Below are positions 1 to 64,000 of a stretch of DNA of 64,000 bases, one piece after another. The first letter of the stretch is position 1; each line of letters opens with the position of its first letter. The stretch lies in the NCBI GenBank assembly GCA_025455005.1, contig JALONH010000002.1:1-64000 (forward strand), written 5' to 3'. The notes beneath the pieces are model-generated. The model was given only the letters and a program-made list of their open reading frames with translations, was not told where the DNA came from and ran no database searches. The translations under genes were made by a program, and so were the position numbers. The stretch comes from Cytophagaceae bacterium (GTDB lineage: Bacteria > Bacteroidota > Bacteroidia > Cytophagales > Cytophagaceae).

Positions 1-2783
1 GATATAGCATTAGGGTTTACTGAATTGATTTTATCACTCTCCATATCAATGGTAACGACAAACTCGCCATCCGCATCGGAATAAGAAAAGGCTATGACAT
101 CGTCGGTATTATTATAGTTTGGACGACCCAAAGTGGCTAAAGGATTGGTTAACAAATCAGCTGTAACATAAGCTAAATCATTCGTTTCAATATTACATGC
201 CACTACATATAATTCATTATTCAATTCGTCAAAAAGATCAAAGGCTAAAATTTTTGAGGAGTTTTTAGCATACGTTGGATTTCCAATACCAATACCCTTA
301 GGTAAAGAAGAGAATAATTTTATTACTTCACCATTTCCCACTTTTTGTGTAGTGTTATCCCAAACTTTTATAAAATTCACGTCCCAATAAGAAAGGGAAG
401 TACCATCGTTATTTTCAAATTCATTATAACAATCATACACTAAGTATTGCCCGGTATGATCCCATTCAAGAGCATCCGCATAGATTGGTCCTCCTGATTT
501 TACTCCTTCAGTAAATGTGGGATTGTAAAGTTTAAATTGTGTCCACTGGTTTGTTGCAAACTCATAAACAAAAATAGAAGTATCTCGCTCTATACTAGTA
601 GCGGCTATTTTTGTTCCATCTTTTGAAACAGCCACATAACTCCAGAAACCACTGTTGGTTAGTTGACTTAAATTGGTACTTGGGACTGACGTGGCATTAA
701 AGGTTAAAATATTTTTGTTAACGTTTACATAAGCCGCAACTTTACCATTATCACTTACGGATACTTTATTGTGCGCAGTATTATTCGCTAAAGCAGTAAA
801 AAAAGGATTCCCATTTTCATTAAAACGATATACTACTGCTGGGTATGTTGGAGTTCGAACGGTATTAATAAATATCATTTGTTCCATTCCAGGATTTAAG
901 GGAATGTCATTCAGTACCGTATTTCCATTGCTCCCCCCTCCGGTTGGAATAAATATTTCTACCGTATCAAATGCGGTATTTAATGCTGCTAATATTCCGG
1001 CATTATTGGGATAGATTTCCGTACACGCTTGTACACAAGCTATTCTTAAGTCAATAAAGTTAGAAGATCGTGTCAAATATTCCGTTAAAGCTCTATAGAA
1101 TATTCGAGCTGCTATACTTTTAGAAGAGGATGTGGCAAATAAATAAAAAGCATAATTGGGAATACCGGAATTTATATGCACTCCTCCATTATCAGCTGTC
1201 CCTAAATATTGTTCGCTCACTTTTTTTGGTTGATATCCATTGTCATTTAAACTGGATCCACCATTATGCGGGTCAGACATACTCCTTAAAGCTCCGGATG
1301 GAAAGGCATTGGTGAGTACGACATCTTCCCCTATGAGCCAATCTAAAGAATCAATCATACAACCAAAGATATCGGCCATTGATTCATTGATAGCGCCGGA
1401 TTCAAAACTGTACCTTAAATTAGCTGAGTTTTGAATAACTCCATGCGTGAGTTCGTGTCCGGCTACATCTAAACCACCGGCCAATGGTTTAAATGCGGTG
1501 TTCCCATTTCCATAAAATATGGCTTGTCCATTCCAAAAAGCATTATCCATGCTTTGTCCACTATTGGGATCGGATACATTAACAAAGGAAACGATAGTTC
1601 CACCTTGATTATTAATAGAATTTCTACCATGAACCGTATAAAAATATTCGTACGCTTTTGCAGCGTTATAATGAGCAGATACTGCAGTGGGGTTGTTCCA
1701 ACTTGTTGTATTAGATGTTATAAACGAATAATTAGTACCATTCCCAAAGGTATTGTTTAGATTATAGGTAGTAATAGCCCCCAAAGGGTTTTGAGGTAAT
1801 ACAGAACCTGAAGGTGTATACATGTTTCGGGAGATATCCAATAGATAATGCGTACTCCCTTTTAAATACGTTTGAATCGTTCGGGTTTGATTATTTAAAT
1901 CTAAACCAGTACCGATAGTTGGTCCGTCGATAGAACAAATGTTATTTACGCGCTCTATTATTTGGCCGTTATATCCATTGATATAGATAGTTGTCCATTC
2001 AGCAAAATGGCGTCTTACATCCATTTTATAACATAAAGTAGGCGTGGATACAATACTGGTATGGGGTTGTAGGATTACTTTCGATACTGTTATAGGGAGG
2101 AAAGGATGCGAGGTGGGTAAGTCTTGATATGAGTAGGCGTACGATTGAAGTGTTTCTAAACTTACCTGAATGGCTTCCTCTTCAGAAATAGTATAAGTAG
2201 TCGAAATGGAAGTTGGAATATAATGTCCAGTCCAATTTGTTACGTTTTTATTTTTATCGATATGTATTATTGAAACACCATCTTCCATTTTTATTTGATT
2301 ATGGTACTGTTGAAACAATACTTTACAACCGCCCATTGGATCTACTTGAATAGATTCCATCTTCCACTGTTGGACAAATAGGTAAGAGGTAACATTGAAA
2401 TATTTACTTATTTCTTCTAAACTGAAATAAGCGAGTGTTGAAACACTTTCCTCATGAAGGCTTTTTATTGTTGGACTAATATTTTTTAATGGTTGCTGGA
2501 TAAATATGGGTAAACTATTTATTTTATCTCGAACAATAGAGGGAGTCGATCGAGATAGTTGTAGTTTTTGGCGTGAGGCTCCTTGAAAAGAAGGAGCGCT
2601 TATAAAAGGTATGGTAGCAGTTTTAGATTGTATTAAGGTAGATGAAATTGTATTTACACTTCCGGATGTAGATTTTAACTTTCCACTTCTTTCATATAGT
2701 GTTTGAGATGCGGCAGAGAAGAAAATACTATAGAAGAGAAAGAATAAAAGTGTATTAAGAGATGAGTTGATATAACGTTTCAT
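1..2783 (-). CDS. Secreted M4 (thermolysin-like) metallopeptidase, C-terminus cut by window edge
   Basis: Zinc endopeptidase of the thermolysin family, open to the window start, so at least 927 residues. The ATG at 2783 gives a signal peptide (MKRYINSSLNTLLFFLFY, then SAASQ). HELTH lies at residues 443-447 (bases 1443-1457) and the third zinc ligand Glu467 in NESMAD, the HEXXH-19-E spacing of M4. The N-terminal part resembles an FTP/PepSY propeptide. From about residue 620 there are repeats of the FWSYVAVSKDGTKIAAT type, suggesting a TolB/PD40-like beta-propeller behind the protease. The start overlaps the upstream small gene by 29 bases, so translation is probably coupled. A T9SS sorting domain may lie past the edge but cannot be seen. 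Confidence 0.93.
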   Translation of the reverse strand, partial: MKRYINSSLNTLLFFLFYSIFFSAASQTLYERSGKLKSTSGSVNTISSTLIQSKTATIPFISAPSFQGASRQKLQLSRSTPSIVRDKINSLPIFIQQPLKNISPTIKSLHEESVSTLAYFSLEEISKYFNVTSYLFVQQWKMESIQVDPMGGCKVLFQQYHNQIKMEDGVSIIHIDKNKNVTNWTGHYIPTSISTTYTISEEEAIQVSLETLQSYAYSYQDLPTSHPFLPITVSKVILQPHTSIVSTPTLCYKMDVRRHFAEWTTIYINGYNGQIIERVNNICSIDGPTIGTGLDLNNQTRTIQTYLKGSTHYLLDISRNMYTPSGSVLPQNPLGAITTYNLNNTFGNGTNYSFITSNTTSWNNPTAVSAHYNAAKAYEYFYTVHGRNSINNQGGTIVSFVNVSDPNSGQSMDNAFWNGQAIFYGNGNTAFKPLAGGLDVAGHELTHGVIQNSANLRYSFESGAINESMADIFGCMIDSLDWLIGEDVVLTNAFPSGALRSMSDPHNGGSSLNDNGYQPKKVSEQYLGTADNGGVHINSGIPNYAFYLFATSSSKSIAARIFYRALTEYLTRSSNFIDLRIACVQACTEIYPNNAGILAALNTAFDTVEIFIPTGGGSNGNTVLNDIPLNPGMEQMIFINTVRTPTYPAVVYRFNENGNPFFTALANNTAHNKVSVSDNGKVAAYVNVNKNILTFNATSVPSTNLSQLTNSGFWSYVAVSKDGTKIAATSIERDTSIFVYEFATNQWTQFKLYNPTFTEGVKSGGPIYADALEWDHTGQYLVYDCYNEFENNDGTSLSYWDVNFIKVWDNTTQKVGNGEVIKLFSSLPKGIGIGNPTYAKNSSKILAFDLFDELNNELYVVACNIETNDLAYVTADLLTNPLATLGRPNYNNTDDVIAFSYSDADGEFVVTIDMESDKINSVNPNAI

Positions 2784-3198
2784 AAAATTCGGTTAATACG
2801 GTAGTATTAGTAGTAGTATAGTTCCAAATGTACGTTGTGTTATGGTTAGACCGTTCCATGCGGATGAAGTAATATGTGTTCCCAGGTTCATCCAATGTTT
2901 TTAACGTCTTTTCAATAAAATAGAACGTATTAAAAAGGCTTTTTCGGGTTGATTTGTTTATTTTTTTTATCCATACAATGGAATCGATAGCATGTTGAGT
3001 TGGTATTAATTTGTATAAATGCCCTTTCTCGCTGATTACCCATTGCTGGATGGTGCCACTAAAACCTCCTCCATTGCCAAAATACAAGTGTTTTTGGGTA
3101 TAATCTAGTTTAGATTTTGGTTTCCCTTTTCCCATAACCATAGAAGAGGTCCCAATTAGAATAATGAAGCAAATCAGTGTAGAAAAGAGGGTTTTCAT
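2755..3198 (-). CDS. Small secreted protein of unknown function (147 aa)
   Basis: I do not recognise a named family. It has a hydrophobic N-terminal signal (MKTLFSTLICFIILIGTSS) followed by a basic stretch and the motif FGNGGGFSGTI, a glycine-rich pattern I associate with small uncharacterised secreted Bacteroidota proteins. The remainder is mixed alpha/beta, rich in Asn, Thr and Tyr near the C-terminus. Its ATG overlaps the ispE stop by 4 bases (ATGA), and its 3' end overlaps the start of the M4 peptidase gene. It is therefore probably co-transcribed with both. A link to the peptidase, for example as inhibitor or chaperone, is only a guess from position. Confidence 0.75.
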   Translation of the reverse strand: MKTLFSTLICFIILIGTSSMVMGKGKPKSKLDYTQKHLYFGNGGGFSGTIQQWVISEKGHLYKLIPTQHAIDSIVWIKKINKSTRKSLFNTFYFIEKTLKTLDEPGNTYYFIRMERSNHNTTYIWNYTTTNTTVLTEFYETLYQLIS

Positions 3199-4010
3199 AA
3201 TTTAGAGGAGAAGATAGTATAAGTATTTTTCCAAACTTGAGGAAACTCCGGTAAATGCTCGAATAGTCCAAACATACAAGAGCCGGATCCACTCATTGCT
3301 ACATAGACAGCATTCATAGAATACAATTCTTGTTTTATCGTTTCGAGTATGGGGTGTTGTACAAATATACTTTGTTCAAAATCATTTTTTACATTCCATT
3401 TCCATTCGTTTATAGGCATTTGTAAAACTTCTGCTAAGGGTTGGTTCGGTTGCTTAGGAGTCACACCGGCATAGGCTTCCGGAGTAGATATGTGGATGTT
3501 AGGATAGATCAGTACAATCGAATAGTTGGAAAAATCAGGGAAAGTGAAAGGTTGAAATTCATCTCCTTTTCCATAACCCAAGATGGCTTTGTTATGGATA
3601 AAAAAAGCACAATCACTACCTAATGGGCGAGCAATTGCTTCCATCGTAGGAAGGTCTAATTCTAAATGAAATAGCTGGTTTAAAGCTTTAATTGTAAACG
3701 CAGCATCGGAAGAACCACCGCCTAAACCCGCACCAATAGGTATTGCTTTATGCAAATGTATGGAGACATTAGGAATACCATAGGTATTTTGTAAGATGGC
3801 ATGTGCTCGAAGGCAAAGGTTAGTTTCCGATTTTCCAGGAATAGGAATTCCAGTAGATTGAAAAGAAGTTGGTGCATCTGTTGGGATGATTTCTAACGCA
3901 TCTTTCCATGGAACTGGAACAAATGCAGTCTCTATCGAATGATAACCATCCGGTCGTTTTGTTGTGATATTAAGGCCAATATTAATTTTGGCATTGGGAT
4001 ACAAAATCAT
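3195..4010 (-). CDS. ispE: 4-diphosphocytidyl-2-C-methyl-D-erythritol kinase
   Basis: GHMP kinase that phosphorylates CDP-methylerythritol in the non-mevalonate isoprenoid pathway; cytoplasmic. The N-terminal PNAKINIGLNI block and the ATP-binding loop PIGAGLGGGSSDAA (about residues 91-104) are diagnostic, and the C-terminal VAMSGSGSCMFGLF is the GHMP motif 3. Length (271 aa) is normal for Bacteroidota IspE. I chose the ATG at 4010 rather than the TTG one codon upstream. It is divergent from the sugar transferase gene with only 47 bases between starts, so the two promoters must overlap or abut. Confidence 0.96.
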   Translation of the reverse strand: MILYPNAKINIGLNITTKRPDGYHSIETAFVPVPWKDALEIIPTDAPTSFQSTGIPIPGKSETNLCLRAHAILQNTYGIPNVSIHLHKAIPIGAGLGGGSSDAAFTIKALNQLFHLELDLPTMEAIARPLGSDCAFFIHNKAILGYGKGDEFQPFTFPDFSNYSIVLIYPNIHISTPEAYAGVTPKQPNQPLAEVLQMPINEWKWNVKNDFEQSIFVQHPILETIKQELYSMNAVYVAMSGSGSCMFGLFEHLPEFPQVWKNTYTIFSSKL

Positions 4011-4057
4011 CAAAATAAAATTGAAATATTATACAATTTATGGTATTTTGATGACAA

Positions 4058-4642
4058 ATGAAATATGGTAATTATATTAAGCCATTCATGGATTTTGTTA
4101 TTGCATGGTTTTTGCTGTTAATAAGCCTACCGGTGATGCTTTGTATCAGTATTATTTTATACCTCACATGGAGAAAATTTTTATATGTTTCTATACGAGG
4201 TGGAAGAAATGAAATGCCTTTTCGTTGTTACAAATTTATAACCATGAATCCTGCATATGACACTTCAACTCCTGAGAAGGATCGATTAAATGGGTTTACT
4301 AGAATACTTCGATTAAGTTCGTTGGATGAATTACCTCAACTTTGGAATGTGATACGTGGAGATATGAGTTTAGTTGGCCCAAGGCCCTTACCAATTGAAT
4401 ACACTTATAAGTATAGTTTGGAACAAAGAAAAAGATTTTCCGTAAAACCAGGTATCACGGGTTGGGCTCAAGTAAATGGTCGCAACTCCATAACCTGGGA
4501 GGAGAAATTTAAATTAGATATTGAGTATGTCAATCAACTGTCTTGTTTAATAGATATCAAAATATTATATAAAACCCTTTGGACTGTTTTCGATTCATCA
4601 AAGGTGAATGCAAATAAAAATATATCAATGAAACCTTTTTAA
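4058..4642 (+). CDS. Membrane sugar-phosphate transferase (PglC/WcaJ-type)
   Basis: Bacterial sugar transferase of the monotopic phosphoglycosyltransferase family, which moves a sugar phosphate from a UDP-sugar to undecaprenyl phosphate at the inner membrane. An N-terminal hydrophobic hairpin (about residues 8-37) precedes the catalytic core, with the Asp-Glu dyad in SSLDELPQLWNVIRGD, then SLVGPRPL and KPGITGWAQVNGRN. At 194 aa it is the short PglC-like form without the extra transmembrane domain of WbaP/WcaJ. The usual KFRTM block reads KFITM here, so the Arg is replaced by Ile. It starts an apparent operon with the pglD- and pglE-like genes. Confidence 0.9.
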   Translation: MKYGNYIKPFMDFVIAWFLLLISLPVMLCISIILYLTWRKFLYVSIRGGRNEMPFRCYKFITMNPAYDTSTPEKDRLNGFTRILRLSSLDELPQLWNVIRGDMSLVGPRPLPIEYTYKYSLEQRKRFSVKPGITGWAQVNGRNSITWEEKFKLDIEYVNQLSCLIDIKILYKTLWTVFDSSKVNANKNISMKPF

Positions 4643-4657
4643 ACCGTAATTATAGAT

Positions 4658-5263
4658 ATGTTATTGTATGGTGCCAGTGGACATGCTCAAGTAGTGAAAG
4701 ATGCCATTCAAACTTCAGGGGAGTCCGTAAATGCTATTTTTGATGATAATCCTGATTTAATCAAATTAGACGATACACCCGTAATAGGCTTGTATAAATC
4801 AGATTATGAATCCAATCAGAAAATCATTATTTCTATTGGTGATAATTTGATTCGAAAAAAAGTAGTATCAAAAGTAAAACATGGATTTGGTATTGCAATC
4901 CATGCTTCTGCTATAGTTTCCAAATATGCAACAATAGACGAAGGTACTGTAGTGTTACCGGGAGCGGTGGTCAATGCCGGATCATCGATAGGGAAACATT
5001 GTATTGTTAATACCAATGCGGTTATAGAACACGATTGTGAATTACAAGACTACATTCACATCTCTCCTAATGTGACCCTTTGTGCCAATATATTTATAGG
5101 AGAAGGGACTCATATTGGTGCGGGAGCAACTATTATTCCCGGAAGAAGTATAGGGAAATGGTGTGTGATTGGAGCCGGTTCAGTTATTACTCAAGATATA
5201 CCTGATTTTTCTATGGTTGTAGGGGTTCCGGGTAAAATTATTAGAACATTGATAAAAAGTTGA
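4658..5263 (+). CDS. PglD/NeuD-type sugar N- or O-acetyltransferase
   Basis: Left-handed beta-helix acetyltransferase of the NeuD/PglD family. The N-terminal Rossmann-like part (LLYGASGHAQVVKDAI, residues 2-17) binds the nucleotide sugar, and the C-terminal hexapeptide-repeat region (about residues 85-190) binds acetyl-CoA. The likely catalytic His is in NAVIEHDCEL (about residue 126). The gene lies 15 bases after the PglC-like transferase and 1 base before the aminotransferase. This order suggests acetylation of a 4-amino-4,6-dideoxy sugar, as in diacetylbacillosamine synthesis. The exact substrate cannot be read from sequence. Confidence 0.9.
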   Translation: MLLYGASGHAQVVKDAIQTSGESVNAIFDDNPDLIKLDDTPVIGLYKSDYESNQKIIISIGDNLIRKKVVSKVKHGFGIAIHASAIVSKYATIDEGTVVLPGAVVNAGSSIGKHCIVNTNAVIEHDCELQDYIHISPNVTLCANIFIGEGTHIGAGATIIPGRSIGKWCVIGAGSVITQDIPDFSMVVGVPGKIIRTLIKS

Positions 5264-5264
5264 T

Positions 5265-6383
5265 ATGTATGAAGTATACCTTTCGCCTCCATATCAAGGA
5301 GGGAATGAATCGTTATACGTTCAACAAGCGTTAGATTCTAATTGGATCGCTCCCTACGGACCATTTGTTGATCGATTTTCAGAGGCACTATCCCAATCTT
5401 TTGGTGGTGCCTCACTTATTTTAACCAACTCCGGCACGTCGGCCTTGCATTTAGCGCTAATAGGAGCCGGTATAGCAGAAGGAGATGTAGTATTATGTTC
5501 AACCGCAACCTTTGCCGGTGGTGCATTTCCCATTCGATATGTAAATGCCATCCCTTGTTTTATCGACTCAATCGGTTTAACACCCACCATTGATACTGAA
5601 TTATTACTGGAAGCTATTCATTGGCACCAACAAAACGGTAAAAATGTAAAAGCCTTAATTGTGGCACATTTATATGGATTTTATTCTAATTTGAATAAAG
5701 TAAAAGAGATTTGTGCCCGTTATTCCATTGCTTTAATAGAAGACGCAGCGGAGTCAATGGGGTCAATACAAAATGAAAGCCCTATTGGAATAGATGGGGA
5801 TTTTACCGTTTTATCTTTTAATGGAAATAAAATCATAACTGCAGGGGGATGTGGTGGAGCATTACTGATTAAGAACCCCGAACTATATCCGGTATTAAAA
5901 AAAATCGCTAATCAAGCTAATGAAAAGCCGGGTGATTATTGGCATGAAAAGGTAGGGTATAACTATCGTTTAAGTAATGTGAATGCGGCATTTGGATTGG
6001 CACAATGGGAGCAACTTTCTCAAAAAGTAGAACGAAAGCGTCAAATTCGAACTTGGTATAGACAATATTTACCTGAAAGCATTTCAATACTATTACCTGA
6101 AAACGCCACCGAAAAGGATAGTGCATGGTTAACTATTGCCTATTTCCCGAAGGTAAAGGATACTGAAAATATAAAGGAGTACTTAAAGAATGAAAAAATA
6201 GAGTCAAGAAAACCTTGGCGGCCGATGCACCTGCAGCCGGTTTTTTCGAATATTAAACATTTTGTGAAAGGTTCTGCTGAATTGCTGTATCAAAAGGGCT
6301 TGTGTTTACCTTCTGGAATCAATATGACAGAGGAATTAGTAAAAAGGATTAGTGAAAAAATAGTTATATTTATAAATACATAG
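5265..6383 (+). CDS. DegT/DnrJ/EryC1-type sugar aminotransferase (PglE-like)
   Basis: PLP-dependent nucleotide-sugar aminotransferase. The aldimine lysine is Lys189 in SFNGNKIITAGGCGG. The PLP phosphate site NSGTSALHLAL (about residues 55-65) and EDAAESMGS (about 159-167) are typical. It would aminate a UDP-4-keto-6-deoxy sugar before the neighbouring PglD-like enzyme acetylates it. Length of 372 aa is normal. The ATG follows the previous stop by one base, so translation is probably coupled. No 4,6-dehydratase (PglF) lies nearby, so that step must be encoded elsewhere if the pathway is complete. Confidence 0.92.
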   Translation: MYEVYLSPPYQGGNESLYVQQALDSNWIAPYGPFVDRFSEALSQSFGGASLILTNSGTSALHLALIGAGIAEGDVVLCSTATFAGGAFPIRYVNAIPCFIDSIGLTPTIDTELLLEAIHWHQQNGKNVKALIVAHLYGFYSNLNKVKEICARYSIALIEDAAESMGSIQNESPIGIDGDFTVLSFNGNKIITAGGCGGALLIKNPELYPVLKKIANQANEKPGDYWHEKVGYNYRLSNVNAAFGLAQWEQLSQKVERKRQIRTWYRQYLPESISILLPENATEKDSAWLTIAYFPKVKDTENIKEYLKNEKIESRKPWRPMHLQPVFSNIKHFVKGSAELLYQKGLCLPSGINMTEELVKRISEKIVIFINT

Positions 6384-6408
6384 TGTTTATAATTTTAGAG
6401 GAATTTGT

Positions 6409-9400
6409 ATGAAAAAGTTGTACTGTTTATATATACTTATTTCGTCTTTTTGTATTTCAATTTCTAATGCTCAAGATACAAAATACGAAGCCACTTTTTT
6501 AAAAATCGAAAAGTATTACGAAAAGGGAGATTACCTTTTAGGTCTTCGATATAACAGAGATGTTTTAAAGAAAATTCAATCGGATAAACAACACGATCTA
6601 CTCACAGAAGCTAGAGCGTATTTTTTGTTAGCTGAGGGGTATGAGTTAAATGGAGCATTTACAGAATATGAATTAAATATGGGTTTAGGGAATCAGTCTT
6701 TAGTTAAAGCACCTAAAACGGATACTTATCAATATTCTAAGTGCGTTTTACATGCTATTGATACCTATATATCTTATGGTAACTATTACGAAGCCTCTAA
6801 ATATATTGAACAAGTTGATTTGTTAATTCAAACGTCAGGTTTTAAAAACGATGATATTATATATGATTTAAAAACCAGAAAACTGTATTGTTACTTTAAA
6901 CAAGGCTTTCATATTAAGGCGCAACAACTAATGCCGGAGCTTTTAAACTACAGAAAAAGTAGAATAGTAAATAAGGACAAACAAATCGATCCTAAAACTG
7001 GAAAAGAGAAATGGGTGACTCTTTCGTCCAGTCAAATCATTTTAAGAAAACGCAACTATGCTAAATTATTAAATCTTCAATCAGAGATTTTTTTTGAGAA
7101 TGGAAATTATAAGAGTACAGATTCATTAGTTGAAGTGACCTATGATTGGATTAAAAAGAATCTAAGTTCCAAAGACGTTACGTATGTAGATAATAGAGTG
7201 ATAGCCGGTAAATTAGCGAATGACAGAGGCGATATAAAATTAGCTAATAAATTCTTCCAAGAAGCTTACAAAGGCTTATTGTCTTCTAAATATAAAACAT
7301 ATAGTAGAGAAGCCATTGAAGTATACTCCTTATTGATACCTACCTATAAAGTTACAAGTCAGTCGATTGATTATAGAAAAAAGAAACGCGTTTTAGATGC
7401 TAAGATAACTCGTTATTATGGATCCAATCACTATTACACCAGTAAAGTAGAATTAGTAGAAATAGATACAGAAATACTTCAAGGGGAATGGGATAAGGTA
7501 ATTAAAGACATTAATAAAGTGTTAACTAAAGCTAATGTCATTCCGATGATACACCTAGATCGAGCTCGGTTGTTGGATATTTTAAATGTCGCGTATATAG
7601 AAACTGAACAATATGATTTAGCTGAACAAGCGTTAGAGAACTCTACTATCATTAAGGAACGATTACTGGGAGGGCAGTCACCAATATTTCATATGCAGCT
7701 TTTGGATAAAGCAAATTATTATTTCTTATATACAGATAAGGTAAAAGAAGCCGAAGATATTTATGTCCAAAGTTTTGATAGTATAATCCGAAATGAAATG
7801 TATAAAGGACATAAAAAAGTTATACAATATCAATTATCAGAAGTGACATTGTTTGAATTGACAGATCGATTTGATAAATCTAAACAAATTTTAAAGTCAC
7901 TCGAGCAAACAATAGCAGAGTTGTACGGAACCGAGTCAATACCTTACGCTATTGTGGAAAGATACTCAGCCAATTTAGATATTTCCTCTGGTAGATACAT
8001 AGATGCTGATGTGAAATTAAATAAATCACTCGCTATTTTTAAAAAGTTGGCAACACCGGCCGATAATGAAGAATATGCTAAGGTATTAGAAACGCAAGCT
8101 CGTTTATATATTATTCAAGGTTTATATAGAGAAGCAGAAAAAGATTTATCCAAAGCATTTAAGCTAGCCAAAAAAGGTAGTTCTGTATCTAAATTATCCG
8201 CCACTATAGATGAAATTGCTATATTATATATTCACTTAGGGCGCTTTTCAGAAACAGAAAAGAGTCTATTGTCTTCTATAGAAGTCAAAGAGAAAAGATT
8301 TGGCGTTAGCAGTAGAAGTTTAATTCAACCTTTATCTCAAATAGCTTATTTGTATTATTTAACCGGAGATTATTCTAGAGCAGAAAAGTATGCAGTACGG
8401 TCTATGAATATCAGTAAACAAATATTCGGTGAAAATTCTATAAAATATGCAGAATGTTTAAAGGTCTTAGTAAATGTAAAAACCGCCATGGGGGACTATA
8501 CTTCAGCTCAACGTGGAATACAAGTCGTTATAGATAACTATAAAAAACAATATGGTGAAAATCACATTAGCGTCGCTACTTCATTGAATGAACTAGCATT
8601 AATAAAGTATTATAATAATGGAGATAAAAATCAAGTAGAAGGTTTATTTAAACAGTCCTTACAAATTATTAAAAACAATCTGAATGATAATAACCCGATA
8701 TATGCAGATGTATTAAAAAATATCTCATTGTTTTATTTGGAAACAAACAAGTTACAAGAAGCTGATGTAAGTTTAGAAGCAGCTAATAAAATTTGGGTAT
8801 CTAAATTTGGAACATCTGATCGACATGCAGCCGATTATGATTATTTAAAAGGTATGATTTTGTATAGAAGTAATAAATATTCTGAAGCCAATACGTACTT
8901 TATAAAGTCAAAAAATATTTATGCCGCTACATTTTCCTCTAAACATCCGGATTATATAAAGGCTCTAGCAAAGAGTGGACAAATGTATTATATAATTAAG
9001 GATTATGACAATAGTATAAAGTCCTATGATGAGGTTATTTTGTCTTATTTTGAATTTATAAACAAACAATTTACAGCATTAAGTGAGCGTGAAAAATCTA
9101 AATCTTGGAATATAATAAAAAACGATTTTGAGTTTTATTACACCCTCGTTTATAAGCTAGGGGCTCAACGTCCGGAATTGGTAGGTAATATGCTCAATAT
9201 GCTAATGTCTACTAAAGCTATTTTATTAAATTCCTCTATTAAAATTAGAGAACGTATCCTTAATAGTGGTGATGAAAAACTAAAAGATACGTATATACAA
9301 TGGACTACTAAGAAGGAGTTGTTGACGACTGCAATTTCCATGGATGCAGAGCAATTACAAGCGAATAATATTAACTTGGATCAATTACAAAAAGATATCG

Positions 9401-10659
9401 AAACACTAGAAAAATCACTGAGCGAATCTTCCGAATTGTTTTCACAAGCATATGAGTCAACTCTCAGGTATGATTGGAAGCAATTGAAAACCTCTCTTTC
9501 GGCTAAAGAAGTTGCTGTAGAAATTATTCGGTATAGATATTTTTCTAATAAATTTACAGACAGTATTATATATTCAGCACTTGTTGTAACGAAAGACTCT
9601 AAAAGTGCTCCGGATATTGTTCATTTTACAAACGGGAAACAAATGGAAACCCGTTACTTAAAATATTATCGTAATGCCATAAAATTTAATATTGACGATG
9701 TTAATACCTTTGATAGGTATTGGGCTTCTATTTCCACAATTATACCTTCAGGAACAGCGAGAATATATGTGGCTCCGGATGGGGTATATAATCAGTTGAA
9801 CTTAGAAACAATTAAACGTCCGGATGGTAAATACTTATTACAACAATATCAGTTTGTTCAAATAGCCAATACAAAAGATATACTTTTAGATTATAATCAA
9901 AAACAAAAAGCTATTATTGGAACCAAAAAAACAGTGGATCAAATTGCTTTGTTTGGCAATCCTGATTTTTATTATTCAGTTTCCTCTACGATAGATTCTA
10001 ATTTTACGAAACAATGGGGAGATTTATTAGGTGCAGAAAATGAAGTGAAAAACATTTATACTTTATTAACCAATCAAAGAGTAGCTTGTCAACTTTATTT
10101 AAATAGTAAGGCAACAGAAGACAAGTTGAAAGCTCTCCAAAATCCTAAGTTTTTACATATAGCTACGCACGGTTATTTCCTTGCAGATGTAAAGCAAACG
10201 GAATATGAATCGGAATTAACCAGTGAAGTGCTTTCTAATCCATTATACCGATCCGGTGTTGTGTTAACCAATGGGGGTGTTGTATTGGGAAAAAATGATA
10301 TTTCTCAAATCAATTCTATGGATGGGGTTTTAACCGCTTATGAAGCGATGAATTTAAACTTAGATAATACAGATGTTGTTATTTTAAGTGCCTGTGAAAC
10401 CGGATTAGGCGATGTTCAATCCGGAGAGGGTGTTTATGGTTTGCAACGATCTTTTATTGTAGCCGGGGCACAGAATGTAATCATGAGTTTGTTTAAAGTA
10501 GACGATGATGTTACGCAAGAGCTTATGAATAAATTTTATGAAAATTGGTTGACAACAAAAGACAAACGGTTAGCCTTTATTGAAGCTAAAAAATTCATTT
10601 ACGACAAGTATAAAAATCCGCTCTATTGGGGAGCTTTTGTGATGATAGGTCTCGATTAA
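6409..10659 (+). CDS. Secreted TPR-CHAT protein (caspase-like protease fold), 1416 aa
   Basis: Large exported protein: signal peptide (residues 1-21, ending SISNAQ), then many TPR repeats over about residues 25-930 (kinesin-light-chain-like 42-residue spacing is clear around 600-830), a helical linker, and a CHAT domain over about 1050-1416. The likely catalytic dyad is His1254 in HIATHGYF and Cys1329 in LSACETGLGD, both with the normal surroundings, so the protease site looks intact. CHAT proteins belong to the caspase/separase clan C50-like fold. The substrate is unknown. It follows the pglE-like gene by 25 bases and precedes a strong terminator, so it may be the last gene of the sugar operon. 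Confidence 0.9.
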   Translation: MKKLYCLYILISSFCISISNAQDTKYEATFLKIEKYYEKGDYLLGLRYNRDVLKKIQSDKQHDLLTEARAYFLLAEGYELNGAFTEYELNMGLGNQSLVKAPKTDTYQYSKCVLHAIDTYISYGNYYEASKYIEQVDLLIQTSGFKNDDIIYDLKTRKLYCYFKQGFHIKAQQLMPELLNYRKSRIVNKDKQIDPKTGKEKWVTLSSSQIILRKRNYAKLLNLQSEIFFENGNYKSTDSLVEVTYDWIKKNLSSKDVTYVDNRVIAGKLANDRGDIKLANKFFQEAYKGLLSSKYKTYSREAIEVYSLLIPTYKVTSQSIDYRKKKRVLDAKITRYYGSNHYYTSKVELVEIDTEILQGEWDKVIKDINKVLTKANVIPMIHLDRARLLDILNVAYIETEQYDLAEQALENSTIIKERLLGGQSPIFHMQLLDKANYYFLYTDKVKEAEDIYVQSFDSIIRNEMYKGHKKVIQYQLSEVTLFELTDRFDKSKQILKSLEQTIAELYGTESIPYAIVERYSANLDISSGRYIDADVKLNKSLAIFKKLATPADNEEYAKVLETQARLYIIQGLYREAEKDLSKAFKLAKKGSSVSKLSATIDEIAILYIHLGRFSETEKSLLSSIEVKEKRFGVSSRSLIQPLSQIAYLYYLTGDYSRAEKYAVRSMNISKQIFGENSIKYAECLKVLVNVKTAMGDYTSAQRGIQVVIDNYKKQYGENHISVATSLNELALIKYYNNGDKNQVEGLFKQSLQIIKNNLNDNNPIYADVLKNISLFYLETNKLQEADVSLEAANKIWVSKFGTSDRHAADYDYLKGMILYRSNKYSEANTYFIKSKNIYAATFSSKHPDYIKALAKSGQMYYIIKDYDNSIKSYDEVILSYFEFINKQFTALSEREKSKSWNIIKNDFEFYYTLVYKLGAQRPELVGNMLNMLMSTKAILLNSSIKIRERILNSGDEKLKDTYIQWTTKKELLTTAISMDAEQLQANNINLDQLQKDIETLEKSLSESSELFSQAYESTLRYDWKQLKTSLSAKEVAVEIIRYRYFSNKFTDSIIYSALVVTKDSKSAPDIVHFTNGKQMETRYLKYYRNAIKFNIDDVNTFDRYWASISTIIPSGTARIYVAPDGVYNQLNLETIKRPDGKYLLQQYQFVQIANTKDILLDYNQKQKAIIGTKKTVDQIALFGNPDFYYSVSSTIDSNFTKQWGDLLGAENEVKNIYTLLTNQRVACQLYLNSKATEDKLKALQNPKFLHIATHGYFLADVKQTEYESELTSEVLSNPLYRSGVVLTNGGVVLGKNDISQINSMDGVLTAYEAMNLNLDNTDVVILSACETGLGDVQSGEGVYGLQRSFIVAGAQNVIMSLFKVDDDVTQELMNKFYENWLTTKDKRLAFIEAKKFIYDKYKNPLYWGAFVMIGLD

Positions 10660-10675
10660 TAAATGGTATCATAAT

Positions 10676-10709
10676 AAAAAAACCTCTTAATATGTTAAGA
10701 GGTTTTTTT
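10676..10709. terminator. Bidirectional intrinsic terminator between the TPR-CHAT gene and icd
   Basis: A perfect 15-bp stem with a 4-base loop TATG (arms 10676-10690 and 10695-10709). The core is AACCTCTTAA, with an A-run on the left and a T-run on the right. It lies between two convergent genes and can serve both. Confidence 0.9.
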
Positions 10710-10728
10710 ATTATCGTTTTTCAAACTT

Positions 10729-11961
10729 TTATTTTCCTAAAGCAGCTTTCAGATTTGAATCAATAGCATTTAGGAACTCTTCTGTATATAAATAATGTTC
10801 TCCATGGTTTACTTTATTTCCATGTATACAGACAGCTAAATCTTTCGTCATTTTACCACTTTCAACGGTAGCAACACATACTTTTTCTAGGGTTTTACAG
10901 AAATTTATCAAATCTTGATTTCCATCTAATTTACCTCTAAACTCTAGACCTCTAGTCCATGCAAAAATAGATGCAATTGGGTTGGTAGAGGTAGGTTTAC
11001 CTGCTTGATGATCTCTAAAGTGGCGCGTTACCGTTCCATGTGCTGCTTCTGCTTCCATTGTTTTACCATCCGGCGTAACTAAGACTGATGTCATTAATCC
11101 TAAGGAACCAAAACCTTGAGCAACAGAATCGGATTGAACATCTCCATCATAGTTTTTACATGCCCAAACGAATTTACCATTCCATTTCAAAGCAGATGCT
11201 ACCATGTCATCAATTAATCGATGTTCATATACGATTCCTGCAGCCTCAAATTTAGCTTTATAAGAAGCGTCATAAATTTCTTGGAAAATATCTTTAAATC
11301 TACCATCGTATTTCTTTAAAATGGTATTCTTAGTAGATAGGTATAATGGCCATCCTTTTCCTAAGGCCATGTTAAAACAAGAATGTGCAAAACCACGAAT
11401 GGAGTCATCTATGTTATACATAGCTAAAGCAACACCAGGACCTTTGTATTGATAAATTTCATGTTCAATAATTTTTCCGTCAACACCTTCAAATTTAACG
11501 GTAAGTTTACCGGCTCCCGGTACTACAAAGTCAGTTGCTCTATATTGGTCACCAAAAGCATGACGTCCTACAACAATAGGTGCTGTCCAGTTCGGAACTA
11601 AACGGGGAACGTTTTGACAAACAATCGGCTCACGAAATACAGTACCATCTAAGATATTACGAATAGTACCATTGGGTGATTTCCACATAGATTTTAATTT
11701 GAACTCCTGTACACGTTGTTCATCCGGTGTAATAGTAGCACACTTAATTCCTACATTGTATTTCTTTATTGCTTCTGCTGCATCAATAGTGACTTGATCA
11801 GCAGTAGCATCTCTATGTTCTATCCCTAAATCATAATATTTGATGTCTACATCTAAATAAGGTAGAATTAGTTTATCTTTTATAAATTTCCAGATGATTC
11901 TGGTCATTTCGTCTCCATCCAGTTCAACTACCGGATTCGCTACTTTAATTTTAGAACTCAT
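10729..11961 (-). CDS. icd: NADP-dependent isocitrate dehydrogenase (eukaryote-type, about 410 aa)
   Basis: Converts isocitrate to 2-oxoglutarate and CO2, making NADPH, in the TCA cycle. The sequence is of the homodimeric subfamily shared with eukaryotic cytosolic [16 protein letters not shown] near the N-terminus, [29 protein letters not shown] (substrate serine and arginines), [13 protein letters not shown], and NYDGDVQSD (metal-binding aspartates). [25 protein letters not shown] is the coenzyme region. Length is normal. It is read alone, ends at a bidirectional terminator, and has its own promoter region of 127 bases upstream. Confidence 0.97.
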
Positions 11962-12088
11962 TGATTGTTGGTTAAATTAATTGTAAATGAAATAAAGCTA
12001 TCAATATTACGTATAACTACGTAAAAATTCAAAATCTCCGAAGGAATTTATGAAAGACATTGACTATCAAGATTAAGCGTAATACTTC

Positions 12089-15010
12089 TTAATATCCAAA
12101 GATATCTTCTAATGTCAGTTCTTTAATTTCTCCAAATTTCCTTAACGCTTGAAAGTCTATCTTGTCTTTGGAACCAATGACCAATACTATCCGATGTCTC
12201 CCTTTAATATATTTTTTTTGAAAGGATTCTAAATCGGTTAAAGTGAATGAACTTAATTGATTGTAAATAGCCTCTCTTGGGTCTTTGCTTAATTTAAACT
12301 GTTGTAGTCTTTCGTATTCTGTTAACATTGCCGCTTTCGTGATTCTACTACTTCGGATGGTTTCCAAGATAGATTGTTTGGAGTTTTCAAACAACAAAGG
12401 GGATTGAGGCATACTGTCGATGAGTAGAAGTAATTCTCGAAGGGCTTCTTCGGTTTTGTCTGCTTGAGTGCCTATATAAGAATTTGAAAAATATATATCT
12501 TCCGGTCGAGAAGGACTTTCGAAAACAGATCGAACAGAATATGCTAAAGCGCGTGACTCTCGTAGTTCTTGGAATACCAAACTGCCCATATTACCTCCAA
12601 AGTATTCATTGTACAATTGTTGGATAGGTGTTAAACTACTGTCATAGGTCACACTTGGAATAAGTATAATCATTTCTGCTTGTACCATATTATAAGGAAC
12701 AAAATACACTGTGTTTTTATTGACAGTTCTGAAAGTATAGTGTTCTCGAATTATAGTTGGTGAGCCTATTTTAATTTTATGGATTTTTGAAATGGTTTTT
12801 TCCACCGAAGAACGATCATCCGGTCCATAATATAATATAGTATGAGGATTTGTTTTTAATTGTTGAAAATGAATTAATAAATCTTCAGAATGTATTTTTG
12901 TTAATATATGTTCATGTAAAATATTAGTAAATGGATTTACACCTTTGTATTTAGCATAGTTTACCAATGCTGATTTTAGAATAATATCTTTGGAAGATTT
13001 ATTGTCTAATCTGGTTTTTAAGACATTGGATTTAATTTGCTCTAGAGCGATGACATCCCCTTGAACGTTAAGAAGAAAATCTTCTATAAGCAAAAGGGCA
13101 GCGTTCATGTTTTCGGTTAATCCGGAGACAGAAAGTATAAATTGGTCACCGGAAATTCCTATTGCATAATCACAACCAATTCTATAGAAAGCCTTTTTAA
13201 AGGCATCTCCCGGATAGGTTTTTGTTCCGAGGTAATCTAAATAAGTGGCAAGCATCTTATAAATAGGATCATATTTTACACCTATAGTCCATTTGTATTG
13301 CACCGTAAAAAATGGGTTCGTTGTGTTTTTTTTGTATAACAAAGGAGATTTACCTACAACACCTTGCTGAATCGATTTAGGATCATAAAAAACAGGCGAT
13401 AGTATAGGGGATATATTTTTATTAATTAAAGTATAAAATTCAGATTGAGCTTCTCGGTTTACAGGAACAGCAGAAATAGATGGCTTAGGTACTTTTCGTA
13501 CTGTGGTATCTATTCCTTTTGATTTGTAGATGGTCACATAATTTTGATTGAAATATTTTGTAGCAAATAATTGTACATCTGTTTTAGAAATGGCGGCTAA
13601 TGTTTTTTCATCTTCTATAAATACATTCCAAGGGATATCCCAAACAAAGGCATCTACAAAAGCATCCGCTCTATTTTTATTACTTTCATAGGAAAGTAAT
13701 TGACTTTTTTTGTAATCGTTTACTACCGCAGTCAGTAACCAATCTTCTATTTTCCCCTCTTTGATAGATAAAATTTGTTCTAGTAAAACTTTTTCTAACT
13801 CTTCAATCGATTGACCCGCAACAGGTTTTCCTCCTAACATAAAAATGGAGTAATCTTTCATAGGTAGATCATAAGCGTACGTGCCTAATCCTTTCTGAGC
13901 TTGATTTACATTTAAATCTAAAAGTCCGGCTTGTCCATTGGATAGTATGAGTTGCATCATCTTTAAATACATGCGAATTTCCGGTTGTTGAGAAATTGAA
14001 GCGTCTATTCTATAGGTAATAGATAGGCTTTCTGCGTCCGGTCCCACTACTGTTTTTCGTATTGGGGATGTTATTTTTGATTCAGTCGGAACTTTAAAGG
14101 TGGGAACTTGACCGGTTCTCCATTTGCCAAAATGTGTATTTAAAATCGTTATAATGGAATCGGGATCAAAATCGCCACTCATACAAACAGCCATATTATT
14201 AGCTACGTAATACGTGTCAAAATATTTTTTAATTTCTGTTATGCTGGGATTTTTTAAATGTTCAATAGTCCCAATCGTTGTCTGTGTTCCATAGGTATGT
14301 TCTTTAAATAGGGAGGATAATGTTTCTTCCCACACTTTTCTACGGTCTTGATCCATACCCTTATTTTTTTCTTCATATACTGCTTCTAATTCGGTATGAA
14401 ATAATCGAGGTACAACCATTCGAAAACGCTCTGCTTCGATACGCGCCCATTTTTCTATTTGATTGGAAGGAATATCATTTACGTATACAGTTTGTTCAAC
14501 AAATGTATAGGCATTTGTACCTATCGCGCCTATGTTCCCTAATAACTTATCATATTCATTTGCAATGGCATATCCCGCAGCGATTATTGAAATACTGTCG
14601 ATTTTTTGATATAAAAAGGTACGTTTGGAACTATCTACAGTTGAACGATATATTTCATATAATGCTTCTATTTTTTGAAGTTCAATTTGTTCCGCTTTCC
14701 AATTACTAGTACCTATGGAATCTGTTCCTTTGAATAAAATATGTTCTAAATAATGAGCTAATCCGGTTGCTGTAGAAGGGTCGTTTTTACTTCCTGCTTT
14801 AATTGCAATATAGGTTTGGATACGCGGCGCATCTTTGTAAGGTGAAAGAAAAATTTTCAACCCATTAGATAATGTATAAATACGGGCTTGTAGAGGGTCG
14901 CCTGAAACATATTGATATCGAAGTCCATTTTTATCCACTCCGGTGGAGAAACCTTGACCAAAACCAAAATATGCAATTAAGAAAACGACAGAGGATAGTA
15001 TTACTTTCAT
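12089..15010 (-). CDS. Secreted M16 (insulinase/pitrilysin-like) zinc metallopeptidase
   Basis: Two-domain-pair M16 peptidase in one chain, about 973 aa from the chosen start. The ATG at 15010 gives a clean signal peptide (MKVILSSVVFLIAYFGFGQ). An ATG at 15028 or a TTG at 15058 would only add a non-signal leader. The inverted zinc site HYLEH in GLAHYLEHILFKGT lies at about residue 86 of the mature-start numbering, with the third ligand in EAVYEEKNKG about 80 residues on. A second, inactive M16 half follows, with VFQELRESRALAYSVRS near the C-terminus. It probably acts in the periplasm on peptides. It lies 75 bases after the dnaX long-form stop. Confidence 0.93.
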   Translation of the reverse strand: MKVILSSVVFLIAYFGFGQGFSTGVDKNGLRYQYVSGDPLQARIYTLSNGLKIFLSPYKDAPRIQTYIAIKAGSKNDPSTATGLAHYLEHILFKGTDSIGTSNWKAEQIELQKIEALYEIYRSTVDSSKRTFLYQKIDSISIIAAGYAIANEYDKLLGNIGAIGTNAYTFVEQTVYVNDIPSNQIEKWARIEAERFRMVVPRLFHTELEAVYEEKNKGMDQDRRKVWEETLSSLFKEHTYGTQTTIGTIEHLKNPSITEIKKYFDTYYVANNMAVCMSGDFDPDSIITILNTHFGKWRTGQVPTFKVPTESKITSPIRKTVVGPDAESLSITYRIDASISQQPEIRMYLKMMQLILSNGQAGLLDLNVNQAQKGLGTYAYDLPMKDYSIFMLGGKPVAGQSIEELEKVLLEQILSIKEGKIEDWLLTAVVNDYKKSQLLSYESNKNRADAFVDAFVWDIPWNVFIEDEKTLAAISKTDVQLFATKYFNQNYVTIYKSKGIDTTVRKVPKPSISAVPVNREAQSEFYTLINKNISPILSPVFYDPKSIQQGVVGKSPLLYKKNTTNPFFTVQYKWTIGVKYDPIYKMLATYLDYLGTKTYPGDAFKKAFYRIGCDYAIGISGDQFILSVSGLTENMNAALLLIEDFLLNVQGDVIALEQIKSNVLKTRLDNKSSKDIILKSALVNYAKYKGVNPFTNILHEHILTKIHSEDLLIHFQQLKTNPHTILYYGPDDRSSVEKTISKIHKIKIGSPTIIREHYTFRTVNKNTVYFVPYNMVQAEMIILIPSVTYDSSLTPIQQLYNEYFGGNMGSLVFQELRESRALAYSVRSVFESPSRPEDIYFSNSYIGTQADKTEEALRELLLLIDSMPQSPLLFENSKQSILETIRSSRITKAAMLTEYERLQQFKLSKDPREAIYNQLSSFTLTDLESFQKKYIKGRHRIVLVIGSKDKIDFQALRKFGEIKELTLEDIFGY

Positions 15011-15085
15011 ATTGAAGGAGATTCTCATAGGGTACAACGAATCTACAAAATATATCAAACTTTTGAAGTTATTTTTAAATAATCC

Positions 15086-15679
15086 TCAATAGTTACTTTC
15101 TAATCCAAAACGCTTTTTTAATTCTTCGACTAAAGGGTATTGCTCACTTAAAAATTTGAGTTTATCAGTATCCGTATACATTTTTTGTTCAACTGTCCGT
15201 TGGATGACTGTTGTACTGATACGAAGTGAGGGTACTTGAAGGGCTTGTTTTAAATAGTTTAACAAATCTAACTTCATTTGTTCTAACCATTCTACTTGTA
15301 ATTCATTATCTAATGTAACTTGAATAGTATTATCTTCAGAAATAGTTAGTTTTTTTTGATAAAGTGTTACATGTTCGTTTGCTTTGCCCTCTTCTTTTAA
15401 TTGGATGGCATAAGCATTCCAAATGGATTCTAATTGTTGACTATCGATTAGTGGAATGGAAGTAGGAGTAGATTCCGGTTCGTTTTGAGGATTATCCAAC
15501 GATATAGAAGCGGCCTCTTGTTTTTGTTGAGCCAGTTGTTTGGCTTCTTCTTTGTTTTTGGGAAGTTTTATTCCAGAACTTTTAGTCAGAACCGATGGCG
15601 TTTTAGACGTTACAGTTGGAGCGGGAATACTGACTTCAGTGATCGTACCGGCAACCGTAGTTACATTACTTTTTTTTTT
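15086..15679 (-). CDS. dnaX: DnaX long-form (tau-like) C-terminal extension, reached by -1 shift at the A10 run
   Basis: Open reading frame in the -1 frame relative to the dnaX body. It is open from the A10 run at 15670-15679 down to the stop at 15086. Translation right after a -1 slip reads KKKSNVTTVAGTITEVSIP, then a charged linker (KNKEEAKQLAQQKQEAA), then a domain containing LESIWNAYAIQLKEEGK and LVEELKKRFGLE. The latter matches my knowledge of the C-terminal end of Bacteroidota DNA polymerase III gamma/tau. There is no convincing independent start: the first start-like codon is TTG at 15499, inside the linker. I therefore read it as the rest of DnaX (total about 573 aa), not as a separate gene. 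Confidence 0.8.
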   Translation of the reverse strand, partial: KKKSNVTTVAGTITEVSIPAPTVTSKTPSVLTKSSGIKLPKNKEEAKQLAQQKQEAASISLDNPQNEPESTPTSIPLIDSQQLESIWNAYAIQLKEEGKANEHVTLYQKKLTISEDNTIQVTLDNELQVEWLEQMKLDLLNYLKQALQVPSLRISTTVIQRTVEQKMYTDTDKLKFLSEQYPLVEELKKRFGLESNY

Positions 15680-16806
15680 ACTTCATCCACCAAAGTGTGG
15701 ATGGAGGTGGCGCGCTTAATAAACGCTAATTTCATTAAAGCGAGTTCTACATGAAGGCGTTGGTTCTTACTGCTTTTAAAATGTAAATCACATTGATTTA
15801 AGATACTCAATGCCGATAATATAAAGCCAAGATCAAGGGAGGCGGCTTGTTTTATAAAACGTTGCTTTACTTCTTCTGAGGATTCCATTAAGGCATGCGT
15901 CCTGACATCTTTACACACCATCAAGTGTCGGAAGTGTTCATTCAGCCCTGCAATAAAATTATGCCCATCAAACCCTTTTCGTAAAATTTCATCGAAGGTT
16001 AATAAAATAGAACTTACATCTTCTTGTACACTAAATTCAATTATTTTGAAATAATAGTCGTAATCAAGAATATGAAGATTGTCAATCGTTTTCTTAAACG
16101 TAATCGTATTATCGGATGAGAAGGTTACGATTAAATCGAACATCGATAACGCATCGCGTAGAGCACCATCCGCTTTTTGTGCGATTAAGTGTAGTGCCTC
16201 CGGTTCAGCTTTTATTGATTCTTTTTCTGCTATTTTTGCTAAATGTGTGGCAATATCTTTTACTTGAATTCTATTGAAATCAAAAATTTGACACCTGGAA
16301 AGTATCGTAGGTATTATTTTATGCTTTTCAGTTGTTGCTAATATAAATATGGCATAGGAGGGAGGTTCTTCCAATGTTTTTAGGAATGCATTAAAGGCTG
16401 CATTGGATAACATATGAACCTCATCTATGATATAAATTTTATATTTGCCGTATTGAGGAGGATAGCGTACTTGTTCTACTAAATTTCGAATGTCATCAAC
16501 GGAATTGTTGGACGCTGCATCGAGTTCTTGAACATTAAAAGAAGCACTATTATTAAAACTTTTACAACTATCACAGACATCGCAGGCTTCTATATCATTT
16601 GTTATATTTTGGCAATTAATGGTTTTAGCCAAAATGCGGGCGTTCGTTGTTTTTCCTACCCCTCTAGGACCACAAAATAAGAAGGCTTGAGCCAAATGGT
16701 TATTTTTGATCGCATTTTTTAAGGTAGTGGTTATATGACTTTGACCTACTACTGTATCAAAGGTAGAAGGTCTGTACTTTCGAGCGGAAACAATGAAATT
16801 ATCCAT
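15661..16806 (-). CDS. dnaX: DNA polymerase III clamp-loader subunit gamma (short DnaX form)
   Basis: AAA+ ATPase of the clamp loader. MDNFIVSARKYRPSTFDTVVGQ marks the start (ATG at 16806; the longer frame upstream is noise). Walker A is GPRGVGKTT, the four-Cys zinc module is CQNITNDIEACDVCDSC, Walker B is YIIDEVHML, sensor 1 is LATTEKHKI and the SRC motif is ILSRCQIFDF. The in-frame product ends at 381 aa with DEVKKKVM, a few codons after ten adenines, giving a gamma-like ATPase lacking the polymerase- and helicase-binding tail. The tail is present in the -1 frame. This gene is divergent from ssrA. Confidence 0.95.
   Translation of the reverse strand: MDNFIVSARKYRPSTFDTVVGQSHITTTLKNAIKNNHLAQAFLFCGPRGVGKTTNARILAKTINCQNITNDIEACDVCDSCKSFNNSASFNVQELDAASNNSVDDIRNLVEQVRYPPQYGKYKIYIIDEVHMLSNAAFNAFLKTLEEPPSYAIFILATTEKHKIIPTILSRCQIFDFNRIQVKDIATHLAKIAEKESIKAEPEALHLIAQKADGALRDALSMFDLIVTFSSDNTITFKKTIDNLHILDYDYYFKIIEFSVQEDVSSILLTFDEILRKGFDGHNFIAGLNEHFRHLMVCKDVRTHALMESSEEVKQRFIKQAASLDLGFILSALSILNQCDLHFKSSKNQRLHVELALMKLAFIKRATSIHTLVDEVKKKVM
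15670..15679 (-). promoter_or_regulatory. A10 slippery run in dnaX (programmed frameshift or transcriptional slippage site)
   Basis: On the coding strand GT is followed by ten A and then GTAATGTAA. Zero frame reads GTA AAA AAA AAA GTA ATG TAA and stops. One extra A, or a -1 ribosomal slip, reads into the tau-like frame. A 7-bp hairpin with a 6-base loop (arms 15684-15690 and 15697-15703) lies 4 bases upstream of the run on the coding strand. Confidence 0.75.
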
Positions 16807-16847
16807 AAAACCAATTGCAAGATAATAAAGACATATATTCCTTGCTG

Positions 16848-16879
16848 AATTAGTTGTCCACCTAAGTGGACAACTAATT
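16848..16879. repeat. Perfect 14-bp inverted repeat between dnaX and ssrA
   Basis: AATTAGTTGTCCAC and its exact reverse complement are separated by CTAA. It sits 42 bases upstream of the dnaX start and about 40 bases upstream of the ssrA -7 element. There is no T-tract on the ssrA side, so an operator or attenuator in the divergent promoter region is more likely than a terminator. This is inference from position and symmetry. Confidence 0.7.
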
Positions 16880-16918
16880 ATTATATACAATAAAACAAAA
16901 TTTAATATAAAATTAACG

Positions 16919-16926
16919 TATTTTTG
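16919..16926 (+). promoter_or_regulatory. Putative -7 promoter element for ssrA
   Basis: TATTTTTG matches the Bacteroidota -7 consensus TAnnTTTG and lies 17 bases before the mature tmRNA 5' end. I see no clear TTG -33 box at the usual spacing. Confidence 0.55.
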
Positions 16927-16943
16927 TAGTCCTCAAAGACGTT

Positions 16944-17343
16944 GGGGCCGACAGGATTTGACAGGTAGAGTCATTACAATTGTAAGCATGCAGGCTCATG
17001 GGGTGAGAGCCTTGAAAGATGGTCCCGAACAATAATTGGCGAAGAATCTTACGCCATGGCTGCCTAATTTCGACCAAGTCGGAATTAATGGTTAATGCGG
17101 TTGAGTTCAGAACTTAACCCGGCCACGTATCCCGCAGTCCTTGTTTTGCCGATTGCGAATCGGATATGTCGATATGCGAAACTAGCTCAACAGTAGTTAT
17201 GGCTTTTGGGTGAAATTTAAATAACTAAGGATTCAGTTGGTTGCCGGTAACCTGCTTTTTCCCTACAATTAAAATTCGGCTAAGCATGTAGAAAGGTTGA
17301 TAGTAACCTACGCTGGACGAGGGTTCGAATCCCTCCGGCTCCA
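16944..17343 (+). ncRNA. ssrA: tmRNA, tag peptide GEESYAMAA
   Basis: Transfer-messenger RNA that rescues stalled ribosomes and tags nascent chains for proteolysis. The tRNA-like ends are clear: GGGGCCGACAGGATTTGACA at the 5' end and GAGGGTTCGAATCCCTC plus CGGCTCC at the 3' end, forming the acceptor stem with one G-U pair. The resume codon GGC is at 17038, and the tag frame 17038-17067 reads G E E S Y A M A A stop. The 3' CCA is not encoded (genome reads ACAA), so it must be added by a nucleotidyltransferase. Pseudoknot regions lie between. A short minus-strand reading frame over the 3' half is a shadow. Confidence 0.97.
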
Positions 17344-17436
17344 CAAGATAGAAACAGAGTGAAGAAAGAGAAAGGGAAGGAAATTAAGTAATGTATATTG
17401 CTCTCTTTCTCTTTACCTTTTCTTATTTTTACAATT

Positions 17437-17895
17437 ATGTTCACATATTCGGATGAATTATTTTTACAATTGATTCGCTCCATTACATCATCAGAATTGG
17501 ATGCGCTTTCTCAGCCAATAGTACAAAAGGTATATCAATCCTATGATTGTGCATCGTGTGGTCGTTGTTGTTCTGTCTTAAATCCTCCATTTACACAAAA
17601 GGATAGTGCCACAATCGCTCCAATAATAGATTTGCCTATAGATGTTTTTGAATCAAAGTATTTAAGAGATATAGGTCATGATCAAATAAAAGTGATGCAG
17701 TGTACACCCTGTACATTTTTAGAAGGAACCCTCTGTAAGGTGTATGAAAACAGGCCTGCTTCCTGTGCTGATTATCCTCATCTACATCATGCCGGTATTA
17801 AATATAGAATTCGTTCAGTAATAAAAAATAAGAATATTTGTCCAATGGTGGACGAGTGGATAATGACTATCTTTAATCGTTTATTACTTAAGTGA
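17437..17895 (+). CDS. YkgJ-type cysteine-cluster protein (UPF0153-like)
   Basis: Small protein with the cysteine pattern of the YkgJ/zinc- or iron-binding family: CASCGRCC, CTPC, a further Cys in LCKVYENRP, and RPASCADYPHL, with a last Cys in NICPMVDEW. The biochemical function of the family is not established to my knowledge. I start it at the ATG at 17437 (MFTYSDELFL), since the longer frame begins inside the spacer after ssrA. It is convergent with, and overlaps by 12 bases, the next minus-strand gene. Confidence 0.88.
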   Translation: MFTYSDELFLQLIRSITSSELDALSQPIVQKVYQSYDCASCGRCCSVLNPPFTQKDSATIAPIIDLPIDVFESKYLRDIGHDQIKVMQCTPCTFLEGTLCKVYENRPASCADYPHLHHAGIKYRIRSVIKNKNICPMVDEWIMTIFNRLLLK

Positions 17896-18783
17896 ATACC
17901 CTCCTTTAGTTTTTGCGTATTCTGTAAAATAAAAATCACCGCTAACAAAACCGGAGGCCGGAATAGCAGTACCGCCGGAAATTATTTGTAATCCTGTTGT
18001 TTGAATGGGTAACAAGAGTGCATTTTTAAATAAGATTTCTTTCGATTGGACTGTTTTACCAAAGTTAATGGTTGCGCCATTAGAAATTTTAATCTCCATT
18101 TTTTCTATCAACGGTATACTGATTTTTGTTGATATGCCGATAGGGGATAGCGTTTCAATTAATAAACTATTTTCTTTTCGAGTTACACGACGAATATTCT
18201 TTTCTACGTAATTGCTTACTGTTTTTCGTGTAATGAAGTTTAACGTTTTGTCATTCGCATAATATGCAGCCAATTCTTTACCTTCTATATAATCACCCGA
18301 TTTAAACGCTCTGAAAAAGGCAGAAAATTGAAGCCGTTTATTGGGTAGGTTATGAAGTGGGAGTTCTTGATACCTTAATGCACGACCTTTATAAACAGTA
18401 ACTGTAGTAGAACCTACACTGTTTGTATTATTCTTTAATTTTGATTCCTTTAAAGGTTTTGATGGAACGCGGCTAAGTACATTGGGCTGTTTTTTTATAT
18501 TAGGTTTTGAAGGTAGGTAGTGTTTTTTCAAACCTCCAGGTTGTAAAGTAAAACTGTCATTTGATACAGAATAAAAACTATCCGGAATTTCGAGAATTGA
18601 TATAGTCCCCAAACTGTCACCAGAGGAGACAGAATCCTGTACCGTTTCAAATTCTATCGTTTCATATGGGACAGGATGAACAGGATGGGTAAAAAAAGAA
18701 GTAAGAATGAAATAAATGAATAAACTTAAAAATACGGCTACTCCCACAATAACGAACAAAAGCTTTCGCGTATATGGTTTCAT
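17884..18783 (-). CDS. Membrane-anchored protein of unknown function (299 aa)
   Basis: No family recognised. One N-terminal transmembrane segment (about residues 8-29, LLFVIVGVAVFLSLFIYFIL) is followed by a Ser/Pro/Lys-rich low-complexity stretch to about residue 135, then a soluble region to the end. The latter contains a helical part (YIEGKELAAYYANDKTLNF) and a beta-rich part ending YFTEYAKTKGGYSLK. The topology suggests a short cytoplasmic tail and a periplasmic domain. The gene follows the ACT-domain gene by 22 bases, so the two may be co-transcribed. Confidence 0.75.
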   Translation of the reverse strand: MKPYTRKLLFVIVGVAVFLSLFIYFILTSFFTHPVHPVPYETIEFETVQDSVSSGDSLGTISILEIPDSFYSVSNDSFTLQPGGLKKHYLPSKPNIKKQPNVLSRVPSKPLKESKLKNNTNSVGSTTVTVYKGRALRYQELPLHNLPNKRLQFSAFFRAFKSGDYIEGKELAAYYANDKTLNFITRKTVSNYVEKNIRRVTRKENSLLIETLSPIGISTKISIPLIEKMEIKISNGATINFGKTVQSKEILFKNALLLPIQTTGLQIISGGTAIPASGFVSGDFYFTEYAKTKGGYSLK

Positions 18784-18805
18784 AATAGTGGGAGTTGAAT
18801 ACCGC

Positions 18806-19039
18806 TTATTTTCTTATTACAGATTTTATATCCTGAAGGCGTATCATATTCTTGTATACTCTTTCTGCGTCCGCTTCTTCCGTTTCAAATTCTATCGAAC
18901 AACTAGCTGTTTCGTCGGTACTTTTTTCATAAAGTAATTTCAATACGGACAATCCTCTTTTACGAATAGGTAATAAAATTCGGTCTATCGTTTCAGGAGT
19001 ATGTGCGCATTCAATTTGCCATGTATTTTTAACTTTCAT
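18806..19039 (-). CDS. Small stand-alone ACT-domain protein (77 aa)
   Basis: Sequence pattern of a single ACT domain: KNTWQIECAHTPETIDRILLPIRKRGLSV (first strand and helix), CSIEFETEEADAERVYKNMIRL (strand and helix), then a short closing strand QDIKSVIRK. It resembles the regulatory small subunit of acetolactate synthase (IlvH/IlvM) but is much shorter. ACT domains usually bind amino acids. I start it at the ATG at 19039 in place of the upstream TTG. It is divergent from the his-tyrA operon with 121 bases between, so a role in sensing an amino acid is possible but unproven. Confidence 0.7.
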   Translation of the reverse strand: MKVKNTWQIECAHTPETIDRILLPIRKRGLSVLKLLYEKSTDETASCSIEFETEEADAERVYKNMIRLQDIKSVIRK

Positions 19040-19133
19040 ATTAGAATTCAAATTTGGAAGTCCAAAAATACAAAAAAAGGTAAAATAGCCGAAAGGAAAT
19101 CACATAACTATCGGCATACTGTCGCTTTTTTCG

Positions 19134-19141
19134 TAGTTTTG
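19134..19141 (+). promoter_or_regulatory. Putative -7 promoter element for the his-tyrA operon
   Basis: TAGTTTTG matches TAnnTTTG and ends 19 bases before the hisC ATG at 19161, leaving a very short leader. No convincing -33 TTG at ideal spacing. Confidence 0.5.
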
Positions 19142-19160
19142 CTGTCTTAAAGTGTGCTTT

Positions 19161-20225
19161 ATGTCGTTTTCATTAAGTAAATTAATTCGTCCAAATGTGT
19201 TGCGAATGAAACCGTATTCGTCTGCTAGAGATGAATATAAGGGGACAGAAGGGGTGTTTTTGGATGCCAATGAAAATTCTTTGGGTTCTACCATATCTAT
19301 TTCTGTAAATCGATATCCGGATCCTCTACAAAAACAGGTTAAACAAGCCATTTGTCTCCTAAAAGGAATTCCGGAGGAACAAATCTTCTTGGGTAATGGT
19401 AGTGACGAACCTATAGATTTAATTTTGAGAGCTCTTTGCGAACCGGGAAAAGATGCTATCGTTATCATGCCCCCTACGTATGGTATGTACGAAGTTAGTG
19501 CTCATTTAAATGATGTTAAAATTATTGAGGTTCCATTAAATTCGGATTACCAAATTAGAAAAGAGGCCGTTCTGCAATCCATAGATTCATCGGTAAAAGT
19601 TATCTTTTGTTGTTCGCCGAATAACCCAACAGGTAATCTACTGTCAACGAAAGACATTCTTGAAATTGCTTCCCAATTTGATGGGATCGTAGTAGTGGAC
19701 GAAGCGTACATTGATTTTGCCTCTATGCCTTCGATTACTACATATATATCGGAATACCCCAATATTTTGGTTCTTCAGACCTTTTCCAAAGCATGGGGAT
19801 TAGCCGCTTTGCGTTTGGGTATGGCTTTTGGAACTAAAGAGTTAATCCAAGTACTAAATAAAATTAAACCACCCTATAATATTAATCAACTGACACAAGA
19901 AAAGGCAGTTGAAGCATTATCCAATGTTGCACAAATGCAGGCAATGGTAAAGGAGATTGTAGGGCAACGAGAATGGTTGCGTAAAGAATTAGAACAATTA
20001 CCATTTATTCATTTTATAGCTCCAAGCGAAGCTAATTTTCTTCTGATTAAAACGGTAGACGGTACGGATTTATATGAATACTTGGTACGTCATCAAATCA
20101 TTACCAGAAATCGTTCTACGGTTTTGTTGTGTGAGCAAGGTGTCCGTATAACAGTAGGTACGAAGGACGAGAACAAGCAACTTATTTCTGTGTTACAATC
20201 GTATTCCATTCCAGCAATAAAATGA
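19161..20225 (+). CDS. hisC: Histidinol-phosphate aminotransferase
   Basis: PLP enzyme of class I/II that converts imidazole-acetol phosphate to histidinol phosphate. It shows ANENSLG near the N-terminus, [19 protein letters not shown], the Asn-Pro motif [17 protein letters not shown], and the aldimine lysine in [15 protein letters not shown] use the ATG at 19161 ([13 protein letters not shown]) because the reading frame's first start codon, GTG at 19152, adds only three residues. It overlaps hisB by 4 bases (ATGA). It leads an operon hisC-hisB-hisH-hisA-hisF-tyrA. Confidence 0.96.
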
Positions 20226-21340
20226 AAAAGAAAGTACTATTTATAGATCGAGACGGTACCATAATCCTAGAACCGGCAGATGAGCAAATCGACTCCCTAG
20301 AGAAGTTGGAATTCTTACCGGGGGTAATTACTGCTTTACATAAGATTGCTAGAGAAACCGATTTTGAAATCGTTTTAGTCACGAATCAAGATGGCCTTGG
20401 TACAGCGTCTTTTCCGGAGGATACCTTTTGGCCGGCTCAAAACAAAATGTTAAAAACATTAGAAGGAGAAGGGATCGTATTTAAGAAAATACATATCGAT
20501 CGTTCTTTTGCTAAAGACAATTTGCCAACACGTAAACCGGGTATCGGAATGTTAACTGAATACTTAACGGGTAACTATGATTTGGCAAATTCCTTTGTTA
20601 TCGGTGATCGAGTAACGGATGTACAATTGGCTAAAAACCTTGGGACGAAAGCTATCTATATTACCAACGAAGACAAAGCTTCCAATTGGGGTATCGGCGA
20701 TTTATCCTATGATTTAGCAACCCATCAATGGGATAAAATATACGATCATTTGGTACGATCGGAACGTGTAGCACTGGTGCGCAGAACTACAAAAGAAACC
20801 GATATTACCATTCAACTTAAGTTAGACGGGGAGGGTAAAGGTGTCATGCAAACCGGAGTTGGATTTTTTGATCATATGTTAGATCAATTATGTAAACATT
20901 CCGGTGTTAATCTGGATATAACGGTAAAAGGGGATTTACACATAGATGAACACCATACTATAGAAGATACGGCCTTAGCTTTGGGAGAGGCTTTTTTATT
21001 AGCCTTAGGATCTAAAAAAGGGATTGACCGGTATGGCTTTCTTTTACCTATGGACGATAGTTTGGCTCAAGTGGCCATAGACTTTGGTGGAAGAAGTTGG
21101 CTTGTTTGGAATGCGGAATTTAAAAGGGAAAAAATCGGAGATATGCCTACAGAAATGTTTTACCATTTCTTTAAATCTTTTACTGATACTGCTAAGTGCA
21201 ATTTAAATATATCCGTTCAGGGAGATAATGAACATCATAAAATAGAAGCAATTTTCAAGGGTTTTGCGAAAGCAATTAAAGGAGCGATTCGAAAAGACCC
21301 TACAAATAATGTTATACCTAGTACCAAAGGTGTTTTATAA
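20222..21340 (+). CDS. hisB: Bifunctional histidinol-phosphatase / imidazoleglycerol-phosphate dehydratase
   Basis: Two fused domains: an N-terminal HAD phosphatase with Asp9 and Asp11 in LFIDRDGT (residues 1 to about 165), and a C-terminal IGPD domain with the metal-binding [19 protein letters not shown] and [16 protein letters not shown] motifs. Together they catalyse two steps of histidine synthesis. In E. coli HisB a zinc loop with three Cys and one His precedes CRKP. Here the corresponding stretch ([17 protein letters not shown]) has no cysteine, so the zinc site is missing. I believe this is common in Bacteroidota. It is coupled to both neighbours by overlaps of 4 and 1 bases. Confidence 0.96.
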
Positions 21341-21921
21341 TGAAAATTGCTATCGTAAAATATAATGCCGGTAATATTCAATCGGTTTTGTATGCTCTAG
21401 AACGTTTAGGAGTTACGCCTGTATATACGGATGACCCAGTTGAATTAATAAGTGCCGATAAAGTATTGTTTCCCGGTCAAGGCGAGGCTTCCACTACGAT
21501 GAAATATCTAAAAGAACGAGGGTTGGATAAAGTTATTAAGAGTTTAACTCAGCCGGTTTTTGGTATATGCGTAGGACAACAATTATTGTGTTCCCATTCA
21601 GAAGAAGGGGATGTGGATTGCTTAGGAGTTATCCCTGCTCAGGTGAAACGTTTTCCTCCGGCGGGTAAAATCCCCCAAATGGGTTGGAATACGTTAACAC
21701 AATTGCAATCGCCATTAATGAAGGGTATTCCGGAAGATAGCTATGTGTATTTTGTTCATAGTTATTATGTTGAAGTAACGCCTTATGCTATTGCTACTAC
21801 CGATTATATCGTGCCATTTGCTTCAGCATTACAAAAAGATAATTTTTATGCCGTACAATTTCACCCCGAAAAAAGTAGTACCATTGGTGAGCGTATTATA
21901 CAAAATTTCTTAGATCTATAG
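21340..21921 (+). CDS. hisH: Imidazole glycerol phosphate synthase, glutaminase subunit
   Basis: Class I glutamine amidotransferase supplying ammonia to HisF. The triad is visible: Cys77 in FGICVGQQLL, and His and Glu in VQFHPEKSS near residue 176. PGQGEA and QMGWN are also typical. Length of 193 aa is normal. Its ATG overlaps the hisB stop by one base (TAATG), and hisA starts 4 bases after its stop. Confidence 0.97.
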   Translation: MKIAIVKYNAGNIQSVLYALERLGVTPVYTDDPVELISADKVLFPGQGEASTTMKYLKERGLDKVIKSLTQPVFGICVGQQLLCSHSEEGDVDCLGVIPAQVKRFPPAGKIPQMGWNTLTQLQSPLMKGIPEDSYVYFVHSYYVEVTPYAIATTDYIVPFASALQKDNFYAVQFHPEKSSTIGERIIQNFLDL

Positions 21922-21925
21922 TAGT

Positions 21926-22654
21926 ATGGAAATAATACCGGCAATTGATATAATAGATGGCAAATGCGTTCGATTAACGCAAGGTGATTATCAACAAAAA
22001 AAAGAATACCATTCTAACCCTTTAGATATAGCAAAACAATTTGAAGATGTAGGTATTCGTCGGTTGCATTTAGTTGATTTAGATGGGGCTCGATTAAAAA
22101 AAATTACGAATCAAAAAGTATTAGAAACGATAGCGTCACAAACAAAGTTAAAGATTGATTTTGGAGGAGGTTTACAAAGTGATGCAGATGTCGCTATAGC
22201 GTTTAATGCCGGTGCGACACAAATTACTGCCGGAAGTATTGCTGTGAAAAATAGTGATTTGGTTAAACTATGGATGCAGCAATATGGCGCTGATAAAATA
22301 ATTATTGGAACCGATTCTAAAAACGGGAAGATTGCTGTAAGTGGATGGCAAGAAACTACCTCCATAGATATCGATACATTAGTAGAAGATTATTTACCCT
22401 TTGGACTTAGGTATTCGATTTGTACAGATGTAGCAAAAGATGGATTATTACAAGGTCCCTCATTTGAACTATATAAACGATTGCAAGCTTCTTTTCCTAG
22501 TATACATTGGATTGCCAGTGGCGGCGTTTCTGATATGAACGATATAGAACAGCTGAATGCATTAGGTCTATATGGTGTTGTTGTCGGAAAAGCATTCTAT
22601 GAAGGACACATTACATTAAAACAAATGGCTACTTTTAATCAATCATCATGTTAA
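21926..22654 (+). CDS. hisA: Phosphoribosylformimino-5-aminoimidazole carboxamide ribotide isomerase
   Basis: TIM-barrel isomerase (ProFAR to PRFAR). Catalytic Asp is in the N-terminal [14 protein letters not shown], and the half-barrel repeat shows in VDLDGA, DFGGGLQ and [14 protein letters not shown] (second catalytic Asp), with [10 protein letters not shown] near the C-terminus. At 242 aa it is normal. It overlaps the hisF start by 7 bases, indicating translational coupling. Confidence 0.97.
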
Positions 22655-23409
22655 CCAAAAGAATTATACCCTGTTTAGACGTTAAAGATGGTAAAACTGT
22701 CAAAGGAGTCAATTTTGTTAACTTAAGAGATGCAGGTGATCCGGTTGAATTAGGTACATTGTATTCTAGTCAAGGTGCCGACGAATTAGTATTTTTAGAT
22801 ATTACGGCAACTATAGAAAAACGTAAAACATTGGTAGATTTAGTAAAACGAATTGCTCAACATATTAATATTCCTTTTACCATAGGTGGGGGGATTGGTA
22901 CAGTGGAAGATGTTTCCGCTTGTTTAAATGCCGGAGCAGATAAGGTTTCTATAAATTCAGCTGCCGTTAAACATCCTGATTGTATTGATCAGATGGCAAA
23001 GGCATTTGGGTCACAATGTATAGTAGTGGCGGTAGATACTCGAAATGTTAAGGGAGTTGATACAGTACATACCCATGGTGGTAGTAAGCCAACCGATATT
23101 TTGACTTTCGATTGGGTGAAAGAAGTAGAATCAAGAGGTGCAGGTGAGATACTCTTAACATCGATGGATCACGATGGAACGAAAGCTGGATTTGCCAACG
23201 AATTAACCTCAACCTTGTCAACTCGCTTAACTATTCCGGTAATTGCATCCGGTGGTGCCGGTACAATGGAACATTTTGTAGATGTTTTTACAAAAGGGAA
23301 TGCGGATGCAGCTCTTGCTGCCAGTATTTTTCATTTTAAGGAAATCGGAATTCCGGAATTGAAACATTACCTGGATAAAAGTGGAATTTTAGTTCGACAA
23401 CCCGTATAG
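22648..23409 (+). CDS. hisF: Imidazole glycerol phosphate synthase, cyclase subunit
   Basis: TIM-barrel partner of HisH. Diagnostic blocks are [19 protein letters not shown] (catalytic Asp), [43 protein letters not shown] (second catalytic Asp) and [12 protein letters not shown]. Length of 253 aa is normal. hisIE does not follow. tyrA comes next after 2 bases. hisG, hisD and hisIE are absent from the window and must lie elsewhere. Confidence 0.97.
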
Positions 23410-23411
23410 GT

Positions 23412-24164
23412 ATGAAAAAAAACGGATATAAACATATAGGAGTGATAGGCTTTGGAAGTTTTACTCAGTTTATGTTACAACATATAACTCCTTATTTTAA
23501 AGTTATAGTGAATGATATTCTTCCACTGGAAAATGTAGCGAAACAAAAGGGTGTGCAATGGGGAACGATACCAGAAGTAGCGTCACAAGATATTGTTGTA
23601 TTGGCGGTCCCTGTTCAATTTTTAGAAGCCGTATTGATTGAAATTCGAGATAAAGTTAAGCCGGGGGCTTTAATTGTCGATGTGTCTTCTGTAAAAGTTA
23701 AACCGGTTGAACTTATGGTTCAATACTTACCGGATTATGTCGAGATTTTAGGAACCCATCCTTTGTTTGGACCTCAAAGCGGTAAAAATGGAATTAAAGG
23801 ATTAAATATGGTGGTATGTCCTGTGCGTACAAGAAAAGCCAGGACAATAACTAAATTCCTAAGTCAGTTATTAGAATTGAATGTTCTGGAAAGAACGCCT
23901 GTAACGCACGATAAGCAGATGGCGTATGTCCAAGCATTGACTCATTTTATTGGTAGATCCATTAACCAAATGGATATTCCGGACGTAGAACAAAAAACGC
24001 CGGCATATCAATATTTATTAGATATTAAACGGAATTTAGGTCAAGATTCAATGGATTTATTTTTAACTATTGAAATTGAAAATCCATTTGCCAAAGAAGT
24101 AAGAGAACACTTTTTACAAGAGTTGCAAGTGCTCAATTCGTATTTAGAAAATTATAAAAGATAA
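23412..24164 (+). CDS. tyrA: Prephenate/arogenate dehydrogenase family protein
   Basis: NAD(P)-dependent enzyme of tyrosine synthesis. An N-terminal Rossmann fold reads IGVIGFGSFTQFMLQHI, and the family motif GTHPLFGPQSGKNG is at about residues 113-126. The C-terminal helical part carries QALTHFIGRS. At 250 aa it is the short form without chorismate mutase or ACT domain. The substrate-site pattern fits the arogenate or prephenate dehydrogenase group found in plants and some bacteria, and I cannot tell which substrate. Its 2-base spacing to hisF puts tyrosine synthesis in the histidine operon. Confidence 0.85.
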   Translation: MKKNGYKHIGVIGFGSFTQFMLQHITPYFKVIVNDILPLENVAKQKGVQWGTIPEVASQDIVVLAVPVQFLEAVLIEIRDKVKPGALIVDVSSVKVKPVELMVQYLPDYVEILGTHPLFGPQSGKNGIKGLNMVVCPVRTRKARTITKFLSQLLELNVLERTPVTHDKQMAYVQALTHFIGRSINQMDIPDVEQKTPAYQYLLDIKRNLGQDSMDLFLTIEIENPFAKEVREHFLQELQVLNSYLENYKR

Positions 24165-24187
24165 GAGTTGGATAGATGCATTAATAA

Positions 24188-24230
24188 TAAGCACACATAA
24201 AGTTGTATAAAACAACGATATATGTGCTTA
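24188..24230. terminator. Long imperfect hairpin between convergent tyrA and the beta-helix gene
   Basis: TAAGCACACATA pairs with TATATGTGCTTA with one mismatch, and an inner 5-bp hairpin GTTGT/ACAAC sits in the loop. There is no T-run, so it may be a processing or bidirectional stop structure in place of a canonical terminator. Confidence 0.5.
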
Positions 24231-24244
24231 CAAATACTTGACAA

Positions 24245-27200
24245 TTATTTGATAATTACTTTACCCGTTGTATTCATCCATTCAGTACTAACATGTACTA
24301 AATACATACTAGGTGGCAAAGTGTTCATAGGAATCAAATATTCAAAATCATTATTAAAATCAGTAAACTGATAAATTAACTTACCACTGGTGTCCGATAT
24401 TTGAATTTTTGTAAAAGGAGTACCTGTTTTATTTAACACTCGAATTTGCTGATCTGTGGTTGAGAACACTTGAATTTGAGACTGACTATCAAAATTAAGA
24501 GTTGTCAATGCAATAATTTGATTGGAACCATCTTCATCATGTTGCATAAGCATGTAATAGATAATAGGAGCGTCTATTGCAACATCTTCGAACTCATAGG
24601 AAATAATTCTTTCGGTTGTTCCATTTCCAGGAATAATACCGGCAGACACATACGTGTATCCATCTACACTTCTAAGTAGTTCAAAATGTTTGTTCAGTTT
24701 TTCTGAACTTGTACTCCAAGTAATTGTAGCTGAGGATGGACTCGATTTAGTTGCTTTAAAACTCAGTAAGGTAACCGGTAAAACAGTAGGGGTACAAGTC
24801 ATGGGCTCTGAAGTTCGAGCGGTTGTGCTGGACATGGCAGAGGTTAAAGACGGATTGCTTGTACGAGTCGCTGTAACAGATGTTAATAGAAAATTATTTG
24901 GAGCACCAGAAGTAACGACGTTGCCTGGGTCACACAAACCACCACCCGGAAGTGTTGATCCATCGACACAATATCCGCCATTAACACCAGTTGGAATAGG
25001 AGTAGGAGCTCCGCCGGATGGATAAGACCAATCGGTTCCGGAAGTTGTTGCATTACCTAACCAAGTTTCTAATTGACATCCACAGGCATCATCAAAAAAC
25101 ACTTCTACAACATCTCCGGCTGTAATATTATCTGGAGTGATGGAAGAAGGAATTCCGCCTCCATTCGTAATTCCAACACCACCAATATAGGTGATAGGCC
25201 CAGGAGGTGTAATTGCACCATTGCCTCCATTAATTAAGCGTATGGCAAATGTTGGAGTTGATTTTTGAGCTGCGTTACTACCATTACAAAATACTGAGTT
25301 TCTTCGAATTTCTACGTTTGTTGAATTTTCAACGAGTACACCAATACCTGCATTATTATTAATGTTATTCGCTTGTAATGGGCCAATACCTCCAATTTTT
25401 TGAAGATTAGATCCACCACTAATAGTTATACCAGAACCCGCAACAGCGAAGGAATATTTACTATAATTTCCAATACGGGAGTTCGTTATAGTATTATTAT
25501 ACACTATGTTGCCGGATGTTCCACCTGGATCCCCCCTCAAGTGGATTCCGCATAAGTTATTATCTAATGTGTTGCCTTGACCGGCTAGTGCTAAACCAAT
25601 AAAATTACCATTACTACCTGTTTGTGCAGCAATCCCTCCCCCTTCATTATTTGTTAGTCTTGTAAACCCGAAACCTGTAGGAACAGGCGTGTCACCATTC
25701 CTAAAAATATTGTTAGCTGTAATAGTGTTGCTACCTCCGGCACCTTGCATAAAAATCCCCCATTGATTATTCGCTATAATGTTGTTATTAATTGTTGTAT
25801 TAGATACCGTATTAAAAGCAATCCCATCTTGATTATTACCTAGATTTGCTGTACCATTTAAGCCAATACCAATTCTATTGTTTGTAATTAGATGATTTGA
25901 ATTTCCAAAAAAATGAATTCCGTGATGCCTTCCACCATTTCCGGGAAACCCATTACAACCTACAATATTATCCGTTACTGTTACATTAGTACAGGCTCCT
26001 TCAATAAATATTCCACTACTAGTATTAGGTAAGCAATTATTGCCGGTAGCATCTACACCTATATAATTATTTTGAATAACACAAGTATTACACCCAGCTG
26101 CATACATTATTCCATCTCCTTGAACAGGACCATTTCCAGATACTATATTGCGTTGAGCTACGGCTGCTCCTCCAATAGTATGATTGGAAACAACTGCAGT
26201 AGAAAATATACCTCTACCACGATTTCCTCTATCTAAAGTGCCAGAAATATCAGTTCCAATTTTATTTCCTGTCATTGTCCAACCATTACTACCAGTTCCT
26301 TGAAAATGAATTCCATTTTCACTAAAGTTGCCTATAGTACAATTATCAATAATTCCGTTTGTACTGGCATCAACCAATATTCCATGTGTTGTTCCATGTT
26401 GCGTTGGGAAAGCATTAGGTATTGTATTTACTCCACCAACTGCAAAACCTACCAAGTTGTTCCTAATTATAGCGTTATTACTACCACTTTGAATATATAT
26501 AGCACCTTGTCCAGTATTTAATGTTACCACATTATCTTCAATTAAATTACCTGTTGAACCAGTTTGAAGACGAATAGCTGCTTGAGGACTTCCGGGACTC
26601 ACATGAGCGGTTCCAGCAGCATTGGTATTAAAGTAATTTCCTCTAATAATATTATTATCCCCGTTCTCTAAACTCACTCCACCATTGTTATTGCCTAAGA
26701 ACACATTTCTTAACTCACAGCTATTACCACCAACTAAAACTCCATTAGCTCCATTAATGATTTGAACACTCGATTGAGGGATATTGGGTGTAGCCGCTGT
26801 ACCAGCAAAATTTAATGCTCCATAGCATCCTTGAACAGTACCGCTTGTAACACCTACTCCTCGATACGTTATAGCAAATCCTTGCATGTTTAATACCAAA
26901 CCTCTTATAGTAACATTTGGTACGTTATTTATGTCAAATCCATTACTAAAAGCACATGTTATCTGAATAATTGGTCTACAAGAACCGGCGCCAACCCATA
27001 AAGTATTCATTGCTCCAATAGTAGCATTTATGGTTAGATTGCCATCTGTAATTAACAACCAATTGGGGTTATCAACTACAATGACAGAATTTAAAGGTAA
27101 ATTAAAATCAATGATATCAGCTCCCGGATTTAAATTTGCAGAAGATATGGCCCAACCCAGAGTACCCGTTGCAAGGCATACGTTTGTATTGGTTCCATTT

Positions 27201-27322
27201 GGAGTGCAAGAAAAACCATTTCCACCGGTATTAGTAACTGTAAATGTAGCAGCTCTGTTATTTATTGATAAACCAATAATGAATAAAATGACAACTTGTA
27301 TTTTAATATATAATTTTTTCAT
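24245..27322 (-). CDS. T9SS-exported right-handed parallel beta-helix protein (1025 aa)
   Basis: Secreted surface or extracellular protein. Signal peptide (about residues 1-24) is followed by a CSLREAI-like opening (CLATGTLGWAISSANLNPGADIIDF), then about 600 residues of Asn- and Gly-rich parallel beta-helix repeats (NNTIIANNQWGIF type), a spacer, an Fn3-like module starting LPVTLLSFKATKS (about residue 840), and a C-terminal type A T9SS sorting domain ending VHVSTEWMNTTGKVIIK. Beta-helices often bind or cleave polysaccharides, but I see no catalytic signature, so adhesin or polysaccharide binding is as likely. It is separated from gltA by a strong hairpin. Confidence 0.9.
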   Translation of the reverse strand: MKKLYIKIQVVILFIIGLSINNRAATFTVTNTGGNGFSCTPNGTNTNVCLATGTLGWAISSANLNPGADIIDFNLPLNSVIVVDNPNWLLITDGNLTINATIGAMNTLWVGAGSCRPIIQITCAFSNGFDINNVPNVTIRGLVLNMQGFAITYRGVGVTSGTVQGCYGALNFAGTAATPNIPQSSVQIINGANGVLVGGNSCELRNVFLGNNNGGVSLENGDNNIIRGNYFNTNAAGTAHVSPGSPQAAIRLQTGSTGNLIEDNVVTLNTGQGAIYIQSGSNNAIIRNNLVGFAVGGVNTIPNAFPTQHGTTHGILVDASTNGIIDNCTIGNFSENGIHFQGTGSNGWTMTGNKIGTDISGTLDRGNRGRGIFSTAVVSNHTIGGAAVAQRNIVSGNGPVQGDGIMYAAGCNTCVIQNNYIGVDATGNNCLPNTSSGIFIEGACTNVTVTDNIVGCNGFPGNGGRHHGIHFFGNSNHLITNNRIGIGLNGTANLGNNQDGIAFNTVSNTTINNNIIANNQWGIFMQGAGGSNTITANNIFRNGDTPVPTGFGFTRLTNNEGGGIAAQTGSNGNFIGLALAGQGNTLDNNLCGIHLRGDPGGTSGNIVYNNTITNSRIGNYSKYSFAVAGSGITISGGSNLQKIGGIGPLQANNINNNAGIGVLVENSTNVEIRRNSVFCNGSNAAQKSTPTFAIRLINGGNGAITPPGPITYIGGVGITNGGGIPSSITPDNITAGDVVEVFFDDACGCQLETWLGNATTSGTDWSYPSGGAPTPIPTGVNGGYCVDGSTLPGGGLCDPGNVVTSGAPNNFLLTSVTATRTSNPSLTSAMSSTTARTSEPMTCTPTVLPVTLLSFKATKSSPSSATITWSTSSEKLNKHFELLRSVDGYTYVSAGIIPGNGTTERIISYEFEDVAIDAPIIYYMLMQHDEDGSNQIIALTTLNFDSQSQIQVFSTTDQQIRVLNKTGTPFTKIQISDTSGKLIYQFTDFNNDFEYLIPMNTLPPSMYLVHVSTEWMNTTGKVIIK

Positions 27323-27365
27323 AAATATTTAGATAAAGTCTTAACTATATACTCTTATTAGTAAA

Positions 27366-27417
27366 TAGGTAAACAAAAAAGCATCTGAAAAGTTTCAGAT
27401 GCTTTTTTGTTTACCTA
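27366..27417. terminator. Very long perfect hairpin downstream of gltA
   Basis: Two 25-base arms (27366-27390 and 27393-27417) are exact reverse complements with only 2 bases between. The arms contain GCATCTGAAA and an internal A6/T6 run that provides the U-tract in either direction. It lies 15 bases after the gltA stop and 44 bases upstream of the beta-helix gene start. Confidence 0.9.
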
Positions 27418-27431
27418 GAAAATAAATTACT

Positions 27432-28721
27432 TTATTTTCTTTTCTCGATTGGGATATACTCTCGAGTAGTATGACCGGTGTAAATTTGTCTCGGTCTGCC
27501 AATTGGTTCTTTCGCGTCACGTAATTCTTTCCATTGAGCAATCCAACCCGGAAGTCTTCCTAACGCAAACATAACCGTAAATAAATCTGATTTCAATCCA
27601 AGGGCTCTGTATATGATGCCTGAATAGAAGTCAACGTTTGGATATAATTTGCGTTCTACGAAGTAAGGGTCGTTTAAAGCAGCTTGTTCTAATTCTTTGG
27701 CTATTTCTAAAACAGGGTCATTCACACCGAGTTTGCTTAAAATATCATCACAAGCTTTTTTAATTATTTTTGCTCTTGGATCGAAATTTTTATACACTCT
27801 ATGGCCAAAGCCCATCAAACGGAATGGATCGTTTTTGTCTTTCGCTTTTGCAATCCATTTTTGAGTATCCCCACCATCTGACTTTATTTGATCTAACATT
27901 TCAATCACTTCCTGATTGGCACCACCATGAAGAGGTCCCCATAGTGCGTTTATACCCGCAGCTATAGACGAGTATAAACTAGCATGTGCCGAACCTACAA
28001 TACGTACTGTAGAAGTAGAGCAGTTTTGTTCATGATCGGCATGAAGGATTAATAGTGTATTTAGAGCTTCAGCTACAACTGGATCGATATCAAAGTCTTC
28101 GTTTGGTTGAGCAAACATCATGTATAAGAAATTTTCGCAATACCCTAGTTTTGGTTTTGGATACATGAGTGGCATACCTTTAGAGTTTCGATACGACCAA
28201 GCTGCTATAGTTGGTAACTTAGCCATCAATCGAACAATGGTCAGGTCAATTTCATCTTCTGAAGCATTAGGATCAATAGATCCCGGATAATATGCTGTTA
28301 AGGAACTTACGGCTGAAGATAGAACACCCATGGGATGGGCAGAAGAGGGAAAACCATCAAACACTTTCTTGATATCTTCATGTAAGTTGGTATGTTTTTG
28401 AATCCGAATTTTAAAATTTTCTAATTGAGCAAGTGTAGGCAGTTCCCCATAGATTAATAAATAGGATACTTCCAAAAAAGAAGCCTTAGAAGCTAATTGT
28501 TCAATAGGATAACCTCTATATCGAAGTACACCTTGCTCACCATCCAAAAAGGTAATTGCACTTTTGGTAGCGCCGGTGTTTTTGTAACCGGTATCTAAAG
28601 TGATGTAACCGGTTAAATCTCTTAATTTAGCAATATCGATCGCTTTTTCACCTTCTGAACCTTCTATCACTGGAAAATGAAATGTTTTTCCATCGATGAT
28701 TATTTGTACTTCCTTAGACAT
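27432..28721 (-). CDS. gltA: Citrate synthase
   Basis: Condenses oxaloacetate and acetyl-CoA in the TCA cycle. It is the type II (hexameric-like) enzyme: LHADHEQNCSTSTVR with the substrate His, GPLHGGANQEV, the catalytic His in GFGHRVYKNFDPRA, and the catalytic Asp in PNVDFYSGIIY. Length of 429 aa is normal. The N-terminal beta-rich region (VQIIIDGKTFHFPVIEG) is that of the Gram-negative form. It shares a 356-base upstream region with the divergent RCC1 gene. Confidence 0.97.
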   Translation of the reverse strand: MSKEVQIIIDGKTFHFPVIEGSEGEKAIDIAKLRDLTGYITLDTGYKNTGATKSAITFLDGEQGVLRYRGYPIEQLASKASFLEVSYLLIYGELPTLAQLENFKIRIQKHTNLHEDIKKVFDGFPSSAHPMGVLSSAVSSLTAYYPGSIDPNASEDEIDLTIVRLMAKLPTIAAWSYRNSKGMPLMYPKPKLGYCENFLYMMFAQPNEDFDIDPVVAEALNTLLILHADHEQNCSTSTVRIVGSAHASLYSSIAAGINALWGPLHGGANQEVIEMLDQIKSDGGDTQKWIAKAKDKNDPFRLMGFGHRVYKNFDPRAKIIKKACDDILSKLGVNDPVLEIAKELEQAALNDPYFVERKLYPNVDFYSGIIYRALGLKSDLFTVMFALGRLPGWIAQWKELRDAKEPIGRPRQIYTGHTTREYIPIEKRK

Positions 28722-29077
28722 GTAAATAAATGAATTGTAAAATATGTGATTGAATTGATTACAAATAAAGACAATTACTGTTTCGTTTTTGTTGAAATCT
28801 ACGTGGTTTTACTGACACGCAAAAATCAAATTTTGGCTAAAATAAGATTAAAATGGGAAAAAGTAGATTTTCTCAATTTTTATTTTTAAAAGTTTAGGAA
28901 TCAACATTAAACTTACATTAGACATGTGGAAATTTATTTTGATTGTTTAAGATTCAGAAAAACAAGTAGTTAAGATATTGAAATTCAATTAATAGTATTA
29001 TTCTTTTATTATTTATAACTTTTTGGTTACAAATTAAGTATAAGTAGTATAATATTGCATAAACACTACTCAATACT
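28722..29077. other. Intergenic region between divergent gltA and the RCC1-repeat gene (356 bases)
   Basis: AT-rich with no open frame of note. It must hold two promoters. Upstream of the RCC1 gene there is TATAATATTG at about 29047, but no clean TAnnTTTG at a usual spacing. I see no RNA gene or repeat. Confidence 0.6.
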
Positions 29078-32000
29078 ATGCTTAAACGTATATTACTGCT
29101 CTTTTCTTTAATCGTACTGGCTCGATATGCCGGTGCTCAAAATTTCCAGATTTCCGGTGGAAATAGTTTTTCTGCTGCTGTTTGTGATAATCAAACAGTA
29201 TACACTTGGGGGTCAAATGTTGATAATGATGGTACCACTTTATTATATACTTTTGGTGTAAATAGTTCGGGTGTTGCTATTACTACACCAAGAAGAACTA
29301 CAGGTGTAGCCATCACGCATGGAAATATCAATAATACTGCAGGTGGAACTACAGTTGGACCCTTACCCGCTATCCGACAGATAGACGCAGGTTCAGGATC
29401 GCATTTGTTAGGATTAAGTTGTGCGAACCAAGTTTGGGGATGGGGTAATAACAGATCTGGCCAATTAGGTCGCAATTCTACCTCTGCATCAGGAGAACCT
29501 ATGCCTCAACGTGTTCTTAGAGGTGCCCAAGCTGCAGCTGTTTCTGTTAATGATCCAAATGGTATTTTTTTAAATAATATCACCTATGTTTCAGGTGGTA
29601 ACAATTCTTCTTTTGCAATAGAAGCTGGCACAGGACGTTTATTAGCTTGGGGAGAAAATGGAGACGGACAATTAGGAGATGGTACTACTACAGACAGAAC
29701 TACTCCGGTTTATGTTACGAGAAGTGCGGCTGAAGGTGGAGGACAATTAACAAATATAGTACAAGTAGAAGCGGGGGATCAATGTACCTATGCATTAGAT
29801 GCCAATGGATTTGTTTGGTCATGGGGTAACAATACAGGCAATAAACTTGGAAGACCAGGTGCAAGTCCTCAAACGGGCGCAGGAAGAGTAGTACGCTCTA
29901 ATCCATTATGTAATGGGTATGGGTGTCCAGGTGATGGTCTTTTAAGAAATATAACTCAAATATCTGGTGGTGATACACATTGTTTGGCATTAGATGCTAC
30001 AGGAAACGTATGGTCTTTTGGTGGTGACTGGGGAGAAGGGCAATTAGGTAGAGGCGGTGGATCTGTTTATCAAGATTATGCTTCACGAGTAGTTCGCCCA
30101 GGATTAACTTCTTATGGAACAGTAGCTGCAGATTTTTTGGGAAGTAGTACAGACGGTAGAGCCATTTACGTTTCAGCCGGTCAGGCTTCTTCTGCTGTCG
30201 TAATGGCAAATGGTAAGGTAGTGACATTTGGAGGTAGAGGTTTATTCAACCTTGGTCCTACAAATACAAACTCAGGTACTATAACTTGTCCTGGGCCTGA
30301 TGGTGATATGATTGCTTCAGGAACTTTAGGAGACAATAATACAACAGGATGTAATTCTACTAGTTGTTCAAATAAAGCTACACAATGGTCTAGAACACCG
30401 GTGTATGTTCAAACAGGTGGAGTTGATTTAACCGGCATTTCTGCAGTCTCAGATGGAGATGGTTGGTATTTTGCGATATCAACAACAGGTTCAGCCTTTG
30501 CGTGGGGCTGGAATAGAAGAGGAGAATTAGGGGTTGGGGATTATTCTGATAGATGTCAAGCAGTTCCCTTTACTTTACCTACCGGTTGTGGTACTTTCAC
30601 AGATCCTTGTCCTAAACAACCTAGGTTAGGGGCAGACTTTACCTCATGTCCTGTATTTTCAACTTCATTAAACTCTCAAGTTGCTCAAGAATATTCGTCT
30701 TGGAGATTTACATGGGAATATAGACCTGTTGGTTCAACTGGTGCTTGGACAACTTTAGCTGGTCCAGCTGCAAATATTCCAACTCAAACAGCGAATACCC
30801 TAGGTCAATATAGAATTTCTATGTCTGATAATAGAACATATGTATCAGCATTTTGTGGTCCTTGTCCAGTATTAAGAGATACTATTGTGATAACTGAAGT
30901 AGCGAATCCATATACAGTATCAGCTTGTAGCGATAACCCGGCTTCTTTAGCACAGTTTAATGTCACTAATCCTCCGGCTTCTCAGATTAAATGGTATACG
31001 AATGCAACCGGGGGAACGGCATTGAATCCTGCTAATACGAATCCAACCATTACTACAGCATTTTCGAACACAAATACAACGATTCCGGGATGTACTAGAG
31101 CATTATTTGCAGAAGATGTTTCGAGTGTAGTAGGGGCATTGTTTCCAGGAACAACGCAAGCTCAAGCTCAAACTGCAACTAGTTGTGCTACATTCACGAA
31201 CGAATGGATTACTGGGCCTGTATCTAGGTCTTTAATGATGTTTCAAGTAACTAGAACATTAACTATTAATCAAGCCAGTATCATTGCAGGAGGTAATGGT
31301 GGAGGTGTAAATGCTACTGTAACAATTTACAATAACAACCCTACCGGAGGTCCATATTGTGGTGGATGTACACCTGCTGCCAATACTAATGGACCTAACA
31401 CATCTTCAATTGTAGGTACAGGTACATTAACTGGTTTAACGGTTACGGACGGTCAAGTACTTCAAGTCCCAATGAGTGTTATTCTAACTCCTGGTATATA
31501 TTGGATTGGTGGAACATTAACAGGTGTGCAAACGAAATATTATAATTGTACAAGACCTGTAACGAATGGAACAAAGAGCCTTTGGACCACTCAAACTAAT
31601 GACAATTCAGGTCAAACAATATTGATAGCTCAATATGGATTATATGATAATAATCCAGGAAGCGTTGGAGATGTCTTTAATATTTCTTTCTCGGCTGGTA
31701 CTGGTTATACTTGTGGTAGAATTTTAGTTTGTGTTTCTTCTGCCTGTACATTACCGGTTACATATGTTAATTTCTCTGCCAGCAACAATGGTAATTATAA
31801 TACAGTGAATTGGGTTACATCATCGGAAAAAAATGCTGCTTATTTTGTAATTGAACGTTCCTCCGATGGTCTTAACTATGCGGCAGTTGGAAAAGTAAAT
31901 GCTGTAGGTAACTCTAGTTCTATTCAATCCTACGAGTATAAAGATTTGAATCCTCTATTCGGTGCTACTTACTATCGATTGTTACAGATTGACACAGATG

Positions 32001-32281
32001 GTTCTGGGGTGTATTCAGAGCCGGTATACCTAAACAATAGTGGTAAATCATACTTATCTATAGCACCTAACCCTTCAAACGGTAAATTCTCTATAGTAGG
32101 AACGTTTTCTGAAACCAATTACGTCTATGAAGTGATAACGACTACTGGACAAGTGGTAGCAACTGGCAAGTTCGACGGAGCTGCTGCTCAATTAGACTTA
32201 AGCGGTCTTGCAAAAGGGGTATACATAATATCCATTAATAGTGGTGAATCTACACAATCCACTCGTTTGGTTATTGAATAA
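29078..32281 (+). CDS. T9SS-exported RCC1-repeat (beta-propeller) surface protein (1067 aa)
   Basis: Signal peptide (residues 1-20, ending YAGAQ), then about seven RCC1-type blades over residues about 40-510, each with the W-G-x-N-xxG-QLG pattern (GWGNNRSGQLGRNS, AWGENGDGQLGDGT, SWGNNTGNKLGR, FGGDWGEGQLGR, AWGWNRRGELGVGD). A middle region of Ig-like character with an IKWYTNATGGTALNP block follows, then a LPVTYVNFSA Fn3-like module and a C-terminal type A sorting domain (SIAPNPSNGKFSI, about residues 988-1067). RCC1 propellers mediate protein or carbohydrate contacts, and the ligand is unknown. Transcribed alone and followed by a terminator. Confidence 0.92.
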   Translation: MLKRILLLFSLIVLARYAGAQNFQISGGNSFSAAVCDNQTVYTWGSNVDNDGTTLLYTFGVNSSGVAITTPRRTTGVAITHGNINNTAGGTTVGPLPAIRQIDAGSGSHLLGLSCANQVWGWGNNRSGQLGRNSTSASGEPMPQRVLRGAQAAAVSVNDPNGIFLNNITYVSGGNNSSFAIEAGTGRLLAWGENGDGQLGDGTTTDRTTPVYVTRSAAEGGGQLTNIVQVEAGDQCTYALDANGFVWSWGNNTGNKLGRPGASPQTGAGRVVRSNPLCNGYGCPGDGLLRNITQISGGDTHCLALDATGNVWSFGGDWGEGQLGRGGGSVYQDYASRVVRPGLTSYGTVAADFLGSSTDGRAIYVSAGQASSAVVMANGKVVTFGGRGLFNLGPTNTNSGTITCPGPDGDMIASGTLGDNNTTGCNSTSCSNKATQWSRTPVYVQTGGVDLTGISAVSDGDGWYFAISTTGSAFAWGWNRRGELGVGDYSDRCQAVPFTLPTGCGTFTDPCPKQPRLGADFTSCPVFSTSLNSQVAQEYSSWRFTWEYRPVGSTGAWTTLAGPAANIPTQTANTLGQYRISMSDNRTYVSAFCGPCPVLRDTIVITEVANPYTVSACSDNPASLAQFNVTNPPASQIKWYTNATGGTALNPANTNPTITTAFSNTNTTIPGCTRALFAEDVSSVVGALFPGTTQAQAQTATSCATFTNEWITGPVSRSLMMFQVTRTLTINQASIIAGGNGGGVNATVTIYNNNPTGGPYCGGCTPAANTNGPNTSSIVGTGTLTGLTVTDGQVLQVPMSVILTPGIYWIGGTLTGVQTKYYNCTRPVTNGTKSLWTTQTNDNSGQTILIAQYGLYDNNPGSVGDVFNISFSAGTGYTCGRILVCVSSACTLPVTYVNFSASNNGNYNTVNWVTSSEKNAAYFVIERSSDGLNYAAVGKVNAVGNSSSIQSYEYKDLNPLFGATYYRLLQIDTDGSGVYSEPVYLNNSGKSYLSIAPNPSNGKFSIVGTFSETNYVYEVITTTGQVVATGKFDGAAAQLDLSGLAKGVYIISINSGESTQSTRLVIE

Positions 32282-32311
32282 ATTAATAAATAAATAATCT
32301 TAGTACTTCTG

Positions 32312-32348
32312 ATAGGCAATGTTTTAAACGACATTGCCTATTTTATTT
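32312..32348 (+). terminator. Intrinsic terminator after the RCC1 gene
   Basis: An 11-bp perfect stem (ATAGGCAATGT / ACATTGCCTAT) with an 8-base loop, followed by TTTATTT. It separates the RCC1 gene from the cellulose-type operon that starts at 32497. Confidence 0.85.
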
Positions 32349-32496
32349 ATTGGAAAAATGCAATTTCTTCCTCCGTGGATATAAATAAACACAATTTTTT
32401 ATCGAATATTACTTAAAAAGTAGTATCCTTGTAAGATTATTTGGGCTAGAATAATTATAAAATTATTGTTTCACATCAATCCATTCTTTACAAAAC

Positions 32497-34701
32497 ATGC
32501 GAATTAGGATTTTTACCTTCTTCCTTATTTTGAATTGCGGGGGAATAACATTTGTAACAAAAGCATCGAATGATAGTGCTCGAGTTACAAATTACACTCC
32601 GGTAGTTACGAAAGTGAAGCGTACGTCTTCACCCGGTTTATCTACCTATGTGTCCTCCCTTTCTTACGAGGAAGATGACAGCAAAAAAGAAGCATACAAA
32701 CGATGGACCGGTCTTAAGTATTCCGGATACATTCGTTCGTATAACCAGTATCGTTGGATGCCCAATCGATATGCCAACTCTCCGGCTGCAGAACAGTTAC
32801 TGACTGTTAACGGATTAGATATTGTTAATGGGGTATACACTGGTTATCAAGAACCTTTGTTGTTGCTTCGATTAGAAGGTGCCCCAACGGCTAAGACTTG
32901 GTTTCAAATGGAGTATATGTTCGATAACCAAATGATGGGTATTATTGGAATGGAAGGAACCAATAATCAGTCGGGTATCTCACAAACGAATAACCGTAGA
33001 GCCTTAGCCTATCGTATTTTCCAATTTAAAGGATATGCGAATACGAAAGTAGGGGACTTTACTTTAATCGCAGGTGGTGGGGTAAACTGGTATCGATTGT
33101 CTCCTTTTACTTTGTGGAACTATGAGTATCGGGACGACTTGTTTGAGCGTTACCCATGGCAGCCGGAAGGAAACTCTTTTGGAATGTACAACCGCTTTTA
33201 TAATGAAAAAAATATAGCGAGGGATGCTCGCTGGGGAAATACAGGTACACAAGGTTTTATTATTAACGGTAAAAATTTACCTAAAGGTTTCGGCTTTAGC
33301 TTAATCATGGGTAAAACAGATAATTCCGGTGGTTTTCAAACCTATTTAACTCGAACACCTAAAAATGTAATTGCTTTCCGAATAGATAAATCGATTGGTG
33401 TGCATAAATTTGGATTCAATGTTTTTGACCAATTTGGAACTTATAACAACTTAGGATTTGTTTTGGATCCTACTTCACCAGGAACTTACTATGGAGCTAA
33501 ATTAAGACAACAGATTGTAACGGTAGATGCTAAATTGAATTTTAAAGATGTTAAAGTCTATACAGAATTAGGTATCGGTCGTTTTCAAGATGGATTAATT
33601 ACTAACCGCGATTTTGAATTATTGTTTGGAAGACCTCAATCTTCAAACGATACAGTTTTGTTTGTTGGTCCAGGTATACCAGCCATCAACCATAATTGGG
33701 ATAAACCGTTAGAAGCTCATTGTTTTAACTTACAATTAGATTTTTCTAAACAAGCAATAGGCTTCCCTCTTCAACTACAAGTATTTTCTGTTCGCAAGTC
33801 GGTTGCTAACGTGAATTCACAAAGTTTAAATACAGCAAACAACCATACTGTCTCTACACCAACCAACATCAACACAGTAAATGATATAACTGTGTTTACT
33901 GGTGCTATAACTGATATAGGCCAGATGGCAAATAACCGTTGGGGTACTAATATCAAACATGAAGATACCTATGGTAAACTTAAAGTAATGGGTGCTTGGG
34001 GCTTTAATAAAGAATGGGAAAATCTAGATACAGACGGCAAAGTAGATCCTACAAATGCTTTATCCAACGGTGTTTCTTATTGGCATCAAGCTAATCCATT
34101 TACCCGTTCCCGCTTTGCTTACTTCCAACGTTTAACTGGCCCTTATCAACGTGTTACCAGTATATTTAGACGTACATATGAGACCTATGCCATTACGGAT
34201 ACCGTTATTGACTACTTAAAAATGTATCAAACGTTAAATATGGCCTTATCATATAAATTGAAATTGTTCGGTAAAGACTTAATTGTCACTAATTTTAATA
34301 CGTACAACTCCGTCACAGACGATAATTTCAATCCTATTCCTGTTTTTACGGATAAAGCGTTTATTCGGACGTTTTACGAAGAGTTTATGGCATTTTATAG
34401 TATTCATTCAAAAGTTACATTAGTTGGTTTCGCCTCCTATGAGCGCGTACTTGGTAACCGTAGAGTAGAATTAGCCGATGCAAACGGCGAGAAACTTCTG
34501 GATGTTTCGGATCCGGCCTATGCTACCGGGAAAACCGTTAATCAAACAGGTTACGGATTAGGATTTGGAATTGATTATGATTTCTCCGGAAGAGCTGGTT
34601 TATATTTAAGAAACCGCACTTTCTATCATAAAGATGCCAACTTTACCAAAGATTATTTCAGAGGTAATGAAACTACAGTTGAATTAAAAATATTTTTCTA
34701 A
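32497..34701 (+). CDS. Outer-membrane beta-barrel protein of the cellulose-type locus (734 aa)
   Basis: Not a recognised named family. N-terminal signal sequence (MRIRIFTFFLILNCGG) and a soluble acidic/basic plug-like stretch to about residue 75, then alternating amphipathic strands with aromatic girdles (YIRSYNQYRWMPNRYA, ANTKVGDFTLIAGGGVNWYR, YGLGFGIDYDFSGRAGLYLRN), ending in a terminal Phe (ELKIFF), the outer-membrane barrel signature. It lacks a TonB box or TonB-dependent plug motif, so it is not SusC. It is the first of five closely spaced genes ending in a GH9 cellulase. From memory, Cytophaga hutchinsonii has outer-membrane proteins needed for cellulose growth in a comparable cluster. 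I could not check identity. Confidence 0.85.
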   Translation: MRIRIFTFFLILNCGGITFVTKASNDSARVTNYTPVVTKVKRTSSPGLSTYVSSLSYEEDDSKKEAYKRWTGLKYSGYIRSYNQYRWMPNRYANSPAAEQLLTVNGLDIVNGVYTGYQEPLLLLRLEGAPTAKTWFQMEYMFDNQMMGIIGMEGTNNQSGISQTNNRRALAYRIFQFKGYANTKVGDFTLIAGGGVNWYRLSPFTLWNYEYRDDLFERYPWQPEGNSFGMYNRFYNEKNIARDARWGNTGTQGFIINGKNLPKGFGFSLIMGKTDNSGGFQTYLTRTPKNVIAFRIDKSIGVHKFGFNVFDQFGTYNNLGFVLDPTSPGTYYGAKLRQQIVTVDAKLNFKDVKVYTELGIGRFQDGLITNRDFELLFGRPQSSNDTVLFVGPGIPAINHNWDKPLEAHCFNLQLDFSKQAIGFPLQLQVFSVRKSVANVNSQSLNTANNHTVSTPTNINTVNDITVFTGAITDIGQMANNRWGTNIKHEDTYGKLKVMGAWGFNKEWENLDTDGKVDPTNALSNGVSYWHQANPFTRSRFAYFQRLTGPYQRVTSIFRRTYETYAITDTVIDYLKMYQTLNMALSYKLKLFGKDLIVTNFNTYNSVTDDNFNPIPVFTDKAFIRTFYEEFMAFYSIHSKVTLVGFASYERVLGNRRVELADANGEKLLDVSDPAYATGKTVNQTGYGLGFGIDYDFSGRAGLYLRNRTFYHKDANFTKDYFRGNETTVELKIFF

Positions 34702-34725
34702 CAGAAATTATCACACTTAGTATAG

Positions 34726-36501
34726 ATGTCAATAATGAGAACATTTGCTAATAAATTTATTTTGGTAACATCGTTTGTAGCAGGTGCTGCAATGATCTCC
34801 AATGCACAAGTTGTCTATTGGAATGGGCTTGGCCGTGCCTTGGTTACCGGTAACTGGTTACAAGGAAATGCTTTACAAGCAGATCCAAACACTACACCGG
34901 CTCAACAAAAAGATACTACTTCCGCGCGTAAAGCTACGGATGGGTATACTTTATTCGACTTAGGTGTAAACGCACAACCGAACGAGGCGTTAAGAGCACA
35001 TGCCACTCTACGTTTGATAAATAGTTTCGGTGGTTTTTATGGAGATGGTTCTCAATTTTTATTCCGCCAAATTCGTTTAGACGGGGTTGTAAGCAAGCGC
35101 GTAAAATACGAGTTAGGGGATATCGATTTACAATTATCACCCTATACTTTATATAACTTCTCTGAAGTATATAATGATTATGAGTCTACCGTATTGGGAT
35201 TACGTAGAAGTGTAGTTGAATATGAAAACTTTAATTTTGGAAACAAATGGAGACTTCAAGGGGCACATTTACAAACTAGTCTACGTTTTAATTCTAAAGT
35301 AGAGCGTTTAGGAATTCGTTTCTTCGCCACTCGTAACCGCCGTTATACTGCACCTACTTCTCCTGATCGTTTTTTAATAGGTGGTCGATTGGAGTTGTTA
35401 CAATCTAGAAATTTCAGAATAGGGGGTAACTATACCTATTTATTCGACGCTCCTCTTACCGTTACATCAGCAGATGTTATCAATAAAAACAGCGTATATA
35501 CGTTAGATTTTAAAGCCAATCATTTTACTGATAATATTGACTACTCCTTATTTGGAGAAGTGGGTACATCTGTAAATAAATACAACTTGTCTGGAGTTGA
35601 TTCCATTAATAAATCAGACTACTTCTATGACTTGGGTGCGTCTGCGAAATATAAGCCATGGTTGTTAACGGTCTTCGTTAAGTACCGAAACGTAGGTGCT
35701 GATTTCTTTAGCTCCGGTGCTCAAACACGTCGTATTTATGATTATTCTCGTCCCGGAAATTTAGATTTATTTAATGCAATGGCTAATGCTCCCGGAGATA
35801 TACGTCCTACTGCATTGTTAGATCTAGTATCGGATCAAACACTTCGTAACTTAAACTTGCAAAGTGTATTAATGTCGTATAATCCCATCTATAACAACAT
35901 CACACCGTATGGACAAGCAACTCCTAACCGTAAAGGTTTAACGGTAGGTGCGTCTCTTGGTTCAATGGAAAAATTATTTAAAGCAGATGTAGTTACGGAT
36001 TTATTGAGCGAGGTTGTATCAGAAGGGGATAGCGTTGGAAAAGAATTACGTAAGTTTTTAGGAGTTCGTGGAGGGGTTGCATTGAATGCACACCAACTCT
36101 TGAAATTTGAAAAACACGTAATTTTCTCTTTAGGAGCACGTTATGAAAATACTTCACGTTCAGGTTTAAACAAAGTAGATTTAAGCTCTACACTCCTTGA
36201 TGCAGGATTAGATATTGAAGTGTTTAAGCGTTTTGATGTATTGTTTGGGTATAAATACATCACAGCTAGTGGTAACGAGTTCATCTATTCAAGAGATGCT
36301 TATAACCAAATCTCCGGTAATCCTACATTGTTCCAAGCAAATGTTAACCAAGGGTTACTTTCTTATGGAGTTCGTTATAGATTCAGTAAGAATACCTACT
36401 TCACAATGAATGGTGTACACCAAGCATATGTGAACAACGATGCAAAGAACTTAAATTATAATATCAATCAGGTGTTCTTTAATTACACTATGATATTCTA
36501 A
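34726..36501 (+). CDS. Second outer-membrane beta-barrel protein of the cellulose-type locus (591 aa)
   Basis: Signal peptide (ending MISNAQ, about residue 27), then a run of predicted amphipathic beta-strands (RFGIRFFATRNRRY-like segments, FRIGGNYTYLFDA, NIDYSLFGEVGTSVNKYN, HVIFSLGARYENTSRS, FDVLFGYKYIT, LLSYGVRYRFSKN) and a C-terminal Phe in NYTMIF. I read it as a monomeric barrel of the outer membrane. No plug, TonB box or SusD-like features. Starts 24 bases after the previous stop. An ATG nine bases downstream is an alternative start. The function is inferred from the operon only. Confidence 0.85.
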   Translation: MSIMRTFANKFILVTSFVAGAAMISNAQVVYWNGLGRALVTGNWLQGNALQADPNTTPAQQKDTTSARKATDGYTLFDLGVNAQPNEALRAHATLRLINSFGGFYGDGSQFLFRQIRLDGVVSKRVKYELGDIDLQLSPYTLYNFSEVYNDYESTVLGLRRSVVEYENFNFGNKWRLQGAHLQTSLRFNSKVERLGIRFFATRNRRYTAPTSPDRFLIGGRLELLQSRNFRIGGNYTYLFDAPLTVTSADVINKNSVYTLDFKANHFTDNIDYSLFGEVGTSVNKYNLSGVDSINKSDYFYDLGASAKYKPWLLTVFVKYRNVGADFFSSGAQTRRIYDYSRPGNLDLFNAMANAPGDIRPTALLDLVSDQTLRNLNLQSVLMSYNPIYNNITPYGQATPNRKGLTVGASLGSMEKLFKADVVTDLLSEVVSEGDSVGKELRKFLGVRGGVALNAHQLLKFEKHVIFSLGARYENTSRSGLNKVDLSSTLLDAGLDIEVFKRFDVLFGYKYITASGNEFIYSRDAYNQISGNPTLFQANVNQGLLSYGVRYRFSKNTYFTMNGVHQAYVNNDAKNLNYNINQVFFNYTMIF

Positions 36502-36518
36502 ATCAAGGAGGATAAACT

Positions 36519-37664
36519 ATGAAAAAAAGTTTATGGTTAATAGGACTCGTCCTATTCATCTCTTGGTCTTGTAAAAGAGACTATGAAGATAAAGGTTTTA
36601 TAGGAACACCTTTTATTTCGGCAAGTGAAAACTTTCAGATTACGAGTCCATTGAGTGTAGCATTTCCTACAACTGTTAATTTTGCTAATGCAGAGATTCA
36701 AGAATTTAATGCTTCATTTAATGAGAAAGTTACTTGGGAATTACAGTTAACAGGTATAAAATCAGGTGCTACTTTTTTAATGAAAGGAACATCTGATGCG
36801 TTAGATGCTTCTAACGCTAGTTGGAATGGAAGGCATGACGGAATATATTTCTTCGAATCAAATGATTCTGTTGTAGCTTCATTAAAAGTAATTGGATATA
36901 AGGATATATTAACTACTTCTTTTAAAATTGCTCCCAATGGACAAAAGAATTACACGACAGGTAATCCTAATTTATCTTACATTTTAAGAACTAATTTTGA
37001 GTTAATTGCTCCAGCAAATGCACCGATAAACGACCAAAATATAAATCTTTTTCCAACACAATTTTCAATATCGCCTCCAGGTATTATAACTGGTTCCGTT
37101 TTGCAAAATGATGAAATTAGAGCCCCTGAAGGGTTTAGATTTGGGAGAGTTGCTGGATTGTCTACAGCCTCTAATGGTTTTTTTGTTGGTGGTATTCAGC
37201 ATAGAAGACCCAATGCCAATTTATCGTCATTTTATATAAACTGGACTGATCCTGAACAGGTTTATGTAAATATATATGTTAGAGGTGTTGATAATATGCT
37301 TCCCAACAGTCGGCCTGTAGCTGTATTAAATTTTGAGTTTCATGAAGATGATAGGGATGATAGGGTATGTGGAACTATCCCTTCTACACCCAATGATAGA
37401 CATTGTCCAACAGATGAGGATTCTTGGGTATTTAGAATACCTATTTCTCACACAGGTTGGAAATTATTTAGCAATAAATATTCTAATTTAACTCCTGGGG
37501 AAGATGCAGCTAATGGTGGAAGTGGTAATAGAATATTACAACCGGATAGGATTTTCCGTGTTCAAATGGGTTTGATTTCTAACCCACCATTTAATTACGT
37601 TCAAGCAGAATTTGATTTTGCTTGTTTTACTCTAGGTGCGCCATTTGATCCTAAAACATTTTAA
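36519..37664 (+). CDS. Lipoprotein of the cellulose-type locus (381 aa)
   Basis: N-terminal lipoprotein signal with the Cys in LFISWSCKRDYEDK; the acidic residues after the Cys resemble the export signal that sends Bacteroidota lipoproteins to the cell surface. The rest is beta-rich, consistent with Ig-like or jelly-roll modules (SFNEKVTWELQL, KVIGYKDILTTSFKI), and ends in a Cys-containing region (CGTIPSTPNDRHCPTDED). No SusD helices or TPR. I do not recognise a family. It starts 17 bases after the second barrel gene and is probably a surface polysaccharide-binding partner of the barrels. Confidence 0.8.
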   Translation: MKKSLWLIGLVLFISWSCKRDYEDKGFIGTPFISASENFQITSPLSVAFPTTVNFANAEIQEFNASFNEKVTWELQLTGIKSGATFLMKGTSDALDASNASWNGRHDGIYFFESNDSVVASLKVIGYKDILTTSFKIAPNGQKNYTTGNPNLSYILRTNFELIAPANAPINDQNINLFPTQFSISPPGIITGSVLQNDEIRAPEGFRFGRVAGLSTASNGFFVGGIQHRRPNANLSSFYINWTDPEQVYVNIYVRGVDNMLPNSRPVAVLNFEFHEDDRDDRVCGTIPSTPNDRHCPTDEDSWVFRIPISHTGWKLFSNKYSNLTPGEDAANGGSGNRILQPDRIFRVQMGLISNPPFNYVQAEFDFACFTLGAPFDPKTF

Positions 37665-37676
37665 TTAACTAGAAAA

Positions 37677-39314
37677 ATGAGACTTTTAGCGTCTATTACG
37701 ATATTACTCGCGGTAGTTGCCAAACAATGCGCCTCTTTCGATCCGGTAGCATTGGATGACAAACATCAAATCGCAGTTCCTGAAGAAGCCGAGAAAGGAA
37801 CAAAAGCATGTCAATACCAAAAAGGTATGATTGACGACTTCAGTGGAGATATTTTCAGCTGGTGGGTCGGTAATGATAAGGTACAATTGACCCGACAAGG
37901 GGATACGTTACGAATTGTTGCGAAAGAAGTAGGTTCTCAATGGACCCCATTTGGAAAAGAAATGGCTCTATTGGATTTCACAGAATGTCCAGTAGTAAAA
38001 GTACGTTGCCGCGCGGAAGGGGAGAAATCGCCTACTCTTAGTGTACACTTAAAAGATGTAAATGCTTTAGACGCCAATGCTGACGCTCCTAAAGCACGTA
38101 TTCATCTTGGTAAGGAGTTTAAGGACTATTATTTCAGTTTTCATAACAAATGGAAACAAACATGGCCGGATATTCAAAAAGTAGATGAGACAATGATTCG
38201 TGAAATCATGGTATTCATTAACGGTGGTATGGTAGACTGGACCGGAACGCTTTATATTGATGAAATAAAAGTAGTATCTACGAGCGAAATGCCGGTTGTT
38301 GTTGCTCAGGCCGGTGGTATGATTGATGACTTTTCGGAAGAATTATATTCTTGGTGGGCCGGAAATGAGAAGGTAAACCTTGAAAAATTAGGAGACCAAA
38401 TGGTAGTAGCTTGTAATGCGGCTGGTCCTACCTATGAATTATTTGGTCGTGCCTTTAATGAAATGGACTTTAATAAAGCTCAAATTGTTCGAATTAAAGC
38501 GCGTTCTGAAGGCGGATCTCCATTACTTCGGGTAGATTTTAAAGATAAAAACGGGTACGTTACGAACGGTTCTCCCGTTATCAATAAAATCCAAGAAAGT
38601 ACAGAGTTTAAAGATTACTTTTATAATTACAGAGGAAAATACACTCAATCATGGCCGGATAAACAAACTGTAGATGCCAGTGGAATCAAAGAAGTCCTGA
38701 TGTTCATTAATCCGGGAGGGGAAGCGTTTACCGGTAAAATCTTTATTGAGGAAATAGAGGTCATTACGGATGAACAATATGCTAAACTTACAGGTGGTAC
38801 AAATCAAGGATTAAAATCCAACGCAGCCGGTCTTTTAGTAGTCGATGATTTCTCTGGAGATGTAAGTTCTTGGTGGTCCGGTAGTGATAAAATTACTTTT
38901 GTTCAAGAGAACGCTGCCTTGAAAGTAAATTTTGCCGCAGCAGGTCCAAAATATGATGTATTTGGAACCGGTTTTAAAACAACGGATTTTACCAAAACTC
39001 CGGTGTTGAAATTCAGAATTAAAAACTCCGGTGCGCCCTTTGACTTAAGAGTTGATGTCAAAGATCTAGACGGCAATACTACCAATGCAACACCGGTAGT
39101 TGTTAAGGTAGCTACATCCTCGGATTATGTTACATATTATGCTGATTTTACTGGTAAGTTTAATCAGTCTTGGCCAAATGCCAAAACAGTTAATCCAGCC
39201 CAAATTTCCGAATTGATTGTTATGCCTAATCCAGGTGGTACTACTTATACTGGCACGATTTTGATAGATGAAATTAATATAGTCACACTAGAACAATACA
39301 ACACTAAAAAATAA
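37677..39314 (+). CDS. Triple-repeat carbohydrate-binding-like protein (545 aa)
   Basis: Three copies of a domain of about 150 residues at about residues 51-200, 214-363 and 388-536. Each starts with DDFS followed by SWW and G-D/E-K (SWWVGNDK, SWWAGNEK, SWWSGSDK), has F-KDYY/F-type and QTWPD/QSWP cores with K-V, and ends in TGTLYIDEIKVV, TGKIFIEEIEVI or TGTILIDEINIV. This pattern looks like a galactose-binding jelly-roll, as in carbohydrate-binding modules of the CBM11/CBM4 type, with two exposed Trp per copy as likely sugar platforms. The N-terminus is a signal peptide; AKQC is a poor lipobox. The next gene, 4 bases on, is GH9. Function is inference. Confidence 0.82.
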   Translation: MRLLASITILLAVVAKQCASFDPVALDDKHQIAVPEEAEKGTKACQYQKGMIDDFSGDIFSWWVGNDKVQLTRQGDTLRIVAKEVGSQWTPFGKEMALLDFTECPVVKVRCRAEGEKSPTLSVHLKDVNALDANADAPKARIHLGKEFKDYYFSFHNKWKQTWPDIQKVDETMIREIMVFINGGMVDWTGTLYIDEIKVVSTSEMPVVVAQAGGMIDDFSEELYSWWAGNEKVNLEKLGDQMVVACNAAGPTYELFGRAFNEMDFNKAQIVRIKARSEGGSPLLRVDFKDKNGYVTNGSPVINKIQESTEFKDYFYNYRGKYTQSWPDKQTVDASGIKEVLMFINPGGEAFTGKIFIEEIEVITDEQYAKLTGGTNQGLKSNAAGLLVVDDFSGDVSSWWSGSDKITFVQENAALKVNFAAAGPKYDVFGTGFKTTDFTKTPVLKFRIKNSGAPFDLRVDVKDLDGNTTNATPVVVKVATSSDYVTYYADFTGKFNQSWPNAKTVNPAQISELIVMPNPGGTTYTGTILIDEINIVTLEQYNTKK

Positions 39315-39318
39315 CACG

Positions 39319-41082
39319 ATGAAAACATGGTTTAAACTATTGTGCACTGCTTTCATAGCTGTTATATATAATACTGCTGGAGCACAAATAACCGATGCGA
39401 TTCGAGTAAATCAAGTAGGTTTTTATCCGAATGCACCTAAAATAGCAATCGTTACTGATTCAAATGCTAAGGAGTTTTCCATCATCAATGTAAGCTCCAA
39501 GCAAGTTGCTTTTACCGGAACGCTTCAAAAAATGGGTGTTTGGGAATATTCCAATGAGTATTCAGGGAAAGCTGATTTCAGTAAATTATCCCAAGAAGGC
39601 ACCTATTATGTGGAAGTGAAAGGAGTAGGTCAATCTCATCCATTTACGATCTCGAATCAAGCCAACTTAGCAGTAGGGAAAGCATCTTTACGCTTCTTCT
39701 ACTATCAAAGAGCTTGTATAGACTTACCGGAAATGTATGCCGGTAAATGGGCTCGGAAAGCAGGACACGTTCAGCAAGATGGGAATGCTGTCATTCACTC
39801 TTCTGCAGCTACAACTGAACGCCCGGAAGGAACGAAATTTTACTCCGGAAAAGGTTGGTATGACGCCGGTGATTATAATAAATACATTGTAAACTCCGGG
39901 ATTTCTACTTATACATTAATGTCCTTATATGAGGGGTATCCTAAATTCTTTGATACTTTAAAGTTAAACATTCCGGAAAGTAATAATGCTATACCGGATG
40001 TATTAGACGAAGTGTGGTGGAATTTACGTTGGATGCTGACCATGCAAGATAAAGATGGAGGTGTTTATCATAAATTAACCAATACAAATTTTGATGGTTC
40101 AATAGCTCCGGATAAAGCAACGAATACTCGTTATGCGATTATGAAAACTACTGCTGCTACCTTAGACTTCTCTGCTGTAATGGCGGTGGCACATAGAGTA
40201 TACCGTAAATTCGATAAGAAATTTGCAGATTCTTGTTTGAAAGCAAGTATCTCAGCGTATGCTTGGGCTATTAAAAATAATAAAGTGATTTATAACCAAG
40301 GTGGAATGAATCAAAAATTCAATCCGGATATCAATACCGGGGCTTATGATGACGCGAACGTTGGCGACGAGTTTCAATGGGCTGCAATCGAATTGTTCAT
40401 TGCTACCGGTAAACTACGCTATATGGACGATGCCAATATTGAGTTTACGATTCGAAATAATTTCGATACACCTACCTGGGCGGCTGTTAATACACTTGGA
40501 TTATATAGCTTAGTTCAAAATAGAGACTTTCTCCCTGAAGAGTTTGCACCTACTATGGAATTAGTAAAAGACAAATTGGTTACTATGGCAGGTAAGATGC
40601 AAAAATACCAAGCCAATAAATCTGAATTTGGAATTGTGATGGGTGAACGTAGTGGTAACTTCAATTGGGGAAGTAACTCAACCGCAGCTAACCAAGGTAT
40701 GATGATGATGATGGCTTACCGACTGACCGGTGAGTCTGATTTCTTAAATGCAGCGATTTCGAACTTAGATTATCTACTAGGAAGAAATGGAACAGGGTTC
40801 TGTTATGTGACCGGTTTTGGTGGAAAACAAGTGATGAATCCACACCATAGACCATCTGAATCGGATGAAAACTTATATCCGGTTCCGGGTATGTTGTGTG
40901 GTGGGCCTAATCCGGGCCAAGAAGATGCTCGTGATTGTGCCGGCAAATACACGACTAATTTACCTGCTAAATCGTATATAGATGTTCAATGCTCTTATGC
41001 AACAAATGAGGTGGCTATCAACTGGAATGCCCCTTTAGCCTATTTAGCATTAGCAATAGAAGCTACTAAAGGCAAACGGTAA
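39319..41082 (+). CDS. Glycoside hydrolase family 9 cellulase (endoglucanase) with N-terminal Ig-like domain
   Basis: Secreted inverting cellulase. Signal peptide ends AGAQ (about residue 23). A CelD-N Ig-like domain (INQVGFYPNAPK type, about residues 25-115) precedes an (alpha/alpha)6 barrel. Catalytic bases Asp182 and Asp185 lie in GWYDAGDYNKY, the conserved His in NPHHRPS (about residues 507-513), and the acid Glu564 in SYATNEVAINWNAPL. All are present, so it should be active. At 587 aa it has no CBM3c and no T9SS sorting domain, so it may stay periplasmic or be released by another route. It ends the operon and is followed by a terminator. Confidence 0.95.
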   Translation: MKTWFKLLCTAFIAVIYNTAGAQITDAIRVNQVGFYPNAPKIAIVTDSNAKEFSIINVSSKQVAFTGTLQKMGVWEYSNEYSGKADFSKLSQEGTYYVEVKGVGQSHPFTISNQANLAVGKASLRFFYYQRACIDLPEMYAGKWARKAGHVQQDGNAVIHSSAATTERPEGTKFYSGKGWYDAGDYNKYIVNSGISTYTLMSLYEGYPKFFDTLKLNIPESNNAIPDVLDEVWWNLRWMLTMQDKDGGVYHKLTNTNFDGSIAPDKATNTRYAIMKTTAATLDFSAVMAVAHRVYRKFDKKFADSCLKASISAYAWAIKNNKVIYNQGGMNQKFNPDINTGAYDDANVGDEFQWAAIELFIATGKLRYMDDANIEFTIRNNFDTPTWAAVNTLGLYSLVQNRDFLPEEFAPTMELVKDKLVTMAGKMQKYQANKSEFGIVMGERSGNFNWGSNSTAANQGMMMMMAYRLTGESDFLNAAISNLDYLLGRNGTGFCYVTGFGGKQVMNPHHRPSESDENLYPVPGMLCGGPNPGQEDARDCAGKYTTNLPAKSYIDVQCSYATNEVAINWNAPLAYLALAIEATKGKR

Positions 41083-41104
41083 GATTTAGTTCTCATAGAA
41101 TTTA

Positions 41105-41143
41105 ATACAAAAGGGAGGTTTTAATCTCCCTTTTGTATTTTTT
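41105..41143 (+). terminator. Intrinsic terminator at the end of the cellulose-type operon
   Basis: A perfect 13-bp stem (ATACAAAAGGGAG / CTCCCTTTTGTAT) with an 8-base loop, followed by a run of T. It lies 22 bases after the GH9 stop. Confidence 0.88.
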
Positions 41144-41197
41144 ATAAAAACCTTACCATTCGTTTTACGTACACAGTATTGAATTTTGTTCCAAAAG

Positions 41198-42121
41198 ATG
41201 TTACGTATAACTTTCATCCTCCTTTTTAGTTGCTTATCTTCTTTAAGTAATCGTGCTTGGGCACAATATTATTTAGAAGATATTAATAAGTATTATGTTG
41301 ATGAAATTCTATACCGTAAAATCCATGATTTTCCCGAATTACCCTTGTATTACCCTTTCGCAGATGGGAAAGGGATGCATCCTAATTTAAATGCGATTCC
41401 TACTTTTTCTAAAAAAGTAGCATTGGTTTCTTTTTATGTTTGGGATAATGAAATGTTGGAAACCAGGGTATCTCCATTAAAACAATGGTCAGGCTCAACT
41501 TGGATAGATGATGAAGGTAATAATCGATTAGCCGGTGATTTAAGTCGTTATTGTGTTCCACAAATGCGTACAACGTTTGATTCTCTAGGTACGATTTTGT
41601 TAACCCCGGATGATTTTAATGACAAACAGCGAGCGGTGTACGATTCGTTCTTAATGAAATACAAACGATCGTATAGAGCAAAAATAAACGATTCCATTTC
41701 GTACGATGTATGCGCATCTAAAGACTATAGGTTTATTAAAACACCTATGCTTAACAATGATTTAATTGCTGCAACGACTTTAGGTGAATTAGCCACGGCA
41801 CTTGGAGTGGATGCTGTTTTAATTATTCAAAATGATGTTCTGTTTGATGGCCGTTATGGTATTTTGAATAATATACATTTATACATGTATGGTCCTAATC
41901 CCATGGCAACCGATAGTATCCCTTTCAACAAAAAAGGGTATTATAATGGTCAATTGTATTTACAGATTAAAATGGAACTCTTTGGAAGAGTATCTCAATA
42001 TGAAGAGGGGCAAATTACATATGAAAACTATACCGGATACGATCGTATGGTTCGACTTATGGTAAATAATTTGTATCGAGAATACAGAAAAAGAAGTAAA
42101 ATCGCTCCCAAAACTAAATAA
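41198..42121 (+). CDS. Secreted protein of unknown function (307 aa)
   Basis: No family recognised. The ATG at 41198 gives a signal peptide (MLRITFILLFSCLSSLSNRAWAQ). The upstream TTG frame adds four residues and is less likely. The mature part begins YYLEDINKYYVDEILY and contains DELPLYYPFADGKG-like and VDAVLIIQNDVLFDGRYGILNNIHLYMYG segments, a pattern of alternating strands and helices, with a basic tail KRSKIAPKTK. It starts 55 bases after the cellulose-operon terminator, so it has its own promoter. A weak echo of gliding protein GldN (PLYYP) near the N-terminus was not enough to name it. Confidence 0.75.
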   Translation: MLRITFILLFSCLSSLSNRAWAQYYLEDINKYYVDEILYRKIHDFPELPLYYPFADGKGMHPNLNAIPTFSKKVALVSFYVWDNEMLETRVSPLKQWSGSTWIDDEGNNRLAGDLSRYCVPQMRTTFDSLGTILLTPDDFNDKQRAVYDSFLMKYKRSYRAKINDSISYDVCASKDYRFIKTPMLNNDLIAATTLGELATALGVDAVLIIQNDVLFDGRYGILNNIHLYMYGPNPMATDSIPFNKKGYYNGQLYLQIKMELFGRVSQYEEGQITYENYTGYDRMVRLMVNNLYREYRKRSKIAPKTK

Positions 42122-42240
42122 TTAAGATGTACTAGTTATAGTTGTATTGTTTAGACTAAACTATTTTTAATTTATTGAAATGTAGTAGGTATAATTCATT
42201 GCTTTTTTTAAAGACCAATTAACAGTATCTTTCCCTTTAA

Positions 42241-43485
42241 CTAAACGACTTTATTTGTGTAGCTACGAATTCGTTTAGTTAACTCAATCGCTACGGTATT
42301 AGCGGAAGACCAACATGCTTGAAAATTAAAACCACCTGTTATTCCATCTACATTCAACACTTCTCCTGTTGCAAATAGGCCATCTTGTTGTCTGTGCATA
42401 AACGTATCCGGATCAAAAAAATCCGTATTTAATCCTCCACAAGTAACAAACTCTTCTTTAAACGTAGTTTTACCGGACATGCTAAGAGAATATCGTGTGA
42501 TATGGTCGGTGAGAAGTTGACGTTTTGCTTTGCCTACTTCAGCCCACTTCAGCCAATCCGGGAACAAACAGGCCTCACAAATATGGACCCACAATCGTTT
42601 GGGAATTTCTTCAAATGGACTAAATGAACGTACCGTTTTTTTATGCTCTGAAGTCTGAATGTTCTTTAATATCCGTTCCGTTTCCTGAAAGGATTTTCCT
42701 AACCAATTAATTTGAACAGTTTCTTGATATTGGGAATGAAATAAAGGGATAGCTCCAAATGCAGAAAGTTTTAAAACTGCCGGTCCGCTTATACCCCAAT
42801 GAGTGATTAATAAAGGGCCTGTGTATTCTAGTTTATGGGAAGATAACGTTATGACAGCGCTCGGTACACTACAACCCATCAATTCTTTTAAAGGGCTATT
42901 GGGAATATTAAACGTAAATAAAGAAGGAATTCTAGGTGTTAACTGTAGGTCTAGTTTTTGTAACCATTGATAATGCTGATCGGAAGATTGCCCTCCAATA
43001 CTAATTACTATATTTTTCGTTTCGAAAAAAGCTTGATTGGAACAATAGACTAACCAATGAGATTCTTTTCGTTCTAATGAAACAACTTCATGTTGGTAAT
43101 GTAAAGGAATAGCGTATTGTTGAAGTAATTGTTGAAATAATCGAATTATAGTTTCAGAGGAATTACTTTCCGGAAAAATTCGGTTGTCGGCTTCTGTCTT
43201 TAATTCAACTCCATGTTTTTGAAACCATTCTATAGTATCTTTATTATTGAAAGTATTAAATGCTTGTTTTAAAAAAAAAGATCCTCTAGGGTAGTTATCA
43301 AGAAAGGTGGAAGTCGTACTGTTATTGGTAACATTACAGCGTCCACCACCTGAAATACGTACTTTCGTTAAGACTTTTGCTGTTTTTTCCAGTATGACTA
43401 TTCGAGCAGCCGGATTTAATTCTGCAAGTCGTAAAGCAGTGAAAAAACCGGACGCACCACCACCTATGATTAAAACATCTATCAT
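42241..43485 (-). CDS. HI0933/BaiN-type FAD-dependent oxidoreductase
   Basis: Flavoprotein of the HI0933 family. N-terminal Rossmann FAD site DVLIIGGGASGFFTALRLAE (residues 3-22), the family motif KVRISGGGRCNVTNNS (about 41-56), a middle substrate domain and a C-terminal FAD closure with GEVLNVDGITGGFNFQACWSSA. Homologues have been assigned varied or unclear substrates, so I give no reaction. Its ATG overlaps the stop of the upstream HerA-like ATPase gene by 4 bases (ATGA). Confidence 0.9.
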   Translation of the reverse strand: MIDVLIIGGGASGFFTALRLAELNPAARIVILEKTAKVLTKVRISGGGRCNVTNNSTTSTFLDNYPRGSFFLKQAFNTFNNKDTIEWFQKHGVELKTEADNRIFPESNSSETIIRLFQQLLQQYAIPLHYQHEVVSLERKESHWLVYCSNQAFFETKNIVISIGGQSSDQHYQWLQKLDLQLTPRIPSLFTFNIPNSPLKELMGCSVPSAVITLSSHKLEYTGPLLITHWGISGPAVLKLSAFGAIPLFHSQYQETVQINWLGKSFQETERILKNIQTSEHKKTVRSFSPFEEIPKRLWVHICEACLFPDWLKWAEVGKAKRQLLTDHITRYSLSMSGKTTFKEEFVTCGGLNTDFFDPDTFMHRQQDGLFATGEVLNVDGITGGFNFQACWSSANTVAIELTKRIRSYTNKVV

Positions 43486-45035
43486 GAACGACGACGTGTA
43501 CGATTGGTCGTTTTTACTCCGAGCACCCCTAATAAACCACGGGTAAGTTCTTGTACCAAGGTGCGCCCAATTTGTTTAGCAATAGGACTATTGATAGCTT
43601 CTTCTAATGTTGATTTCTCTCTTCGGGTACTTGTTGATTTCTTCTTCCCCTCCGTATCACTTGTGTCTAAATCTTTTTCTTTGGCGGCTAGTTTGTCATT
43701 CAAGATTTCGTAAGCAGTCTCTCGATCTATTGTCGTATTGTATTTTTGTTTAAGGGCCGACTGTTGAATGATTTGGTCGATTTCTGAATCTGTTAGAATA
43801 TCCATTCTTGAACGAGGAGCACAAAGTAACGTATGTACTAGTGGTGTTGGTACACCTTTTTCAGAGAGAACCGTAATAGCTGCTTCACCTATCCCCAAAG
43901 AAGTTAATAGGGTATCGGTTTTGTAATAATCAGTAAGCGGGTAATTTTCGGAAATTAATTTAATTTGCTTTCTATCGGCTGCAGTTGTAGCGCGTAATGC
44001 ATGTTGAATTTTCAATCCGAGTTGTCCTAAGATAGAGGCTGGAATATCAATAGGATTTTGAGTGCAAAAGAAAACCCCCACACCTTTAGAGCGAATTAGT
44101 TTTATAATCGTTTCTATTTGATCTAAAAGAGCTTTGGAAGCTTCATTGAAAATTAAGTGAGCCTCATCAATAAAAATAACAAGCTTAGGTTTTTCCGGAT
44201 CTCCTATTTCAGGGAAAGTACTATACATTTCAGCCAGAAGGCTTAACATGAAAGTAGAAAAAAGTTTAGGTCGATCTTGTATATCCGTTAATTTAATTAT
44301 GGATACATATCCTTTTCCTGTCGAATCCAATCTACATAAATCGGCTACTTCAAACGAGTATTCACCAAAAAACATATCAGCACCTTGTTGTTCCAATTCA
44401 ATGATTTTTCTTAAAATCGTAGATACAGAGGTGGATGAAATTTTACCATACTCTTTTTCTATAGCTACTTTACCTTCGTCGGTAATAAACTGTAACAAAC
44501 GTTTGAAATCTTTTAGATCAATAAGTGGTAAGCGTTCATCGTCACAATATTTAAAAATTAGAGATACTACACCGCTTTGAGTATCATTTAGTCCAAGGAT
44601 TTTAGAAAACAATACAGGGCCAAATTCGGAAACTGTAGCGCGTAAGCGAACCCCTTTTTCTTTAGATAAGGAAAATAATTCTACCGGAAAAGCTTGGGGG
44701 TGGTAAGGGGTTCCGATGTGTTGGTGGCGTTCTTCTATCTTAGGATTAGAAACTCCTGCTTGTGCGAGCCCACTTAAATCACCTTTTATATCCATTAACA
44801 ATACAGGGATTCCTTTTAAAGAAAGCGATTCAGCAAAGGTTTGTAATGTTTTCGTTTTTCCAGTTCCGGTTGCTCCGGCTATCATACCATGACGATTTAA
44901 TGTTTTTAAGGGGACTTGAACCGAAGTACCCGTTAGAGGTTTACCGTCTAAAATTGCGCCTCCTAGTAATAGAGCATCTCCTTTAAATGTATAGGTTGAT
45001 TGAATATGTTGTACAAAAGTGTCGTTTGTGCTCAT
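43482..45035 (-). CDS. HerA-like ATPase (DUF853/YjgR family)
   Basis: P-loop ATPase related to HerA/FtsK: Walker A in GATGTGKTKTLQTF (about residues 54-67), Walker B in LVIFIDEAHLIF, the arginine-finger region LRATTAADRKQIK, then a basic C-terminus (RTRRRS). The family is widespread but its role, possibly DNA translocation or stress-linked, is not established. The gene is co-transcribed with the flavoprotein gene. Its upstream region (about 300 bases to the TerB-like gene) is shared with a divergent gene. Confidence 0.88.
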   Translation of the reverse strand: MSTNDTFVQHIQSTYTFKGDALLLGGAILDGKPLTGTSVQVPLKTLNRHGMIAGATGTGKTKTLQTFAESLSLKGIPVLLMDIKGDLSGLAQAGVSNPKIEERHQHIGTPYHPQAFPVELFSLSKEKGVRLRATVSEFGPVLFSKILGLNDTQSGVVSLIFKYCDDERLPLIDLKDFKRLLQFITDEGKVAIEKEYGKISSTSVSTILRKIIELEQQGADMFFGEYSFEVADLCRLDSTGKGYVSIIKLTDIQDRPKLFSTFMLSLLAEMYSTFPEIGDPEKPKLVIFIDEAHLIFNEASKALLDQIETIIKLIRSKGVGVFFCTQNPIDIPASILGQLGLKIQHALRATTAADRKQIKLISENYPLTDYYKTDTLLTSLGIGEAAITVLSEKGVPTPLVHTLLCAPRSRMDILTDSEIDQIIQQSALKQKYNTTIDRETAYEILNDKLAAKEKDLDTSDTEGKKKSTSTRREKSTLEEAINSPIAKQIGRTLVQELTRGLLGVLGVKTTNRTRRRS

Positions 45036-45332
45036 GATATGAATTAATTATAACCTAAAAATACTTTCAAAAATTGGTATAGTGTACACAATGTAGATAA
45101 TTTAAAAGAACCGAAAATGGCTATTATCTATTGCTTCGTATAATTCAATTAATCGAAAGTAGTATTTTAAATACTATTTTATTGTATTATTTAAATATTT
45201 ATACTTTTTAAATATATGATAATTAGGTGTATATATATTTATATTGAAATTATTTTGTTAATAATTTTATAACATTGATATTTTTTTCTACTTTTGTATC
45301 GCAGAAATTTATTAGAAAAGTATAATAATCAG
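45036..45332. promoter_or_regulatory. AT-rich divergent promoter region; -7 element TACTTTTG at 45289-45296
   Basis: This 297-base spacer lies between the HerA-like gene (minus) and the TerB-like gene (plus). TACTTTTG fits TAnnTTTG, 36 bases before the TerB-like ATG. The rest is extremely AT-rich with no visible repeat or RNA gene. Confidence 0.45.
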
Positions 45333-45758
45333 ATGGAAATCTTTGTAAGTAAAAAAACAAAAGGGATTAAAAGCCAGATTGCCAATTTAGTAGCCGTCGC
45401 ACAGCTAGATGGTACATTTTCTGTTTCAGAAAAGAAATTGGTTTATGAGGTAGGGGAGAAAAACGGTATAAGCCGGGAGCGGGTAAAAGAAATAATTCGT
45501 AGTAAAGAACCTATAAAATTTAAAGTGCCGGACAACGATTCCTTACGTTTCGATAGGATTTATGAAGCAATTCAGATGCTGTTAGCTGAAAAAGAAAAAG
45601 AAGAAGAAAAGTTAGATTTCTGTACAGAATTAGCCATCAAGTTAGGCATTCGAATGGCTGTTGCTGCTATACTAGTAAAGAAGATTCATATTGGGATGCA
45701 AGAAGGAAAATCCTTTAAGGAATTAAAGCAAGAATGTGCTGATTTCTTGAACTATTAA
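45333..45758 (+). CDS. TerB-like (tellurite-resistance fold) small helical protein
   Basis: Helical protein of about 141 aa. The segment LVAVAQLDGTFSVSEKKLVYEVGEKNGIS (about residues 19-47) is the acidic TerB-type first motif (metal-binding Asp), and a central Glu/Lys-rich coil (LLAEKEKEEEKLDF) precedes a C-terminal hydrophobic helix (LGIRMAVAAILVKKI). I use the ATG at 45333, because the TTG at 45294 adds an unlikely leader. TerB folds occur in metal-stress and unknown roles. No ter operon is nearby. A terminator is shared with leuS. Confidence 0.8.
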   Translation: MEIFVSKKTKGIKSQIANLVAVAQLDGTFSVSEKKLVYEVGEKNGISRERVKEIIRSKEPIKFKVPDNDSLRFDRIYEAIQMLLAEKEKEEEKLDFCTELAIKLGIRMAVAAILVKKIHIGMQEGKSFKELKQECADFLNY

Positions 45759-45802
45759 AAGTAAATGTGGTGGGGTGTTTATCACCCTTGGTTGTTTAAT
45801 TG

Positions 45803-45829
45803 AAAAAGGGGCTTTATGCCCCTTTTTTT
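45803..45829. terminator. Bidirectional terminator between the TerB-like gene and leuS
   Basis: A 10-bp perfect stem AAAAAGGGGC / GCCCCTTTTT with a TTTAT loop, flanked by A- and T-runs; it serves the convergent pair. Confidence 0.88.
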
Positions 45830-48593
45830 ATAATACTACGTTTACTATTTTATTCGGAATAACGATGACTTTTTTTGCAGGTTTTCCTTCCAACCATTTT
45901 TGAACAATGTCATTCAATAAAACTTGTTCTTCAATTTCTTTGGGATTCATATCGGTTGGGAAATTTAATTTAGCCCGTACTTTTCCATTAACGGAAATGG
46001 GATATTCATGAGTGTTTTCCGTTAAATAACTAGCATCCCATGACGGAAACGATGCCAGTGCTACAGAGGTGGAGTGACCAAGTAATGACCACAACTCCTC
46101 TGCAATATGTGGCGCAAAAGGGGACAGGGCAATAACCAAAGGTTCTAGAATAGCTCTTTTATTACATTTTAATGCAACGAGTTCATTAACACAAATCATG
46201 AAGGTAGACACCGGTGTATTTAAAGAAAATCGATCGATATCTTCTTCTACTCGCTTAATGGTTTTATGTAGTATTTTAAGCTCATCGTTTGTTGGGGCAA
46301 CATCACTTACCGACCATTCACCCGTGTTGTTTCGGAATAATCGCCAGAATCTATTCAAAAATTTGTGTACCCCTTCAATACCATTCGTGTTCCATGGTTT
46401 CGATTGTTCAACAGGACCTAAAAACATTTCATACATTCGTAACGTATCGGCACCATATTTCAGAACAATATCATCCGGATTAACGACATTGAATTTGGAT
46501 TTAGACATTTTTTCTACTTCACTTCCGCAGATGTACACATTGTCTTCCAGAATGAAGCTTGCATCCGATAAGTCCGGTCTCCATTGGCAAAATGCTTTTG
46601 TGTCTAATTGATCTCCGTTTACCAAGCTTACGTCAACATGAAGTGGTGTCGTATCATATTGTTTTCGTAAACCATACGATACAAATTGATTAGTACCATT
46701 AATACGATAAGCAAATTTGGAAACACCTTGAATCATGCCTTGGTTAATCAGTTTTGCAAACGGTTCATCGTGTGTGGCGATTCCAATATCTTTTAGGAAT
46801 AAATTCCAAAAGCGAGCGTAGAGTAAGTGTCCCGTTGCATGCTCGGAGCCTCCGATATATAAATCAACTTGTCCCCAGTAGGATGCTTTTGTAGGGTCAA
46901 CGGGAGCTTGTGCGTTGTGCGGATCCATATACCGTAAGAAATACCAACTGGAACCGGCCCATCCCGGCATGGTACTCAATTCATATCCTTGATCGGCGAA
47001 TACTTTATTTCTTCCTAATGGCGGTTCACCATTTTCTGTAGGTTTATATTCGTCAATTGTAGGAAGAGTTAAAGGCAATTCTGATTCAGGTAAGGGAATA
47101 GGAGTGTTGCCTTGATAGCGAATAGGGATAGGTTCACCCCAGTAGCGTTGACGACCAAAGATAGAATCTCGCATTTTATATTGAATTCGAGCGCGTCCAT
47201 AATTGTTTTTTTCAATGAACTCAATGGCTTTAGGGATTGCCTCCGATACTGTTAATCCATTCAAAAAACCGGAATTTATCATAACACCGGCTTTAGGATC
47301 AAAGTCCTCTAGTGTAATATCTGTTTTGTCACCGGTTTGAACCGGTATAATAGGTAAATTAAAATGAGTGGCAAATTTATAATCACGAACATCGGACGAT
47401 GGGACAGCCATAACCACTCCTGTTCCGTAACCTGCCAGTACATAATCGGCTATCCATAAAGGAATTTTTTCATTGTTAAACGGATTGATGACATATTTAC
47501 CGGTAAAACAACCACTCACCGTTTTTACATCACTCATTCGATCTCTTTCTGAACGATTTTTCGCTTTTTCAACATACGCCTCTACTTCTTTTTGTTGTTC
47601 CGGAGAAGTAAGTAGTGGAATAAGTTCATGTTCCGGTGCGATGGATACATACGTAACGCCGAAGGTAGTATCTATACGGGTTGTAAATACGGTTAATACG
47701 ATATCAGAATCAACAACTTTAAACGATAGCTCCGCACCTAATGATTTTCCTATCCAGTGGCGTTGCATTTCTTTCATTGGTTCCGGCCAATCAATGGAAT
47801 CTAATCCAGAGAGAAGACGATCCGCGTAGGCGGTGATACGCATACTCCATTGCCACATTTTTTTACGTTCTACCGGATACCCTCCCCGCTCGGATAGTCC
47901 GTCTTTAACCTCTTCATTTGCGAGTACTGTACCTAGTGCCGGACACCAGTTTACCATCGTTTCGGATAAATAGGTAAGTCTATAATTCAATAAAAACTGT
48001 TGTTGTTTCTCGTTATCCCAATCGTTCCATTCTTTTGCAGATATTAACGGTGTATTTTCTTCTACATGCGCCTCTATTCCTTCATTACCGTTTAATTGCA
48101 ATAGTTGTATTAAGGATAAGATGGATTCAGCTCGTTTTGTTTTTTTATTGTACCAATGGTGAAAAAGTTGTAGAAATATCCATTGAGTCCACCGATAATA
48201 GGAAGGATCACTCGTTCTTATTTCTCTATCCCAATCAAAAGAAAATCCGATTTTCTTTAATTGAGTTATATAACGGGAAATATTTTCTTCTGTCGTGATT
48301 GCCGGGTGTTGACCGGTTTGAACGGCATATTGTTCTGCCGGTAAACCAAAAGAATCAAAACCCATGGGATGTAAAACGTTAAAGCCTTTCAAACGTTTGT
48401 ATCGCGCCATTATATCGGAAGCTATATAACCTAGTGGGTGCCCAACATGTAAGCCAGCTCCCGAAGGGTAAGGGAACATATCTAATACATAGTACTTAGG
48501 TGCACTGGAGGAATCTTTAGCTTGGAATGTTTTTTCTTTCTCCCAATAAGATTGCCAACGGCTTTCAATAGCATTAAATGAATATTCTGACAT
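45828..48593 (-). CDS. leuS: Leucyl-tRNA synthetase
   Basis: Class Ia aminoacyl-tRNA synthetase charging tRNA-Leu. HIGH motif is HVGH at residues 49-52 in PYPSGAGLHVGHPLGY, and KMSKS at residues 695-699. The CP1 editing domain lies between (TRIDTTFGVTYVSIAPEH and the VMAVPSSDVRDYKF site). The C-terminal anticodon-binding helices and the VNGKVRAKLNF tail are present. At 921 aa it is slightly long for a bacterial LeuRS (about 860), with inserts before the editing domain (around residues 150-205), as in other Bacteroidota. Confidence 0.97.
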   Translation of the reverse strand: MSEYSFNAIESRWQSYWEKEKTFQAKDSSSAPKYYVLDMFPYPSGAGLHVGHPLGYIASDIMARYKRLKGFNVLHPMGFDSFGLPAEQYAVQTGQHPAITTEENISRYITQLKKIGFSFDWDREIRTSDPSYYRWTQWIFLQLFHHWYNKKTKRAESILSLIQLLQLNGNEGIEAHVEENTPLISAKEWNDWDNEKQQQFLLNYRLTYLSETMVNWCPALGTVLANEEVKDGLSERGGYPVERKKMWQWSMRITAYADRLLSGLDSIDWPEPMKEMQRHWIGKSLGAELSFKVVDSDIVLTVFTTRIDTTFGVTYVSIAPEHELIPLLTSPEQQKEVEAYVEKAKNRSERDRMSDVKTVSGCFTGKYVINPFNNEKIPLWIADYVLAGYGTGVVMAVPSSDVRDYKFATHFNLPIIPVQTGDKTDITLEDFDPKAGVMINSGFLNGLTVSEAIPKAIEFIEKNNYGRARIQYKMRDSIFGRQRYWGEPIPIRYQGNTPIPLPESELPLTLPTIDEYKPTENGEPPLGRNKVFADQGYELSTMPGWAGSSWYFLRYMDPHNAQAPVDPTKASYWGQVDLYIGGSEHATGHLLYARFWNLFLKDIGIATHDEPFAKLINQGMIQGVSKFAYRINGTNQFVSYGLRKQYDTTPLHVDVSLVNGDQLDTKAFCQWRPDLSDASFILEDNVYICGSEVEKMSKSKFNVVNPDDIVLKYGADTLRMYEMFLGPVEQSKPWNTNGIEGVHKFLNRFWRLFRNNTGEWSVSDVAPTNDELKILHKTIKRVEEDIDRFSLNTPVSTFMICVNELVALKCNKRAILEPLVIALSPFAPHIAEELWSLLGHSTSVALASFPSWDASYLTENTHEYPISVNGKVRAKLNFPTDMNPKEIEEQVLLNDIVQKWLEGKPAKKVIVIPNKIVNVVL

Positions 48594-48745
48594 AAATAAT
48601 ATACTAAGACTTCAAAATTACACTTTTTTACCCGAAAGATTTAGGGTAGAGTACATACTAATTATCCTAAACTTTCGTATTTTAATGGAACTTTATATCT
48701 GATTTATCAGTTAAAGTAGTAGAACAACTAAACCACCCTAGTATT

Positions 48746-48892
48746 ATGAAAAAAATCGTATTTGGTCTTGCGATAGCTACTATCGTTACAGGTACTGTAC
48801 TGGCAGCTACTCAAGATGAAGGAAAAGGTAAAAAGAAAAAGTCATGCTGTTCCACCCAATCCGGTTGTGGATCTCAGCAAACAACTAAGTAA
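48746..48892 (+). CDS. Small exported Cys-rich peptide (48 aa)
   Basis: Reading frame too short for usual cut-offs. MKKIVFGLAIATIVTGTVLA is a good signal peptide, followed by a charged segment (DEGKGKKKK) and a Cys-rich tail SCCSTQSGCGSQQTTK. Three Cys lie in ten residues (CC and a single C), suggesting metal binding or disulfides. It lies between leuS (divergent) and a terminator at 48916-48949, so it has its own transcription unit. I recognise no family. Confidence 0.7.
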   Translation: MKKIVFGLAIATIVTGTVLAATQDEGKGKKKKSCCSTQSGCGSQQTTK

Positions 48893-48915
48893 TAACAGGT
48901 TGTGTATAACTATTT

Positions 48916-48949
48916 AAAGGGCTAGGATTATTTCCTAAGCCCTTTTTTT
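48916..48949 (+). terminator. Intrinsic terminator after the small Cys-rich peptide gene
   Basis: Stem AAAGGGCTAGGA pairs with TCCTAAGCCCTTT with one bulged A, loop TTATT, then T7. It separates the small gene from thyA. Confidence 0.85.
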
Positions 48950-48980
48950 AATTTTACGGGTTAATAAGCCATCCAACTTT

Positions 48981-49775
48981 ATGAAGCAGTACCACGCATT
49001 GATGCAACACATATTAGATCATGGTGTTAAGAAAGAAGATCGAACTGGAACCGGAACAATCAGTGTCTTTGGCTATCAAATGCGATTTGATTTATCGGAA
49101 GGTTTTCCTCTGGTAACTACTAAAAAGTTACATACAAAATCGATTATTCATGAGTTATTATGGTTTTTAAAAGGGGAGACGAATATTCAGTATCTAAAAG
49201 AGAATGGTGTTTCTATTTGGGATGAATGGGCAGATGAAAAAGGGAATCTTGGTCCTGTTTATGGGTATCAATGGCGTTCATGGCCTACTCCAGACGGAAG
49301 ACATATTGATCAAATTTCTCAAGTTATAGAAATGATAAAGAAAACACCGGATTCCAGAAGACTAATCGTTAGTGCCTGGAATGTAGGTGAAATAGAAAAA
49401 ATGAAACTCCCTCCCTGCCATGCTTTTTTTCAGTTTTATGTAGCTGAGGGAAAGTTGAGTTGTCAGTTATACCAAAGAAGTGCGGATGTGTTTTTAGGAG
49501 TACCATTTAATATTGCATCGTATGCTTTATTAACCCTTATGGTAGCTCAGGTATGTGGTTTGCAACCGGGTGAGTTTGTACATACTTTAGGTGATGCCCA
49601 CCTTTATACCAATCATTTAGAACAAACTAAATTGCAGTTAAGTCGAGAGTATAGAACGTTACCACAGATGAAAATTAATCCAGCGGTTTCGAATATATTT
49701 GATTTTACCTTTTCGGATTTTGAATTGATATCATATGACCCTCATCCTCATATAAAGGCTGCAGTAGCTGTTTAA
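48981..49775 (+). CDS. thyA: Thymidylate synthase
   Basis: Makes dTMP from dUMP with methylene-tetrahydrofolate. Catalytic Cys146 is in [12 protein letters not shown]. Other motifs: [54 protein letters not shown] and DAHLYTNH. At 264 aa it equals the E. coli length. It is convergent with the class IV aminotransferase gene, with 17 bases between the stops and no visible terminator. Confidence 0.98.
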
Positions 49776-49792
49776 ATAGGACAGATTACCGG

Positions 49793-50602
49793 TTACGTAT
49801 TTTCTCTTAAGGTTTCTACCCAAGGATGTGAGGTTTGGAATGTTCTGTTTTCAATGGACTCTAGGAAAGAAAATCCATTAACGTTGGCAGTGAAAACGGT
49901 ATCGGCTGATAATAATTCTTGTAACCTAAAACTTCCTATACGTAATGAAATGTTGTTGTCAATACAATAATCAATGATTTGCTTTCTCCGTATCCCTTCA
50001 ATACAGCCTGTTTCCGCCCCCGGAGTGTAGAGGGTGTTATTTTTAATCCAAAAAATATTACTATATAAACATTCGCTTATATTGCCGTCTATGTCGACGA
50101 GAATCGCTTCATCGCCTTTATATTTTTTCAATTCTAAACCGGCAATAATGTAACGCATACTGCTTAATGTTTTATAAGCTGAGAGTTTATGGAAATGATT
50201 TTTATAATCTCGGATAAAAAAAACATTCTGTTTTCGTTCTACCGGTTTTTTCCATTCTGAACAAAGTACGAACAGGTCTGCTGTGGAAGCCTCCGGACTA
50301 TAAAATCCCCCTGATTGTCGGCGTACTATAATTTTAATACGTGCTTCTGTTAAAGAATTCGATTGAATTAATTCGATAATTAAATCATATAAGTCGGCTT
50401 TTTTATTTATAAACGGATGTAGTAAATCGAGAGCTGAGCAAGCACTGTCCATTCTGTCCCAATGAGCGTCCCAATAATAAAGAGTGTTAGATTGAAAGCG
50501 TAGGGTTTCAAAAACCCCGTCTCCATATAAAAAACCTCTGTCTTGCAGGGTTAAAGTACAGTCATTTAAGGGAAGAATCGAATGGTTGTATACGATATTC
50601 AT
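49793..50602 (-). CDS. Class IV aminotransferase (branched-chain/aminodeoxychorismate lyase type)
   Basis: PLP enzyme of fold-type IV. The N-terminal DRGFLYGDGVFETLRF motif, the aldimine lysine in KLSAYKTLSSMRYI and the C-terminal GCIEGIRRKQI are typical. At 269 aa it fits either 4-amino-4-deoxychorismate lyase (PabC, folate synthesis) or a short D-amino-acid/branched-chain transaminase. Folate use by the neighbouring thyA mildly favours PabC. It lies 13 bases after the EamA transporter gene. Confidence 0.85.
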   Translation of the reverse strand: MNIVYNHSILPLNDCTLTLQDRGFLYGDGVFETLRFQSNTLYYWDAHWDRMDSACSALDLLHPFINKKADLYDLIIELIQSNSLTEARIKIIVRRQSGGFYSPEASTADLFVLCSEWKKPVERKQNVFFIRDYKNHFHKLSAYKTLSSMRYIIAGLELKKYKGDEAILVDIDGNISECLYSNIFWIKNNTLYTPGAETGCIEGIRRKQIIDYCIDNNISLRIGSFRLQELLSADTVFTANVNGFSFLESIENRTFQTSHPWVETLRENT

Positions 50603-50615
50603 GTGGTATTATGTT

Positions 50616-51506
50616 TTATTTTTTACCTACAATCCAAACACCGACCAGTATGCCTATGGTACCTATGAATTGTCGTAATGTAAAAGGTTCTTCTAATATT
50701 AAGTTGGCTAATAGTATCGTAATAACAGGGCCTAGAGTAGCTAAGATAGAGGATTTTTCGGTTCCAATCCATTGTATCGATAAGGCAAGTGTTAAGGAGG
50801 GTATAACAGTAGCAACGATGCCAAGTAAAAGTCCAATTGTTAACACAGTTGAAGACATAGAATGTAATTCGGGTATGCCATTGGAAATAAAGTAATGTAG
50901 GAAAATAGCTAGTGTGCTACTCAGCATAGCATAAGATGTATAGCGTTGAGCTCCTATTTTAGGGATTAAATGACCACTACCCACAAGATATAGAGCATAG
51001 GTAATAGCACAACAAAAGATTAAAAAACTACCCCATAGGATATCCGGCTCAGTTAAGGAAGCGTTTCCAATATATATAATTCCAATACCGATGTAGGTTA
51101 AAGCAAGTCCTAAATAATCTTTTTGAGATAAGGCACTTTTATTCCAGATAGAATAAAATAACACCGTAAGGGTTGGGTAGGTAAAAAGAATTAATCGCTC
51201 TAGCGAAGCCGGAACATACTCTAATCCTATAAAGTCAAACAAGCTGGATAGATAATACCCGATCCATCCTAATATGAGTACGTATATCCAGTCTTTAACA
51301 GTTAAAGAAACGTTGGACTTTCTTTGATAATAATAAGCTATACCGATATAGAAAGGAAATGCAAACAATAGGCGTAAAAACAGTATTTGGATGGCATCTG
51401 CTCCGTGGGAATAGGCTATTTTAGTTAAGATTGCTTTGGTAGAAAAACATATGGCTGATACTATACCCATAGTGACACCAAGGGTATGTTTGTAGGATTC
51501 GGACAT
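50616..51506 (-). CDS. EamA/DMT-family transporter (about 10 TM helices)
   Basis: Integral membrane protein with two five-helix EamA repeats. Residues about 10-140 contain GIVSAICFSTKAILTKIAYSHGADA, and the second half contains GSFLIFCCAITYALYLVGSG and LGPVITILLANLILEEPFTLRQFIGTIGILVG, the standard drug/metabolite transporter signature. The substrate cannot be inferred. The ATG at 51506 is chosen over a TTG one codon upstream. It is divergent from gpsA with about 56 bases between starts. Confidence 0.9.
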   Translation of the reverse strand: MSESYKHTLGVTMGIVSAICFSTKAILTKIAYSHGADAIQILFLRLLFAFPFYIGIAYYYQRKSNVSLTVKDWIYVLILGWIGYYLSSLFDFIGLEYVPASLERLILFTYPTLTVLFYSIWNKSALSQKDYLGLALTYIGIGIIYIGNASLTEPDILWGSFLIFCCAITYALYLVGSGHLIPKIGAQRYTSYAMLSSTLAIFLHYFISNGIPELHSMSSTVLTIGLLLGIVATVIPSLTLALSIQWIGTEKSSILATLGPVITILLANLILEEPFTLRQFIGTIGILVGVWIVGKK

Positions 51507-51562
51507 CAATTCTTATGAAATTAACTTATATTTGTTGTTGTTCAACAAACATAACAGTATTG

Positions 51563-52573
51563 ATGATGCAGAAAAAGAATGAGGCAACAAAAATTGCCGT
51601 AATAGGAGGGGGAAGTTGGGCTACGGCTTTGATCAAAATATTGTCTGAAAACAATGTTCGTATCAATTGGTGGTTAAAAGACAAAGAGGATGTGTTACAT
51701 ATAAGGGATTTTGGTAAAAATCCACATTATTTAAGTGAAGTTGTTATTAACACTAAAAAAGTACGTCCAACGGCAAATTTGAAAAAAGCAGTAGAAGACG
51801 TTCAGGTTGTTATTTTTGTTGTTCCTGCTGCTTTTATAGGAGATGTATTAGAACAGTTTTCGGTAGAAGATTTAAAAGATAAGATTATTGTTTCTGCCAT
51901 AAAAGGGATGATACCTTCTGAAAATGCTTTAGTAACGGATATACTTCACAAACAACTAGGCGTAGAAACATCCAAGACTGCAGTAATAGCAGGGCCTTGC
52001 CATGCTGAAGAAGTAGCGATGGAGAAGCGTTCGTATTTAACGATAGCTGGAGAATCTCTAGAAAATGCCCAGTTAGTTGCAGAATTATTACATTGTCGGT
52101 TTGTAAAGACGTCCATAGTACAAGATTTATATGGAGTAGAGTATAGTGCCGTAATGAAAAATATAATTGCTATAGCATGCGGTATTGCTAGAGGTTTAAA
52201 TTATGGCGATAATTTTCAGGCGGTGATGGTGTCTAATGCTATGCAGGAAATTCATCGTTTTGTAGATGCTATGAGTCCATTAGAAAGAGATTGGAATGCA
52301 TCGGCCTATTTAGGAGACTTATTGGTGACATGTTATTCCCCTTACTCAAGAAACAGAACATTAGGTAATATGGTGGGTAGAGGGTACTCGGTTAAATCGG
52401 CTCAAGTAGAGATGAATATGATCGCAGAAGGTTATTATGCTGTGAAATGTATACATGAAATAAATGCTCGCTTAAAAGTACCCATGCCGATAACAAAAGC
52501 AGTGTATAACATTTTATACGAAAAAATTTCGCCTTCTGTAGAGTTAAGAATATTAGAAGATTCTATGAATTAA
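51563..52573 (+). CDS. gpsA: NAD(P)-dependent glycerol-3-phosphate dehydrogenase
   Basis: Reduces dihydroxyacetone phosphate to sn-glycerol-3-phosphate for phospholipids. Nucleotide fold IAVIGGGSWATALIKIL, SAIKGMIP, AGPCHAEEVAMEKRSY and the C-terminal GVEYSAVMKNIIAIACGIARGLNYGDN block (catalytic Lys) are typical. I use the ATG at 51563 (the adjacent ATG at 51566 is equal). The ATG at 51515 would add a Cys-rich leader that starts inside the divergent promoter. Its end overlaps maf on the opposite strand by 11 bases. Confidence 0.95.
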   Translation: MMQKKNEATKIAVIGGGSWATALIKILSENNVRINWWLKDKEDVLHIRDFGKNPHYLSEVVINTKKVRPTANLKKAVEDVQVVIFVVPAAFIGDVLEQFSVEDLKDKIIVSAIKGMIPSENALVTDILHKQLGVETSKTAVIAGPCHAEEVAMEKRSYLTIAGESLENAQLVAELLHCRFVKTSIVQDLYGVEYSAVMKNIIAIACGIARGLNYGDNFQAVMVSNAMQEIHRFVDAMSPLERDWNASAYLGDLLVTCYSPYSRNRTLGNMVGRGYSVKSAQVEMNMIAEGYYAVKCIHEINARLKVPMPITKAVYNILYEKISPSVELRILEDSMN

Positions 52574-53210
52574 AGTATAAGTATTTAGACGATACTTCCG
52601 GACTGTGTGGAACAGGAGTATAGCTAGGGTCAAAAAAACGGTCGACTTCGACACTTAACCGATGTAAAGGGAGTCCCACCACGTTATAAAAATCTCCTTG
52701 TATGCGTTGAATTCCAATCATCCCCAACCATTCTTGAATTCCGTAACTTCCCGCTTTATCGTAGGGTTGATATTTGTCCAAATAATAATGGATTTCCTCC
52801 GGAGATAAATTTTTAAATAAGACTTCAGTTCGTTCAAAAAAAGTAGATTCTTTAGTACCTAGCACAATTGTTACGCCGGTAATGACTTCGTGAAACGTAC
52901 CGGATAAACGTTGCAGCATGGTAAATGCTTCTTCTTTAGTATTGGGTTTTCCTAGTACATCATTACGTTGAACTACAACTGTATCGGCTGCTATGATAAA
53001 CGCATCCATATTATGTTCTCTAATCGAATAGGCTTTTTGACGTGACAGGAATTGAGCAATATCTTGCCTTTGTAAATATACTGGATAGTTTTCCGGGATA
53101 TTTTTCGTTTGAATGGTAAACGGTATATCGAGAGATTCTAAAAGTTGCTTCCGGCGAGGAGAGCCGGAAGCAAGAATAACAGGAAAGTTTTGAAGGTGGT
53201 GTTGAATCAC
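52563..53210 (-). CDS. maf: Maf-family nucleoside triphosphate pyrophosphatase
   Basis: House-cleaning pyrophosphatase acting on non-canonical or canonical pyrimidine triphosphates such as dTTP/UTP. ILASGSPRRKQLLESL (residues 12-27), AADTVV (about 74-79), ITGV, and YDKAGSYGIQEW near residue 150 are the Maf motifs. Length of 215 aa is slightly long because of a short C-terminal tail. The start is GTG (no ATG in frame near). It is 10 bases after the stop of the TPR gene. Confidence 0.93.
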   Translation of the reverse strand: MIQHHLQNFPVILASGSPRRKQLLESLDIPFTIQTKNIPENYPVYLQRQDIAQFLSRQKAYSIREHNMDAFIIAADTVVVQRNDVLGKPNTKEEAFTMLQRLSGTFHEVITGVTIVLGTKESTFFERTEVLFKNLSPEEIHYYLDKYQPYDKAGSYGIQEWLGMIGIQRIQGDFYNVVGLPLHRLSVEVDRFFDPSYTPVPHSPEVSSKYLYFNS

Positions 53211-53220
53211 GTGAATAGGA

Positions 53221-54777
53221 TTATTCGCACATATCTTTTTTCAAGGTCAGTGCATCAGCATCGCCTAAAGAAGCCGCCATTGTAATGTCTTTACATGCGC
53301 CATCCCAATCTTTTAAATCTTCTTTCAATATGGCTCTATACCGATATGCTTCAGCATCTTTCGCATTTAATTGGATAGCCTTGTTTAAATCAGCCAATGC
53401 TTCTTTATCTTTTTTCAAATCCATATAAAACAATGCTCTATTATAATAAGCGTGACCATCATTCGGGAATTTCTCAATGGATTTGTTGTATTCTTCTAAA
53501 GCTAAAGCAGTATTACCTTGTTCGTAAATGGTATGTGCTTTCTCAAAGTATGCATCTTCAAATTTAGGGTTAATGCGAATACATTCGTTATAGTCGGCGA
53601 TGGCACTGTTGTAATCTTTAATAGAACGCTTGCTATAGGCACGGTTGTAATAACCTTCAAAGTTTGTTGAATCTAATACAATAGACTGTGTATAATCTTT
53701 AATGGCGCCATTGTAATCTTCGATGTGGTGTTTAGCAAACCCTCTATAGAAATAGGCGTTTGTAAAATTAGGGTCTATGCTGATGGCCTTAGTAAAGTCT
53801 ACAATACCATCGGAATATTTTCCATATTCGTTTTTAGCAAGTCCTCTACCGTAATAGGCCAATTTATTTTCAGGCTCCATTTTTACAATTTGAGTGTAGT
53901 CAAAAATAGACTCATTGTAATGGCTCATTAAGTAATGTTCATGAGCTCGATTCATATAAGCACTTACATTGGATGAATCTTTTTGGATAACTCGAGTGAA
54001 ATCATTAATGGCATCCGTATGATCACCGGATTTAGCTTCAGAAATCCCTCTTGTCATATACAGGTTAGGGTAATTGGCATTGATGGATTCTACCTTGTTG
54101 AAATTAGAAATAGCCCCATCGTAATCACCTAATTCGTGTTTACATAAACCGGCGTAAAAAAAGGCATCCGCATGGTCTTGCTTTTTGTCGGCTACTTCTT
54201 CAAATTTCAATAAAGCTTGAGCGTATTTTTTTTCTTTATATAAACGCATTGCTTCATCGTATAAGTCGACATTGTTTTTTATGATAAATACGATATACTC
54301 AAATTCGATATAATCTAAATTATCACCATCTTCTTTTAATTTTGATTTTCCATCTTCTTTGATATTTTCTATTCGTATAGCAGCAAATCCGGAAGTGCCA
54401 CCTCGTAATTTTGCAATATAGAAATCACCTTTTTTAATATCTACCAGATGTTGGGTGCTTGTACCTTTATTAAACAACGCCTCCATTTCAGCAGGAGAGA
54501 TAGTTGCTAAATTGATTTTATCTACTTTAACGTAAGCTGTTTGATTTAAAGCTTTCAGTTCTTTTTTAAATTCCGGTAAGTCAACAGAATCGGTGGTGTT
54601 AACCAAATCTTTACCATAACTAGGAGAGGAAATAAATAACGGTTTATGTTCCACTAAATCCCATGCCCCGGGATTGGGTCCTTGCATATTAAATATTTTG
54701 CCTTCTTTTCGAACAATTTGTGCCGAAGCAGAAGCGAATAAACAAATGGATGCCAGGATAACTAGGTATCGGTTCAT
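53221..54777 (-). CDS. Secreted TPR-repeat protein (518 aa)
   Basis: Signal peptide (MNRYLVILASICLFASASAQ) and a beta-rich N-terminal region (residues about 21-165, with IKKGDFYIAKLRGGTSGFAAIRI), followed by about nine canonical TPRs over residues about 175-515 (repeats of YFYRGFAKHHIEDYNGAI type with 34-residue spacing). It probably is a periplasmic or outer-membrane scaffold. The binding partner is not identifiable. A separate transcription unit likely begins in the 362-base upstream region shared with the serine palmitoyltransferase-type gene. Confidence 0.88.
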   Translation of the reverse strand: MNRYLVILASICLFASASAQIVRKEGKIFNMQGPNPGAWDLVEHKPLFISSPSYGKDLVNTTDSVDLPEFKKELKALNQTAYVKVDKINLATISPAEMEALFNKGTSTQHLVDIKKGDFYIAKLRGGTSGFAAIRIENIKEDGKSKLKEDGDNLDYIEFEYIVFIIKNNVDLYDEAMRLYKEKKYAQALLKFEEVADKKQDHADAFFYAGLCKHELGDYDGAISNFNKVESINANYPNLYMTRGISEAKSGDHTDAINDFTRVIQKDSSNVSAYMNRAHEHYLMSHYNESIFDYTQIVKMEPENKLAYYGRGLAKNEYGKYSDGIVDFTKAISIDPNFTNAYFYRGFAKHHIEDYNGAIKDYTQSIVLDSTNFEGYYNRAYSKRSIKDYNSAIADYNECIRINPKFEDAYFEKAHTIYEQGNTALALEEYNKSIEKFPNDGHAYYNRALFYMDLKKDKEALADLNKAIQLNAKDAEAYRYRAILKEDLKDWDGACKDITMAASLGDADALTLKKDMCE

Positions 54778-55139
54778 AAAGTAAACATTTTTTAAAAGTA
54801 GATTATGAAATTCAAAATATAGAAGGTAAAGGTAGTCTTTTTTTTAACAATTTAAAGCGAAATAAAAGCTATTTTATTCAAGTAATACTTTAAGCCTTAT
54901 AGTGGTATTGATTACAAATTGTAGTTTATACAGAAAAAAAAAGATGGGATTGAATGGATATAAGTAACTGATAAACTAGATAATAGGATTTAAAATTAAA
55001 GTAAAGATTCTATAGCTCAAAAGGGAAAATTTATCTACAAACTGTTAGAATATGTTTAAATTTATTAAATTCGCAAGATTGAAAACTGCGTTAGCCGGTT
55101 TTAGAAGGGATTAATTAACCACTTAAAAAAATTACGACA
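54778..55139. other. Intergenic region (362 bases) between divergent TPR and SPT-type genes
   Basis: AT-rich. I see a 7-bp AT-only hairpin (AATAAAA/TTTTATT, about 54863-54880) and TATGTTTA at 55051-55058, one base off the TAnnTTTG -7 consensus, as a candidate promoter for the SPT-type gene. No open frame or RNA gene is visible. Confidence 0.5.
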
Positions 55140-56384
55140 TTGGATCTGTTTGAAAAACTACAGAATGACAGGGGGCCTTTAGGTAAGCACTCCAGCATCG
55201 CTCACGGTTATTTTGCTTTCCCTAAATTAGAAGGGGCAATTTCACCTCATATGAAATTTAGAGGGAAAGATGTGTTAAACTGGAGTTTGAATAACTATAT
55301 AGGTTTAGCTAATCACCCGGAAGTTCGTGAAGCAGATGCACAAGGAGCGGCAGATTATGGATTAGCTTACCCAATGGGAGCTCGTATGATGTCCGGAAAC
55401 TCCAATCTAATTGAGACTTTTGAAAATCAATTAGCTAGTTTTATGGGTAAAGAAGATGCCATGGTATTAAATTTCGGGTACCAAGGTATAATGTCTATCA
55501 TTGATGCTCTTTTGGATCGGCATGATATCGTTATCTACGATTCTGAGTCACACGCTTGTATTATTGACGGTGTTCGCTTACATATGGGAAAACGTTTAGT
55601 ATTTCCTCATAATGATATCGATAACTTGAAAATGCAATTAGAACGTGCCAATAAAATGATTGATCCTACTAAAGGCTCCATTTTAGTGATTACGGAAGGC
55701 GTTTTTGGTATGGCCGGTGATATGGGCAGATTAAAAGAAATCGTTGAACTTAAAAATAAATATTCTTTCCGATTGTTGATTGATGATGCGCATGGATTTG
55801 GTACAATGGGAAAAACCGGTGCCGGTGCTGCAGAAGAGCAAGGAGTTCAAGATGGAGTAGATATCTATTTCTCTACTTTTGCTAAGTCAATGGCTAGTAT
55901 TGGGGCATTTGTAGCATCTAAAGAAAATGTAATAGAATATTTAAAATACAATACCCGTTCTCAGATTTTTGCGAAAACGTTACCTATGCCATTAGTTATA
56001 GGCAATATGAAACGTTTAGAATTGTTAAAATCGCAACCGGAATTACGTTCTAAGTTATGGGATGTTGTTAAAGCCCTTCAGAATGGCTTAAAAGAAAAAG
56101 GATTTAATATTGGCAGAACAGAATCTCCTGTAACACCTGTTTTCTTAAGCGGTACTGAAATGGAAGCGGCCCAAATGATTATCGATTTACGTGAAAATTA
56201 TGGTATTTTCTGTTCAATCGTTATATATCCAGTTGTTCCTAAGGGAGTTATGATGTTACGTTTAATCCCAACAGCGGAACATTCCTTGGCCGATGTGGAG
56301 CGTACGATTAAGGCCTTTTCGGATATTGCAGAGAAATTGAAAAACGGTGCCTATAGTAAAAGTTTAACCAACATGCCGGTTTAA
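55140..56384 (+). CDS. Alpha-oxoamine synthase: serine palmitoyltransferase or sulfonolipid synthase (SPT/SulA-like)
   Basis: PLP enzyme of fold-type I that condenses an amino acid with an acyl thioester. Lys249 in STFAKSMASIGAF forms the aldimine, His138 stacks on PLP (DSESHACIIDG), and Asp215 and His218 lie in LLIDDAHGFG. In Bacteroidota this family includes serine palmitoyltransferase (sphingolipids) and the cysteate-using enzyme of sulfonolipids (capnoids) in gliding species, and sequence alone does not separate them. The frame has no ATG near the 5' end: it is open back to a TAA at 55116, and TTG at 55140 is the only plausible start, giving MDLFEKLQND. Confidence 0.9.
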   Translation: MDLFEKLQNDRGPLGKHSSIAHGYFAFPKLEGAISPHMKFRGKDVLNWSLNNYIGLANHPEVREADAQGAADYGLAYPMGARMMSGNSNLIETFENQLASFMGKEDAMVLNFGYQGIMSIIDALLDRHDIVIYDSESHACIIDGVRLHMGKRLVFPHNDIDNLKMQLERANKMIDPTKGSILVITEGVFGMAGDMGRLKEIVELKNKYSFRLLIDDAHGFGTMGKTGAGAAEEQGVQDGVDIYFSTFAKSMASIGAFVASKENVIEYLKYNTRSQIFAKTLPMPLVIGNMKRLELLKSQPELRSKLWDVVKALQNGLKEKGFNIGRTESPVTPVFLSGTEMEAAQMIIDLRENYGIFCSIVIYPVVPKGVMMLRLIPTAEHSLADVERTIKAFSDIAEKLKNGAYSKSLTNMPV

Positions 56385-56401
56385 ATCTCTTAAATTTCAT
56401 T

Positions 56402-56438
56402 AAAAAGGGCAAAAAATTGTTTTTTGCCCTTTTTTTTT
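56402..56438 (+). terminator. Intrinsic terminator after the SPT-type gene
   Basis: A perfect 15-bp stem AAAAAGGGCAAAAAA / TTTTTTGCCCTTTTT with a TTG loop, then more T. It separates the gene from the hc1-like gene. Confidence 0.88.
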
Positions 56439-56486
56439 ATACTTTCATTACATGTAAAGTTTAAACTATTAACTTTTTAAATCGCA

Positions 56487-56666
56487 ATGAACAGATTACA
56501 ACAACTTAAGGATTTGATTGCATCGCTAGAGCCTGATTTTGTAAAGTTTTATGACAAGAAAAACAGTGCAGCGGGTACCCGCGTTCGTAAAGGGATGCAA
56601 GATCTGAAAAACTTAGCTCAAGAAATTAGAGTAGAAGTTCAAGAAATGAAAAATGATGAAGCTTAA
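56487..56666 (+). CDS. Histone H1-like (Hc1-type) small DNA-binding protein (59 aa)
   Basis: One residue below the 60-aa cut-off, so easily missed. MNRLQQLKDLIASLEPDFVKFYDKKNSAAGTRVRKGMQDLKNLA... carries the family pattern seen in Bacteroidota Hc1-like proteins: KFYxKxN-AAGTRVRKGMQ-L-LAQEIR-E-VQE-K. The family binds DNA and compacts nucleoids in Chlamydia, and its role in Bacteroidota is less clear. The gene is flanked by terminators on both sides, so it is a stand-alone unit and convergent with dapA. Confidence 0.88.
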   Translation: MNRLQQLKDLIASLEPDFVKFYDKKNSAAGTRVRKGMQDLKNLAQEIRVEVQEMKNDEA

Positions 56667-56696
56667 AAAAAAGTCTCCAATTAGGAGACTTTTTTT
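56666..56696. terminator. Bidirectional terminator between hc1-like gene and dapA
   Basis: A 13-bp perfect stem AAAAAAAGTCTCC / GGAGACTTTTTTT with an AATTA loop; it overlaps the last base of the small gene and the dapA stop. Confidence 0.88.
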
Positions 56697-57588
56697 ATGC
56701 TACTACCTTATTTTTTAAATAAGCTGCGTACGCTATTTTAATTTTGCTTTCTAAGCTATCACTCGACGGAACTAACGGTAAACGCACTTGGTCGTTCATT
56801 AATTGCATATGACGGAGCAACGTTTTTACCCCAACCGGATTCCCTTCTTCATACATTAAAGTATTGATTTCAGAAAGTGATTTTAATACTTCCGTAGCAT
56901 GTTGAAAGCGAGACTGTAAAGCAGAACGAATCATATCTGAGAAGGCCTTAGGGAATGGATTGGCTAAAACAGATATCGTTCCTACAGCTCCTATCGAAAT
57001 TGCAGGGACTGCTAACATATCATCTCCTACAATTAATAAGAATTCATCTCTTGTATTTTTTATAATGTCTAACATTTGTGTTAAATCACCACCGGCTTCT
57101 TTTACCCCTAAAATATTAGGGATTTCAGATAAACGAATAGAGGTTTTAGCTGATATATTAATACCAGTTCTCCCCGGAACATTGTAGGTTAAAACAGGAA
57201 CAGGACTTTCGTCTGCTATGGCTTTATAATGTTGAAATATGCCTTCTTGTGATGGTTTGTTATAATATGGACATACCGACAATACAGCATCTACTCCATT
57301 GAAATTAGTGGTACGAATACGTTCTAAAATCTCCTTAGTATGATTTCCTCCGATTCCAAACATAACCGGAACTCTATTGTTGTTTACTTCTATAGCAACT
57401 CTTAACAGTTCGTTTTTCTCTTCTAAGGATGTGGTAGCGGATTCAGCTGTTGTACCATTTACGGTTATGTAATCTACACTATTGGATATACAATATTCAA
57501 TTAGGTTTTTATAAGCGTTCCAATCGATGGACTGATCGTCATTAAAAGGGGTAACTAATGCTACACCGGTTCCATAAAATGTTTGCAT
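56695..57588 (-). CDS. dapA: 4-hydroxy-tetrahydrodipicolinate synthase
   Basis: First committed enzyme of diaminopimelate/lysine synthesis. The Schiff-base Lys163 (GVKEAGGD), Tyr135 (YNVPGRTG) and GTTAES (residues 46-51; usually GTTGES) motifs are visible, and the length of 297 aa is normal. The G to A change in GTTAES is tolerated in other members, to my knowledge. Diaminopimelate feeds peptidoglycan, consistent with mtgA nearby. Confidence 0.96.
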   Translation of the reverse strand: MQTFYGTGVALVTPFNDDQSIDWNAYKNLIEYCISNSVDYITVNGTTAESATTSLEEKNELLRVAIEVNNNRVPVMFGIGGNHTKEILERIRTTNFNGVDAVLSVCPYYNKPSQEGIFQHYKAIADESPVPVLTYNVPGRTGINISAKTSIRLSEIPNILGVKEAGGDLTQMLDIIKNTRDEFLLIVGDDMLAVPAISIGAVGTISVLANPFPKAFSDMIRSALQSRFQHATEVLKSLSEINTLMYEEGNPVGVKTLLRHMQLMNDQVRLPLVPSSDSLESKIKIAYAAYLKNKVVA

Positions 57589-57674
57589 GGTACAAATTTA
57601 AGCTTACAAATTTCGTGAATAATCCTGATATTTAGAATGGAAATACTTATAAATTACGCAATACGTTGAAAACT

Positions 57675-59720
<2,046 letters not shown>

Positions 59721-59793
59721 TTAAATACCTTTCAGATGCTTATCAAAACAATTTTAGCTAACTTACAAACATTCTTTATAAGAGGTGGAGACA

Positions 59794-60450
59794 ATGAAAA
59801 AAATAGGATGGTTTACGGGTCATATACTGTTGTTTTTTTTTATTTTTTCTTGGGAAATCGTTTTGTTGCATCGATGGATTAATCCTATGTTCACTCCTTT
59901 AATGGGTATACGAGTCGTACAAGGAGGATTAAAAGGTGAATGGGTGGGTGCAAAAAGAGATTGGATTTCCTTCGAAGAAATGCCCACTTCTATTAAGCGT
60001 CAAATAGTAGCCAGTGAAGATGCTACCTTTTATCAACACCATGGATTTGATTTTGAGGGTATTCGAAAAGCAATTGAATACAATAAAAAAAATAAAGGCA
60101 AAAGAATGAGAGGTGCTTCAACGATATCTCAACAAACTGCAAAAAATATTTTTTTATGGCCTAGTCGGGATTGGATTCGAAAAGGCTTGGAAACATACTT
60201 TACCGTTTTAATCGAAACAGCTTGGAGTAAAGAGAGGATATTAGAGGTGTATTTGAATAATATTGAATTTGGAAAAGGAATTTATGGAATTGAAGCTGCA
60301 GCACAATTTTATTATAAAAAAAGCGCTAATAAGTTAACGTCCCATCAAACGGCAGCATTGGTAGCCGTTGTACCTGCACCCCTTAGACGGAATCCTTTGT
60401 ATCCTTCTAAACGAATGCGAACAAAGATTCAGCAGTTAAAAAGCCAATAA
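59794..60450 (+). CDS. mtgA: Monofunctional peptidoglycan glycosyltransferase
   Basis: GT51 enzyme that polymerises lipid II. One N-terminal transmembrane helix (about residues 5-24) anchors it, followed by the catalytic Glu in IVASEDATFYQHHGFDFEGI and RGASTISQQTAKNIFLWPSRDW, KERILEVYLNNIEFGKGIYG, and the DLLP-less C-terminal AVVPAPLRRNP. At 218 aa it has no transpeptidase domain. I use the ATG at 59794, preceded by AGAGGTGGAG, over the GTG at 59785. Its end overlaps the next minus-strand gene by 15 bases. Confidence 0.95.
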   Translation: MKKIGWFTGHILLFFFIFSWEIVLLHRWINPMFTPLMGIRVVQGGLKGEWVGAKRDWISFEEMPTSIKRQIVASEDATFYQHHGFDFEGIRKAIEYNKKNKGKRMRGASTISQQTAKNIFLWPSRDWIRKGLETYFTVLIETAWSKERILEVYLNNIEFGKGIYGIEAAAQFYYKKSANKLTSHQTAALVAVVPAPLRRNPLYPSKRMRTKIQQLKSQ

Positions 60451-61713
60451 GTGCTGTAAGGCTTTACCCGAAAGAATAGAATCTTCTACCATTTGTTTAG
60501 CCTTCTCCATAGGAATGGATAAGCTGCAGTGTAATAGGGTAGATCCGGTATACACGATACTATAATAGGCTTCATTTTTATTCCCCTTGAGGGCATCGAG
60601 ACCTAAGATAGCGGCATCCGTAGCTTGAGTATATTTTCCTGGTTTTTGTTCAAATGAAAAGGCTATAACACTAGGATCACATATATGTTCTGAAATGACT
60701 TGCCCATCCCAATGCATAAGTGTCGTGGTTCGTTGCAGCGGGAGTTGTCCGGATCCTTCGAGTCCTTTACTTATTAGAGCTTGTGCGGCTTGGTTCTGTC
60801 GAGCTATCTGTTGAACTACTTCTTGTTTATAGTGTGGATGAGTATACCCACTGAATAGTATATTACCGGTAGTAGATTGAAGGGGTTGAAGTAGTTTTTC
60901 AAACGTAGCTAAAAATGGACGTTTCACCATTTCTTTTCGCATTGCGCGTAAGGCATATAAGGAAGGGAAAAATACAGACTGATCCATGTAGGCCCAACCC
61001 ACTGAGGAATCCATTATTTTTTGTTGACAGATAGAAAGTGAATACGACACCGAAAGATGTAGTGCTTGAAGCACCCCATGAGACGTATGACCGAATTTTG
61101 GAGCTACTGATTTTACGCCATGAACAATTGTAGGATAGCCAATAGAGGCAAGTGTTGCCGCAAGAAAGATGGATACATTATAATGGCGATCATAACCATC
61201 ATAACTATCTCCAATATCAATCAGGAGGGGAAGCGGAAGCGTCAGTCGGTTACAGTTTTCATATAGAACATCGAAGAAGGCTCTATTTTCATCGCTTGTT
61301 TCTCTCTTTAATCGTTGGGCCTCTAAAAATGTTGCTTTAATGTAATCCGGAGTATCGGAATGTAAAAGCAAAGTCATCGCTTCCCTTGCTTCAACATACG
61401 TGAGGGATTTTTTTAATAAGGTTTGAATCGTATACTGACCTAATGGATTCGAAGAAGATTGAGTAAATAAAAAGTGAACTTCTTCTGGCAGAGTGGATAG
61501 AGGAAGCCCATCCAGAAAATTTTTTTCTTCTATAGTCTTATCTAACAGTATTAATGCGGTCAATAATGTTGCTAATGTTGTAATAGAATAGGTTTTTTGA
61601 TTCAAAATCTCCTTCAGTTGATCTAAGTCTGAAGCAGATAAATGCTTACTACCTTCCGGTCCGATTCCTTTTTTCTTTAACAATAATTCTAAAGAATTCC
61701 ATTCGTGCGCCAT
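60436..61713 (-). CDS. TrpD2-like glycosyltransferase family 3 protein (425 aa)
   Basis: Resembles anthranilate phosphoribosyltransferase in fold: N-terminal helical dimer domain, then IDIGDSYDGYDRHYNVSIFLAATLASIGYPTIVHG and SVAPKFGHTSHGVLQALH in the positions of the GTGGD and KHGNR PRPP-binding motifs. Those motifs are degenerate (GDSYDG in place of GTGGDG; VHGVKS in place of KHGNR), so it probably does not make phosphoribosylanthranilate. No trp genes are nearby. The TrpD2/YbiB group is reported to bind nucleic acids. I cannot assign this protein a substrate. Confidence 0.7.
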   Translation of the reverse strand: MAHEWNSLELLLKKKGIGPEGSKHLSASDLDQLKEILNQKTYSITTLATLLTALILLDKTIEEKNFLDGLPLSTLPEEVHFLFTQSSSNPLGQYTIQTLLKKSLTYVEAREAMTLLLHSDTPDYIKATFLEAQRLKRETSDENRAFFDVLYENCNRLTLPLPLLIDIGDSYDGYDRHYNVSIFLAATLASIGYPTIVHGVKSVAPKFGHTSHGVLQALHLSVSYSLSICQQKIMDSSVGWAYMDQSVFFPSLYALRAMRKEMVKRPFLATFEKLLQPLQSTTGNILFSGYTHPHYKQEVVQQIARQNQAAQALISKGLEGSGQLPLQRTTTLMHWDGQVISEHICDPSVIAFSFEQKPGKYTQATDAAILGLDALKGNKNEAYYSIVYTGSTLLHCSLSIPMEKAKQMVEDSILSGKALQHLLAF

Positions 61714-61765
61714 AAAACTTTGGTCTTTTTTACAATATTATGTATAAATACGTAAATTAGTACGT

Positions 61766-63556
61766 ATGTCTACCGCTGAAGTACGAAATAAAGTTGTTGT
61801 CAAAGAGAAGTCAGCTCAACGATTAACTCGATTGTATATTATTGCCTTGTCTATGGTAGCCATCTTAACGATTGCCGGGCAGTTTATTATACAAAAGAGT
61901 ATTAAAGACCAATTAAGTGATTCGCGCGTCGTAAATTTTTCGGGACGTCAACGATATCAGAGTCAAGAGATAACAAAACTTTGTTTGCTCGTGAGAGATA
62001 CCTTACCTATAAGTACCTACAAAGATATTCGTAAAAGTATTTTACAGTTAACTGCTGAATGGGAGCTCCGTCATTTAGCCTTACAGTATGGTAATGATTC
62101 TTTAAAAATACCTAAGAATTCAAGCCTACCTATTGCGGATTTGTTTACAGAGGCTGACCCTTATTTTTATATAGTTTATAACAATGCCAGAACGATAGCC
62201 TTGTTGGATTCAAAGGATTCACTGTATGTCAAGCGATTGAATGTAGCCATCGAAAATGTGTTATCGAACGAGAAATTGTTTTTAGATATCATGAATAAGA
62301 TTGTATTTCGATTTGATTTTGAGGCACGAGAAAAGGTGGCATGGTTAGAAAAGATTGAATACATACTTTTTATTTTGACTCTAGTTGTATTATTATTTGA
62401 AGGTTTTTTTATTTTCAGGCCGGCATCAAAAACCATCGAACAAAACATAGAAGAGTTGATTGATGCAGAGCAACAAGCAATGACATTAGCTCAAAAGTTA
62501 AGAGTGAGCAATACAAGTTTATCCAAGTCTTTAAAAGAATTAAAAGATGTTACGTTTGCATTAGAACATGCTACCGTGATGATTCGAACAGACCCACAGG
62601 GTATCATCACCTATACCAGTGAAAAGTTTTGTTCTATTTTGAAATATGATGCAGAAGATTTAGTAGGTAAGTCGTTAGAAGTATTAAATAGTCATTATCA
62701 TAGTCAACAGTTTTTTGATGATTTGTGGAAGACTATTTCTAGAGGGGACATTTGGAATGATGAGATTCGGAATAAGGCCAAGGATGGAAGTTATGTATGG
62801 TTGGATACAACGATAATTCCGGTTTATAATGAATACAATGCAATTGGCCAATACATTGCTATTTATACTGATTTAACAGAAAAATTTAAACATAGTATCA
62901 GCGAACAAAAGATTCGAACGGCGTCTGTATTAGAAGGGCAAGAAAAAGAAAGAAGAAAAATTGCTCGTGAATTGCACGATGGATTAGGTCAAATGTTAAC
63001 CGCATTGCGTTTTAATATACAAGCAATACCGGAGACGATAGAAAAAGAAGAAAATGGGTTAGTAAAAACGATTAAGCAATCCATTACTGAAATTATTCAA
63101 GAAGTTCGTAGGATTTCCTTTGATTTGATGCCAAGTGTATTACATGATTTTGGTTTATCGGCCGGACTGCATCATTTATGTGAACGCATGAATGCAAATA
63201 GTACAGCTGTCGAAATACATTACATTGGAACCGATAATACATTTCGATTGGATAAAAACTTTGAAATAAATTTATATCGGATTGCCCAAGAAGCGATGAA
63301 TAACGCTATCAAATATGCAGAGCCGAATAAAATTGAAATGGATTTACAATTGTCAAGTAAACAGTTAGTGTTGGTCATTCAAGATGATGGCAATGGATTT
63401 ATTCCATCGGATAAAAAGAAAATAGATGGATCTGGGAGAGGGTTAACAAACATAAAAGAAAGAGTTAATTTATTAAACGGAAATCTTATCTTTAACAGTA
63501 TAATAGGAGAAGGTACTACAGTTCGTGTAGAAGTACCTCTTACTCAAAAAATATGA
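61766..63556 (+). CDS. Membrane sensor histidine kinase, PilJ-type sensor plus PAS, HisKA_3 class (596 aa)
   Basis: NarL-class sensor kinase. A transmembrane helix (about residues 27-47) is followed by a periplasmic PilJ/NarX-like helical domain (SDSRVVNFSGRQRYQSQEI) and a second transmembrane helix near residue 209-226. A coiled-coil and a PAS domain (EHATVMIRTDPQGIITYTSEKF, about 265-370) precede the dimerisation/phosphoacceptor box with His404 in RRKIARELHDGLGQ. The HATPase domain has NLYRIAQEAMNNAIKYA (N box), QDDGNGF and GRGLTNIKERV. Overlaps the response regulator by 4 bases (ATGA). Confidence 0.93.
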   Translation: MSTAEVRNKVVVKEKSAQRLTRLYIIALSMVAILTIAGQFIIQKSIKDQLSDSRVVNFSGRQRYQSQEITKLCLLVRDTLPISTYKDIRKSILQLTAEWELRHLALQYGNDSLKIPKNSSLPIADLFTEADPYFYIVYNNARTIALLDSKDSLYVKRLNVAIENVLSNEKLFLDIMNKIVFRFDFEAREKVAWLEKIEYILFILTLVVLLFEGFFIFRPASKTIEQNIEELIDAEQQAMTLAQKLRVSNTSLSKSLKELKDVTFALEHATVMIRTDPQGIITYTSEKFCSILKYDAEDLVGKSLEVLNSHYHSQQFFDDLWKTISRGDIWNDEIRNKAKDGSYVWLDTTIIPVYNEYNAIGQYIAIYTDLTEKFKHSISEQKIRTASVLEGQEKERRKIARELHDGLGQMLTALRFNIQAIPETIEKEENGLVKTIKQSITEIIQEVRRISFDLMPSVLHDFGLSAGLHHLCERMNANSTAVEIHYIGTDNTFRLDKNFEINLYRIAQEAMNNAIKYAEPNKIEMDLQLSSKQLVLVIQDDGNGFIPSDKKKIDGSGRGLTNIKERVNLLNGNLIFNSIIGEGTTVRVEVPLTQKI

Positions 63557-64000
63557 AAATGATACAGGTAGTTTTGGTAGATGATCATAGTATTGTTCGA
63601 GATGGAGTCCGAGCAACATTAAAAGATCAAAAAAATATAAAAATAATTGGAGAAGCCTCTAATGGTAAAGATGCTGTTAAACTTGTTTCAGAATTAGAAC
63701 CGGATGTAGTTATTATGGACATAGCGATGCCGGAGATGAATGGTATAGAAGCAACTGACTTGTTGACGAAAAAGAAAATACAATCTAAAGTCATCATATT
63801 ATCTATGCACGATAATGAGACCTATGTATTAAAAAGTGTAGAAGCAGGCGCCATGGGGTATTTGTTAAAAGATGTTGACAAAGAAGAATTTGTGAAAGCA
63901 ATCAATGTAGTGGCCTCCGGTGAAAAATATTTTAATACAACTATATCTACCTTGTTGGTAAATGGATATTTAAATAAAGTAAAACAAGGAGAGTTAAAGA
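63553..64000 (+). CDS. NarL/FixJ-type response regulator, C-terminus cut by window edge
   Basis: Receiver domain of a two-component regulator: VVLVDDHSIVRDGVRATL at the N-terminus, phosphorylation site Asp56 in VVIMDIAMPEMNG, Ser/Thr and Lys in ILSMHD and GYLLKD. The frame is open at the window end after about 149 residues, with the LuxR-type DNA-binding helix-turn-helix expected beyond. Cognate partner of the upstream kinase by overlap. The target genes are unknown. Confidence 0.93.
   Translation, partial: MKMIQVVLVDDHSIVRDGVRATLKDQKNIKIIGEASNGKDAVKLVSELEPDVVIMDIAMPEMNGIEATDLLTKKKIQSKVIILSMHDNETYVLKSVEAGAMGYLLKDVDKEEFVKAINVVASGEKYFNTTISTLLVNGYLNKVKQGELK

Follow-up and report, generated by a model that had tools for sequence, protein, structure and literature searches.

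A predicted exported TPR-CHAT protein behind a pgl-type sugar operon in a Cytophagaceae bacterium, and the linkage of its paralogs to type IX secretion genes

Introduction

To our knowledge, the CHAT proteins with a described function (Craspase, defence systems, HetF) act in the cytoplasm or at the inner membrane. A locus in a Cytophagaceae bacterium raises the question of what such a protein might do further out, as it encodes a giant TPR-CHAT protein with an apparent signal peptide directly behind genes of a pgl-type sugar operon. The window analyzed here is a stretch of 64,000 nucleotides (contig JALONH010000002.1) from a genome assembly of 2.94 Mb. An earlier note on this DNA had regarded an exported CHAT protein as exceptional and had surmised that it acts on, or with, glycosylated surface proteins.

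None of the components is new, since CHAT proteins, separase-like TPR-CHATs and PorP triads have all been described before. Among open-licence full texts, no relevant literature was found that combines CHAT with the type IX secretion system (T9SS), PorP/SprF, signal peptides or Cytophaga, and none that describes an exported TPR-CHAT branch linked to T9SS type B cargo; one paper merely mentions that T6SS genes of Bacteroides fragilis have CHAT-domain proteins nearby (PMC11854122). A widespread exported, dyad-bearing, separase-like group whose genes recur beside those of T9SS type B cargo and of its shuttle PorP/SprF would add an unrecognised class of surface-assembly protease in Bacteroidota.

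Anatomy and export of the focal protein

The focal gene is a single ORF of 1,416 codons with an ATG start (6409..10659, forward strand), which confirms the coordinates first given for it. In its N-terminus, MKKLYCLYILISSFCISISNA followed by QD, an n-region with KK is accompanied by a hydrophobic core and a site of the small-X-small type, and no lipobox was found in it. By our own rule, residues 1-21 (6409..6471) form what reads as a typical Sec signal with predicted cleavage between A21 and Q22, which bears out the signal peptide proposed before; the same rule scored none of 33 IspE/Pgl control proteins as positive.

Pfam searches located the CHAT domain (PF12770, 192.4 bits versus a gathering cut-off of 24) at the C-terminus, with four TPR_12 stretches ahead of it. 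In the AlphaFold2 model, a TPR-like solenoid of about 16 helical hairpins covers residues 217-890 (7057..9078; Pfam TPR_12/TPR_10), and helices extend N-terminally from residue 217, beyond the modelled part. The catalytic residues were read directly as His1254 in HIATHG (10168..10170) and Cys1329 in SACETG (10393..10395), so that the dyad claimed earlier is indeed intact. Among 161 aligned CHATs, the histidine is kept in 159 and the cysteine in 160; one of the deviating rows is truncated, and the other, from a MAG, has Asn in place of His. This constancy speaks for an enzymatic use of the CHAT half, whose activity is predicted.

Of the 19 family genomes, most encode a full-length ortholog of about 1,400 residues, and the 15 orthologs aligned share 34-55% identity with the focal CHAT. 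Conservation climbs towards the C-terminus, from 0.46 at residues 23-200 to 0.72 at residues 1240-1416. A scan of genome contigs with the single protein gave no match, and the alignment-based scan succeeded.

The notion that export sets this protein apart did not hold. Across all loci collected, the related CHAT ORFs numbered 152, of which at least 134 passed the signal-peptide rule, and several of the 18 that failed (with ends such as FAQ, HAQ and SQAQ) are true signals that the rule overlooked. The total of 152 was reached from 155 by discounting by hand three BioF-like matches of 371-384 residues, as the CHAT profile contained one BioF-like seed. The window genome itself encodes six CHATs, and all of their N-termini resemble signal peptides by eye; the strict rule fails two of them, C12, whose start position is uncertain, and C20. 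Predicted export thus appears to be the norm for CHATs of the family, order and phylum sampled.

Predicted fold and comparison with known systems

The model of residues 217-1416 reached a mean pLDDT of 81.6 and a pTM of 0.72, with most of the solenoid at pLDDT 85-96, and a separate model of residues 877-1416 reached 88.1 and 0.89. A sequence-profile search of solved structures returned no CHAT relative, so comparison of folds was needed. The best solved relative of the protease half was Csx29 (Z 24.8 over 407 residues, rmsd 4.0), followed by separases (Z 17-19.5), the transmembrane anti-sigma factor DdvA (Z 19.0-19.4) and the gingipain RgpB (Z 16.8). When the 1,200-residue model (217-1416) was submitted to Foldseek, human separase was the top match. 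Csx29 and separase align over the whole length of the protease half, and SAVED-CHAT (Z 18.2) and MALT1 (Z 13.1) align to one part of it alone. On these models the focal CHAT is predicted to adopt a caspase/separase-like fold and may be read, like Csx29, as a pseudo-caspase half (CHAT1-like, residues ~1034-1167, 9508..9909, with a putative boundary) joined to an active caspase half (CHAT2-like, residues ~1175-1416, 9931..10656), the latter being the part shared with SAVED-CHAT and MALT1.

Csx29, the TPR-CHAT of type III-E CRISPR (Craspase), shares with the focal protein the TPR solenoid, the His-Cys dyad and the two halves, which were described as pseudo-caspase and active caspase (PMC10028731). 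In contrast, Csx29 has about 750 residues, is bound to Cas7-11 and is activated by RNA (PMC10028731), whereas the focal protein is about twice as long and carries a signal peptide, and neither Cas7-11 (gRAMP) nor another Cas gene was found among its scanned neighbours. HetF of cyanobacteria likewise combines CHAT and TPR and is membrane-associated, yet its order of N-terminal CHAT, transmembrane segment and then TPR (PMC8406250) is reversed in the focal protein. In DdvA (8rot, 8rw5), a bacterial membrane protein of known structure, the protease half is matched by residues 649-991; DdvA differs in being, per its entry title, a transmembrane anti-sigma factor. Separase shares the long helical solenoid and the pseudo-caspase and caspase pair at a sequence identity of 9-14%. 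It is a eukaryotic, intracellular enzyme that is held by securin and has cohesin as its substrate.

Considering that Csx29 is the nearest solved fold, the focal protein could be a caspase of defence or cell death, a role suggested for Craspase and the cytoplasmic CHATs of conflict systems. This is a very improbable reading, against which stand the signal peptide, a conservation like that of housekeeping genes, as most of the family has an ortholog, and a scan of the neighbouring genes that yielded no CRISPR, STAND, TIR or nuclease partner.

The sugar genes and their conservation

The block begins with ispE, encoding 4-diphosphocytidyl-2-C-methyl-D-erythritol kinase (3195..4013, reverse strand; TIGR00154, 175 bits against a cut-off of 138.7), which serves as its divergent anchor. 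A divergent spacer of 44 bases (4014..4057) shows promoter-like matches on both strands, which are weak and rest on consensus, and likely contains the operon promoter. Three genes follow on the forward strand, and profiles and structures bear out the pgl-type operon described before. The pglC-like gene (4058..4642) encodes a monotopic phosphoglycosyl transferase (PF02397, 181 bits), for which the closest solved structures are those of a diNAcBac-1-phosphate transferase (8e37/8g1n, E 8e-47). The pglD-like gene (4658..5263) encodes a sugar N-acetyltransferase (TIGR03570, 216 bits against 160.8) closest to PerB 4ea7, PglB 4m98, VioB 7txp and PglD 3bss among solved structures. The pglE-like gene (5265..6383) encodes a DegT/DnrJ/EryC1 sugar aminotransferase (PF01041, 241 bits; 1o61/4ztc, E 1.7e-81), and no NCBIfam equivalog for PglE scored above its cut-off. 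No PglF, which UDP-diNAcBac as the end product would require, was found within the operon, and several dehydratases of the PF02719 type are encoded elsewhere in the genome. The pathway probably yields an N-acetylated 4-amino sugar.

With the relatives of pglC, pglD and pglE all together upstream, the pglE stop at 6381-6383 is separated from the CHAT ATG at 6409 by the 25 bases previously noted (6384..6408). The terminator that was said to bound the gene also stands: CHAT and icd converge on a bidirectional intrinsic terminator (10671..10714) that has 20 pairs, a T tail on each strand and a fold z-score of -7.2, equalled by none of 200 shuffles. As one component of the preferred explanation given below, and tentatively together with it, the focal CHAT may close a transcription unit that runs pglC-pglD-pglE-CHAT. 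The scan of neighbours in the window covered ispE, the pgl genes, icd and an M16 peptidase gene. A GH9 cellulase gene also lies within the window.

A survey of relatives showed that the recurrence of CHAT beside the pgl genes, which had been put forward as a check, is real: blocks of ispE (divergent), pglC/D/E genes and CHAT are repeated in 12 genomes of four genera. The complete order ispE-pglC-pglD-pglE-CHAT occurs in three genomes of genus g3. Genus g10 has ispE-pglC-pglD-CHAT without pglE in three genomes and with it in one, and genus g4 has ispE-pglD-CHAT without pglC and pglE in four. The ispE anchor holds the same position in G002-G008 and G015-G018, and the genes downstream of CHAT are different in each of the four genera. 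Among the 19 family genomes, 13 have close PglD relatives (E <= 1e-30). In 12 of these 13 the gene of the best match lies directly before CHAT or next but one, with pglE in between; the remaining copy (G009) lies at a contig end, away from CHAT. Four genomes in which the CHAT ortholog stands unlinked (G010, G011, G013 and G014) yielded no close PglD, and G001 lacks both PglD and CHAT. This co-distribution indicates that pglD and the focal type of CHAT travel together within the family. In the tree, built by a quick method and with some long branches, the pgl-linked CHAT rows fall in two clades, so the 12 genomes are not 12 independent events. The linkage to sugar genes exceeds chance placement but is bound to lineage.

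Orthologs outside the family occupy other stable positions, often behind methylmalonyl-CoA mutase genes and adjoining a dnaA-like gene, and in two family genomes the ortholog lies beside an apparent dcw cluster (judged by eye); no sugar genes were found beside the CHAT orthologs of other genera. Stable synteny is accordingly possible without shared function, and the variety of contexts means that no single one is essential. Hence the sugar link proposed at the outset survives in part: the neighbourhood is conserved, which takes away one half of the refuting condition that the earlier note had set (a transcript break together with a neighbourhood that is not conserved), whereas pglC and pglE are dispensable and orthologs elsewhere do without sugar genes.

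These contexts bear on the main rival explanation, in which the sugar link is synteny only and a free-standing envelope or stress protease has been kept behind ispE-pglD in one lineage. This is a real possibility, if a somewhat doubtful one. Orthologs of the Cyclobacteriaceae/Flammeovirgaceae type are equally stable behind methylmalonyl-CoA mutase genes next to dnaA, which makes descent likelier than function; the g4 blocks lack pglC and pglE and most g10 blocks lack pglE, as described above, and their gaps of 76-139 bases leave room for a separate promoter. The pglD-CHAT pair, however, persists while the downstream genes vary across all four genera, and a close pglD without a neighbouring CHAT was seen in one genome only, at a contig end. 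Close relatedness alone might conceivably account for the conserved pair.

TPR-CHAT paralogs and the type IX secretion system

The paralogs provide a second line of evidence. In Flavobacterium johnsoniae, a type B substrate is followed by an SprF-like shuttle and then by a third protein, PorE (PMC12618676, PMC9143113), and the anchoring of type B proteins has been described as unclear (PMC9143113). Within the family studied here, 18 of 37 giant CHATs lie directly behind a PorP/SprF gene, and 17 of these 18 complete a triad of T9SS type B cargo, PorP/SprF and TPR-CHAT. Of the 76 CHAT ORFs in the family whose start could be read, 20 have PorP/SprF directly upstream, and in 17 of these it is preceded by type B cargo. 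Two CHATs of the window genome, C1 and C12, are the third gene of such a triad; in both, the cargo (TIGR04131) and the PorP/SprF protein (PF11751) score above their cut-offs, as does TIGR03519 for the C1 PorP/SprF protein. The PorP-linked CHATs occupy two separate parts of the tree, suggesting that the pairing arose, or persisted, more than once. Outside the window genome, the short flanks of 30 loci from 149 genomes of the class contained no PorP-CHAT pair, so the triad may be confined to the family. One family genome, G001, has T9SS PorP genes and no CHAT.

By gene order, TPR-CHAT paralogs hold the PorE slot in type B triads. PorE is likewise a TPR protein encoded third after type B cargo and PorP/SprF (PMC12618676), but it lacks CHAT and combines beta-propeller, carboxypeptidase-regulatory and OmpA domains (PMC9143113); the focal gene stands outside such triads, with no adjoining PorP or cargo gene, and only TPR and CHAT families were matched in its product, with no PD40 propeller, OmpA or LysM wall-binding domain. 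The shared position (PMC12618676, PMC9143113), together with the true PorE-type genes that adjoin PorP genes in the same genome, could be taken to mean that the solenoid anchors outer-membrane complexes as PorE does and that the CHAT half has a folding or regulatory part with little proteolysis. Such a scaffold is improbable, as 159-160 of 161 relatives retain the dyad, whose occasional loss would be expected if the protein were purely a scaffold, and the focal protein carries neither an OmpA nor a LysM wall-binding domain.

The explanation that we favour, tentatively and at somewhat less than even confidence, is that the focal CHAT is a periplasmic separase-type peptidase activated by a partner and serving the assembly of surface proteins, with the pgl sugar destined for the same proteins or for LPS. 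The protein would be exported by Sec as a cysteine peptidase of separase/Csx29 architecture, its TPR solenoid would dock a partner (a cargo or an outer-membrane protein), and once the right one is bound the CHAT half would cleave an envelope protein. The pgl enzymes would supply a lipid-linked amino-sugar for glycans of those surface proteins or of LPS. A glycosylated T9SS cargo has been described in C. hutchinsonii, where the CTD of the cellulase Cel9A is modified in the periplasm (PMC11858162). As the linkages are bound to lineage, the genomes do not count as independent cases for this explanation. The gene neighbourhoods of the paralogs suggest type B surface proteins of the T9SS more directly than they do the glycosylated targets first surmised.

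A third CHAT clade, of about 900 residues, extends the pattern. In all 10 readable cases its gene lies directly behind one for an exported protein of about 317 residues, of which the window genome's copy has no Pfam match and two copies have no NCBIfam match; in most copies its last residue is aromatic, which suggests a putative outer-membrane barrel. The common theme would be an exported TPR-CHAT encoded behind an outer-membrane protein. A wider proposal, which we consider rather unlikely, holds that in gliding Bacteroidota exported separase-like TPR-CHATs are periplasmic partners of outer-membrane barrels (PorP/SprF and others) that replace PorE and cut or license surface complexes, the focal branch being tied to a decorating amino-sugar.

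The focal CHAT was also considered as the T9SS sortase PorU, which is of the gingipain type, and was rejected, as the CHAT gene gave no NF033707 match. In the window genome PorU is encoded at C2:275356-278697, and the T9SS genes further include PorP and a PorK-to-N-like cluster.

CHAT genes linked to PorP

Triads consisting of a T9SS type B cargo gene, a PorP/SprF outer-membrane protein gene and an exported TPR-CHAT gene are encoded at two separate loci of the window's source genome (L060:2123-11888 and L063:3674-10498, in locus coordinates), and gene-neighbour comparison showed that such triads recur in relatives. These triads are probably the strongest lead. The same genome also contains three clusters that resemble one another (L245, L246 and L247), in which a weak PorP-like gene is divergent from genes for proteins of ~190–210, ~363 and ~530 aa.

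Other CHAT clades

A clade of ~900-aa CHATs, represented by L064:7514-11167 and by L151, L154, L159, L169, L170, L181, L182, L194 and L199, is in every case among these 10 loci immediately preceded on the 5' side by a gene for an exported ~317-aa protein. This protein carries the motif GQGCSDAGFCTMGAMRPNQ, and the copies scanned gave no Pfam or NCBIfam match. A separate clade of ~940 aa (L061, L149, L156, L172 and L179) adjoins two long divergent genes of about 1513 and 494 aa in four genera, whose products, judged by eye, appear glutamate-synthase-like. In the window's source genome, an FtsJ-like gene follows the ~940-aa CHAT.

Catalytic exception and exported neighbours

Among the aligned CHATs, the ortholog from one MAG (G007, L047:3902-8125) reads HIATNGFF, with the catalytic His replaced by Asn; this could be a sequence error.

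The window also encodes an exported thermolysin-type M4 peptidase (3-2783, minus strand); both its gene and the small one that follows are likewise conserved beside ispE in three genomes of the same family (G002-G004). Exported proteins stand in a row at 29078-42121, comprising an RCC1-repeat T9SS cargo, several orphans with no Pfam match, and a GH9 cellulase.
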